A DNA stretch of 64,000 nt from Erythroxylum novogranatense (lineage: Eukaryota; Streptophyta; Magnoliopsida; Malpighiales; Erythroxylaceae): assembly GCA_029891385.1 (NCBI GenBank), contig CM057228.1:66098523-66162522 (forward strand), read 5' to 3'. Under the pieces are notes generated by a model. The model did no database searches, was not told where the DNA came from, and saw only the letters and a list, made by a program, of their open reading frames with translations. This document shows positions 1 through 64,000 of the stretch, in pieces (positions within the stretch are counted from its first letter, which is position 1; every line of letters starts with the position of its first letter). Position numbers and translations under genes: made by a program.

Positions 1-2507
1 TACGGAGAAGTTCTCAAGGTTGTGTCGATTAGTTGTCAGAAATACCTATTCGATAATTGAAAAAAAATGTGATTTAGTACATAGAAGATCCATATTTGGT
101 TGATCATGTAAGGTATGACAGGAATGGAAGATCATGAATTGTCGAAAGTGATCGTATGGAAGTATTAATAATAGCTAAAACATCATTGATGAACATAGTC
201 ATTTGACAAAGATCATGGGAACTGGGAAGATGATTGAGGGAAGAGATGTTTTATCGAATCATATCGTGTGACTAAAATGTTCCAATTTGAGGAATAAAAC
301 GAAGTGATAGGAATAAGTCGGAACATCATTTAGTGGCTAAGAATGAAAAAAAAATCAAGTGACTGAAGGTTCAAATTGTTGATGGTCTTAATTGTCAGAG
401 ATATGCTTTGATTAGACCTCCAGCTCTGCACTCGTTGTCCTAATGATGTCATTAAAATACGATATAAAGAATTAGACGACAAAAAGAGTCGTTCGTTTTT
501 ATATATTGTGATGATAAGGGGCTAAAAATGATTGAATGTCGATTGATTGGAGAGGTGGATGACCAATGAACTTGATAGGTAGTAGAAGTAATGTGGCAAG
601 GAAGATGAGTGAATTAGGTGAATCCACACCAAAGACATGGGACAAAGCGAGATAGATATAAGGGTCATATATACTGATATTAAAGTGTTACGAAATTCTT
701 ATATTGAGTTAGTGTTGTTGATAAAAGCTGTCTTAGATTCGAAATATGATATACGTGAGTATGTTGAGGAAACATTTATGTGATATGATATTGGTGTTAT
801 CGACACTGGAAGTAAAATTTGTGAGTGTTTCGATTTTAAAAAGGAGGACATTGTTACATGCATCGTTTGTTGAATGATTTGATGATAGGGTGGAAAGTTG
901 TGTGATAATTGAATGATTGTTATGTACTTTTTAAATGAGTAAAGATTGTGTTATGTGAATGAGTGTGTTTTTGAGAAATTGAAAAAAAAAAAAAGAACTA
1001 CGTTTCGCAAAGTGCCTTCGTGCAATTTGATGTTTTCGAATGTGTGAATTTGTGAATGTGAATGTGTCTTGTATGACACAATGTGAGAAACAGTTAAGTT
1101 TTGAAATACACCTTTGGGCATTCCGATTTTTTGAGTATAAATTATGTGTATTATGTGGGTTTAGTGAGGTCCCCTCCGTATGAGTCAGTGCACTGGTCTC
1201 CCTCTGATAGCCTTCTCCCGGCTGCCCGCAAGTGGCTTAGGAGTTTCGATTTCGGACTCCCCTCTATTCACGGCTGCACATGACTATTATGCGGGAATGT
1301 GTAGTACGTTCCGTTAGGATCGAAACCAAACCATTCTGATATGTTTTGTGATTTTTGATTTTGTTTATGTTCGTGATACATTTATATGTGATGCATTCAT
1401 TTGTGAGAACAATTGTAAATTTTTGAGAAATGAGTTTTGAAATCGTAAGAATTTTGGAAATTGATTAAGAAAATTTTGAATGATTTGAAAGGCTTGAGAA
1501 TTAAGTTTGAAATTCTTGCGACTGGGAAATGTTTATAAATGACGAACATTTTTAAGAAAAGATTTTTGCTTATTTTCGAGTATATGTTATCCACGGAGCG
1601 TAAGCTCACCCCCGTCTCATCCCCATCTCCAGGTATTCGAGAAGGAGATCGGATGAAAGAAAGTTAAGACTTGTGTTCAAACTTGTATTTTTTTGTCCTT
1701 TGTACTTTTGGAATTTTGGTACCTAAGTATGGCTTGGAAGGCCATTGTGGTTTGTAAGTTTTTATTTTAGGATGTTTGTGACCTATGAAATATAGTGTAA
1801 TGGATTTATGAAGTTTTATATTTTAGTTGTGTATGATTATGATGATGTAAGTAAACTGTGGGTTGTACATGAGTGAATTGAGATATGGATGTTTCGATGA
1901 TGTTTGAGAATTATTGGAGTGTTAGGTATAGATGTGTGTTTCGCGATATTTGGATTCCGGACGGGGAGTCCGATGACTTTGTGTGATTGGATTTGGTTTA
2001 TAGAAGTGTGTTTTTGCCTTTGCAGATTTTTGGGTTGTATAAGATACAGCCGTTATGCTGTCCGATTTTTGGTAAAAATCGGGTTAAGATAAGAATAAGA
2101 ATAAGAAGTTAGTTTGTTAAAGATAAGTGTTTAGTTCAAAGATGAAATTTTAAGTTATTGCATGATTAAGAAGAATTAAGTGAATTGAAATTTGTGCGAG
2201 GATGAGTTTCCAAAAAGGAAATTGTATGGATTGATTATGATTTGAATGAGTTGGAATAACGAGAAAGAGAACAGAACAGAAACGTATGGAAAGAAAAAAA
2301 AATATCTGGATTTCGGTTTGGCTTAGTCTAAGGTTCCAACGCAACTTTTCGTTTCCTAAGATTTGCGCTTTCGGATGTCGGCATTTGCTTCCATTTCGTT
2401 CCGCTTCGAATTCGAAAAGAATCCGTTCTTCGATTCCTTTCGATCTGTTTGCTTCAGATCCGTTCTTCGCTTTTCGGTTAGATCCGATTCGAGATTGGGT
2501 CCCAACA
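1..2507 (+). repeat. 5' LTR of C1, right-hand 2.5 kb only
   Basis: This aligns base for base with the end of the 3' LTR (6126-8640). It ends GGGTCCCAACA, the partner of the LTR start GGACCCC. It contains the hairpin module at 1157-1332, a splice-acceptor-like CTCCAGG at 1628-1634, and a GGCTTGGAAGGCC palindrome near 1730. The left 2.7 kb of this LTR lies outside the window. Short reading frames here are chance frames within LTR sequence. Confidence 0.88.
1157..1332 (+). other. Predicted multi-hairpin RNA module in C1 5' LTR
   Basis: The arm at 1157-1172 (GGGTTTAGTGAGGTCC) can pair with 1317-1332 (GGATCGAAACCAAACC). Between them are small inverted repeats, among them CAGTGCACTG. The block is more GC-rich than the surrounding LTR and recurs at 7277-7452, 39184-39397, 61807-62027 and, on the other strand, 45070-45286. 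Folding is inferred by eye. Confidence 0.5.
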
Positions 2508-2511
2508 TAGA

Positions 2512-2525
2512 TGGTATCAGAGCTT
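2512..2525 (+). other. Primer-binding site of C1 (tRNA-iMet type)
   Basis: TGGTATCAGAGC lies four bases after the LTR end. It is the usual complement of the 3' end of plant initiator-methionine tRNA and fixes the 5' LTR boundary. Confidence 0.9.
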
Positions 2526-3427
2526 AGTAATAGGATCTTACTTGGGCACTTATGTTTGTAAGGTGTTTGGATGGATAAAATTGAAATTGTGAAAATGTGA
2601 TAAAGATGTAAATGGAATTTTCATACATTATATGAAGAACCTAGTGGATTGTTTGATTAAGGTGATGAGTGATGTTTGATTTGAAGAAAGTGTTAATGGA
2701 TATTGAGAGGAGATTTTCATGATGAAATTGGAGGAATTGAGCTATGTATGTGTAAGATGAAATAAGAAATACTATGAAGGTATGTCAAGACATAAATGAA
2801 GAATTAACTTGATTGTTGATCAAAGTGACGAGAATGATGATTTATTTTAGGAATGTGATAATGAAAATGAGATTCGAAATTTTTGATCAATTAGGGATAA
2901 ATCGATTTTGACTATGCTTATGCTTTAAAGAAAGAGGAAATGAATTCTTGGAAGATAAGGCAAAAGATAGATGGTCCATATTCAGGTTCATTAGGATTAA
3001 GAAATAGTGATTTTGATATGATTTTGGGTAATATTTGATACAAGAATTTAGAAATTGTGACGAGATGGAAAAATATGGATAAGAAGAATTTTGGTAAGAA
3101 AAGTGATTGGTTGACTAAGGTTATGATTGATTTTAGGTTTGTGATTAAACTTCTTGATGAATTGCTTTTGATTATACTTATGTGGGATGTGATTAAAAGA
3201 TATTGAAAGATGAGATATTTGAGTTTATATATATATGTAAGATGTAAAATGAATATGTTAAGGAAAAAGAGTTGTGGATATAGTGATGTAATATGATAAT
3301 GAATGTGGTGTAATTGACATAAAAAATGAATGAAATGATTGATTGTGATCTTTGGAAAGAAATTAGTGAAGAGCTTGTGTTACTTGATGATTCCTTAAGT
3401 ATGAATTTCGAGAACGAAATTTTTTTT
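2526..3427 (+). mobile_element. Internal region of C1, non-coding
   Basis: About 0.9 kb of AT-rich sequence with stops in every frame and no zinc knuckle, protease, reverse transcriptase or integrase motif. It ends with a phrase, TTTCGAGAACGAAATT near 3406-3421, that closely resembles the sequence found at the pol end of Tekay/Del chromoviruses. I infer that this is a relict tail of a deleted coding region. Confidence 0.75.
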
Positions 3428-3440
3428 AAGAGGGGGAGAA
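3428..3440 (+). other. Polypurine tract of C1
   Basis: AAGAGGGGGAGAA sits directly before the 3' LTR, where plus-strand DNA synthesis is primed. Near-identical tracts on the other strand precede the LTRs of D (28691-28706) and A (13062-13077). Confidence 0.88.
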
Positions 3441-5819
3441 ATATTGGACCCCGATTTTTCAGTAGAATTTAGAAATAAGAAATGATATAAAATTAGTGTT
3501 TTATATATGCATTGTGTAATGGAAGTTGAAATTGAGAAATAAAGAGTGAAAGTGTGAAAAGTTGTGAAATTAGAAAAGTTTGACTTAAGAGTTGACTTTT
3601 TGATTTTGGGAGAATTTGAGAAAAAGATCATCATAAAACTTGTAGCTCCTGTCAAGAGCTTTTCAGAGCCATAAAGTTTGATATTTTCGATATCGAAGTG
3701 GAAGTTATGATCATCAAAGTTAAGTATTATTTTGTTTGAAGTTTGACTTTTTGGGTTAAAAGTTGACTTTTTGAGTTAGGCAAAATTTAAGAAAATTATC
3801 TACATGAAACTTGTAGAGTTTATTAAAAGCTTTCTGTGGCCATAAAGTATGCAATTTTTCGATGTCAGGATTGAGAGTTATGATTGGCCGAAATTTGGAA
3901 GTTGTTTAGGAAAAAAATGATAAGGACAGAATCTTTGATTGGAAATTTGACTTCCTTAGAAGCCAAATGGATTTCTCTGTTCTTCAGGGAAGTTGTAGAG
4001 CTTCCTTTGATCTTTCTATTGATACTAAATTTGTCAAATTCCGAGTTCGGGATCGAGAGATATGATTTTTGAAAGGTTCGGTTTTGAAGTTCTGCTACTT
4101 TGTTTTTAATCTGATCCCTTTCGTAATCTTTTGCTTAAAATTCCTTCGTCCGACATCCGATTGATTTGATTTTTGAAGCGTTAGATTTTTAAGATAATTA
4201 ATTTCATTTTCTTGAAGAACTATGATTTTTAGGAGATTAAATGGAAAGAGATTGATTGAACCAAAGTAAGAGATTTGGTTATAGGTTATAAGTTGGATAA
4301 TTTTCTGAATATGGTTCAGTATTTTACTAAATTCGGGAGCTGTACAACTCCGATTGAGTTGATTCTTGAGGATAAATAAAATTACGATATAGGGCTACAA
4401 CTCTCGTGAAGGGATCGAAATTTACTTTCATTCCTAAGATTGTCAATTTCTGGAATTATACTAGCGTAATGTTCAGTCTCGGATTTTTCGCAGGTCGGAT
4501 AGTATTTCGGCTATAACTTCTTCGTTTCTGATCCGAATTGAGCGCGGTCAGTGGCGCTGGATTCGTATGATTGAGAGGAACATTTATATAGAAGAAAGTT
4601 TAGCCAAATTATGTAATCTAGCCACTCAAAATCAGGATGCAAGGTATCAGTTTTTCAAAATCCTGTGCAGGGGCAAACTTGGAAATAGGCTTAATTGGAG
4701 GGGCAAGATGGTAAATTGTGCTTCATTAAATGAAACACATGAGGGCTGTCGTTTTTACTCCAATAAACCAGCTGAGAGTTCATGAAAATAACAAGAAAAG
4801 AGAAGAAGAAACGAAGAAGAAGAAGAAGAGAATGAAAAAGATCGGCTATGGAAGGAAGGAGAGGAAAGATGTAGCAAGGTTCGGTTTTTATGGGTTTTTC
4901 TTAGGGATTTTTGTTGTTTCCAAGAGGAAATAGGGGGAAGATGATGAAAGCTTGCCTTGGAGCTCAATAATGTCGAAAATGGTGGAGAAAATGGTAAGAG
5001 AGAGAAAGCTTTGAGTTTTGAATTTTCGGAGAGTGTTGGTTGGTTTAGCTTTAGATTGTTATGGATTTGAGTTTTATGAAGTTAAGGTTAGAGATTATGT
5101 TTAGATGATGATTAATTTTGGAAAATTGATTAATTAAGGTTTATGCCTAATTTTGTGGTTTGAGGTTTTTGGAAATTAATAGCTTAAAATCATGGCAAAT
5201 ATGATTGATTGGTGAAATATGAAATCAATTTTGAAGAAATTGTGATTTATGGCATTGAATTTGGATAAATTGGTTTAAGCTAATTTTGGAAATTGGGGAT
5301 TTTGAAAATTAGAGGTTTAAATAGCTTGAATATGTGAGGAATTGATGTTTCCTAAGCTCAATTTGAGTACTTATGATTTTTATGATATTGAATTTTGGAT
5401 GGAATTAGTTTAGGTAAATTTAAAGTGGAAGAAACAATGAAGGATTGGAGAAATTGATGATTAGGACAAGATTCAAGCATCGATTCGAGGTGGGTATCAT
5501 ATTTATATTTTGATTTATAAGCTAGACTTGAGTTTTTGAAAAATAAAGAAAGCAAAAATTGGGTTTTGATAAATTATTGTTTATTTAAAATGGTTGAAAA
5601 AATGATGATTTATGTTTGAAATTATGACTTTCGAATGGTTAAAGTTATGTTTTAAAATGCTTTTGATAAAGTAAGGAAATTTGTGAAATTCTTTATCGAT
5701 GATTGAAATGAGAAATTATGAAAATATTGACATTGCATTCCTTGTTTGAATATGATTGTGCTTTTGATATATGAGTTTGTGTGATTTGTGATTGATACTT
5801 TGATATATGAAATTATAGT

Positions 5820-6985
5820 TAGGAGGATTGTGGTTAAGGATATGTACGTGAATTGAATGGAGGTGAAAATATGTTCATGATTTGACTTAGACGAAGAAAT
5901 AGTGACATAAGAGAAAATGACATAACGTAAAGAAAAAAAAAGGGGTATAGTTGAAAGGGTGAATTTGGAAATTAAGAGGATTATTTAATTGTTGTGATAA
6001 GAGTTACGATTTGGTATAAAAGATACTAGTTAAAATAGAATTTAAGGGGATTATTTAAGGGGTGTGTCGATGTTTCTAAACTGACGAAGAACGTATGAGT
6101 GGAGTATGAAATAAATGATAGTGATATACGGAGAAGTTCTCAAGGTTGTGTCGATTAGTTGTCAGAAATACCTATTCGATAATTGAAAAAAAATGTGATT
6201 TAGTACATAGAAGATCCATATTTGGTTGATCATGTAAGGTATGACAGGAATGGAAGATCATGAATTGTCGAAAGTGATCGTATGGAAGTATTAATAATAG
6301 CTAAAACATCATTGATGAACATAGTCATTTGACAAAGATCATGGGAACTGGGAAGATGATTGAGGGAAGAGATGTTTTATCGAATCATATCGTGTGACTA
6401 AAATGTTCCAATTTGAGGAATAAAACGAAGTGATAGGAATAAGTCGGAACATCATTTAGTGGCTAAGAATGAAAAAAAAAATCAAGTGACTGAAGGTTCA
6501 AATTGTTGATGGTCTTAACTGTCAGAGATATGCTTCAATTAGACCTCTAGCTCTGTACTCGTTGTCCTAATGATGTCATTAAAATCCTATATAAGGAATT
6601 AGACGACAAAAAGAGTCGTTCGTTTTTATATATTGTGATGATAAGGGGCTAAAAATGATTGAATGTCAGATTGATTGGAGAGGTGGATGACCAATGAACT
6701 TGATCGGTAGTAGAATTAAACGGTGCAAGGAAGATGACTGAATTAGGTGAATCCACACCAAAGACATGGGACAAAGAGAGATAGATATAAGGGTCATATA
6801 TACTGATATTAAAGTGTTGCGAAATTCTTATATTGAGTTAGTGTTGTTGATAAAAGCTGTCTTAGATTCGAAATATGATATACGTGAGTATGTTGAGGAA
6901 ACATTTATGTGATATGATATTTGTGTTATCAACACTGGAAGTAAACTTTGTGAGTGTTTCGATTTTAAAAAGGAGGACATTGTTA
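5820..6985 (+). repeat. Internal-domain sequence carried inside the C1 LTR
   Basis: This stretch is absent at the equivalent place in the C3 LTR. Near 6885-6975 it matches the reverse complement of D's internal region at about 28900-28995, sharing short runs such as TGATATGATATT and GTTATCAACAC. It ends with AAAAAGGAGGACAT, like a worn polypurine tract. The left LTR has the same block at 1-860, so it has been copied by reverse transcription as part of the LTR. The exact left edge is uncertain. Confidence 0.6.
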
Positions 6986-7276
6986 CATGCATCGTTTGTT
7001 GAATGATTTGATGATAGGGTGGAAAGTTGTGTGATAATTGAATGATTGTTATGTACTTTTTAAATGAGTAAAGATTGTGTTATGTGAATGAGTGTGCTTT
7101 TACGAAATTGGAAAAAAAAAGAAGAACTACGTTTCGCAATGTGCCTTCGTGCAATTTGATGTTTTCAAATGTGTGAATTTGTGAATGTGAATGTGTCTTG
7201 TATGACACAATGTGAGAAACAGTTAAGTTTTGAAATACGCCTTTGGGCGTTTCGATTTTTCGAGTATGAATTATGT

Positions 7277-7452
7277 GGGTTTGGTGAGGTCCCCTTCGTA
7301 TGAGTCAGTACACTGGTCTCGCTCTGATAGCCTTCTCCCGGCTACCCGTAAGTGGCTTAGGAGTTCCGATTTCGGATTCCCCTTTGTTCACGGCCGCACA
7401 TGGCCGTTATGCGGGAATATGTAGTATGTTCCGTTAGGACCGAAACCAAACC
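7277..7452 (+). other. Predicted multi-hairpin RNA module in C1 3' LTR
   Basis: The closing arms are 7277-7292 (GGGTTTGGTGAGGTCC) and 7437-7452 (GGACCGAAACCAAACC). Internal hairpins include TCCGATTTCGGA (7367-7378) and ACGGCC/GGCCGT around 7392-7409. The left LTR copy has mutated the second hairpin on one side. Confidence 0.5.
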
Positions 7453-8640
7453 ATTCTGATATATTTTGTGAATTTTGATTTTGTTTATGTTCGTGATACA
7501 TTTATATGTGATGCATTCATTTGTGAGAACAATTGTAAATTTTCGAGAAATGAGTTTTGAAATCGTAAGAATTTTGGAAATTGAATAAGAATATTTTGAA
7601 TGATTTGAAAGGCTTGAGAATTAAGTTTTAAATTCTTGCTACTGGGAAATGTTTATAAATGAAGAACATTTTTAAGAAAAGATTTTTGCTTATTTTCGAG
7701 TATAAATATGTTATCCACGGAGCGTAAGCTCACCCCCCTTTCATCCCCATCTCCAGGTATTCGGGAAGGAGATTGGTTGAAAGAAAGTCAAGACTTGTTT
7801 TCAAACTTGTATTTGCTTGTCCTTTGTACTTTTGGAATTTTGGTACCTAAGTATGGCTTGGAAGGCCATTGTGGTTTGTAAGTTTTTATTTTGGGATGTT
7901 TGTGACCTATGAAATATAGTGTAATGGATTTATGAAGTTTTATATTTTAATTGTGTATGATTATGAAGATGTAAGTAAACTGTGGGTTGTACATAAGTGA
8001 ATTGAGATATGGATGTTTCTGATGATGTTTGAGAATTATTGGAGTGTTAGGTATAGATGTGTGTTTCTGTCGATGTTTGGATTCCGGACGGGGAGTCCGA
8101 TGACTTTGTTTGATTGGATTTGGTTTATAGAAGTGTGTTTTTGCCTTTGCAGATTTTTTTAATGTATAAGATACAGTAGTTATCTTCTTGATTTTGGTAA
8201 AAATCGGGTTAAGATAAGAATAAGAATAAGAAGTTAGTTTGTTAAAGATAAGTGTTTAGTTCAAAGATGAAATTTTAAGTTATTGCATGATTAAGAAGAA
8301 TTAATTGAATTGAAATTTGTGCGAGGATGAGTTTCCAAAAAGGAAATTGTATGGATTGATTATGATTTGAATGAGTTGGAATAACGAGAAAGAGAACAGA
8401 ATAGAAACGTATGGAAAGAAAAAAAAATATCCAGATTTCGGTTTGGCTTAGTCTAAGGTTCCAATGCAACTTTTCGTTTCCTAAGATTTACGCTTTCGGA
8501 TGTTGACATTTGCTTCCGTTTCATTCCGCTTCGAATTCGAAAAGAATCCATTCTTTCGATTCCTGCTTTCGATCCTGTTTGCTTCGTATCCATTTTCTGT
8601 TTTCCGGCTGGGATCCGGTTCCCAAGATCGGGTCCCAACA

Positions 8641-8988
8641 AATATCATCTCTAATTCTAGTTTAAAATTATTCAGTTGATAACTCACAACTCATTGTCTT
8701 TCATGCGTCAAAAATCAAACCAGAAACTATTACATTATTATGCATATAGTCCTAGTTATTTCTCAATTCAAGCTCACTTAATTAACATCTTTCTTTAACA
8801 TAAATCCACCTTCATTATACTTCAAATCTAGACCTAATTCATCCATGAATCAATCTATATCCCATAGTTTTCATCCACAAAAAGCAAGCATAGAAAACTT
8901 CCAACTTTAATCAACATATTTCCAGCACATATCACCACCATCATTACATGCATTTCATTCCAATTCAAACATGATTCATATACTATTT
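8641..8988. other. Older sequence between C1 and D
   Basis: 348 bases of AT-rich, pyrimidine-biased sequence with no reading frame. Its composition resembles the reverse-strand middle of the A-family LTR (for example 19740-20040), and it should join 46158 onward once D is removed. It is probably part of an older LTR on the minus strand, but I cannot align it convincingly. Confidence 0.35.
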
Positions 8989-8993
8989 ACTAA
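8989..8993. repeat. Target-site duplication of D, left copy (ACTAA)
   Basis: ACTAA immediately before TGTTGG at 8994 is repeated at 46153-46157, just after the other end of D, 37 kb away. Confidence 0.85.
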
Positions 8994-9959
8994 TGTTGGA
9001 CCCCGATTTTGACGTACAACATTCGGAACCATAAAATGTGAGCTTATACTAATAAGATATCCTTAACCATGTATGGTTATTCCTTTCATTCTCTGATACC
9101 GTAAGTGTCAGGCCCTATTTGTCGAATCATTCTTATATTGAAGCAAATATTCTATGTTCAACTTCCATCCAAATATTGAAAGTCTTAAGGACTGAATTAA
9201 AATTCTATTCCTCCAGATAATTGGAAGCTCCATGTCTCTAGTTTATTTAGAAACAAAAATCATCTCATTCACATTTCTTCAACTTCAGAACATATTTTGG
9301 GAAACCTCAAACTGGAATCACAATATGACTTCTTCAGAAAATTGGCTTCCCACTGTCTTAAGTTTCAAATGAATACCCAATGTTCATCCAGAAATTGAAC
9401 ATCTTAGAGGCTAAATTAGAATTTGACTTCTTCATATAATTTGTAAATCTACGTCTCTAGTTTACTTTATATTGAAAATCATCTCAATTGGAACCCTACA
9501 AATCTAGATATATTCAAAATACTAAAGTATGTTCAATAAAATAACACCAGTTCATACTATTCCCTCAATTTCCTTCAATCAAACCTTTTTCCAATTTATT
9601 CGGAATGTTGCCAATTTTTGTGGAGAGATAGCACAATGTGTTAGGAATCTATTGTCTTAAGGATCACTTTGTTTAGAGGTCAAATAACAAAGATTGAGCT
9701 GAAGGAACCAAACAAGGTTCCATCCTCAATTATATTGAACCTGTTCGGGACAAATGGCATAACTTGCCCTAGAGATATAGGGTCAAGGCCTTTCTTAGAG
9801 AGTTAGAAAGAAGACTTCAATATATACAACTTTTATGAAGACATCCAAGTGAGATTTTGTCATTTAAAGGGTTAGAATTGCACCAGATGATATAAGATGA
9901 ACAGTGACCCGAAGAAGGTTATAAACAGCACAAAGAAGATATCTTGCATTTAGCATAAC
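8994..9959 (-). repeat. D 3' LTR, left piece
   Basis: In plus orientation it begins TGTTGGACCCCG. From 9222 (GGAAGCTCCATGTCTC...) it is nearly identical to 40671 onward in the other D LTR. Bases 8994-9221 have no surviving partner there. It is interrupted at 9959 by element B within the first unit of a tandem ~193-base repeat. Confidence 0.82.
9955..9959. repeat. Target-site duplication of B, left copy (ATAAC)
   Basis: ATAAC before B and ATAAA after it (26484-26488) differ at one base. Removing B and one copy restores the host phrase seen uninterrupted elsewhere in D (CATAACTTTCTCT near 41415 and 41800). Confidence 0.8.
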
Positions 9960-11021
9960 TGATGGAGAACCATGGGCATGTGAAAGACAAGAAGAAACAC
10001 ATCCATGGTGTGATTCGCCTCAAGGAAGCCTAGGACGTGACTTGCATGGACATAATTTTGCAAAAGGAGGCTTAGGCGTTGAAATTGGATCAGATTTGAA
10101 GTTTGAATGTTCAAGGAAAGGGGATGAACGAAATTCCCATATCAAAGGCCCAACATTCAAGTTTAATATTCCTAAAGATCCATTACAAGATGTTAGAAGC
10201 CCAATGACAAGAGCTAGGGCCAAAGCAATGAAGCAAGCATTGAATTGTTTAATTCAAGACCTTGAAAAGATGGAGCCCATATTGTTGAGTCATATTTCAT
10301 CTCATAAAAGTCCAAGAGGCATTGTTTTACTCCTTGAAGCCCATCATAAAGTGTCCAAAGGCCCATACGGAGTACAATTGGGAGAACTCACTTAAAGTAC
10401 CATGTGACAAGCATGTGCCACTTAAAAATAAGGATAAGGACGTGATCCCTTAGGTCTAACATGTTGAGATCATGTTTTATTTAGTTTCCTTTTTTTTGTT
10501 TCCTTGAAATAATGTGATCTAGTCAACACCTTTATAAGTTTATTTTGTTTCCTTTTAGGGATTGATTTGTTTCCTTTTATTTAGTATCTTCTTTAGGATA
10601 TTAAGTTAGGAAGTTTTCCCTATAAATAGGCACCCTCTATGTACTTTGAAAGGGGATCTTTCATTTAGAAATAATATTGAGAGCTTTCTTGTTTTCTTTG
10701 TATTCTTTGAGAATACTTGACTTATCAAAGGAGTGGTCTTTCTTTGTGGCATCCTAAAGTTAGAGTTCTAAGAGACAAGTTTTCTCAGGGTTCTTTCCAT
10801 TGACCAACATTCTTGCTAGGGTTCTAAGAGACAAAGTTCTCTTAGGGTTCTTTTCATCGACCAACATTCTTCTAACTGCCCATTTTCTCTTTGTGTTCTA
10901 TTTCTATCTTTTCAATTTGTTTATTGAGATTTCGTGTGTTTGTTTGATTCTATCTACTCCCGGGCATAGTTCCATCTTGTTGAAGGTTCTATAGGACAAG
11001 TTCCTATTGGGTATCCCATCA
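9960..11021 (+). repeat. 5' LTR of B
   Basis: This aligns throughout with 25432-26483. The start carries a short extra segment (TGATGGAGAACCATGGGC against TGATGGGTATG in the 3' copy). It contains TATAAATAGGCACC near 10620, a good TATA box, about 400 bases before the LTR end. The 117-codon frame at 10042-10395 is chance frame within the LTR; the other LTR has a stop there. Confidence 0.88.
10620..10628 (+). promoter_or_regulatory. TATA box of the B 5' LTR
   Basis: TATAAATAG is followed about 30-60 bases later by the GAAAGGGGATC region expected near the transcript start. The same box occurs in the 3' LTR near 26081. Confidence 0.65.
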
Positions 11022-11023
11022 TT

Positions 11024-11041
11024 TGGTATCAAAGCGCTTTG
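11024..11041 (+). other. Primer-binding site of B
   Basis: TGGTATCAAAGC lies two bases after the LTR end. It is a one-mismatch version of the iMet complement TGGTATCAGAGC. Confidence 0.75.
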
Positions 11042-11869
11042 GTTGCTAGATTTCAAATAACTATCCTTTTGTAGTTTATTTTTGTTATTCTTTTCTGGCC
11101 TTTTTTCATCCACTAGTTCATGCCCCTTTTGCTTGAGTTTTTGGAAGAATATAGGAATTTCTTCAAGTTCAAAATCTCTTCTTTATTTTTGTTTTGGAAT
11201 CACTCAAATCCAAGCTTTCTAGAGCAAGTTACACCAAGTTTAAATTGAGATCATCCAGCTTTTGAAAAAAAAGTAGAAGTCAAAAAAAAAGAAAAAAAAA
11301 GAAAAATGTCAAAAAAAGAAAAAAAAAGTAGAAGTGAAAAAAAGAAAAATAGAAATTCGTCAAAAAAAGGAGAGAGAAGAAAAAAAAATCGACAAAAAAA
11401 AGAAAAAAATCAGAGTGTGTGATGCAAGTTTTAGAGAAGTTGAGTCCAAGTTTTCTACTTTCCTAATTGCAAGTACTTTCCTATCATGTATTGCTTGGAA
11501 CTTGCTATATTACTTTCCTATTTGTTTCACTTTCCTATCTTGTATTTCTTGGAAATTGCTTGCTTTCCTATTTGCTTCACTTTCTTATTTTAGTTACTTT
11601 CCTATTTTGCTTTTAGTTTCCTATTTCATTTCTTGCCTCATTCATCTTTCTTTAACTTCAAGTTTGATTTTCCAAGGTAACCACTTCCTTAATTCATTCC
11701 TTATACCATTTTTTTTCCCATACTCAATTTTCCCTTTTGGATTCTTTGAGAAATTTATCTTCGGATTCTAATCTTGGCTGCCACTTGGTTTGATTGCTTC
11801 TATTTGATTGTGTCTTGTTTCGAATAAGGATACTATAGAAAGTAAGTTGAGTGGTAAAAGGCAAGAGTG
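11042..11869 (+). other. Leader of B, upstream part
   Basis: Untranslated leader between primer site and gag. It holds a purine-rich run of A and GAA/AAAG at 11262-11410 and then a pyrimidine-rich stretch with CTTTCCTATTT repeated several times (11455-11620). The 145-codon frame at 11334-11771 is low-complexity and shows no gag similarity. The leader resumes at 20897 after element A. Confidence 0.7.
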
Positions 11870-11874
11870 TTTAC
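11870..11874. repeat. Target-site duplication of A, left copy (TTTAC)
   Basis: TTTAC precedes TGTAACGCCCC at 11875 and follows the other end of A at 20892-20896. Confidence 0.88.
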
Positions 11875-13061
11875 TGTAACGCCCCACTCCCGTATGACCC
11901 GAACCCGATATCGATGGTGATATCCGAGTCTGTGCCCTGTGAGGGTGGCGTGCTACATCACTCAGTCAAAACTTAGTATTAATTTTTTTTGAAAACATAA
12001 GCATACACTAGCGGAAAATCATTAACATACATAATCACCGGTAAATACAGTGGCCACGGGGGCCCATTTTATAAATACAATTTATTTCAGTCTGTTGACT
12101 TACAAATTGATCTAATCATTAATACAAAAATTCAGAAAAAATACAATTCTATCAGACACTAATGCAGACGCGAACTGATCTTGACCACTTCTCTCACTCA
12201 CAAGCAGATGCTATACGCCCATCGCCTAACGGAGTATTCTTCTGGGTCCTGAAAAATAATTGCAAATTTTGGGTGAGTTTTGCGAACTCAGTGAGCGACC
12301 ATCATCGATGGTTCACCCAGTCACATCACACAATTTGCATACGTCGAACATTATTTCATAATGCACATTCACACTCACATCTACAGAATTCCACATTCAT
12401 ATTGTTCATATTTTATATAAGCATATGAGATTCACTTTCCATTTATTATTTTGCTGTGATCGAGTGCCTAAAATGTCCCTTGTAGGGCTCATTAATAATT
12501 GTCCCTTATCCGTTGGTGGATATAGGGCTCATTAAACGTTGAGCCTGAGGCTCTGAATCACTTATGAGCTCAAGGCTCATTTTCACTCGTTGAGCTTAAA
12601 GCTCTGATCGGTGGCGACTCTGGTCACAACAGCCATTATGTCTCCAAATTCCATTGGCTCAAAGTAATAAATTCTAAAATCATGTATCTAATTTTCCAGT
12701 GCCATTGGATAGTCATTTCCAGTACCGGAAACTCAAATCAGTCCGCCACTTGGTAATTTTTTTGGTCCGGAAAGTTTCCTTAAAATTTTCCGGAAAAATT
12801 TCTAAAATTTCACAAAAATGAAAAACACACAACAATCCACTCCCATTCGATTTTCAAGCACTAAATCATATTTTTTTCACAATAAACACATATGCCAGGA
12901 AAATGTCATGAATGCATGTACAATCATGTGCATATACAAATTTTACAATTTATGTATATATAGAGGCCATATTCTGCGTGACCATGCCGAGACTAGTTTA
13001 CATACTCGTAACCCGTCCCAAATTACTATTTTACCCTTCCCATCGGTGATGGGATGTTACA
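11875..13061 (-). repeat. 3' LTR of A, with a 3.4 kb internal deletion
   Basis: Both ends match the 5' LTR, but the middle is gone: sequence up to 12640 equals 16333-17096 and sequence from 12641 equals 20474-20891. The junction falls in a TGT shared by both breakpoints. The missing part includes the TATA box, the 180-base modules, the palindromic module and the second hairpin array. Confidence 0.88.
12453..12633 (-). other. Predicted hairpin array in A 3' LTR
   Basis: The outer arms (12453-12468 and 12613-12633) can pair. They enclose CCCT-TGT-AGGG (12477-12487), a CCCTTATCC/GGATATAGGG stem (12502-12527), GAGCCTGAGGCTC (12541-12553), ATGAGC/GCTCAT (12564-12580) and GAGCTTAAAGCTC (12592-12604). 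Confidence 0.55.
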
Positions 13062-13077
13062 ACTCTCCCCTCCTAAC
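13062..13077 (-). other. Polypurine tract of A
   Basis: On the minus strand this reads GTTAGGAGGGGAGAGT, directly before the 3' LTR. It is preceded by TTTCGATGACGAAATT, the Tekay/Del-like end phrase also seen in C1. Confidence 0.88.
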
Positions 13078-16000
13078 AAAAATTTCGTCATCGAAATTCA
13101 TTTTTGATACTGAAGGAGGTAGGGGTACTGTTATCTCATACACTCCTCCGTTTCCTATCAATACTCTGTTTAGATATCATTCCTCCCTAATTATGCTCTT
13201 GATGAGTTTCAGAGTATTCAACGCTTTACTTCTAGTCATAATACCACATATATTGTATTATAACAATACTGATCATAAAATCACTCATAATGCCTTAGTC
13301 CCATTTTTGCCATAGTTTTATATGGACCACTTTATGTCACACTTAGCTTCCCCTATTACCTTTGTATCTCATTTCACTACACTTTAGCACAGGTGATACA
13401 CTCAAAGACAAGTCATCTTTTTTTTTAACTTTGTATCGGTATTAGTACACTGAACCTTCACATATTCCTCCATATAGTCACAACTTCGATGTAATCCACC
13501 AAAATTCATTCGTCTTTCAAAACCACTTATTCATATTTTAAAAAATCATTTCACTCACTAACAATAACTCCAAATTTGTTATGGATTTTACTCATAGTGA
13601 TCGACTATTATTGTCGCCTGACGCCTCTAGTGGTATCACCAGGATAGTAATGATTTTACCCGTAGTCACTTTTCCATAACTAATAAGATTTCCTTTTTGC
13701 TCCATTTTTAACTCATCACTATACTCTCTTTATTTCACTAGATTGAGTAACCTGATATCCACGTATGTGGTACTCTGTTATGAAATATTCTATTCGATAC
13801 TATTGATGGAAACATTAGCTTTATTAAGACAGGTCCCTCTGCACAATCCTTTCAATCTTTCTCTACTAATCTGTCTAGTCATAATTATATCTAATATGTT
13901 TCTGTCCACATCATGATTCCACGCTTACGACCCAACTACTACTACAGAAAATGTCAAATCATGTATCTAAATTTAGCTCATGCAGCGATATGTATCTCTA
14001 GGTACATAAAATCACCTTATACATTACAACCCATTCCCTCTTGATCTCGATTGGGAACCTCTATTTTATAGACTAAAAAATCTCCAAATCCAAATGGCAT
14101 ACTTAACGCTATACTTCTTTTGCTTTCATTTATCATTGACGTTGCTTACATCTTTTTCTCTCAAGTATTCAAAATTTCATCTTCATTTGTCAATGTGATC
14201 ATAGTCACTCATTGATATCATGTTACTTGGATCATATTAACCTTTAAGATCATAATCCTATCGGGGTATGGTTAACTCCAATAGATATAACCTCATCTCA
14301 TTGTGCTTATATTTAATTCTTGTAGTTCCTTGAGTAACTAATTCCTCAGTGCAGTAGTATGATTACATGTTATCCCTAATTTTTCATTGAACTTCCTTTT
14401 TCTCGACGAATTTCAGTAGTTCTTTCAATTTCCCGATGATTCCACATTGACTTATGCTAATGTCTGCTCATTTATACCTGTTGCTCCACATATTTCAATC
14501 TATCTTACATAACTTCCTGTGTTGGAAACCCCATCATCAGAGATAATTTGTGGTTCCTAAACATATTTCCACAGCCTATGATATGGACCAAATTTCACCT
14601 CACATTAACTAGAATGTCTCTTCGAATTGCTGAAATCCTCGTAAATAGTTGGATACTTTACATCAACAAAAATATATATACACTCCCGATATCCTTTTCT
14701 AACTCTTATGCTTGAGTCTTTGCTATGGATGTAACTCCAATATTCTCATTTGTTTTGTTTCGATTAGAAGACAGCACATCACAACTTTTTTGGGAGACCT
14801 GTCATCTTATTTCAAAATTCCCTCCGTTGCGTCTATCGGTTCCTTTCTGAAACAAACCCGATTAACTCAAGCGAGGAGCCTTTGACCTCTAGGCAATGGA
14901 AGAATTACCAAATTCTATTGTTGAATTTAAATAAGAGCTTATGATCCCAGCTACTGGTCAAGGAGGACCTGCCTTGATAGACTAAATGACCTGGCTTTCT
15001 GACCCTATCTCAATGTTTTCTTGGTACCAACCTCATTATTTCTAACTCCTTGTCAATCACCTATTGCCCATAAGTACTTATTTGTCATTCGTAATACTTC
15101 AAGAAAATCAATTTCAACATTTCATACTATATCAATTCGTATCATGACTCCTATGGTCAACACATTCTCGATAATAAGGCTCAATGAGGCATTAAGCAAT
15201 TTCATTTACGCAACCACCTTGGTATATACCATCCAAAATCCTTACATCTTATTTTAAAGATGTATTTATGTCATGTCTTCACTTACTCACATTCGCTAAT
15301 GCTACTTACATTTCAATTGATTCTAGATAACCTTTCTATCCTTGTTCCAGCCCATGATTGGGGTTTACCATAGGATCATAACAAAAACTTATTTTTGTAG
15401 GCCAATAACGTGTCTTGCACTTTCTTCATCACCTCTTCGTATACAACATCCCATCATAATCATTGAATTAACATTTTGAGTACATTCACTCTTCTCCTTT
15501 GAGTTATCATCTTTTCCATAATCACATGCATAAATACAATCCAAACCTAAGCGAATTTCTAATTATCTCAATACTAACACATCATGTATCACGTTCCATC
15601 AAATCCAAGTCTATCCCTTCACAGTCATAGGAAAATTTAATCTCACCATTTCTACTTCTTTCTAGCAATATCTTCACTTCTTTATTTCATTCGAAGGTAG
15701 AACAGTATGGTACAATATCGATATCATCTTCCATAATACACACTAACAAAAATATAGTGAAGCTATATCTGCCTTTTTGAACCATGTACTTTTTTTTCTT
15801 CTCATTTCCAATTATCCCCATTTAATCGAACATGTAAATACCTAGTCATCCTGAACTTTTGATCTCACATAGACATATTCTTATGCTAAATCATACTCTT
15901 ATCACTTTTAACCAATATTCTTCTCATGTTCAAATTTGACCTCTCCAGGCTATCGCAAATTGCTTTTTCTTTCAACTCGATTTATATTCATTTTGATATC

Positions 16001-16308
16001 ACTTCTTTCCTAGTTCAACCCACGCCAATGTATTCACATTCATATCATATTCGAGGGTTTATAACCACAGTATAATATGAATATCATTATCCATTTTTTT
16101 CCCATTCCTAATTGCCCATAAACGTTCATTGGCTCATATTCTGACATATCATCACTTTTCTCACACTTAAACACTTAACCCATGCTCATGCATGTAACTC
16201 ATACTCATACCACTCAGACTAGGGATCAGTTGCTATGGTCTACTACGACATGACTTAAATGCATGTAACTTGACCCATGTTTCAGAAAATGCCCATATAA
16301 GTTTGGAC
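13078..16308 (-). mobile_element. Internal region of A, non-coding
   Basis: About 3.2 kb, strongly AT-rich, with no frame showing gag or pol motifs. Parts match D's internal region; for example 14320-14520 pairs with about 34900-35100 in order and orientation, sharing TAACTAATTCCTCA and CTCCACATATTTCAAT. Similar non-coding interiors in separate elements suggest a function in cis, such as packaging, or descent from one ancestor. The longest frames here are not convincing genes. Confidence 0.75.
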
Positions 16309-16326
16309 TTCTGGGCTCTGATACCA
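16309..16326 (-). other. Primer-binding site of A (tRNA-iMet type)
   Basis: On the minus strand it reads TGGTATCAGAGCCCAGAA, six bases inside the 5' LTR end. Thirteen bases match the initiator-tRNA complement. Confidence 0.9.
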
Positions 16327-16908
16327 CCTAAATGTAATGCCACACTCCCGCATGACCCGAACCCGACATCGATGATGATATTCGAGTCCGTGCCCTGTGA
16401 GGGTGGCGTGCTACATCACTCAGTCAAAACTCAGTATAAATTTTTTTTGAAAACATAAGCATACACTAGCGAAAAATCATTAACATATATAATCACCGGT
16501 AAATACAGTGGCCACGGGGGCCCATTTCATAAATACAATTTATTTCAGTTTGTTGACTTACAAATTGACCTAATCATTAATACAAAAATTTAGAAAAATA
16601 CAATTCTATCAGACACTAATGCAGACGCAAACTGATCCCGACCACTTCTCTCACTCACAAGCAGATGCTATATGCCCGTTGCCTAACGGGGTATTCTTTT
16701 AGGTCCTGAAAAATAATTTCAAATTTTGGGTGAGTTTTGCGAACTCAGTGAGTGACCATCATCGATGGTTCACCCAGTCACATCACACAATTTGCATACT
16801 CGAACATTATTTCAAAATGCACATTCACACAGACATCTACAGAATTCCACATTCATATTGTTCATATTTGATATAAGCATATGAGATTCACTTTCCATTT
16901 ATTATTTT

Positions 16909-17089
16909 GTCGTGATCGAGTACCTAAACTGTCCCTTGTAGGGCTCATTAATAACTGTCCCTTATCCGTTGGTGGATACAGGGCTCATTAAACATTGAGC
17001 CTAAGGCTCTGAATCACTTATGAGCTCAAGGCTCATTTTCACTCGTTGAGCTTAAAACTCTGATCGGTGGCGACTCTGGTCACAACAGC
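16909..17089 (-). other. Predicted hairpin array 1 in A 5' LTR
   Basis: It corresponds to 12453-12633, with the outer arms CGTGATCGAGTACC and GGCGACTCTGGTCACAAC. It encloses the same five hairpins; the GAGCCTAAGGCTC and GAGCTTAAAACTC versions each carry one loop or stem change. Confidence 0.55.
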
Positions 17090-17264
17090 CATTATGTTTC
17101 ATGCAACACTCAAGCATATCACAGTTATTTCAAATTTTCACATTCAAAAGTACCAAATGATTGTTATCACATAAGTATAAGGCATTTTGCCTTTCACTCA
17201 ATCAAGGAGATCAAATCAAATGCATATGAAATGCGTATGTGACATTTTTCCAATTTATTACGGT

Positions 17265-17395
17265 GTTGTGACTGAGCACCTAAAATTGTCCCAATATGGA
17301 CGCATTAATCATTGAGCCTGAGGCTCTGAATCACTTTGGGCTCAAGGCCCAAATACATTGAGCTTTTAGCTCTCGGTGGCTACTCCGGTCACAAC
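17265..17395 (-). other. Predicted hairpin array 2 in A 5' LTR
   Basis: The outer arms are GTTGTGACTGAGCACC and GGTGGCTACTCCGGTCACAA. They enclose GTCC/GGAC (17288-17301), GAGCCTGAGGCTC (17314-17326), TTTGGGC/GCCCAAA (17335-17353) and GAGCTTTTAGCTC (17360-17372). It is a tandem, diverged duplicate of array 1. Confidence 0.55.
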
Positions 17396-18315
17396 TGTCA
17401 TTAACTGTTCATCCATTCATGCATGGAATGCATATGTCGCAATAAGGCAATATCACCCATCACAATCATTTCCAAATCATCACATTCGAACAATCACATT
17501 AAATCACACAAATAACACTTCAATGTCATACTCTCCCAATACATCGGACCTTCTGTCCGGAATCCATAATCATAACACAATCCCACCATTATTCACCACA
17601 GAATTATAAGTAAAAAATAATTGAGGAACCGTCTAGGTCACTCACCAATAGCTTCCGAGATAATGCCTAGAAGTCTCGGCAATGTCGGTGGGCTGACGTT
17701 CCAAACGCGCCTCTATAACAAGTCAAACACACATATATTACACATTGTCCAATCAGAAACATTTAATAATGCACATGTAGCAATTTAAAATGTGTACAAT
17801 GCATGTTCGTGACATTCCCAGCACTATTCCAAAATTCCCATCACAATATTTTCCACTAAATTTTAGAAACTCATTGACACCGAAATCACTCTATTCGGAC
17901 CTCTATAGGTCCAATTATTGCTAAAACCGAGACTGTACACTATACCCAATTTCACTCCAGAAATTGAACATCTTAGGGACTAAATAGAAATTTTATTCCT
18001 TCAGATAACTTGTAGCCCCATGTCTCTAGTTTAATAAGGAGCAAGAATCACCTCATTTGGATCTCTACAGATCGAGATATCACCAAAATGCTGAAGTATG
18101 TTTAGACTTTTCCAACCAATCCTCTCACTTTGATCTAATCAATATTTTTCAATTTAATCTTAAAATCCATAAATTTTCATGGAGAGGTAGAGGATTGTCT
18201 TGGGAATCCAAAGCTTAAAAAATCAGATCAATCGGAGGTCGGATGGAAAAGTTATAAGCAAAAGAGTGGAGAGAGGTCAGGTCAGGAAAACATGACTACT
18301 AATGCATGTAAAAAT

Positions 18316-18370
18316 TACATGCATCAGTCGACTAATCGAAGACCTCCTAGTCGACTAAGTCATCTACAGT
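18316..18370 (-). other. Palindromic module in A 5' LTR (GTCGAC type)
   Basis: Two AGTCGACTA palindromes (near 18327 and 18351) lie in a short insert next to an ATGCATGTAA/TTACATGCAT inverted repeat. The flanks are conserved with F, C2 and C3, whose inserts at this site are different palindromes. Confidence 0.6.
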
Positions 18371-20345
18371 GGTTAACCTGGAAAACTCTGGTACCCAACT
18401 TCCCCAATTCATAACTTCTTACTCAGAACTCCAAATTGAACAAACTTGGTATCAATGGAAAGCTAAAAGAAAACTCTACAAATTCTATGAAGAGATTAAG
18501 AACCAGATCTACCTCTAAAACCACCTCAAAGTATCTGTCAAATAAACATCATCCTACACAATGACAGAAACTCTAAACAATATAATTCTTTACTCCATTG
18601 TCTATAAATCACAAATGAGGTCTCATTGGAAAGATCACAGAAAATCCTACAAGTTTGATGAGGGGCTTGAGTGTCAAAAATTTAATCAAAGCCACTGCCT
18701 TCACATTAACATTCACAACAGTACAAAACAGTACAACATTTTTCCAAAAATCATAACTTTCCATCCCCATTGCCAAAAATTCCAAGTTTTATATCAATCA
18801 AAAGAGCAAAACATATTCCACAACTTTCATGCACAACTTGGAAGCAAATTCAACCTCTAAACAAATCACATTCTCAATCAAATTTTCTGCCCATATAAGT
18901 CATTCTCAACAGTAACACAATCTTCCAAAAATCATAACTTCCTATCCCATTATCGAAAAATTACATACTCTATATCACTGAAAATATCAGGCAACATACT
19001 ACAATTCTCATGAAGGACTTAAAATCAAATTCCATCTCTAACTAGATCAAATTCTCCCATTATTGTGGTTGTCCTGTTAAAGAGTGTTAAGACAGCATAG
19101 AACCTAAACCATATCCAAACTTTAAAAATTCATAACTTACAATCCCTACATCCAAAATTCGTATATTATACCTCATTACAAATCTAAAACATTCCTCTAC
19201 AACTTTGCATAAGATCACTTGAGCTAATTTTAACCACAAAAGTCCAAAATTAGCTTAAGAACACAGTAACCACAAAATCCATACTTAGAGACATTACACA
19301 CGCCAAAACACATTAATACATCAATTACCATCCGAAAATAATCAAGCCATAACTTTCAACCTACATATAAAAAAATCATACTTAGTGGCGATAGAAAGCT
19401 AACAAGAAAATATTCAACTTTCATGAAGACCAAATTCACAAAAGCAGTCTACTTTAGCCTAGAAAAATTTCCAAAGTTTCTGTTCATAAATCTTTCAATG
19501 CTAAAAGCACCACTGTTCACCCTGCACACATATCTTACTTTCAAAGCAAAATTCCACCCCTTTCAAGCCACAATTGGACAGAAATTCTTTCATAAGAATT
19601 CTAGCCAAATTTCTCAAGTTTAAGTCAAGCTAAACCTAAACTCAATAGCATAACCATATCAAAAGTTATGGCCAAAAACCTGAAACATACTCAAGGTAAA
19701 ATTTCCAGATTTAATACCTAACTCTACTCCTTTCATTCTAACACCACTCCTACATCAATAAGCATCCACTTTAGCTAAGAAATCAGCCACAAGTTCATCA
19801 AGACATTCACTTGAATAAATAGTCACAAATTGGCAGCACACACTCACAAGTTTCTTACTTTAATTACCACTTATCTATCATCATCAAAACCCATCCAAAA
19901 CACTAAATTCACATACTTCACCTACCATGTAATTTATCCTTACACAAACATAAACTTATACCCATTCAATCAACACATAAACTTCATGAAATTAATGCAC
20001 AATAAAGCACAATAAATGCTTCTAACTACTAAATTAAGAACATATAACTTAGTTCTCACCTAAACAAGCTCCAAAGCTTCAATCTTCCAAGTTTTTCCAA
20101 AATTCCTCTACCTCACTTCATATACACGACACTCTCCATTTTTAAGGGAAATAGGAGGCTTAAGCTTGGATTTGTGTGTGAAGAAAGAAGGAGCAAGCAA
20201 GTAAACAAGAAAATTCTTTGTAGGGTGGAAGAAGAACCAACGAAGAAGCAAGGGGAAGAAGCCACGAAGAAGAGAAGAAAGAATCCCTAAAATCAAACTC
20301 CAAAAGCCTTTGAAAGACAAGTGTCATGGAAGCTTGAAAAAGGTA

Positions 20346-20358
20346 GGATATTTATACA
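20346..20358 (-). promoter_or_regulatory. TATA box of the A 5' LTR
   Basis: On the minus strand this reads TGTATAAATATCC, about 535 bases into the LTR, followed by a pyrimidine-rich segment. If used, nearly 4 kb of this LTR is transcribed leader, so the hairpin arrays would be in RNA. Confidence 0.6.
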
Positions 20359-20891
20359 ACACTTAAGTATAAGACTAAGTAGGCAAGTGACATGTGTCAC
20401 TTGCCACTTGTCTTATTTTTAAGCCCTCATTAATTCATTTCCAATAACAATTCAATTTATAGTCCAATTTTGTCTCCAAATTCCAATGGCTCAAAGTAAT
20501 AAATTCTAAAATCATGTATCTAATTTTCTAGTGCCATTGGACAGTCATTTCCAGTACCAGAAACCCAAATCAGTCCACCACTTGCTAATTTTTTCGATCC
20601 AGAAAGTTTTCCCAAAATTTTCCAGAAAAATTTCTAAAATTCCACAAAAATGAAAAACATACAACAATCCACTCCCATTCGATTTTTAAGCACTAAATCA
20701 TTTTTTTCACAACAAACACATATGCCAAAAAAATGTCATAAATGCATGTACAATCATGTGCATATACAAATTTTACAATTTATGTATATATAGAGGTCAT
20801 ATTCTGCATAACCATGCCGAGACTAGTTTACACACTTATAGCCCATCCCAAATTACTATTTTACCCTTCCCATCGGTGATGAGATGTTACA

Positions 20892-20896
20892 TTTAC
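20892..20896. repeat. Target-site duplication of A, right copy (TTTAC)
   Basis: Perfect copy of 11870-11874. Confidence 0.88.
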
Positions 20897-21947
20897 ATTA
20901 TAGAAAAAGCCAATTTTTGTGTAAAACACGAGTGGTTTGACATTTGTTGAGTGTATACACGTGAGGTTGAGTGGTGAGGCCCATATTGTTTTTTTTTTAT
21001 TGTTCACTAACATTTTGCAGTTCATAAATATGTATTAAGAAGATGAATCACCTGAGAAAGATCTTAAAGTCTTTATGAAGGCTGTGCAAGATCAATTCCA
21101 GAGGTTGAATGCTAGGTTGGATGGCATCCAATCCACCTCAAACTCCAAAGGTCCTAGAAGAGTGTTCCATGGAGAAGATGAAGATGTGCAATCTGAGTAT
21201 GAAGGCCCCAACAGTAGGAGAGGCAGACAAGCTTCTTCTCGTAATGAACTAGATAACATAAAATTGAAAATCCCTTCCTTTGAAGGAAAAAATGATCCTG
21301 AATTATATTTAGAATGGGAGAGGAAAATAGAACATGTATTTGAGTGTCATACATATAGTGAAGAGAAAAAGATAAAACTTACTGCTGTTGAATTGTGTGA
21401 CTATGCTAGTATTTGGTGGGATCAATTGCAAATAAATAGAAGGTAGAATGTTGAAAGACCAGTCCGGACATGGCAAAAAATGAAAGCTATCATGAGAAAA
21501 TGCTTTGTTCCAAGTCATTACTATCGAGACCTGTTCAAGCGGCTGCAAAGATTGAGGCAAGGATCTATGAGTGTTGAAGAGTACCACCAAGAGATGGAGA
21601 TGATCATGATTAGGGCCAATGTTTAGGAAGACATGGAGGCTACCATGAGAAGATTTTTTGATGGTTTGTGCCCTGAAATTGCTTCCATTGTAGAACTGCA
21701 AAATTTCCTTGACATGGATGAGTTGTTGCATAAGGCCATCTTGGTAGAAAAGCAATTAAAGATCCAAAATGGTGCTGGGTCAAGTTCTTGTAAGAAAACC
21801 TTGAAGGAGTCCAAAAATTTCTTCAAATCCAAGGGGGGCATCAAGCCAAATGAGGAAAGTAAGCCTAAATTCTCAACTCCAATTCCTAAGGATAAAAATG
21901 ACTCTAAATCCTCTTATTCTTCTTCTAATCCTTCTTATAAAGTTAAG

Positions 21948-21989
21948 TGCTTTAAATGTCAAGGTTTTGGTCATATTGCTTCTCAATGC
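21948..21989 (+). other. Gag zinc knuckle of B
   Basis: The sequence encodes C-F-K-C-x4-H-x4-C, the nucleic-acid-binding knuckle of retroviral-type gag proteins, and is undamaged. Confidence 0.9.
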
Positions 21990-22990
21990 GCTAATAAAAG
22001 GACTATGATTTTACTTGAGAATGGTGATGTTGTTAGTGAAAGTAGTGACAGTGATGGTTATGATGATGTGGCTCCATTAACAGATGCTTTTGATGTTGAT
22101 TGTGATGCTGAGGTTGGTGAAGCCCTTATGGCTAGGCGTGCTCTTAATATCCAACTAAAAGAAGATATTGAAGAAGGCAACGTGAACACATGTGTCTCAT
22201 TAATGGTAAAGTTTGTAGCATGATTATAGATGGTGGAAGTTGTACCAATGTTGCTAGCACTTTACTTGTTGACAAGCTTAATTTGCCTATTTTGAAACAT
22301 CCTAGACCATATAAATTGCAATGGCTAAATGATTGTGGTGACGTGAAAGTCACCAAATAAGTGATGGTTGCATTTTCTGTTGGCAAGTATCATGATGAGA
22401 TTTTATGTGATGTTGCACCAATGTATGTTGGACATGTTTTGCTTGGTAGGCCATGGCAATTTGATAGAAAAGTTAGGCATGATGGATATAACAATTGTTA
22501 TTCTTTTCCTTTCCATGGAAAAAATATGGTGTTGAAACCTCTTACACCCATTCAAGCTTATGAGGATCAAGTGAGGATTGAGAAAGAATGCAAATTGAAG
22601 ACAAAAGAAAAGAAAGAGAGAGACGTCGAAAAGAAAGAAAAAGGGAGAGAAAGTAAAACGAGTGAAAAAAATGAAGAAAAGAGAGTGACTTTATTTGATA
22701 GAAAAAGTGAGATCAAGAGAGCTTTAAAATGTGAAGAATATTATATACTTTCATATAAAGATGTTTTCTTAACTATTAATGAGCTTGATCCATCTTTGCC
22801 GTCTAGTGTTTTGTCTTTGTTGCAGGACTTCAACGACTTATTTCTGGAGGACATTCCTGATGGATTGCCCCCTTTGAGAGGCATTGAGCACCGTATAGAC
22901 TTCCTTCCCGGAGCTTCAATTCTGAATAGGCCTACCTATAGAGCCAATCCGGAAGAAACTAAGGAGATCCAAAGATAAGTTGAAGAGCTT

Positions 22991-23413
22991 ATGAAAAAGG
23001 GATTTGTGAGAGAAAGCTTAAGCCCGTGTGCTATGCCAGTTATACTTGTTCCTAAGAAAGATGGCAAATGGAGAATGTGTGTTGACTGTAGAGCCATCAA
23101 TAAAATCATGGTGAAATATCGTTACCCTATCCCTCGTTTAGATGATATGCTTGATGAGTTGCATGGTGCTTGTATATTTTCTAAAATTGATCTTAAAAGT
23201 GGGTACCATCAAATTCACATGCAAAAGGGTGATGAGTGGAAAACTACTTTCAAAACTAAGTTTGGGTTGTATGAGTGGTTAGTTATGCCTTTTGGCTTGA
23301 CTAATGCACCTAGTACTTTTATTAGTTTGATGAATCATGTGTTTCGTCCTTTTATTGGAAAGTATGTGGTCGTCTATTTTGATGATATTCTAGTATTCCA
23401 GGAGTTTAGATGA
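22991..23413 (+). pseudogene. Reverse transcriptase segment of B
   Basis: This is a 140-codon open stretch. It contains [18 protein letters not shown] (fingers), [12 protein letters not shown] and [12 protein letters not shown] (palm), and VVVYFDDIL with the catalytic aspartates. It is cut off upstream by a TAA at 22976, where relatives have glutamine, and downstream by a one-base loss after FDDILV at about 23397; the expected continuation is readable in the next frame. Confidence 0.9.
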
Positions 23414-23561
23414 TCATGTGAAACACTTGCACGATGTGTTTGAACTTTTAAGAGAAAATAAGCTTTATGCCAATTTAGAAAAATGTTCCTTTTGCATAGA
23501 TACTCTTGTGTTTCTTGGTTTTATTGTAGGTGCTAAAGGAATTTAAGTTGATGAAGAGAAA

Positions 23562-24443
23562 GTGAAAGCAATTAGAGAATGGCCAACTCCTAAGAATGCG
23601 AATGAAGTTCGAAGCTTCCACGACTTGGCTAGCTTTTATCGGAGATTTCTGAAGGACTTCTCTACTATTGCAGCCCCTTTGAATGAATTGGTAAAAAAGA
23701 ATGTGATTTTTAAATGGGGTGATTCACAAGAGGTTGCTTTTAATACCTTGAAAGAAAAATTGACCAATGCTCCTCTTCTTATTCTTCCTGATTTTTCTAA
23801 AGTTTTTGTGGTTGAATGTGATGCTTCTGGAATAGGCATTGGCATTGTTTTAATGCAAGATTCTAAACCCATTGCTTATTTTAGTGAAAAACTAAATGGT
23901 GCTGCTTTGAATTACTCCACTTATGATGAAGAGTTGTATGCTTTAAAAAGGTCTTTAGAGACTTGGCAACATTACTTGTGGCCAAAAGAATTTATCATTC
24001 ATTATGATAATGAAAGTTTGAAATTTCTAAAGTCCCAAGGTAAATTGAACAAGAGACATGCTAGGTGGTTGGAATTTATTGAAACTTTTCCTTATGTTAT
24101 TAAACATAAACAAGGGAAAGAAAACATTGTGGATGATGCTCTTTCTAGGAGATACTCTCTTCTTAGCTCTATGCATGCTAGATTACTTGGTTTTGAGATG
24201 TTGAAAGGCATGTATGAATCTGATTGTGACTTTGCAGAAATTTGGAAATCTTGTGAAAAATATGGCAATGATAATTTCTATAGATTTGATGGATTTTTAT
24301 TCAGAAAAGATAAACTTTGCACTCCATCTTGCTCTATGCGTGAATTGCTTGTTAGAGATATACATGGAGGTGGATTGATGGGTCACTTTGGCGTTGAGAA
24401 AACTTTAGCTCTTTTGCATGAACATTTTATTGGCCTAACATGA
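23562..24443 (+). pseudogene. RNase H and integrase zinc-domain segment of B
   Basis: 293 codons open. The RNase H core shows [12 protein letters not shown], then [22 protein letters not shown] and [10 protein letters not shown] (an expected aspartate position reads N), then the connection [15 protein letters not shown]. The HHCC integrase N-domain begins at [15 protein letters not shown] one-base deletion near 24428 shifts the frame inside the histidine region. Confidence 0.9.
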
Positions 24444-25162
24444 GAAAGGATATTGTTTCTATTTGTGCTAAATGTATTACTTGTAGGCATGCAAAATCTA
24501 AGGTTCAATCACATGGTTTATATTCTCCATTACCTGTCCCCTCTCATCCTTGGGTTGATATATCTATGGACTTTGTCCTTGGATTGCCTAGATCATCTAG
24601 TGGAAAGGATAGTATCTTTGTGGTGGTTGATCGATTTAACAAGATGACTCACTTTATTGCTTGTTCTAAAACCAATGATGCTGTTCATGTTGCTGACTTA
24701 TTCTTTAAAGAGGTTGTAAGATTGCATGGATTGCCAAAGACTATTGTCAGTGATAGAGATGTGAAAATTCTTAGTCACTTTTGGAGAACTCTTTGGAATA
24801 AACTTGGCACTAAACTTTTGTTTTCTACTGTTGCACATCCTCAAACGGATGGTCAAACTAAAGTGGTAAATAGAACTTTGACAACATTGTTGCCTGCGAT
24901 CATCCAAAAGAACTTGAAGAACTGGGAAAAGAATCTCCCACACATTGAGTTTGCTTATAATCATGTTTTTCATTCTGCTACTCAATTTTCTCCTTTTGAG
25001 ATTGTTTATGGATTTAATCCTTTGACTCCTTTGGAAATTCTTCCAATGCCTTCTAATGAGTTTACTATTCTTGACGGTATAAAAAAGGCTAAATTTGTGC
25101 AGGAGTTGCATGCTAAAGTTAGAGCCAACATTGAGAGGAGAAATGAACAATATGAAAAGTAA
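24440..25162 (+). pseudogene. Integrase core of B with lost catalytic glutamate
   Basis: 240 codons: CAKCITC (zinc cysteines), then the core. Residue 44 (MDFVLG) and residue 105 (VSDRD) are the two catalytic aspartates. Residue 141, exactly 35 residues beyond the second, should be glutamate in the GQTEVVNRT-type motif, but reads lysine (AAA at 24860-24862), which is a G-to-A change from GAA. The segment ends in TAA at 25160, a probable former CAA codon; the C-terminal domain continues at 25214-25495. Confidence 0.9.
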
Positions 25163-25417
25163 GCCAATAAAAGCAGAAGGTGTGTTATATTTGAAGCTAG
25201 AGATTGGGTTTGGGTGCACTTGAGAAAGGAGAGGTTTCCAGAACAAAGGAAATCTAAGCTACAGCCAAGAGGAGATGACCATTTTCAAGTTTTAGAAAGG
25301 ATTAATGATAATGCTTATCAAATTGATTTGCCTAGCTCCTATGGTAATGTGAGTGTTACATTCAATGTATCTGATTTATCCCTCTTTGATGCTGTAGATT
25401 CGAGGACGAATCCTTTC

Positions 25418-25431
25418 GAGGAGGGAGGGAA
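25418..25431 (+). other. Polypurine tract of B
   Basis: GAGGAGGGAGGGAA ends directly before TGATGGG at 25432. It also encodes the EEGGN of the integrase tail. Confidence 0.85.
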
Positions 25432-26483
25432 TGATGGGTATGTGAAAGACAAGAAGAAACGCATCCATGATGTGATTCGCCTAAAGGAAGCCTAGGAAGT
25501 GACTTGCATGGACATAATCTTGCAAAATGAGGCTTAGGAGCTAAAATTGGATCAGATTTGAAATTTGAATGTTCAAGCAAAGGGGATGAATGAAATTCCC
25601 ATATCAAAGGCCCAACATTCAAGTTTAATATTCCTAAAGATCCATTACAAGATGTTAGAGGCCCAATGACAAAAGCTAGGGCCAAAGCAATGAAGCAAGC
25701 ATTGAATTGTTTAATCCAAGTCCTTAAAGAGATGGAGCCCATATTGTTGAGTCATATTTCATCTCATAAAAGTCCAAGAGGCATTGTTTTACTCCTTGAA
25801 GCCCAACATAAAGTGTCCAAAGGCCCATATGGAGTCCAATTGGGAGAACTCACTTAAAGTACCATGTGACAAGCATGTGCCACTTAAAAATAAGGATAAG
25901 GACGTGATCCCTTAGGTCCAACATGTTGAGATCATGTTTTATTTAGTTTCCTTTTTTTTGTTTCCTTGAAATAATGTGATCTAGTCAACACCTTTATAAG
26001 TTTATTTTGTTTCCATTTAGGGATTGATTTTTTTCCTTTTATTTAGTATCTTTTTTAGGACATTAAGTTAGGAAGTTTTCCCTATAAATAGGCACCCTCT
26101 ATGTACTTTGAAAGGGGATCTTTAATTTAGAAATAATATTGAGAGCTTTCTTGCTTTCTTTGTATTATTTGAGAATGCTTGACTTATCAAAGGAGTGGTC
26201 TTCCTTTGTGACGTCCTAAGGTTAGAGTTCTAAGAGACAAGTTCTCTTAGGGTTATTTCCATTGACCAACATTCTCGCTAGGGTTCTAAGAGACAAAGTT
26301 CTGTTAGGGTTCTTTTCATCGACCAACATTCTTCTAACTGCCCATTTTCTCTTTGTGTTATGTTTCTATCTTTTCAATTTGTTTCTTGAGATTTTGTGTG
26401 TTTGCTTGATTCTATCTACTCCCGGGCATAGTTCCATCTTGTTGAAGGTTCTATAGGATAAGTTCCTATTGGGTCTCCCATCA
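25432..26483 (+). repeat. 3' LTR of B
   Basis: 1052 bases from TGATGGG to CCCATCA, matching 9960-11021 with scattered substitutions. The TATAAATAG box is near 26081. The first 64 bases are also the tail of the gag-pol frame. Confidence 0.9.
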
Positions 26484-26488
26484 ATAAA
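26484..26488. repeat. Target-site duplication of B, right copy (ATAAA)
   Basis: Differs from the left copy ATAAC by its last base. Confidence 0.75.
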
Positions 26489-28690
<2,202 letters not shown>

Positions 28691-28706
28691 TTTCTCTCCC
28701 TCTTAA
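28691..28706 (-). other. Polypurine tract of D
   Basis: On the minus strand this is TTAAGAGGGAGAGAAA, directly before TGTTGGGCTC. The preceding TTTTGAGGACGATATT is the same end phrase as in C1 and A. Confidence 0.88.
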
Positions 28707-29720
28707 AAGAATATCGTCCTCAAAATTCTTACCTGACTGATCTAGGGGTAGGGGATGCTTCCTCTTATGCTCCACCTTTTTTCATTTAACTTCATCACTC
28801 AAATAATTTCTTTCAAATGACTCTAGTTAACGGATTCAATCAATCCATACATGACTTATTCAAATATCACACTATCTTTTCTGTTTCCTCAATATACTTC
28901 AGATTACTCACAATTTTTCACTTCCTGTGTTGATAACATCAATATCATATCATATCAATATTCTTAACATACTCTCATATATCACATTATGTATTTAATA
29001 CATCTTTCATCAGTAGCACTTCTCATAACTATTTCATCCAGACCTATTCATGTCGGGCTTAACTAATCCTTCTTCCTAGCCTGAGCACACCTTAGCACGG
29101 TGATACTGTTAGAGATACTCTTAGAGATAATTTATCTTTCACTAAATAATTCATATCACTACAGTGTCAATACACTTAACTCCTATGTCTATTCTTACTA
29201 TATTCCATGTCTTTGGAGTTGATCCACCTAATTCATTCATCTTTCTTGAATCACTTAATTTCTAATATCGATCAATTTCACCTATCAGTAATATCTCCAA
29301 TTCTAGCCTTCAACAATTTTTAGGCCTTAATCATCACAATACAAAAGCGAATGACTCTTTCTATCATCTAACTCCTCATACAATATTATAATTGAAATCA
29401 CTATGATGATTGTTATGCTTGAAGTCAAATAGAACTATACATTGTTCTATCACCTTTATCAATCATATATACTTCTTATTTTAATCACAACGTATCATTT
29501 TTCCTATTTGAACTCAAAATTCAGATCTATTTTCAAACTCTCAATAAGAGTCACGATTTTTGAATCCTCAATTTAGGCTTGGTTAATCCTTCCATGTGAT
29601 ACTGATCTTCAATTCCATAGCAATTAGTACTTTTATTTGACTAAAATTCAACTCCATATTTTATGCTCCCTTTTGCACTAGATATGATAACCTCAAAATC
29701 TGAATTTGTGCTTCACTACT
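28707..29720 (-). mobile_element. D internal region, PPT-proximal part
   Basis: Non-coding, AT-rich. The part at 28880-29000 is homologous to the sequence carried inside the C1 LTR. F is inserted at its right edge. Confidence 0.75.
29716..29720. repeat. Target-site duplication of F, left copy (CTACT)
   Basis: CTACT is repeated at 34288-34292. Confidence 0.88.
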
Positions 29721-32486
29721 TGTAACATCCCATCTCCGATGGGAAGGGTATTTTAGTAAATTGGGACGGGGACGGGTTAGGAGTATTAAATTATAACTCG
29801 GCATGAACATATGTCATGCAGCCTCTATAAATGGTGAGTTTTGCAGTGCATATAGTCATACATGCATTCATGACATTTCCCGGCATAAGTGTCTAATTGT
29901 GATCTTTTGTGAAATTGGTGTGATAATGGGGGATTTGGAAAATTATTTGGAGTGCGCCATAGAGTGTTTTACATTTTTAGAGATTTATGAGAATTTTTCT
30001 GGAATTATCCGGAGAAAATTCCCGGACCGGCAAAATCGCCGGTAAATGGCCTAAATGTGTTTTTGTAGTGAAAGTGTGGTTTTCGTGTTTAAAAAATTAT
30101 TGGGAGTGGACTGTCTTATGTTTTACAATTTTGGGCAATTTAGGTAATTTTCAAAAAATGATTCGAAAATTTCTGAAATTTTGACCGGAAAAAGTCGCCA
30201 ATTGGCAAACCGGTCGATTTTCGGTAGCGAAAATTGCTACCCAATGGCACTGTATTATTGGGGGTATTATTTTTGGGATTGTAATTAGGGCCAGTAGAAT
30301 TGAATAGGTCAAATTAAGGAAATCCTATTAAATATTTTCTCTTATCCTTATTTTATTGTTTTTTTTGATAAGTGCCAAATGTCCAACGAATTTATTGCAT
30401 TTGTCTTTTCCTAGCTATTGTTTTCGGTTACTTAAAGGAAAGAAGGAAAATCCTTCCTCCACCGAAACTTCACCTTCCCTTCTTCTCCATTTGTTGTTCT
30501 TTAGGTTTCTTAGTGTTTAGCTCTCCCTTCCTCTTTGTTCCTTCTAAAAGGGCCAAGCATACACTCTTTTCTTTTTGGCATGATGATATACATGTTTGAT
30601 GTTAGAAGAAAGTAGAGAAAGTGAGAGATTGGTGTGCTTTGAAGTGGAAAGGCTAATTAGGTAAGTTAGTTTAATTATGTTTTTAATGATGCTTAAGTAT
30701 ATGAATTTATGAATCATAGTAGTTAGGAGCTTTTAATGGGAGGTTTGGTATCTTTATTATGATTCTTGATGCATTAAATTGATGACTCATATGGTTTGAA
30801 TTAATGGGTATAAGGTTAGGTTGAATTATTAATTGGAAGTAGTATGTTAGAAGTGGTTTTAGTTTGATTAGTGATGGCTTATTGATGATTGATTTTTACT
30901 TGGAAAGAAAGAATTAAGTGCTGCTAATTTTTGTGTGTTAGCCCTAGTACATGTATGAATGGTATAAGAACTTGATTAAGGTAAGAGTTGTGTTTGCTTT
31001 CTTTCTTTTGGTAGTTAGAAGCATGCATGGGATTCCATTGAGCATGTATGTGATCATGGAAGTGGTAGGTTTGAATGGGTTTAATGTATGCTTGTGTGAA
31101 GGAATTGGTTATGGTAGTTAAAGAATGGGAAGGTGATGTTATTAATGATGTTTATGATGCTTAATACATGGAAACAAAGTATGGAAATTGTGTAGGTATG
31201 TGCTGCCAAAGTTTGGTTAGTTATATAAGTCAATGTTGTGATTAGTTTGTGGTTGAATTAGTAGTATAACTGGATGCTTAGTGAAGTGTTATTGATATTA
31301 GAAGTGATAGGAGTTAGGTTGTAGTTGAAAAGCTGGAAAATGCAATTTGACCTATTGTAATGGTTTGATCATAACTTATTGTGTAGGTGTGAAAATGAGG
31401 TGAGGTTTGTGGCCACTTAAACTTTGGGATGTTGGCTACATTTTTGTGTGAAATAGGTGTTGTCAAATTGTAACTCTAATAGGTTGAAATTTGGCATGGA
31501 AAGTTACTGTTTTATTGCCTATGAACAGTAACCGAAACCTTAACCTATGAGCTTTACTGATTTTTCTAAATTAATTGAGATGGAATTAGGGAGAATGGTC
31601 TTCATGGAAGTTGAGGCATATTGAGTTAGCTTTCCATTTCCACTGATCTTGCTAAGTTTCGAGTTGTATATTGGGAGATATGAACTGATTCCTATGGACT
31701 GGTTTTGGGCATGTTGATGAAACCTAGCTTAAGTGTCTGACTTGTGAGTATTCTGCTTGGAAGCAATTTTAGCCATTTTTTTGGACTGAATTGGTGTGAG
31801 TGATCTTCTGCAAAGTTGAAGAGGAAAATATTATCTTGAAAATGAGATATGGCATATAATTTTTAGAGGTCAGAGTTGGGAGTTATGATTTTTGCAAAAA
31901 CTGATCCTGCATTAGGTTAGGAATTGTTGATCATGCCAGTAACTTGCATGACAGTTTTGAAATGGTTAGAAATGAAATTGGAAATTGAGTTCTTCATGAA
32001 AATTGAAGTTTGAGGATTTATCTTTACAGGGATATAAAGTTCAGATTTTTCTGACTTGTGTACAGGGAGTTATGCTTGTTATAAGTTTACTGCTCAAATT
32101 GAATGATTTCAGGGACAGCAACATTGAGTGAATTAATTGACTTGTTTAGCAATGGAATTTGATTTTGGGTTGTTCATGAAAGTTGTAGATGACATTATGA
32201 ACTTATTGAGCATATTTATGTGGTAATTTTTTGCTGAAGAATCAGAGAGTTAAGGAATTTGTAATGTACTGTTCTGTTTTAATGGGATTTGAGTAGGCAG
32301 TAGCTTTGAAGGGAATTTTGACACCCTTAAGGGTGAAATTGATTTTTATGGTCTTCTTGAGAATTGTAGAGGGTTTCATGATCTTTCCAACGAGATATAG
32401 TTGAAAATTTTCTGAATTGTGTGCAATGAATTATTGGTGTTGAAAAATTGGATTGGAAATTAGGAAAAAAAAAAGGGAAATGGAAT

Positions 32487-32625
32487 CACGCCCGGTCACT
32501 AGGGCGACGCGTCGCCTAGTGATGGCATCAGAAGGGCGCGTCGCTAGGCGACGACGTCGCCTAGCGATTGACGAGCAGTTTCAGTCAGCCCCACTGGGGC
32601 GAGACGTCGCCCCCAGCGAGGCTGG
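32487..32625 (+). other. Palindromic module in F (GGCGACG type)
   Basis: It contains GGCGACGCGTCGCC, then AGGCGACGACGTCGCCT, then GGGGCGAGACGTCGCCCC, a series of near-perfect CpG-rich palindromes in an otherwise AT-rich LTR. A poly-A run precedes it and a T-rich run follows. Confidence 0.7.
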
Positions 32626-33469
32626 ACTTTTTTTCTTTTCTTATTTTTATTTTATTATTTTTAATTGGTAATTTTTGATTTCATGCTTCCTTTGTCAATT
32701 TCTTTTCCGTCCGACTTCCGATTGACCTGATTCTTGAGGCATCGGATTCGTAGAATATTTAATTTCATTTTGTGAGAAATTGGGAATTTTTGGACGGAAA
32801 ATTGACGTGGCCCCGGGTAGCGGAGCCTTTAATCACTGTTTTGTTTAATTGGGGACCTATAGAGGTCCGAATTGTGCACCGTCAGCGCCAATAGGTTTCT
32901 AATTTTTAGACGAATTTTGTTATGGGGAAATTTGGATTTAGGGCCGGAAAATTCATGAACATGCATATTTCACCTATATGTGCACAAATGGCATCGGTAG
33001 TGACTCGTTCTTTCTCTGTTTCTTATAGAGGCCCAAGTGGAGCGTCGTCCGACCGACGGGGCGGAAACTTCCCGGCATTAGCTCGGAAGTAATAGGTGAG
33101 TAACCTAGTTGGTTTCTCAACCTTATGTGTTTATTACTTATATGCATTGATTGCCATGAGGATGCAAGGATGGATATATGTAATTGATTGATTTGATTGA
33201 TTTCGAACCATGGTTGTTCGAAATATTAGATTGTGATATTGAAGTGCCAATGAGAATAAGTGCGTGAGATTACATTAGTAAATTGAATTGTAAATGTGGT
33301 AGTGAAACGAAAGGTAAATGCATGGGAATGAAATACCGGACTAAAAGTCCGAGGACATTGGAAAATGATCGAAAATAGTAATTAATTGGAATTGGAAATA
33401 AAAATGCGATAATTGGATATTGGAAAATGACATGTGCATTCATGCATAGTAAATGATTAGATAATGGCA

Positions 33470-33648
33470 GTTGTGACCGGTGTCGCCACCGATTTCAGAG
33501 CTTTAAGCTCAACGCACAGGGCCTCGTGCCCAACGTATTCCGAGCCTCGACTCGATGATCAGGGCTATGCCCAACGTTTCAGGGCTTTAAGCCTAATGTT
33601 TCAGAGCCAATGGCTCAACGTATATGAGCTCAGGCGCACGGTCACAAC
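33470..33648 (+). other. Predicted hairpin array in F, six arms and a closing stem
   Basis: The outer arms GTTGTGACCGGTGTCGCC (33470-33487) and GGCGCACGGTCACAAC (33633-33648) pair over most of their length. Between them come GAGCTTTAAGCTC, GGGC/GCCC (CTCGT loop), CGAG/CTCG, GGGC-TAT-GCCC, GGCTTTAAGCC and GAGCC-AAT-GGCTC, most followed by AACG or AATG, then TGAGCTCA. The spacing is about 22-24 bases per unit. Confidence 0.6.
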
Positions 33649-34287
33649 AACGAAAGAAAATGGAAGAGTCACATGCACACTGCATAAATGAATGTTTAAT
33701 GTGAATTGTGTGAAAGGTTTATTGCCTTATAAAATGTGAAATTGAGTGCCTGTGATTTCTTGTTTATGATATATATACAATATTGTGTGATTGTGTGGAT
33801 ATGCATGAGTTAGGTGAACCATCGATGATGGTTTCTTACTGAGTTCGCAAACTCACCCAACATTGCATCTATTTTTCAGGAAATGGAGAGTACCCCGTTG
33901 GACACACGGGAGTACGTCTACTGCTAGCAAGACAGAGTATCGGGTCGGGATTAGTGTCGTCCGTATCTGCATTCGTGTATTAATTTGATATTTAGTAGGC
34001 CCAATTGTTTACATGGAATTGTATAAAGTGACTGAGCACTAATGAGTGCTAATAATGATTAAAATTGTTTTATCAGTGAAATGGTTTTACTCTTTGAAAG
34101 TGTTTTGTTATAATTGGGCCAAGTCAATGTTTGTTTTGCGCACTCTAATGTTTTTGAAAGAAAAAAAATGTCATACGATTTTTGTTAATAAGGTAATGAA
34201 TGTTCTAGTACGCCACCCTCGCGGGTCACGGGCTCGGATATCACCATGGATATCGGGTTCGGGTCTCGTCGGGAGTGGGGTGCTACA

Positions 34288-34292
34288 CTACT
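34288..34292. repeat. Target-site duplication of F, right copy (CTACT)
   Basis: Perfect copy of 29716-29720. Confidence 0.88.
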
Positions 34293-36140
34293 ATTGGGAT
34301 TTTTGCTTACTGTATCAGATACAGTGCTAACTTTATTAGGAAATACTCATTTGTACCATCATAGTCTTTCAATACTTATATCCATTGTCTCAGTCTTGTA
34401 TTCAATTTTTCTTAACTCAATAATTTCCTCAAACTTTTATGATCTGTACATGTATATATATATCCAAGATGTTGCTATATATATACTGTCTCTAAACTTT
34501 CAAAGCAATTACTACTATAGAAGCTCTAAATCATGTATCGAATAGTTAACTCATAGTACTTTAGTTATCTCCATACAAATGAAATCACTTTATCATGCTA
34601 CATTGGATTTTTCCAAATCTCTTATATAACATCATTATATACTATAGAATCTCCAAATCCATACGATATAATTAATATCAGTATAATTCCTCAAAAATCT
34701 CTTTACTTTCATTACTTATACTTTTTACACGTTTTTCTTCACGTATTCAAACTATTCTTCTCAACTTTTCTAATACCTTTAATACATCATCAAATTTTGC
34801 TTGGATTACTTTAATCTTTAATATCATAGCACTGTCGAGGAAATTGTTAACTCAAACAATTATTATCAAACTCCATGTGCCCCCTGATTAGTCATCGTAA
34901 TTCCTTAAATAACTAATTCCTCAATGAGGTAACATTGTCTTACGTTATTTTCAATTTCCCAATTGAATTCCTTTCTCAAATGATTTTCTCAATTCATTCG
35001 ATTTCCTCATACCTCACATTGAATTATTCTAATGCTTGCTCATTCATACTAGTTTCTCCACATATTTCAATTTATTTACAACTTAACTTCCTGTGTGGGT
35101 AACACATTCATCAAACCTAATATATATCTCGTGTGCATACTTGTATGGAATATAATGTGGATCTAAGTTCTCCTCGCATTAGCAATAGTGTTACCAAAAA
35201 TCCACTCTCTTAGTTGGATACTTTACATCAAACAAAGTACATACATTCTCAGTAGCATACTCTACTTCCTAAGCTTGAGTTTCCACTAGGGATATGAATC
35301 CAATATTCACTTTTGATTCATTATAGATTCATTTTTGTTTTATTCTTTCATTGATCATCCTTGACATAAACTATCTGATCTGTTTAATCTAACTCAGTGA
35401 AATTTTTTTTCAAAAGAGGGTTTCTTGCTACTATCATCTATACTGTTCATGCAATCTTTATCAATCATCTGTTATCATCATCACATTATCATATATCCTT
35501 AATACCTCAAGAGGACCAATTTCTATCGTTCTTATAAGGTCATAATGTTCTAATCACCAAAACTTAATGGAGTAATGAACATAATTACTACTGCATATGA
35601 TTGCGTGGGTATCATCAAATTCATCCCATTTTGTCCACATATTTATCTCCAACAATTCACCAATTTATATGTTACATAATTGATACTTCGATCTCCATTG
35701 ATCCTAAATGATATTTTTGTCTTTATCTTTGAATTCATTACTCATTGTAACATCATCAACAATCTCAATTCCACTAACATCTTATATCCGATCTTAACTC
35801 TTATCATAGAAATTAAACAATCATTCTAACTTCCAAGTTCAACCTTTCAATTCCACCTTACTTGTACACCTTAAATCTTGTCATTTCCACTTATGTCTCT
35901 ATTTCTTCTCAATTGATTCATGCAAATATTTTCACATCCATATCAACCCAAGTATGTATCCACAAAAAAATTATGTCACCATATTCGCTAACATAATCAC
36001 AAATATTGTATCTATGTCTAACATATCAGACTACATAATATCCACAAACTTTTATTTTCTCACATTTTTCTAGACCATCATTCTCTTCTTATTAAGTCTA
36101 TTTGCCCGAACGTTTAACAATTGCCTTTGCGATTGACATA
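34293..36140 (-). mobile_element. D internal region, PBS-proximal part
   Basis: Non-coding. Homologous on the minus strand to 43300-43800 of E and to 14260-14700 of A. The expected primer site (plus-strand GCTCTGATACCA) is absent before C2 begins, so this end was removed by a deletion. The right boundary is approximate. Confidence 0.65.
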
Positions 36141-37159
36141 AAATTTGAAAATTGCCCCTATGAGATCTCAATTCTAGGCTTTGAATAGTGAGAGTGTTAA
36201 ATTTTAGGGAATTGCAAGTCTGACTTTTTGGGATGAATAGTAATAGAGAGTTGACTTTTTGATCTGAAATCTTTGTGAATTTTTATGGGTTAATGTAGGC
36301 AGAATTTGATAAAATAATCTTCATGAAAATTGTAGCTTCTATTGATAGCTTTCTATCTCTGTGAAGTATGTCATTTTTCGATATCGGGATTGAAAGGTTA
36401 TTTTGCTTTGTTTTTAAAAATGCTATTAAGGGTAAGTTTGTGTGTACTGTGCTTTGAGGCAAATTTTATACTGATGTGGTTTGAATTGGATCAAGTAGCC
36501 TTATTGAAAGTTGTAAAGGAAGTTTATATCTTTTCGATAATGTATAATATGCTATTTTTGATTGTGAAAATTGAAAGATGTGAAATTGTGAAGTTGGACG
36601 TGGTTTAGGGTGAATGTTTAGGAGCAGAAGCTTTGATTGAAAAATTGACCTAGTTAGAGGTTGAAATTGCCTTTAAGTGCTGCATGAAAGTTTTAGATTA
36701 TGTTTTGATCTTTCCATTTATGTAAAGTATGGAATTTTTTTGACCATGTAATAGGAAGTTTTTAAAAGTTTATGTTACTGTTTGGTATGATCACTAGTGG
36801 ACAAAAACTTCAAAGTGGTTTTTGACTCCATTAAAGGTCAAATTGATTTTTCAGTCCTGCATGAAAGTTTTAGGCTGCATTTTGATCTTTTCATTGATAT
36901 AAATTATGACATTTTTGGACCTTGGAGCTAAAAGATAGAAATTTTCAAAGTTATGTTACTGCTTAGGGTAACATACATTGGACTGAAATTTTGAGTAAGA
37001 TTTTGACCCCATTAGAGAAGGATTTGGTTTTTAAGTTCTTCATGGAAGTTGTAGAGATTCCTCTTAGCTTTCTTTTGATACTAAGTTTGTAAATTTTAGA
37101 CTCTTGAGTCAAAATTTGTGAGATTTTGAAGTTAGGCTTTTGAAAAAAAATCAGAAGGG

Positions 37160-37385
37160 AGGTAGCTCGTGAGTGCGACCGCCTCGCGGTCGCTAAGCGT
37201 CGCGACCGCGAGGGCCGCATTTTGGTGTAGCCTCGCGATCGCGAGGCGTCGCGATCGCGAGTGCCCCATTTTGAAGCACTCCTCGATGCCTCGTGATCAC
37301 GAGTGCCCCATTTTGAAGCACTCCTCGCGACGTCTACGTGTCGTGCGAGGGCGACTTAGTCCCCTCCCGACCTCCTCGTGAGGGT
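37160..37385 (+). other. Palindromic module in C2 (CTCGCGATCGCGAG type)
   Basis: The longest module in the window: CCTCGCGGTCGC, GCGTCGCGACCGCGAG, CCTCGCGATCGCGAGG, CGTCGCGATCGCGAG, CTCGTGATCACGAG, with the phrase TGCCCCATTTTGAAGCACTC occurring twice between them. It is extremely CpG-rich against an AT-rich background. Confidence 0.75.
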
Positions 37386-38303
37386 GATCCGACCTTTGCC
37401 CATTCTTTTATTTCTAACTTTTCTGTCCGACATCCGATTGACTTGATTTTTAAAGTGTTAGATTCCTAAGACATTCATATACCTCTCCATGAAAGTTTTG
37501 GATTTTTTATATTTATTTGAAAAATATTGATTGAATCAAAGTGAGAGAATTGATTAAAGAGTTTGAGTTGGACATTGTTCTGAACATATTTGAGTCTTTT
37601 GGTGATATCTTGATCTGTGGTGATCCAATTGAGTTTATTCTTGTTCCAAAATAAATTAGATACATGGAATTACAAGTTATATTAAGGGACTGAATTTTAA
37701 TTCGGACTCTAGGACTTTCAATTTCTAAATTGAAGTTGGGTTTAATGTTCAGTCTTGGATTAGTAAGAGCTGAAAGTATTTTGGCCATAACTTTTGCTCT
37801 AGTCATCCAAATGAGGTGATTCTTGATTTGGATTGAACTAGAGAGATAGGGATACAAATGTTCTGATAGAATTGAGTTTCAATTTAGTCTCTAAGACTAT
37901 CAATTTTCAGATGGAAGCAAATCGCAGGAAAATATTTTAGCATAAAAATAGTCCAAAAGTATTTGGAGTATAACTTTTGGAGTATTGAACCAAATTGAAT
38001 GATTTTGGTGTCATTATAAAATTGAGATTATAAGTAACATTTCGCTATAAGGAAAATTTGGCAAATTCCTTCAATTTGATGATTAGAAAAATGTCCTAAG
38101 TCAATCATGATTTAATGATATTTTGAGACTTTAATTTATTTTTTAAATTTTGAGGAATTAATTAGCCTGTTAATGTGAGTAATTAACATGTTAATGTAAG
38201 TAAGATCATATGGCATAGGTTGATGGGATTAAATTGAATTAAATTGTTAAAAATACATGAGGGGCAAAATTGGAAGAATACTTAAGCTTTAAAGTTTCAA
38301 AGC

Positions 38304-38316
38304 ATATAAAGAAGGG
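38304..38316 (+). promoter_or_regulatory. TATA-like box in C2
   Basis: CATATAAAGAAGG, preceding a purine-rich leader (38380-38480). C3 has CATATATGGAGG at the same place. If used, the 180-base modules and palindromes lie in U3 and the hairpin module in transcribed sequence. Confidence 0.45.
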
Positions 38317-39183
38317 CCAATGAGTCATTACTCATTCATTAATGGCAATTTTGAAATTAGATATGTGGGCTTTCGTATAAGAAGAAGGAGAAGCACGCAA
38401 ATTTTAAAGAAAGAACAAAAGTTAAGAGAGAAAAAAGAGAAGAGGGTATTCGGTGGAGAGAAAGGAGAAAGAAGAAAGAAACTTAGGATTTGATTTTGGT
38501 GAGTTACAAGTGCGACTTTGATGTTTATTCATGAAGGAAAAATGAAGAGGAGCACGAAAGCTTTCTTTCAAACCAAGAAACCCTTCATTTGGGTGAAGAT
38601 TAAGGTAAGATTGGAATTTTGATTTGTTGGATTTTGAAAGAATTTTGGTTTAGATAGCTTGAGAATTGTATGGGTTTAAGTTCACTTAGATCAATTTTGG
38701 TGATTGCATGGTATGAATTGCTCAATTTTGGATTTCTATGAATTAGGGAATTTTGCCTTAGAGGAAGGAAATTAAGTGAGGCTATGGAAACAAGGCAATG
38801 GAAGAGGCTTTGGACATGTAATTAAGTATGGATATGAGGTGGGTACCATGTTTATAATTTAAATTATAAGCCATCTATATGTTTTTGAAAAATCAAGATG
38901 AAATGTTTTCAAAAAAAAATCAAGAAAATAAAGTATTTTCAGATTCATGGTTTTTAATGATTTAAGACATTGCAATAATTGTTCAATTAATTGTGTTTGA
39001 ATGATTTGATAATTGCTATAATTGTTGCATTCTTTGAATGATTAAGAATATGTTATGTGAATTGGATTGACACTGTGAAATTCTGAATATAAATGTGTCT
39101 GATATGACATGGTTATGAAAAATTAAGTTTTTGAAAGGTGCCTTTGGGCAGTTCGATTTTTAAGTGTGAAATATCTGTTATGT

Positions 39184-39397
39184 GGGTTTGGTTAGGTCCT
39201 ATAAGATGTCAAGTTCACTTGTCAATAGGCTTCTCCAGCCTGCCCGCTAGTGGCATGGAGTTCCTTTAAGGACTCTCATGAGTTCACAGCTACACAGGAC
39301 CGCTATGCGGGAATGTGTAGTACGTTCTGTTTACGGCTATATAGGACCGCTATGTGGGAATGTGTAGTACGTTCTATTTTCTGGACCGACCCAAACC
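39184..39397 (+). other. Predicted hairpin module in C2, with duplicated arm
   Basis: The outer arms GGGTTTGGTTAGGTCC and GGACCGACCCAAACC pair. Inside, CTACACA/TGTGTAG (39290-39320) holds an inner CCGC-TAT-GCGG. A 53-base tandem duplicate (39337-39367) has CTATATA/TGTGTAG and CCGC/GTGG, which still pair through G-U. Confidence 0.6.
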
Positions 39398-41219
39398 ATT
39401 TTTGATGTGTTATATGCTTATGTTCTGTTAATAAATGTGATGCATACATGTTTTAAAATTGTTCACGAATGTTTTGAAAAGAACTGAGAATTTTGAAAAA
39501 TAAGTATTCGATGTTTTCAACCTTGAAATTTTCCATAAAATGGCAACAAGTTTTGAAAAAAATGGTTTTTGCTTATTGTTCTGTTATAAACATGCTATCC
39601 ACGGGCTGTAAAGCTCACCCCCCTTTTGTCCCCATCTCCAGGTATCAAGAAGGAGATCGGATGAAAAAAAAGTCAAGACGTCCTTTCATTATGTATATGA
39701 TTGTGTTTTTAAGTTAAATTTTTGTAAAAATAAGAGCTTAGGCATATGTTGAGTATTGTGGGGATTTTTGTATCTTTTGTATTTGGATTTTGATATTGGG
39801 ATTGTATATGGCTTGGAATGCCATGAAGGGTTGTAAAAATTATTTTCATGATGGAAATGAGTTCTGAATTTGTATATGGGCTTGAATTATGAATTTGTGT
39901 ATGAGATATAGTTTTGTATATGGAATAGAAAAGGGAGTTATGGATTTGTATATAAATTGTATATGAATGTGATGAATGTGTTTGGGTTTTGGATAGGAGG
40001 TCCGATGATTTTGATTGTTGATCCGAATTATTGAAGTGTTATGGGTATGAATGTGTTTGATTGTGTTTGGATTCCGGACATGAGGTTCGACGATTGTGTT
40101 GATGGATTTGAAACATTGAAGTGCTCTTTGTTTATGGCTTGATTGGTATATAACAATGTGTGAGATGTTTATGGAAAAAAATATATGATTTTTAAAAAGA
40201 TGAGTAATGAGATATGTATGAATAAGAAGAATCTTAGGAATTGAGATTTGAATGTGGATGAATTCCAATTGGAATTTTTTATTTGCTTTGAATGATGAAA
40301 AAATAATTTATACCGATCTAGAATTGCATAGACCAAGTGTGTCTTGCGTTTCCAATGCTAGTTTTTCTAAGGTATGCGTTTTTCGGATGTCGGAATTTGA
40401 CCTTCAGTTTTTGTCCTTGAGCGAATTGTTTTCTTTGATTCTGAGCCTTTCATTTTCTTTGGCTCCTTAAGCTTTCGTTTCCGCACACTTTTAGATCCGA
40501 TTTGTTTTTCGTTTGCTTTTGGCCCACTTTCGCTTTATGATCCGTTCTTTCGGGATTTGTTTTTCGTTTTCTTTTGGCCCACTTTCGCTTTATGATTCGT
40601 TCTTTCGTTTCTGCCACTTTGTTTTTCGATTTATGTTTCCGAGATTAGGTTCTATAAACAGGACCCAACATGGAAGCTCCATGTCTCTAGTTTATTTAGA
40701 AACAAAAATCATCTCATTCACATTTCTTCAACTTTAACATAGATTTTGGAAAATCTCAAACGGGAATCACAATTTGACTTCTTCAGAAAATTGGTTTCCC
40801 ACTGTCTAAAGTTTCTAATGAATACCCAAATTTCATCTACAAATTGAACATCTGAGAGGCTAAATCAGAATTTGACTTCTTCATATAATTTGTAAACCCT
40901 ATCTCTCTAGTTTACTCCACATTGAAAATCATCTCAATTAGAACCCTACAGATCTAGATATATTCAAATTACCGAAGCATGTTTAGTAAAATAACACCAA
41001 TTCATACTATTCCATCATATTCCCTCACTTTCCTTCAATCAAACCTTTTTCCAATCAATTCAAAATGCTGCCAATTTTTGTGGAGAGATGACACAATATG
41101 TTAGGAATCTATTATCTCAAGGATCACTTCATTTAGAAGTCGGATAAGAAAGATTGGGCCAAAGGAATCAAACAAGGTTTCATCCTCAATCATATTGAAT
41201 CTGTTCGAAAAAAATGGAA

Positions 41220-42350
41220 TAACTTGCACTAGAGATATCAGATCAAGGTCATTCTTGAAGAGTTAGAAAGAAGACTTCAATGTTTACAACTTTTATGAGA
41301 CATTGAAGTGATAGTTTATCATCTAGAGGGTTGAAATTGGACTAGACGATACAAGATAAACACTGACTAGAAGAAGCTTATGAATAGTACACAAAAGATA
41401 TCTTGCAATTGACATAACTTTCTCTAGAGATATCAGATCAAGGTCATTTTTAGAGGTTTCAAAAGATGACTTCAATATATACAACTTTTATGAAGACATT
41501 GAAGTGAGATTTTGTCATCTAAAGGAATTGGACCAGACGATACAAGATGAATAGTGACCAGAAGAAGGTTATGAATAGTACACAAAAGATGTCTTATAAT
41601 TGGCATTACTTTCTCTAGAGACATCAGATCAAGGTTATTATTAGAGGGTTCAAAAGAGGACTTCAATATATACAACTTTGATGGAGACATTGAAGTAAGA
41701 TTTTGTCATTTAAAGGGTCAGAATTAGACTAGACGATACAAGATGAACAGTGACCAGAAGAAGGTTATGAAAAGTACACAGAAGATGTCTTGCAACTAGA
41801 ATAACTTTCTCTAAAGATATCAGATCAAGGTCATTATTATAGGGTTCAAAAGAGGACTTTAATATATACAGATTTCATAAATAACTTGAAGTAAGATTGT
41901 GTCATCTAAAGGGCTAGAATTGGATCAGACAATACAAGGTGAACAGTGACCAGAAGAAGGTCATGAACAGTACACAGAAGATGTCTTGCAATTAACATAA
42001 GTTTATCTAGAGACATCAAATCAAGGTCATTCTTAGAGGGTTAGAAAATCAACATATGCAACTTTCATGAAGACATCAAGCCATATTTTGTTATCTAAAT
42101 GGTCAGAATTGGACTAGACGATACAAGATGAACAATGACGAGAAGAAGGTTATAAATAGTACACAAAAGATGTTTTGCAATTGGCATAACTTTTTCTAGA
42201 GACATTGGATCAAGGTAATTTTTAGAGGGTTCTAAAAAGGACTTCAATATCTACAACTTTCATGAAGACTTTGAAGATAGATTCTATCATCTACAGGGTA
42301 AAAATTGGACTAGAAAATGTAAAATGAACTATGCACAGAAGATACAGTCT
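41220..42350 (-). repeat. Six tandem copies of a ~193-base unit in the D 5' LTR
   Basis: The phrase TCAGATCAAGGTCATT or a close variant recurs at about 41238, 41431, 41620, 41820, 42014 and 42202, spaced 188-200 bases. Each unit contains ACTTTCATGAAGACATT, GACGATACAAGATGAAC and AGTACACA(A/G)AAGATGTC. The same array in the 3' LTR has three units, split by B. Confidence 0.85.
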
Positions 42351-42430
42351 ATACTCCTGAGCATCTCCACTTATAAGGATCATAACTTTCGATTCTGATG
42401 TCCAAAAATTTCATACCATATACCGTTGGA

Positions 42431-42435
42431 AAGTT
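42431..42435. repeat. Target-site duplication of E, left copy (AAGTT)
   Basis: AAGTT is repeated at 44249-44253. The uninterrupted host phrase is seen at 26932-26946 (AAAGCTAGAAGGATAAG). Confidence 0.85.
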
Positions 42436-44248
42436 TGTTGGATCCCATTTCCGGAACCCAACCTCTTGCTCTGATAATCAAAATCGCATACTCTATATCG
42501 TTGAAAAGATAGAAACACAAGAGACAACTTAGACAAGTTCCGCATAGCTAAAACAGAATTTCTCCTAAAATCAGAATACCAATTGGGAAATTTCTTGCTT
42601 TTTAAGGAAGGAGAAGCACGAAATTGGGAAGAAAAAAAAAGAAAAGAGAGAAGAGAGGAGGAGCTCGGTGAAGAAGAGGAGAAAGAAGAAAGAAAATGCT
42701 AGGTCTTGATTTTTCTAAACCTTCAAGAAGGCTTTTGATGATTGTTCAAGGAGGAAAAAGGAAGAGGAGGATGAGAGCTTCCATTAGAGCCTAGGAACTC
42801 TTCATTTGGTGAAGGATCAAGGTAAGATTATTTATGATTTGTTGGATTTTTTTAAAAAGGTTTTGGTTTAGATAGCTTGAGAAATGTATGGGTTTGAGCT
42901 TTCTAAGGTCAATTTTAGTGATTTGTTTCTTTGGGTGTCTCAATTTTGGATTCCTATTGATTTGGGAATTTTTCCTTTGATGAAGGAAATCAAAAGAGGA
43001 AAGAGAAGCAAGCAGAGTAGAGGCTTTTTGAACAAGTATTAAGCAAGGAAATAAGGTGGGTTCCATGTTTATAATTGGATAATGAGCCATTATGTTTTTT
43101 GTTTTTAGTCAAGAAAATAAAATGATTTCACATTGCTTTATAATTGTGGAAATTGTTGCATTTGAATGATTTGCGAAACTACTATGTGTGATTGTGCATG
43201 AATTTTGATGATGAATAGTGATATTTGTACAAGTCCAAGAAGGTTAAATTGATTGTTATTGTGAGTATCTATATGATGATCCATCATCATACATAAGTGA
43301 GTATATTAAGCACGTAGGTAATATATGTGTTGAGATGATGGTAGCAAGAAATCTTCTTTCGAAGGAGAATAAGCAGATCAGATAGTTTATATTAAGGATG
43401 ATCGATGGAAGAATTGATCAGGAAGGAATATATAATAATTCAAAAGTGAGTACACTCCCTAACAGAGATTCAAGCAGAGAAGTACAATATGTTACTGAAA
43501 AAAGTATGTATTTTGTTTGATATAAAGGGTCATATGAGTGGATTCTTGAATTTGAGGAGACGCGAATTGCTAGTATAGGGAGTATATAGGTTCACGCCAT
43601 ACTATGTGAAAGTATGTTCGAGAGATGCAAATCTGACTTGATGAATGTATTAAAATCATAAGAAGTTAAGTCTGCAAATAAATTTCAAGTTGTGGAGAAA
43701 TTAGTATGAATGAGCAAACATGAGAATAAGTCCAAGTGTGATATGAGGAAATTCAAGGAAGGAAGTCAATTGGGAAATTGAAAAGTAAGTGAGACGAATA
43801 CTTTTGTTGACGTTTGGCTTGGTGTGGGCGCATACCATTTTGAAGAAGGTAATAGTGATTCTTGTGATTCCGCTATATGAGTTCACCCTTTGTGGCTTGA
43901 GATGATATGAGAAGGATGAGGAACTGATGATGGCTAAGGAAAGTACTTTGAAGTAACTCTATAAGAAAATCCGCTCTTGCTTTATAAGGGTTAAATGAAT
44001 TAACCCTACAGGGTAAGATGTACATGTTTTATGTTTTCGAAGAGTGTGGGAAAAAATTACTAAGGAGAAATGAAGAAGTTCACATTTCATGATTTCACAA
44101 GTGTTGGATTTCAGACTCAAGCGGGATCCAACATTTGAACATGGTTGGTATCAGACCAAGAAGATGAATCGGTGTCGTTTAAGGAATTTCTATAGGTTTA
44201 AGTTCACGTTAATGATCCGAGGTTGGGTTTCGAAATCGGTGCCTAACA
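42436..44248 (+). mobile_element. E: 1.8 kb chimeric LTR-type insertion
   Basis: It begins TGTTGGATCCC and ends GCCTAACA, with AAGTT duplications and 28-base imperfect terminal inverted repeats (42436-42463 with 44221-44248). The first 0.75 kb resembles a C-type LTR (purine leader 42600-42690, then GGTTTAGATAGCTTGAGAA). Bases 43300-43800 match D's internal region. At 44121-44133 there is a second LTR-like end GCGGGATCCAACA followed by TGGTATCAGACC, like a primer site. So E combines LTR and internal pieces; only the duplication fixes its true ends. Confidence 0.75.
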
Positions 44249-44253
44249 AAGTT
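44249..44253. repeat. Target-site duplication of E, right copy (AAGTT)
   Basis: Perfect copy of 42431-42435. Confidence 0.85.
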
Positions 44254-44516
44254 AGAAGGATAAGATGTCACTTTCTAGGAGACAAATTTGCCTAATTCAA
44301 CCTAGATTAATCCAGATTTTCCCCTGAACTTAGAACACGAATTGTTCCCTATGGAAGACTTGAAATTTTGCACTGTGCAAACTTGGAATGTCCTAAGCAT
44401 AACCATTCAGCTACCAAATTGACTTCATTAAACTCTCAAATCTCAACTCATCTATCTCATTACATTCAACTACATCTGATCAGTCATAATTCCTATCTTT
44501 CTTTTCTATAACATCT

Positions 44517-44558
<42 letters not shown>
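44517..44558. repeat. (CA)n(TA)n microsatellite
   Basis: About 12 CA units followed by about 9 TA units, at the site that holds 48 TA units in the partner LTR. Confidence 0.95.
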
Positions 44559-44559
<1 letters not shown>

Positions 44560-45069
44560 CCACAATTTATGTTCAAAAACCATCTACTCAAGCTGATAAT
44601 CATCTCAATATCATCCATACACAATTCATATTTCCTTAACATCAAAAGAATACAGTTTTACAAATCTTTAATGGAATTTCAAGCTTTAATACATCATCAT
44701 CTCAAAGTATCAAATTACAAGATTCTTAAACAAATAAACTTGGTATGCAACTAAAACATTGTGCTTTCCCAAAACCAACTCAAAATATAAAATAAGCAAA
44801 CTTGGAGAAATTCCCTTAGGCTCTTGATTACTTGATCTCTTAGCTATCACCTGAAGATGGGATGAAAAAGAGAGTGAGCTTGAAAGCTCATGGGTAATAG
44901 TTTATAGCGGATCAATAAGCAAAATCTTTGAAAACATTCACTTGTCGTAAAAAATTCTCATTGAGTTCATAAAACACATGTTTCACATCATGTAGTCAAA
45001 TTCTCAAACTATAAAACATGAATGCATCAAACTTGTTCACATATGATAAGCATATAAACACATCAGAAT

Positions 45070-45286
45070 GGTTTGGGTGGATCCAAAACAGAACATATTA
45101 GACATTTTCCATAAGGGTCCTATGTAGTCGTGAACAAAACTTACTAATGCAATCCCACATAATGGTTTTGCGTAGTCGTGAACTTATGGGAGTCCATGAA
45201 GGAGCTCCATATCATTAACGGGAAGGCAGGAGAAGCCTTTTGTCAAAGTGCACTTGATTTAACTTAGGAGACGACAACAAACTCAC
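45070..45286 (-). other. Hairpin module in D 5' LTR
   Basis: On the minus strand it carries the C-type module with two tandem TTCACGACTAC arms and the closing phrase GGATCCACCCAAACC. Pairing is weaker than in C2 and C3. The equivalent part of D's 3' LTR is deleted. Confidence 0.4.
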
Positions 45287-46152
45287 ATAATCATGTGTTT
45301 CACATCTTGTAAACATATTGCCCAAAATGGCAATTTTCCAAATCTTCACTTTTCATAGAGACGAGGTATTTTGAAAATATGATTTCATAAACATGATATT
45401 TTTTTCAAAAAAATCACTTTAAAGTTTTTTCATAAATCATCACACAATTTGTAAAACCACATATTGAAACTTCTCAAATCATTCAAAAGCAATAAATGCA
45501 ACACTTATGATGCAGTTGAAATCATTAAACTTCTTTGATTCAAAGAAAACATTAGTAGCTTATTTACTCTATTATAAACATGCACCCACCTTGATTTCCT
45601 TACTTAAAGACTTGACGAAAATTTATCTACTCTTGCTTCTCTTACCTTTCTTGATTTCCTTCTTGATTCTTCATCAAATGAAGAGATCTTTGGCTCAAAT
45701 GGAAACTCTTCTCTTCCTCCACATTTTTCTCTTCTTGAACCACTTCAAAATCTCTCTTAAAAGCTAATAAATGAAGAAACCCTAGCTCAGCTCTCTTCTT
45801 TTCTCTCAACCAATAAAATCTCTCTTTGATTTGTTATTTCTCTTGTTTCTCTCCTATTTTCGCTTTTCCCCTTCTTAAACTAACAAGCCAACATTTCTTC
45901 TTCCATTTCTACCCTTAATGAGTCCAGAAAGTCCATTTTATCCTTCCTTATAAGCTTAGGTTCCTTTAACCTTAAGTGTCTTGCCAAAAACACCCTTGAA
46001 TATTCTTATAACCTTAACACTTTGATTCAATCAACCTATATCATATAATCTTTCTAACATCAACATAATAATTAACTCCACAAACTTTCATAAAGACCTT
46101 ATAATTAATGTAAATCATACTTATTCATCAAAAAAAAATTAGGGGGCCAATA

Positions 46153-46157
46153 ACTAA
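46153..46157. repeat. Target-site duplication of D, right copy (ACTAA)
   Basis: Perfect copy of 8989-8993. Confidence 0.85.
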
Positions 46158-47015
46158 GCATGCCATAAAGATCAAATTGCTACTTACTTATTAGGCTAAC
46201 AATGTATCTCAAAACTCTAGATTATACCAGCCATCCAAGCAGGAAAAATTCATCACAAACTCAAGGTGAAGATGAGCTAGTTTCGGTAAAAACACAAGAC
46301 AACAAACAACTAGTTTCTTGGTTGTTTTGTGAGAGGTTAAGGTCTGAATTTTGTGTACTAATTTAGCTAGAGTAAAAACTAAAATACAGAGTAAAGTTTG
46401 AAGCAATTTTAGTGGAGAGAGGTGAGGGAAACAATAGAAATGTTGTTGCTGGAATTCGCTTCATCAACATGCTAGGTGTCACCAATTTTCAAAGACATAT
46501 GTCTTAAGGCATGGAATCCAGTTGTCCATTTCATATGCTGCCATTAATACACACATTAAATTGCCATAGGTCACCAATTAATTAGTCCGTATGTCTCATC
46601 ATAATTAGCCCACATGTCACATAATAATTTGTCCATTTGTCAATTAATTAACTATGTAAAATGTCACCCAATTATAGGTGTAAACATCCTAATTTTTATT
46701 TATTTATCAATTTATCCTACACTTGGCTTTTTCAAATCCAATTGTACATATTATTTCATAAATCTCCCAATTAATAACAATTAATTCCAATTTACTAATT
46801 GGAATCCAATTAAACCAAAATTCAAAACATAACAATTCACAATCCACATCATAGTCACGTAACATTTTTCATACCCCAAGACATGTCAAATGAGTGCATA
46901 TACTTATAATGTGTACAAATATCAATTAATGTATGGATGTTATTGTTATGCATGTATACGCAATGTTTAATCTAGGATTGAACCCTAAGCATGTTTCGAA
47001 AATTAGGATATTATA
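46158..47015 (-). repeat. Older LTR-like sequence hosting D
   Basis: AT-rich, non-coding. It ends (plus strand) AATTAGGATATTATA, which on the minus strand reads TATAATATCCTAATTT and resembles an A-type LTR start TGTAACATCC after C-to-T changes. Together with 8641-8988 it may be one old minus-strand LTR. It has no defined left end. Confidence 0.35.
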
Positions 47016-47510
47016 GTGGGAGCTAGTGGAGTGTGTCGAGTAGTTGGAGGTAAGTGATAGATAGATGGACAAGGTGCTAGTTAAGATGGCAAGACACCAT
47101 AGAGTCACAATACCTCCTTCACTAACTAGAGTTATCACATCATCATCGATTCCTCAACAACCGGATGCTCGAGCCATTTTAGACGCGTCACTTGATCCAT
47201 TTTTCTTATTTTATTTTTATTTTTATTTATTATTTTTTGTCTTAATAGTTAGAAAGGACTTAACCTACTAATCTCTTACTTTAAATTGTTTTTATCTTTA
47301 TTTTTATTATATTATTATTTATTTCCTTTTATTTTTCTTTTTCCTTTTTATCGCCTTGTGTTTTTCTTTTGCAAGGATTACTGTGCTTAATTTGGGATTG
47401 AGGATACCAAACAAATATTCCCTTATATTTTGTTTTTCTTTAATATTATATTTTTGTTTTTATTACATACAGTGGGGACAATGTACTTCTTTAAGTGTGA
47501 GGAAAGAGTA
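47016..47510 (+). pseudogene. 3' end of an Athila-like element (last ORF tail and 3' untranslated)
   Basis: A short frame (47065-47271) with PQQPDARAILDASLDPFF is followed by T-rich sequence and CAGTGGGGACAATGTAC (47471-47487), then TTTAAGTGTGAGGAAAGAG. That phrase, with the purine tract, is what precedes the 3' LTR in Athila-group elements as I know them. The matching LTR would start near 47510 but I could not define it. No catalytic motif is present. Confidence 0.4.
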
Positions 47511-47843
47511 TAATAAATTTTGAATAAATCTAAAAGAATTATTTTTAATCAATAAGCTTATTATATTCCTTATTATATTTTCTTATTAACTAAAATCCCA
47601 ATTTAATTAAAATATGTCTGAAACACTTTAGGTAATTATTAATTATTAAGTTAAATTAGTTTGAAAAGGGATGAAAGTTGGAATAGACATACTTTTATAA
47701 GTTATATTTTAGTCATCATTAAGATTGTTAATCTAAATGAAAATTACAGATTATTTACACACATTAAACCTAAATGTGAGTTTTGAGCTTAGAGTAATAT
47801 ATCATTATGTTATACTTTATTATAACCAAATGGTTATAGAATA

Positions 47844-47854
47844 GGTATAAAAGG
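47844..47854 (+). promoter_or_regulatory. TATA-like box
   Basis: GGTATAAAAGG, followed 35-45 bases later by CCCTCAACACAAACACC, a plausible start region. Probably an LTR promoter; no downstream gene is seen. Confidence 0.35.
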
Positions 47855-48401
47855 GGTTCCATAAAGTTTCCCTCAACACAAACACCACTAAGACACATTA
47901 CATGCTACAATTCACTGCTTACTTATAAGCCATTCATAAGAAAAGTTTATATTCTCCAAGAGGTAGTAAGATTTTGATTACAATGAATAGAAAAGTAGCA
48001 AATATGAGTTGCTCCCTTATACTAGTGATGATAACTTCCATAATAACTTCTTTATGTCTTTCCTTTCTTATAAACCTCCTATAATTCCTCTCTCTTGATA
48101 TCTCATGTAAGCACATTCCCTTTGCAATGATATATGCAGCCTTCGTAGCTTCATATGAGTTCTTATGATCCTGTAGCCAGTATACAATATCAAACAAAGA
48201 ATTCACCTCTATATTCAAATGATATAGCCGTTTAATCTTGCTCCATAATGAACTTAAAAAATACATTAAAAAATATGCCCTTTTTAGTCTCATCCCCTTC
48301 TATACTTAGTACACAAGTTCCTAAGAGATTCAAATATCCCAATCTATCTATGTTAATTTTTTTTATTTTTTACTACTAGTTATAATAGGAAACTTATTCT
48401 A

Positions 48402-48434
48402 GGAATAAGATTTTATCCCACAAAATCTTATTCC
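48402..48434. repeat. Perfect 13-base inverted repeat
   Basis: GGAATAAGATTTT and AAAATCTTATTCC separated by seven bases. It may be the core of a small inverted-repeat element, but no terminal duplication is evident. Confidence 0.6.
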
Positions 48435-48570
48435 ATCCTACAGTTGGTCCCTTCCCTTGTAACTTATCTTGCAAAATTGGTTAGAGATGTGTGATAAAGG
48501 GAGATGATATCATAGATAAGAGTCCTCAAAAGCTATATTGGGTCATAGCTAGATACCGAATGTTCCATTT

Positions 48571-48631
48571 CTATAAGAAAGCTAGTTTATTATCATTCAA
48601 TCTATAGGAAAGCTAGTTTATTATCATTCAA
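48571..48631. repeat. Tandem duplicate, period 31
   Basis: A 30-base block ending TTATTATCATTCAA occurs twice with one substitution. Confidence 0.9.
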
Positions 48632-49756
48632 AAATAAGTAAACTCACCTTAGCTTAAGTAAACAATCTAACAATTGCCATTATTGCCTTTTAGTGAGGAA
48701 TAAGGGGCCTATAACTATTTTAATTGTTATACTAGACAAATTCTTTGCTACCATTACCAATTTTGCAAGTGATACCTACCTCAACAGAATCCCTCAACTT
48801 CAAAAGCTAAGAGAAGAACCAAAAATAATGAATCTCCCATTTTGTCCATCTTGAGGGAAGTAATGCAGTGGAAGGTCAAAGTGATTAACTAGAACTTGCT
48901 TCCAACTCTTTCATTGAGGAGGGGCATAAGGAGGAGAAGCATCCTTATCTCCCTTTATAAAAAAAGTAGGTAGGGTCAAAGACACTAATAAGGATGGGGA
49001 GGGTTTATAGGGAGAGACAAAGGGAGAATTCAATAATAAAAGTAGCTTTCATGTCAGAAGGTAGACATTAGCAAGGAAAGGAAAGAAACTTTTGGTAAAG
49101 AAAAGTAGTTAAATTACCATTACCAAAAACGGTAAAAAAAACAAAGGCAGGAACAGATTAAGATAGAAAAGACACAAATGCCCTCTAATAAGCTAGAATC
49201 GAGGAGGAAGCTAAAGAAAGTAGACAGAGAAGAGGTGCAAGATTTACCAAGAAATAAAAAGACCAAGATGTTAAAAAGAACAAAGAAACGAGGAAGAGAG
49301 AAGAAAATGTTGAATCAAAATTAGGATGTAAGGAAAAAGCTTAGTCAGAGAAGGAGAAAAGTATGAAGAAGAAGGGACAATAGAAAAAACCCATTGTAAC
49401 ATTAAAAGTTGACCCATTTTGAGACCACATTGTCAAACTTGAGGCATTAAAATGATAAAGACATTTATATTTAACTAATTGTTTTGGGTTATTTTTCTTT
49501 GACTCTTACCTACCCTATCCATTAGGAGTAACTAATTTCGAGATAGAGCCTTTTCTTTGACTGGTAATAGTCACATTAATAACCAATTACCTTATTTTTA
49601 TTAAAGACCTTTCATCTGTTTTTAAACCTTGAAGGATTTTTTTATTTACTTGATTGCATGAAACTTAGCTTATATTGAAAAATTTTAAAGAGAAATTCCA
49701 TTGTGCTTATAATTGATGGTGCATACTGATCATTAAATTTATCTATTGCTTTTACA

Positions 49757-49862
49757 ATCATATAATAACAACAACAACATCTACTAACAGTCCGGCTGAA
49801 ACGTCGATTCTGGGAAGGTCCAATAGTATGCAGCCTTATCCCTACCAAGTAGAGAAACTATT
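49757..49862 (-). mobile_element. SINE-like 3' fragment
   Basis: On the minus strand it reads TTTCTCTACTTGG, then TAGGGATAAGGCTGCATAC, then CCTTCCCAGAATC, and ends in a GTTGTTGTTGTT tail. This order matches the 3' half of common angiosperm SINEs (Au/TS-like). No A and B box polymerase III promoter is visible, so only the 3' part is present. Confidence 0.5.
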
Positions 49863-51853
49863 TTTGATTGTTGTTACAAACTTATATTCCCTTTAAAGGG
49901 ACTCAAAGTTTTTGAAAAAAAGAAGAAGAACAGTTGTGATATTTTTGGAGAGTGAGAAGAATTATCAATGTGCCAATTGAAATTTTTACTTAAAGGGCCT
50001 ATGTTATGAAGAACTAAGTTTTTTATAGTCTTGTTTACATAAATTTATTTCACATTGCTATCTCTTGATTATTCTTTCCATATCTTTACCTAAGCCCCAT
50101 TACACCTTATTTAAAAGAACTTCTGATCTTTAATTATAGTTTACTTATTAATGGTGCAGATGTGATTGTATTGCAAGCTTGTAGTTAAGATTCTTTTTGT
50201 GTATTGATTTAAGTGTTTTATCATATTTTCCACCCTAAACACTTTGTGTCACTTGAGGGAAACCTTTTTTAGGGAGTAGAATTTTGTGCTTTTGATTTTA
50301 GAAAGATTGTTTATTTGATTGCTATTGATGTTGGTTTATGAAAGTTTGTTTTAGGATTGCTAAATGTCTAATTATATGTTAATTTAATGTCTAATTAAGA
50401 TGTGGATAGACAAGTTGAGATTGAAAAGGGATGGATTTTTTAAAAGTTTAATGACTTGGATTATGATTTGTTGATGACAAGCAAATTCTTATGTGTAGAA
50501 AATTTTGATAAATGCTTTATTGACTATATTTTTAATCTTATGTTTAGTGCATTTTACTTATTTATTTAAAATTTTTGACGTTTTTTGTACTTAATTCATT
50601 TATAGCGTGTTTTTAGGTCTTAATTGCCTTCATAAATCAAAAGGAGAGGAAGTTAGGCAAATTTTAGGTGAAAAAATGAAGAATTAAAGTTAATTTTGTT
50701 GGACACACTCGTGATGATGGAGGCACGCCTATATGAGGGACGATGTAAGTTCCTATGACCATGTATAGGGTTGAAAGATGTTGTTTTGGTTATGTTGAGA
50801 TCAGAAATGCCTATGTTATGAAGGACATAGTTGTTTCCATTACTAGTGTAAGCTGTTGAAACTATGTTTCTATATAACTATCAAGTTTTGAGGAGATTTT
50901 AAGGGATGTTGTCACTATATACGACTGTGTCCAATTTAGAAACATTAATTTTAAAGTATAAGAGGCAACTAAAGAAGTTCAAGTTTTAATTACAATTTTG
51001 AAATTTAAACCAGTAGAGACTTGGATATTTTCTTAAAGATGCATAGAAAGCATATTTCCATCAAAGTATTAGTGGATTATACTAAAAAAAAGGGGATATA
51101 CAATGGAATCTCTTATTTTATTTCTTCTTCTAAATCTTTAGCTACGCTTTCTAATTTTATGAGCTAAATTAGTTTAGTGCATAAATGGGATGAACCTTGG
51201 GATGAATTTTGTGTTTTGATTCTTTATTTAATGCAATTTGATTATTGTTTCATTGAATTCAATTATATATTGTTAACTATTTCCTGAATTAATATTTTTA
51301 AGATATTATTTCATTTATGATATCATGTACTGTAGATTGAGAAATCCTTCGTATAAATAGCTTTATCATAATTGGAAGGAGTTGCATGCAAACCTACAGA
51401 TAGGTGGACATAAATCGTTTAGATTAGGGTCAGACCTAACAGTGAAATTCGTAAATCAATTAATGTAGACTTTGCTAGATCGGAAAAGAAAACATGCAAG
51501 ATTTGGTTAAACGGTAGATTTCAAAACTTGTTTAGAAATTATAACACTACGAAAGCAAAATAACCAAATCAGCATGCCACCATACATGATGCGGTATATG
51601 GAAAATAATTATCATAAGAACAAGATGGAGATTATATTACCTACTCTTTCACTACAACTTTAACTCCTCGTTGTGTTATGATGTGAGAGTATTTACGTGT
51701 TGAGTGTTAATATTGCTAGTTATGTTTGTTGTACTTTTCGTCTTTGGTTTAGTAGCTTAGTTTAGTTTTTAGGCAAGTTTGATGTTTTGTTAAGAGTGAA
51801 GGAATAGGAGAGCAAGCTTATAAAGTTGGTGGAAGAAATAAAGAAAATGGATC

Positions 51854-52095
51854 TGGTGCAATCGTGAGGGAGAATGGTGCTAGTGCGAGCAAGGTGCAAT
51901 TGTAAGTCACTACAGCGTGATCACAATATCAATGGGTCTTCTAGAGGTCACTTTGGGTTTGACTGCAACTTTCTAAGGTGCGATCGCACTCAAGAATTTT
52001 ACGCTTCGGGTACAATCATAAATTAAGTAAGGTGCGATCGCACTTAGAACTTTTGACCAAAAGATAGGCTATTTACTTACGGGTGCAATCGCAAT
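51854..52095 (+). repeat. Cluster of GGTGCGATCGCA-like motifs upstream of the G promoter
   Basis: About seven copies: GGTGCAATCGTG, GGTGCAATTGTA, GCGTGATCACA, GGTGCGATCGCACT (twice), GGTACAATCATA and GGTGCAATCGCA. Spacing is 30-60 bases. Variants are mostly C-to-T or G-to-A versions of one palindrome. It ends about 150 bases before the TATA box. Confidence 0.75.
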
Positions 52096-52242
52096 ATGCA
52101 ATTTCAAAGACAATTCTGACATTTTGTCACGTGTTTAAATGAATGGTGAATGGTTAAAAGAATTCTTCAACGTGCGAGAACGTGGGGGGAGCTGTTACAA
52201 TTCAGTGGAGGTGGACAATCATGAGAGCACTATTAAAGTTAA

Positions 52243-52250
52243 TATAAAAG
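52243..52250 (+). promoter_or_regulatory. TATA box of the G LTR
   Basis: TATAAAAG followed by GAGGGCC, about 760 bases before the LTR end. A typical LTR promoter position. Confidence 0.6.
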
Positions 52251-53005
52251 GAGGGCCAGAAAGTACAGAAGGGGGGAGGAAAGAGAAAAATAGAAAAGGA
52301 AGAGGAAGGAGGAGCAAATAGAGAAAGTGGGAGTTCTATGTTTTCATTTTGTTTTTTTTTTGGGTTATTTATTATGAGTGTTGCCTAGTTTTTTTAATTT
52401 CAAAGATTGTTTCACTCTCTAGTGTGAATCTTGTTTTCTAAACTTTTACTATGCATGGTTTGCTATTCTTATGAATAGTTTCTGGTTGATGTTACTGAGA
52501 GTTGAGTTCTTCTTTTAAACCGTGCAGATATAACTTGCATACTAAGAGATTAGTGTCTAAGTTTTATTCCTCAAAGGTTATGCAATCCATCTTTGTTTTA
52601 TTTATATCTGAATTAAAAAATTTTATATTGATAAAACATAGTAGATAATTCAAGCTTGAGAAAGAAGAATTACTTCTTAACCAACTTGGGGTAGTAGAAT
52701 ATTAGGATTCAGATTAACCTTAGCAGGAGCTGATAATAATTTTTTAGATCTTTAGTCTTGTGATTTCGTGAAATCAAATTCTTTTCGTGTAGAATTAGTT
52801 GTCCAAAAGGTTTAATTATGAATGTTAATTTTTTATCACTTTTAATTCTTAAATCTCTTATTATTAACTTAAACAATCTGGAAAGAATCAATGGTGGTGC
52901 TTAGCATAAATCCTTGTGGGAAAGATAAACCATACTACAATTACCTGTATGCTTACGATCGAGATTTGAGTGCGTTCTAATTCATTTTATAACTCATCAA
53001 GTTTT

Positions 53006-53023
53006 TAACGTCGTTACCGGGGA
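53006..53023 (+). other. Primer-binding site of G (tRNA-Asp type, decayed)
   Basis: TAACGTCGTTACCGGGGA aligns with the Athila/Tat primer site TGGCGCCGTTGCCGGGGA. Four mismatches, all G-to-A or C-to-T. It sits six bases after the LTR end. Confidence 0.8.
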
Positions 53024-53218
53024 TTTATTTAACATCATTTTTAAGTTCAATTACAGGTTAATTTAGGTAGTTCATTTCTGTGCAGGTGTATGTCCGAGAG
53101 AAAAATGAGGCAAAGCCTTTAGTTAAATTTCACGACGAAGTTACTTGTTTGGAAACAGCTCTACGTCAAGCTGCTGAAGACACTTAGGTGATTGAAACTA
53201 AAATACCAAAAAAATATC

Positions 53219-54483
53219 ATGGCAGAGGAACAAAGAACATTGATGGATGTGGTTAAGCTTGGATTTCGGCCAAATCAACAAAGTCTGACATAAGCTGCTA
53301 TGACAGCAAATAATTTCAAGATTAAACCAGCTTTGCTGCAGATGTTACAAGTGACAGTGTAGTTTTATGGGTTGGCAAATGAAGATCCAAATACCCATAT
53401 CACAAAATTCTTAGAAATTTGTGACACTTTCAAGTAAAATGGAGTAACAGATGATGCAATTCAATTATAGTTATTTCCATTCACTCTAAAAGATAAAGCT
53501 AAGGTGTGGTTAAATTCTCTTCCATTAGGGTCCATTACTACATGGACTGGGTTAGCTCAAGCATTTCTGTCTAATTATTTCCCTTTAGCTAAAACAATTA
53601 AGATCATTAAGGAATCACCAACTTCCAATAACAAGATGGTGAAACTCTGTATGAGGCATAGGAAAGGTTTAAAGAGTTACAATGAAGTTGTCTTTACCAT
53701 AATTTACCTTGGGAATTATTGCTACAAACTTTTTATAATGGAGTTAACACCACCACCCGTGGTACAATTGATGCAGCGGCAGGAGGATCTTTAATGAAAA
53801 AGACAATTGATGCGGTATATGATCTATTGGAAAAAATGGCAGTCACTAATGCGTTGTGGGCATCAAATAGGTCTCTTCTATGGTAAAATAATAGAAGGAG
53901 ATTTTATCTCTAAAACTAGTCATTGCTTTATAGGTCGAAGTCGCAAATCTTGCGAAATAGATTAATAGTTTTACCCCAAGTTTATGTGAAATAATCATTC
54001 AGGAAAGAACCCATTTTAAAACACTTATAACCTTGTATGGTAGAATCATACCAATTTTTCATGGAGTAATAACAACAACATAGTGGGAGAGCAAAGATAA
54101 TTTCAACCTAGGAATCCACTTGAAACTAAGATGGAGAAATTTATGGAGATGATTAGGACTAAGTTGAATCGCATCAGAAGCTAGACGTAAAGGTTGATCA
54201 AATAACAAAAAATCATTCTTCATCAATCCACAATTTGGAGGTTCAATTAGGACAATTGGCAGCTTCTCTTGCTCAAAGGAATTTTAGAAGTTTCTCGAGT
54301 ACCACAGAGCCAAATCCAAAGGATTCATTAAAATCTATAAGTCTAAGGAGTGGTAAGGAGTTAGAAAATCAAGTAAAAAACAAAGCAGATGAGCAATTAG
54401 CAGAACAAAGCAAGTCATATAGTTTCGGTCACGATCGCAAGGAATCAGTGTGTGATTGCACCATATTTATTGAGTCAGAATAG
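53219..54483 (+). pseudogene. gag: Broken gag of G
   Basis: The frame starts MAEEQRTLMDVVKLGF at 53219 and stays readable to 53794: LANEDPNTHITKFLEICDTF, then KDKAKVWLNSLPLGSITTW, the retrotransposon gag core. Four in-frame stops (near 53300, 53360, 53435 and 53468) stand where relatives have glutamine. After 53794 the frame shifts; 54235-54483 gives the C-terminal part (LGQLAASLAQRNFRS, SISLRSGKELENQ). No zinc knuckle is visible, as is usual for Athila gag. Confidence 0.85.
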
Positions 54484-54499
54484 GAAGGATCAAACATTA

Positions 54500-54565
54500 G
54501 GTGCACTTGCAACAATGAAGGGTGCACTTGCAACAATGAAGGGTGCATTTGCATACACCATGAAG
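54500..54565 (+). repeat. Tandem 21-base repeat after gag
   Basis: GGTGCACTTGCAACAATGAAG occurs twice exactly and a third time diverged. Its first half resembles the GGTGCGATCGCA motif found elsewhere in G. The length is seven codons, so it would not have shifted the gag-pol frame. Confidence 0.85.
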
Positions 54566-54705
54566 TAGGTAAAATTAAGCAAACTGAAGCAGGTAAGTAT
54601 GTACCACCTGTTCCTTTTCCTCAATGACTTAAGAAACATCAGTATGATTGTCAGTTTGCCTTATCTATTGAAAAGTTAAAAAAATTACAGATAAATCTTT
54701 CTTTT

Positions 54706-55407
54706 ATGGAGGCATTAGAACATATGCCCAAGTATGCTAAATTTTTTAAAGATATCCTAACTCATAAAAGGTCACTTATTGATAATGAGATGGTGCAACT
54801 TCTAGCAAAATGTAGTTCAATTATTTCTAATGCTATTCCTTCCAAACTACAAGTTCTTGGAAGTTTCATCATTCCTTGTATAGTTGGTGATAAACAATTT
54901 AACAAATGTTTGTGTGACTTGGGTGTAAGTATTAACTTGATGCCTTGTTTAGTCTTTCAGAAGTTAGGTCTTGGAGATGTTAAACCAACATCTATGGTGT
55001 TGCAACTAACGGATCAATCAATCAAGAGACCATTTGGGATTTTGGAAGATGTGCTCATAAAAGTGGACAAGTTTATCATTCCAGTGGATTTCATGGTGTT
55101 GGATTACGAAGCTGACTCAGAATGCCCATTGATTCTGGGCTGTCCATTCCTCTACACAAGAAAAGCCTTAATAGATGTCTACGGAGGGAAACTTATACTG
55201 TGCATTGGTGAGGAGCAAGTTGAGTTTTGTATGAGGTCGGCCATGAAGCACCTCATGGATAATGAGGTTTATATGAAGGTTGATTTTTTGGATAAATGTG
55301 TGCTAAGTATGGTGCAAGGTAAGGAAAAAGAAGTTTCTTTTAATCTGAATATAGAGGTTATTAGTGAAGGTAAGGGTAAACAAAAAAGAATAGAGAAGTT
55401 ATTGTGA
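54706..55407 (+). pseudogene. Protease domain of G pol (open, 233 codons)
   Basis: An undamaged stretch. It begins MEALEHMPKYAKFFKDILTH, then carries the aspartic protease motif CDLGVSINLMP (D71-L72-G73), FGILEDVLIKVDKFIIPVDF and CPLILGCPFLYTRKALIDV. The gag-side linker starts at about 54600. It ends in a stop before the reverse transcriptase; the next frame resumes at 55435. Confidence 0.85.
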
Positions 55408-55434
55408 GAGATAAATCCAGCTCCCCCATCCATT

Positions 55435-57048
55435 GTGCGTCTACAGGTTCTAGAGCTAAAATCATTGCCTAATTATTTTAGGTATGGATTTCTAGGGGAA
55501 GGGGAAACTCTCCCTATTATTGTATCAAATAATTTGACAAATGAGCAGGAACAACGATTGGTAGAGTGGGTGAGGAAGCATGTTAAAGCTGTGGGTTGGC
55601 AAATTTTGGATATAAGAGGAATTAGCCTCAACATAGTGATGCAAAGAATTTACTTAGAGGAAGGAAGCAAGTCTGTGAGGGAATGACAGAGGCAATTAAA
55701 TCCAAACATGAAGGACGTCGTAAAGAAAGAGATCGTCAAATTACTGAATGCATGCATTAGCTATCCTATTTCAGATAGTGAGTGGGTGAGTCCGATTCAT
55801 TGTGTGCCAAAAAAGGGAGGCATGACCGTTGTTAGAAATGAGGAAGGTGAGGTTATTCCCACAAGAACAGTAACAAGTTAGAGATTGTGCATTGATTTCA
55901 GGAAGTTGAACTCTACTACGCGAAAAGATCATTTCCCGTTACCATTTGTTGATTAAATGGTGGAGAAAGTATCAGGTCATGCTTTTTATTATTTCTTGGA
56001 TGGATATTCGGGTTATAATCAAATTTTTATTTATCCTCAAGATCAAGAGAAGACCACATTCACATGCCCTTATGGAACGTTTGCATATAGAAGAATGCCT
56101 TTTGGCTTGTGTAATGCTCCTGCAACATTTCAACAGTGTATGACGACAATTTTTGTTAATTTAGCGAAGGATTTTACGAAGATATTTATGGATGATTGTT
56201 AAGTTTTTGATGATTCGTTTGATGCATGTTTGTAGAATTTAAGGAAGGTTCTTGCATGATCTGAGGAATCAAGTTTAGTTATCAACTAGGAGAAATGTCA
56301 TTTTATGGTAAAGGAGGGCATAGTGCTCGGACATAAAATTTCCAACAAGAGAATTGAAGTTGACAGGGCTAAGGTAACAGTAATAGCAAAGTTACCACCC
56401 CCTATGAATGTGAAAGGAGTTTGCTCATTCTTAGGACATGCCAAATTTTATATACGATTTATTCAAGATGTTTCCATAATTGCTCGGCCGTTAACTAATT
56501 TGCTTATGAAAGATGCACCATTTGATTTTGATGTTGATTGTGTGCAGGCTTTTGAGACACTTAAGGTGGCTCTTATGATAGCACCAGTGTTACCAGCACC
56601 TGATTGATCACTACCATTCAAGGTAATGTGTGATGCAAGCGATCATGCAGTAGGTTGCATACTAGGGCAACAAAAGGATAGAAAATTGCATGCAGTCTAC
56701 TATGCAAGCAAAACGTTATGAGGAGCCAAGTTGAATTACACAATAACTAAAAAGGAACTTTTAGAGATGATTTTTGCATGCGAGAAGTTTAGATCATAGC
56801 TTCTTGGAGAAAAAAAAATAATCTTTTCGGATCACGCAACATTAAGATATTTGTTTAACAAGAAAGATGCAAAACCAAGAATAATTTGTTGGGTGTTGTT
56901 ATTGCAGGAATTTGACATTGAAATTAAGGATAGAAAGGGAGATGAAAATGTGGTGGCAGATCACTTGTCTCGACTTGAAGAAGAGAATAATACAGATGAT
57001 CAGCCAATTCGAGAAGAATTTTCAGATGAGCAGATTTTTCTTATTTAG
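55435..57048 (+). pseudogene. Reverse transcriptase and RNase H of G pol, interrupted by stops
   Basis: Readable domains: LPNYFRYGFLGEGETLPII (linker), SEWVSPIHCVPKKGG, LCIDFRKLN, FYYFLDGYSGYNQIFI, MPFGLCNAPATFQQCM and IFMDD with the catalytic aspartates (56185-56196), then EKCHFMVKEGIVLGHKIS, MCDASDHAVGCILGQQ (RNase H), [16 protein letters not shown] and [12 protein letters not shown]. At least nine stops interrupt it, mostly at positions where Trp, Gln or Arg is expected, consistent with G-to-A or C-to-T change. Confidence 0.88.
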
Positions 57049-57229
57049 TAGTTGGGAACTCTATGGTATGTCGACATAGTAAATTATGTGGTGAGCGGTA
57101 TTGTTCTTTCCGATTTATCTTATCAACAATGGAAGAAATTCTTTGCAAACATTAAGGATTATCATTAGGAAGAACCATATTTATTTAGAATATGTGCTGA
57201 TGGATTAATTTGGAGATGTGTTCCAAAAA

Positions 57230-58337
57230 GTTAGATGCTCTCTGTGCTAACTCATTGTCATGATTCGTTTTATACAAGCCATTATAGGGGTAATCGAACT
57301 ACGAGTAGAAACTTGGAATGTAGATTGTACTAGCCAACGTTGAACTAAGATACAAGAGAGTTTGTGCAAAGATGCGATAGATGTCAACGAATAGGAAGCA
57401 TCTCAAAAAGAGACAAAATGCCATAATCAAGTCCATTGGAGGTTGAGATATTCGATGTATGAGGAATCGATTTCATGGGACCGTTTCCTACATCTTATAG
57501 AAACAAATACATATTGGTGGGTGTAGATTATGTCTCCAAATGGGCGGAAGCTAGTGGCAGCTCAAGTAATGTTGGAAGGGTAGTAACAAAGTTCTTCAAG
57601 GAGTTGTTTGTGCATTTTGGAATTCTACGGGTATTAATCAGTGATGGTGGTTCTCATTTCTGTAACTTAAGGCTCGAACTTCTGTTTAAACGATATAGTG
57701 TCCAGCATAGAGTGGCCACACCCTATCATCCACAAACAAATGCCTGGTGGAAGTTGTCAATAGAGATTTAGAAAAGATTTTGGAAAAAACGGTGAACAAA
57801 GTAAGGAAAGATTGGGCTATGAAGCTAGACGATGCATTATGGGCATATTAAACAGCTCTCAAGACACCTATTGTAACAACTCCATACGTACTTATTTATG
57901 GTAAGGCATGTCATTTGCCTGTGGAACTGGAACATAAAGCATACTGGGCTATCAAAATGCTTAACATAGACAATAAGGTGGCGGGGACTAAGAGATTGTT
58001 ATAGTTGCAAGAGTTGGAGGAATTACATTTCACAACCTATGAGAATGCCAAGTTATTCAAAGAGCGAACCAAAAAATGGCATAACAAGCACGTCAAAGAT
58101 AAGAACTTCAAGGAAGGTGATTTTGTATTGCTTTATAACTCTAGATTAAGGTTATTTCCAGGAAAGATACGTTCAAGATGGAGTGACCCTTTCAAAGTTA
58201 CCACTGTTTAAAAAAATTGAGCGTTGGATAATGCACGCGGTGAGAAGTTCAAGCTGAATGGTCAAAAATGTAAGCTTTACCTTGGTGATCTTATCCATCG
58301 ACCTAAGGAAGTAATGGCTTTTCAATTTAAGCCTTGA
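57230..58337 (+). pseudogene. Integrase of G pol, frameshifted
   Basis: Zinc domain with SHYRGNRTTSRN and CDRCQRIG, then the core: first Asp in GIDFMGPFP (57469-57471), second in ISDGGSHF (57643-57645). A one-base loss near 57741 shifts the frame inside HPQTN; in the new frame a GAA at 57750-57752 stands 36 codons from the second Asp when the lost base is counted, so the DD35E triad was present. The C-terminal part shows NAKLFKERTKKWHNKHVK and GDFVLLYNSRLRLFPGK and ends near 58337. Confidence 0.88.
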
Positions 58338-58439
58338 AAGAAAGGTTTCGATCATACTAAAAGACCTTAAAATTAGCATGTGTGAGTGTAGATTTACTTT
58401 AAAAGTTTGTTTGTTTATTTGTTTAACAAGTTGTGTGAA

Positions 58440-58592
58440 AAATAAATATGGTGTGATCGCAAATATCGCATGCGATCGCACTATGTTGTAGGAAAAGTAG
58501 GGTGCGATCGCAACTTTCAATGGTGCGATTGCAACCGAGAATGACTTATGAATAACATTCAGGTGTGATTGCAAGTTTCAAGGTGCACTCAC
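58440..58592 (+). repeat. Second cluster of GGTGCGATCGCA motifs, 3' of pol
   Basis: GGTGTGATCGCA, TGCGATCGCACT, GGTGCGATCGCAAC, GGTGCGATTGCAAC, GGTGTGATTGCAAG and GGTGCACTCAC. C3 inserted within the last of these; the far side (63253-63310) continues with TGCGATCACAA and TGATCGCACT. Confidence 0.75.
58588..58592. repeat. Target-site duplication of C3, left copy (CTCAC)
   Basis: CTCAC is repeated at 63248-63252. Confidence 0.9.
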
Positions 58593-59799
58593 TGTTGGAC
58601 CCCGATTTTTAAGTGAAAATTAGAAATTATAAAATGAAATTAAATGAGAAAATATGGCATGATTCTTTATAATGAATGAAAAGTATAAATGAATTTATGA
58701 GCTTTTGATGAAATGAAAGACAATTGGGTTTCTTTGTGTTTGCATATGTTTGATAAAAAGATGAGGTATTGTGTTTTTTGTTTGGATGTGGGAATTGAAA
58801 GATGTGGATAAGTGAAGTGTTGTGCAGGTTGAATATTTTGGTTAGTGAAAATTTAGGGGAAATGTTGTCAAAATTTTTATTATAGGCAGAAACTATGACT
58901 AAGTTTTTGACCCTCTTAGAGTTATAATTTGATGAAAGGGTCTTCTTGAAGATTGTAGCTTAGGTTTTGATCTTTTCATTGATGTATAATATTTTATTTT
59001 TGGTTGTGGAAATTGGAAAATATGAATTTTGGAAGTCTGGATGTGGTATGGGATGACTCATTTTTCTAGCAAAAACTTTGACTGAAAAATTGACCTAGTT
59101 AGAGGTTGCATTTGCCTTTAAGTGCTTCATGAAAGTTTTAGCTTGTGTTTTGATCTTTACTTTGATATAAAGTATATAATTTTTGGACAATGGGATTAGA
59201 GGTTATGAATTTTAGAAATTTGTGTTGCTGTTCAGGATGATAGTAATTGAATAGTAAATTTGATTGAATTTTTTTATCTGTATAGAGGCTGAATCTGCTC
59301 TTAAAGTCTTCATGAAAGTTTTAGATTATTTTTTTATCTCTCCATTGATGTAAAGTATGGAATTTTTAGATAATGGAATAGGAAGTTATGATTTTTAAAA
59401 GTTTCTGTTACTATTTAGCGTGATTATTAGTGGACAGAACTCTTGATTGGAAATTTGACTTCCTTATAGGCCAAATTGATTTTTTTGTCCTTCATGAAAG
59501 TTGTAGGTTTCTTCTTTATCTTTGCATTGATATAAAGTATGACATGTTTGGACCTTGGAGTGGAAAGATAGAAATTTTCAAAGTTGAGTTATTAATTAGG
59601 GTGGCATGATATTGGGCAGTAACTTTGATTAGGGTTGTGACCCCCTTTAGAGATAGAATTGGCTTTCAAGTTCTTTATGGAAGTTGTAGCGCTTCCTTGT
59701 AGCTTTCTATTGATACCAAATTTGTCAAATTTGGAATTCAGGAGCAAGAGTTATGGTTTTTGAAAAATTCGGATATATATATATATTTGAAAAAAAAAG

Positions 59800-59880
59800 T
59801 CGCATTTCGGGATCGCGACTAGCTCGCAATCGCAGGCGACCAGGTTTGACCCGTCCAGATCCGACTAGGGGCAGCTGACC
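59800..59880 (+). other. Palindromic module in C3 (short)
   Basis: GTCGCATTTCGGGATCGCGAC followed by TCGCAATCGCAGGCGACC. Same position as in C2, but only about a third as long and different in sequence. Confidence 0.6.
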
Positions 59881-61806
59881 CGACCCGATCTAACCCTCTC
59901 TCACTCTTTTGCTTCTAACTTTTTCGTCCGACATCCGATTAACCTGATTTTTAAAGCGTTGGATTCCTAAGGCATTCCTCTACCTCTACATGAAAATTTT
60001 GGATTTTTTTTAGATTAATTTGAAATAGATTGATTGAATCAAATGGAGGGGATTGGTTAAAAGAGTATAAGTTGGGTATTGTTTTGAACATGGTTCAGTC
60101 TTATGAAAAATTCTTGATTTTTGGAGATCCGATTGATCTGATTCTTGCTGAAAAATAAAATAGAACATGGGGCTACAAGTCATATGAAGGAATTAAATTT
60201 CAATTTAGCCCTTAAGATTTTCAATTTCTGAATCAAAATCAGTTTTAAATGTTCAGTCTTGGATTAGTAAGAGTTGAAAGTATTTTTACCATAACTTTTG
60301 CTCTAGTCATCCAAATGAGGGGATTCTTGATTTAAATGAAACTAGAGAAATAGGGCTACAAATGTTCTGAAGGACTCGAGTTTCAATTTAGTCTTTAAGA
60401 ATGTCAATTTTTGGATGGAAGTAAATCGCTGGAAAATGTTTTAGCATAATGATAGTTCGAAATGTTTGGAGTATAACTTTTGGTGTAGTACACCAAATTA
60501 AATGATTTTAGCGGCGTAATGAAATTGAGATTATAAAGAACATTTCTCTAGAAGGAAGTTTTACCAAATTCTTTCAATTTGATGATTTGAAAAATGTCCT
60601 AAGTTAAGCATGATTTGATGAATTTTGAGACTTTGTATTATTTTATGATTTTGAGGACTTAATTAGCATGTTAATGTGAGTAATTAACATGTTAAATTGA
60701 GTAAGATCATTTGGAATAAGTTGATTGGAGTAAATTAAATTGAAGTGTTAGAAATTAAAGTGTAAAGAAAGTATAAGGGCAAAATTGGAAGGTTACTTAA
60801 GTTGTTAAGTTATAAGGCATATATGGAGGGGCTTATTAGTCATTTTACACTCTTTAATGACAAGTGAGTGTGGCTGTCGTATAAGGCAAGAGGAAGGCAT
60901 GAAATTAAAAGGGAGGAAGAAAGAAAAGAAGAGACAGAGAGAAGAGGATGGAGATTTCAGATGGGAGAAGAAGAAAGAAGAGAGGAAAGTCTAGGGTTTC
61001 GATTTTCTTGGATTTCAAGAGTGTTTTGAAGTAGATTTCAAGGGGGAAATGAAGAGGAGCTCAAGAGCATTATTTTGAGCCAAGAAAATCCGAAAATGAT
61101 GAAGAATAAAAGGTAAGAGGAATTTTTACTTTGTTAAATTATGAATAGATTTTGGTTTAAATAGCTTGGATATGGTATGGGTTTGTGATTTCTAAGCTCA
61201 ATTTTGGTGATTATGTTTTATGTGGTGTTGAATTTGGATGGTTATGAATTAAGGATTTTTGTCTTGGATTAGGGTATTGAAGTGAGCCAATGGAGAAATT
61301 GAAGCTATGGACAAGTTTCAAGCATGGAAATGAGGTGGGTACCATGTTTATATTTTGATTTATAAGCCAATTATGTGATTTAGAAAAATCAAAAAGAGAA
61401 ATGTTTTGAAAATTATTATTTTCGAATGATTAAATTCGTTAATTTTCAAATGATTTAAGAAATTGATAATGGATTGTTTTCGAATGATTGGATAAATTGC
61501 TAAAATTGTTTTGAATGATTTTGATCAAAATTGATACGATTTTCGCATTCATTGTGTTTAAATGATTTTGATAATTGCAATAATTATGAAATTCTTTGTC
61601 TTCGAATGATTTTGAATAATTTGATGATGTTGCTAAAATATTGCATTCATTGTGTTTGTATGATTAAGAATGTGTTATGTGAATTGGTTTGCTATTGTAA
61701 ATTTTTTAATGTGAATGAGTATGTAATATGATATGATATGAAAGATTGAATTTTTAAACCATGCCTTCCGACAATCCGATTTTCAAGTATGAAATGTGTT
61801 ATGTGA

Positions 61807-62027
61807 GTTTGGTTAGGTCCCATAAGTTTGAGTCAAGTGCACTTGTCTTCTTTTTTATAGACTTCGCCCGCCTACCCGCTAGTGGCACTAGAGCTCCGTT
61901 ACAGACTCCCATAAGTTCACGGCTACACTGGACCGCTATGCGGGAAAGTGTAGTACGTTCTGTTTACGGTTGCACAGGACCGCTATGTGGAAATGTGCAG
62001 TACATTCCGATTTGGACCGACCCAAAC
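61807..62027 (+). other. Predicted hairpin module in C3, with compensatory changes
   Basis: The outer arms GTTTGGTTAGGTCC and GGACCGACCCAAAC pair. Arm 1 has CTACACT (61923-61929) with AGTGTAG (61947-61953) around CCGC-TAT-GCGG; C2 has CTACACA with TGTGTAG. Arm 2 has TGCACA with TGTGCA. Both changes keep pairing. Confidence 0.65.
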
Positions 62028-63247
62028 CATTCTTATGTGCTTATGTGTTTTTGATTTTGTTTATAATGATGCATTCATGTTCTTGATTTGTTCGTGAATT
62101 CTTTGAAATTGAGAAATTTGATAAATAAGCTTTTGATGAATTTTTCTACTGTGAAATGTTTATAAATGGCAAACGCTTTGAAAAATGATTTTTTGCTTAT
62201 TTTTCGATTTATAAACATGATATCCACTAGTTTTTACCTCACCCCCCCCCCCTTTCACCCCCATCTCCAGGTTTCAAGTAGGAGATCGGATGAAAGAAAG
62301 TCAAGGCTTTTGATCGATTTTTGTATAATTTGTAGTTTGTGAAATTTTGGATTTCGATATTGGTTTCTTATATGGCTTGGAATGCCATTAAGGTTTTTGT
62401 AAGCATTTATTTGATGATGTATATATTAATTATGAAATTGTGTATTGAATTGAGTTTTGAATGTGATTGATTGAATTATAGATTTGTATATGGAATAGAA
62501 TAGTGAATTATGGTTATGTATATAAATTGTATATTGATTGTGTTTTGGATTCCGGACGGGAGGCCCGATGATATTGAGAATTGTGAATTATTTGAAGTGC
62601 TATGTATATGAAGATGATTGGTTGTGTTTGTTTATGCTGGGATTTCAGACAGGAGATCCGATGAATTGTGATGATTGAGCTGAAATATTGAAGTGCCTTT
62701 CGTGTATGAATTGTGGATTTTAGAAATATGTGTATTAAGCGTCTTTTGGCAAAAGAAAAATAAGAATTGGTTAAAAAGAAGAATTATGAGATATGTATGA
62801 TTTTGAAGAATAAAATATTTGAGTTTATGGGATTAATAAATTCCAAATGGGAAATTGGAATGAATTTTTAATAAAGATGAATAGAATGAAAGAAAAGAAA
62901 AAAATTTATACCAAATTTTGGAATGGTTTAGTCTAAGGTTTCCAACGCTAGTTTTCCTAAGTTACACGTTCTCGGATGTCGGAAATTTGTTTCAGTTCGA
63001 GTGAACCGTTTGTTTGCTTTGATTTCGCTTTCAGATTCTTTCGCCTTTTATACAATTTGATTTCTTTGACTTTTGCCATATATTTCTGCTTCGGACTCTT
63101 TCGCTTTGAATTTTGTTTCGCCATTTGTTTTGGGCCACTTTCGGTTTTAAGATTCGCTTAATTCGTTTCCGCCGTTTTGTTTTTCGCCAATATGTGTTTT
63201 CGTTTTTTTTTTCGGTTGGGGTCCGGTTCTGAAATCAGGTCCCAACA

Positions 63248-63252
63248 CTCAC
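63248..63252. repeat. Target-site duplication of C3, right copy (CTCAC)
   Basis: Perfect copy of 58588-58592. Confidence 0.9.
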
Positions 63253-63561
63253 AACTGGGGCATTATGTTACAGGTGTAACTTACATGCGATCACAAGCTG
63301 ATCGCACTATATTAGGTAACGTTTAAATTTTAAATTCTTTCTTGGTTCTCGACCTATATTTACGAGTCTTAAACTACCTTCATGTTTTCTTTACCTATTT
63401 AAATGTAGTATTAGGGGAATTTCATTATGCATTCTAATCTTTAAACCCTAGCCTCCAAAGTTTTTGTTGTCACTTAAGAGACTAAAGAAGACGAGAAGAA
63501 AAGCAGAGTGAGAGTACCATCCTTTCCACATATTCTTCAACCAAATCAATTATTGACGAGA

Positions 63562-64000
63562 ATGTCAAAGGGAAAGATGGTAGCATTTAGGTCTAAAGGG
63601 AAGGGTAAGGCTATTAGACATTTGATGTTAGATTTCTCAGCACATTATTCGCTTCTCGCATGAGGAAGGTAAGAGATATCAAAAGGTGAAAGTAAAAAGG
63701 ATTATTGTTCCGAGATACTTTGATTGGGAGATGGTGACGTAGTTGGGTGTGAAAGAGAATCTTTTAGCTATGGCCGAATGATTGGAATGGTTGCGGTTCA
63801 TTATGGGAAAATGGGAGATTTATGAAGAGTTGATACACGAATGCTATACCACTTTGGTGGTATAAGGGATGAAGTTCATAAAATTGAAGTTTAGGTTGTG
63901 CGGATAAGAGTGAGAGATGGATGCTTCAATGTTGAAAATTTTATTTAGGCTACCACAACCGTGTTTGACTAACCCAACTAGTAAATTTTTCTCGGGGGAT
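63562..64000 (+). pseudogene. Start of the post-pol ORF of G, broken and cut by the window edge
   Basis: ATG at 63562 (MSKGKMVAFRSKGKGKA). After a frameshift near 63655 the frame reads VKRIIVPRYFDWEMV, ENLLAMAE, LRFIMGKWEIYEELI, MKFIKLKFRLCG and MDASMLKILFRLPQP. It resembles the extra ORF after pol in Athila elements, sometimes called env-like; the similarity is by position and general pattern, and no membrane segment is seen. Five in-frame stops are TAG, TAA or TGA where CAG, CAA or CGA would fit. Confidence 0.6.

Follow-up and report, generated by a model that had tools for sequence, protein, structure and literature searches.

Why would the long terminal repeats (LTRs) of plant retrotransposons carry a row of mini-hairpins closed by a long-range stem, and would such an array act as RNA or as DNA? 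The question arises from positions 33470-33648 of the window, i.e. the whole stretch of 64,000 nucleotides analysed here. The explanation that we favour, with somewhat less than even confidence, is that the array is a selected cis-acting RNA element of unspliced genomic RNA, which would serve its export or its packaging.

Elements that carry the array in the window

The array at 33470-33648 belongs to F, a solo LTR of 4567 bp on the plus strand (29721-34287, TGTAACATCC...GGGTGCTACA) with the target site duplication CTACT at 29716-29720 and 34288-34292. Its homologue is element A (11875-20891), flanked by TTTAC at 11870-11874 and 20892-20896. The complement of the primer-binding site TGGTATCAGAGC at 16315-16326 and a polypurine stretch next to 13062 place A on the minus strand. 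It consists of a 5' LTR of 4559 bp (16333-20891), an internal region of 3271 bp (13062-16332) without any sense open reading frame longer than 57 aa and a 3' LTR (11875-13061) shortened by approximately 3.4 kb. With a primer-binding site and a polypurine stretch and no coding capacity, A is a non-coding, LARD-like element. The shortened LTR was also considered as a spliced copy, which we rejected because its gap lacks GT-AG ends.

The LTRs of A and F lie in opposite orientations in the window, and the plus strand of F matches the minus strand of A in sense. The TATA box that the earlier note had placed upstream of the array in A (approximately 12410, plus strand) is therefore antisense to the element. 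A sense TATA motif, TATAAATA, is found in the 5' LTR of A at 20356-20349, approximately 3 kb upstream of the arrays. The proposed leader location of the array in the genomic RNA is still plausible if the opposite strand is transcribed from a different TATA box. Furthermore, the array at 17265-17395 does not represent an LTR of its own, but shares the single 4.56-kb LTR with another.

Element A is inserted within a Ty3/gypsy element (9961-26483) with matches to a zinc knuckle, reverse transcriptase, RNaseH and integrase, and with LTRs of approximately 1.05 kb (95.5% identical). A 196-bp unit is repeated in tandem in 5.7 copies at 41217-42314, and related pieces are present at 9751-9960 and 26484-26928.

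Architecture of the arrays in two LTR families

In F, the arms GTTGTGACCGGTGTCGCC and GGCGCACGGTCACAAC enclose six mini-hairpins (GAGCU/AGCUC, GGGC/GCCC, CGAG/CUCG, GGGC/GCCC, GGCU/AGCC and GAGCC/GGCUC), joined by linkers that are mostly AACG or AATG. A seventh hairpin, CGGUG/CACCG, overlaps the 5' closing arm, in agreement with the six or seven reported in the earlier note. A scan for perfect hairpins (stem of at least 4, loop of 3-7, at least three GC pairs) yielded seven starts within one 180-nt stretch at F, as against peaks of 2-3 in ten dinucleotide shuffles of the window performed in 2-kb blocks. The arrays of A were found essentially where that note had located them, all on the minus strand: A1 (12453-12630) in the shortened 3' LTR, and A2 (16909-17086) and A3 (17265-17395, a closing stem and four hairpins) in tandem in the 5' LTR.

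The minimum free energy (MFE) structure of F is the wheel, with z-scores of -3.86 on the plus strand and -4.44 on the minus strand; those of A1 and A3 range from -3.91 to -4.91 over both strands, and the sense MFE structure of A1 is not a ring of separate hairpins. As the antisense strand of F folds as well, folding energy cannot separate RNA from palindromic DNA. When 1278 windows of a fixed length of 200 nt were scanned with 24 shuffles each, the arrays did not stand out. In that scan, the lowest array windows were 12401-12600 (minus strand, -5.19) and 17201-17400 (plus strand, -4.80), no F-array window was among the 45 lowest, and the B-array windows, described below, were not extreme either. 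Palindrome clusters with lower z-scores than the arrays are found at 32501-32700, 37101-37300 and 20301-20500; together with a TA run, they span approximately -6.7 to -11. Cluster sequences in these LTRs include GC-rich repeats such as TCGCTAGGCGAC(GAC)GTCGCCTAGCGA, as well as GGCAAGTGACACATGTCACTTGCC just upstream of the TATA motif of A.

A second family of LTRs, B, ends with CCCAACA at 2507, 8640, 40670 and 63247, and five copies of its array are present in the window. B1 (1158-1332, plus strand) belongs to the LTR that ends at 2507 and is followed by a primer-binding site at 2512. B2 (7278-7452, plus strand) has the arms GGTTTGGTGAGGTCC and GGACCGAAACCAAACC. B3 (39185-39397, plus strand) contains two terminal units, of which the first is CTACACA..TGTGTAG and the second has diverged, and B4 (61806-62028, plus strand) differs from it by a double change, with CTACACT/AGTGTAG instead of CTACACA/TGTGTAG. 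The closing arms are GGTTTGGT..AGGTCC and GGACC..ACCAAACC or near variants, and the hairpins differ from those of A/F. The closing stem is kept in B1-B4, with one mismatch in B1 and in B4, and lost in B5 (45070-45282, minus strand), where the decayed duplex (-5.2) is no better than random. Closing-arm duplexes reach -13.7 to -24.9 kcal/mol within A/F and -11.7 to -21.0 kcal/mol within B1-B4, the overall within-family range of -11.7 to -24.9 kcal/mol omitting the 5' arm of B5. Across families, B5 included, they amount to -2.7 to -8.8 kcal/mol, which corresponds to no pairing. The two families thus have the same array design without a common closing-arm sequence.

The strength of the closing stems was compared with that of 60,000 random arm pairs from the window. 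Pairs as strong or stronger numbered 0 for F, 2 for A1, 29 for A2 and 2 for A3, and in family B 224 for B1, 1 for B2, 2 for B3, 7 for B4 and 10,597 for B5. Seven of the nine arrays are therefore matched by 0-29 random pairs, the exceptions being B1 and B5. When 300-nt flanks were included, the probability of the closing stem was 0.54-1.00 in A1, A3, B2, B3 and B4, 0.23 in F, 0.09 in B1 and 0 in A2, whose flank extends into the A3 array.

Palindromes that fold on both strands might also act as a DNA signal, in that a dimeric DNA-binding protein recognises the clustered dyads or that a cruciform is formed, with an effect on LTR transcription or recombination. A GRGC..GCYC dyad is indeed present in 26 of 40 A/F hairpins. 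However, the B units harbour other dyads, variable stem positions mostly still pair (89-96% of cells), and separate binding sites need no long-range inverted repeat around the cluster, which makes such a signal very unlikely in our opinion.

Searches for known features returned little. Only a plant snoRNA was matched in Rfam (R71, 53600-53705, minus strand, above the gathering score), and ARAGORN reported nothing. Two A/F LTR patterns and one B pattern had no match in IMG/VR, and none of the four pattern matches to a polyprotein piece was confirmed. Seventeen pattern matches in 17 contigs of unrelated bacteria were tentatively taken as chance; approximately 7-8 matches are expected from 18 specified bases with even base use. 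Read by eye, an open frame of approximately 73 codons (33464-33690) runs through the F array from an AUG at 33464 that overlaps a stop (UAAUG). We rejected a coding role because the same frame stops early in A1, A3 and two sampled arrays (L042 and L054).

Copies in the genome and conservation of pairing

The F, A3, B2 and B4 arrays were used as queries against the source assembly of 1.30 Gb. F gave 3410 first-look candidates, of which 41 were scored: the window itself, 39 copies at 98-99% and one at 92%. For A3 (4339 first-look candidates), B2 (3341) and B4 (4732), the other copies among the 40 scored were at 91-93%, 88-95% and 90-92%, respectively. In addition, a blastn search of 200 kb in two regions chosen by position only (C11 and C4) revealed eight further A/F arrays and one B-like array. 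The 12 A/F arrays, four from the window and eight from the sample, contain 40 hairpins, whereas 300 shuffles averaged 9.0 and never exceeded 17. Individually, hairpin counts had p values below 0.01 in seven of the 12, 0.073 in L036b and 0.12-0.44 in L036a, L037a, L038 and L039. Their MFE z-scores extend from -1.2 and -1.3 in L037b, the weakest, and L038 to -6.0 in A1.

Some of these arrays are found in a coding relative. The C11 region harbours an element with LTRs at 7319-10922 and 27803-31455 (89.4% identical), both with arrays (L037a and L039), a primer-binding site with two mismatches, and matches in the order reverse transcriptase (25012), RNaseH (25576-26085) and integrase (26574, with matches to approximately 27300). 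This order, as read from the matches, is that of Ty3/gypsy elements, A itself having no pol; the host elements would thus be long-LTR retrotransposons of the Ty3/gypsy type. Nested in the C11 element is another with 4.2-kb LTRs (96.2% identical) that carry L037b and L038, and no polymerase match was found between these LTRs. As the C11 element bears pol, the array is not peculiar to non-coding elements.

The sample also contains variants of the design. A further A/F-type array (L057, approximately 6613-6800, plus strand), in the 30 kb beside the window, lies approximately 3.7 kb upstream of same-strand polymerase matches, with no primer-binding site within 1.6 kb. The A/F array L036 (5997-6268, plus strand) is enlarged and contains a GGACC/GGTCC hairpin as well as an inner long-range stem, GTGGTATC/GATACCAC. 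A third array type, L052 (6370-6600, plus strand), is related to B at one hairpin and has tandem CGTGTATACG and AAACTTCGGTTT hairpins.

Has pairing been kept while the sequence changed? The shuffle tests used to address this ignore relatedness, and the independent lineages are few. In the four A/F arrays of the window, 96% of 125 cells pair, and the score was reached by 17 of 500 shuffles. Two pairs are double-changed; one belongs to the closing stem, where F has UA and A has AU. The exchange of GAGC/GCTC for GGGC/GCCC described in the earlier note is real in this alignment. For the hairpins of the five B arrays, 93.9% of 131 cells pair, five pairs are double-changed and no shuffle out of 500 reached the score; the terminal B unit alone was not significant (63/500) in six of the eight window units, alignment A4 omitting the two units of B5. 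The closing stem was aligned over ten of the 12 A/F arrays (A5, which omits L037b and L038 because of arm indels). In this case, 89.4% of 160 cells pair, compared with 24-43% for slid structures. Double changes occur at pairs 9 (CG/UA), 12 (AU/GC/UA) and 14 (CG/UA), in eight cells. The score was reached by 1 and the number of double-changed cells by 3 of 500 shuffles, and the count of pairs with double changes was not unusual (233/500). Finally, eight A-type arrays (A6, which omits F, L036b, L037b and L038 because of their different hairpin order) have 11 double-changed cells (7/500) and a score reached by 5 of 500 shuffles. Between lineages, both the hairpins and the long-range stem have thus kept their pairing through double changes.

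When no structure was supplied, RNAalifold returned the same 16-pair closing stem on A6 and 11 of the 13 closing pairs of B on A8, an alignment of 20 B copies. In A6, only the first mini-hairpin was kept as such, the next two being merged into one longer stem, and the covariation terms were slightly unfavourable (+0.66 for A6, +0.17 for A8). Because of this merging, the evidence is stronger for the closing stem than for a ring of individual hairpins, and separate mini-hairpins would only presumably be the working fold in every lineage. It also led us to lower slightly our confidence in the explanation that we favour, and to raise slightly that in palindrome turnover, considered below.

The earlier note had named covariation in a deep alignment as a test. 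It is found between lineages, as described above for A5 and B, but not among close copies. A7 (23 rows: A3, 20 of its 39 other matches, L054 and L042, with L057 left unaligned) gave no significant covariation, with 158, 84 and 44 of 500 shuffles reaching the pairing, the double-changed cells and the score, respectively. A8 (B2, B1 and 18 of 39 other matches, mostly from the less similar half, without B3-B5 or B4-like copies) contains no double change at all. This would fit mostly dead copies that decay after insertion, and it means that the covariation evidence rests on a handful of lineages. The ratio of G.U to A.C cells, as a strand test, was 53:24 in A8 and 33:43 in A7 and favours no strand. 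The view that the array has the pattern of a selected RNA fold draws support from the pairing kept through sequence change and from a second family of the same design, but not from the antisense folds, which are about as stable, or from the G.U counts.

The G.U counts, together with the lack of significant covariation among close copies, would suit an origin at the DNA level. If, in replication or reverse transcription, short units were duplicated in tandem and the template was switched within imperfect palindromes (quasi-palindrome correction), perfect hairpins and apparent compensatory changes would arise without RNA selection. The units are tandemly related (TTTCA-hairpin-AACG), and these LTRs contain other palindrome clusters on both strands, some of them stronger. 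Nevertheless, such turnover does not readily explain the matched changes in arms 130-270 nt apart, the same closed design built from other sequence at a similar place in family B, or the spacing to the splice motif described in the next section. We regard it as rather unlikely, and consider that RNA may be the form under selection.

A predicted LTR intron and known RNA signals

Motifs in the LTRs predict a start site, transcription and splicing. In A, sense TATAAATA is followed by a pyrimidine-rich stretch and then by AG/GTGAGA at 20061, and TTTTTCAG/G is found at 16713-16705, all on the minus strand. In F, the putative intron (30661-33879, plus strand) would extend from AG/GTAAGT at 30659 (GTAAGT at 30661) to TTTTTCAG, which ends at 33879 (TTTTTCAG/G at 33872-33880, after the array). 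The 5' splice motifs are at similar LTR positions, 831 in the LTR of A2 and 939 in F. The predicted intron thus measures approximately 3.2-3.35 kb. The array lies close to its 3' end, 203 nt (A2) or 231 nt (F) before the 3' splice-site motif. The arrays B1-B4 lie 242-304 nt before a CTCCAG/GT motif. Among nine sampled arrays, whose ends are partly approximate, a 3' splice-like motif starts 206-268 nt after seven and 341 nt after one, and none was found after the ninth. Two more hairpin sequences, AACCATCGATGATGGTT and GAGTTCGCAAACTC, are located between the F array and the 3' splice motif (33817-33854, plus strand), and A1 and A2 have close counterparts of them.

It is conceivable that the folds control splicing only, by bringing the distant ends of the intron together or by hiding sites, and that they serve no purpose in the genomic RNA thereafter. 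The fairly constant distance from the array to the 3' splice-site motif and the further hairpin sequences next to this motif are in line with such a function, the intron itself being predicted from motifs. We consider control of splicing alone quite unlikely. To our knowledge, a structure of such complexity is not usual for plant introns.

Control of translation was considered as well: as in caulimovirus leaders, ribosomes might shunt or, at the stem base, reinitiate by a stop-start mechanism. In the shunt leaders of plant pararetroviruses, the small ORF and the stem are spaced by a few nt. A 4-codon ORF (stop included) ends 5 nt before the stem in F and A3, is also present in L036b, L037b and L054 and is kept in A3-like copies. 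A 16-codon ORF ends at the same place in A1, and UAAUG occurs in eight of the 12 A/F arrays. However, a small ORF shortly before the stem is not conserved, as the 4-codon ORF is absent from A1, A2, L036a, L037a, L038, L039 and L042 (7/12), and the B copies have other frames. Moreover, a leader of approximately 3 kb would precede the array, and A codes for no protein. In contrast to pararetrovirus leaders, the predicted start is approximately 3 kb away from the array, a 3' splice motif is close by, and only 5/12 arrays have the small ORF. We deem a translational role highly improbable.

We therefore return to a cis-acting element of unspliced RNA. In this scenario, the long-range stem would close a multi-branched ring of short hairpins with conserved linkers (TTTCA..AACG in A/F). 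Near the 3' end of the predicted intron, the array would be present only in unspliced genomic RNA and might mark it for export, or for packaging by Gag. For non-coding partners such as A, Gag may come in trans. A fold that persists through sequence turnover would be a concrete candidate packaging signal, testable in reporters. It might explain part of the great length of the LTRs and would give a sequence-independent mark for their classification. It is tempting to go further and to propose an RRE/CTE-like module, i.e. a stem-closed wheel of mini-hairpins in an LTR intron, read by its shape and common to coding and non-coding partners, with only unspliced RNA being exported and packaged. We find this more specific proposal doubtful. 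If it were true, one shape would have been retained, or arrived at independently, by two LTR families of the same genome with different sequence.

How does the array compare with known elements? Kalendar et al. 2004 reportedly described LARDs as large retrotransposon derivatives, e.g. Sukkula. Their LTRs measure approximately 4.4 kb and their internal domain approximately 3.5 kb. Like A, with its 4.56 kb and 3.27 kb, they have long LTRs, a non-coding internal domain, a primer-binding site and a polypurine stretch. The structure of LARDs is in the internal domain of grass elements. Unlike in LARDs, the array described here is in the LTR, has a closed shape and is also found in a pol-bearing element.

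The earlier note knew of no LTR element with a wheel-like fold. Our literature search, which included export and shunt elements, found none of this shape, but LARDs and TRIMs are already said to specify well-conserved RNA structures (PMC7215508). This shape, in an LTR and in two families, is new to us, although conserved folds have been claimed before for plant LTR elements that are non-autonomous. The super-hairpin of the TRIM Cassandra is likewise a conserved fold claimed for such an element (PMC7215508). In Cassandra, however, the two LTRs pair with each other, whereas the fold of the array is local to one LTR.

The proposed role in export or packaging would follow the logic of retroviral signals, an analogy based on PMC5767303. 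The HIV-1 RRE, the musD MTE and the IAP RTE belong to animal elements. In these, as predicted for the arrays of the plant LTRs, long-range pairing organises several stem-loops in what is, or here would be, genomic RNA (PMC5767303 for musD).
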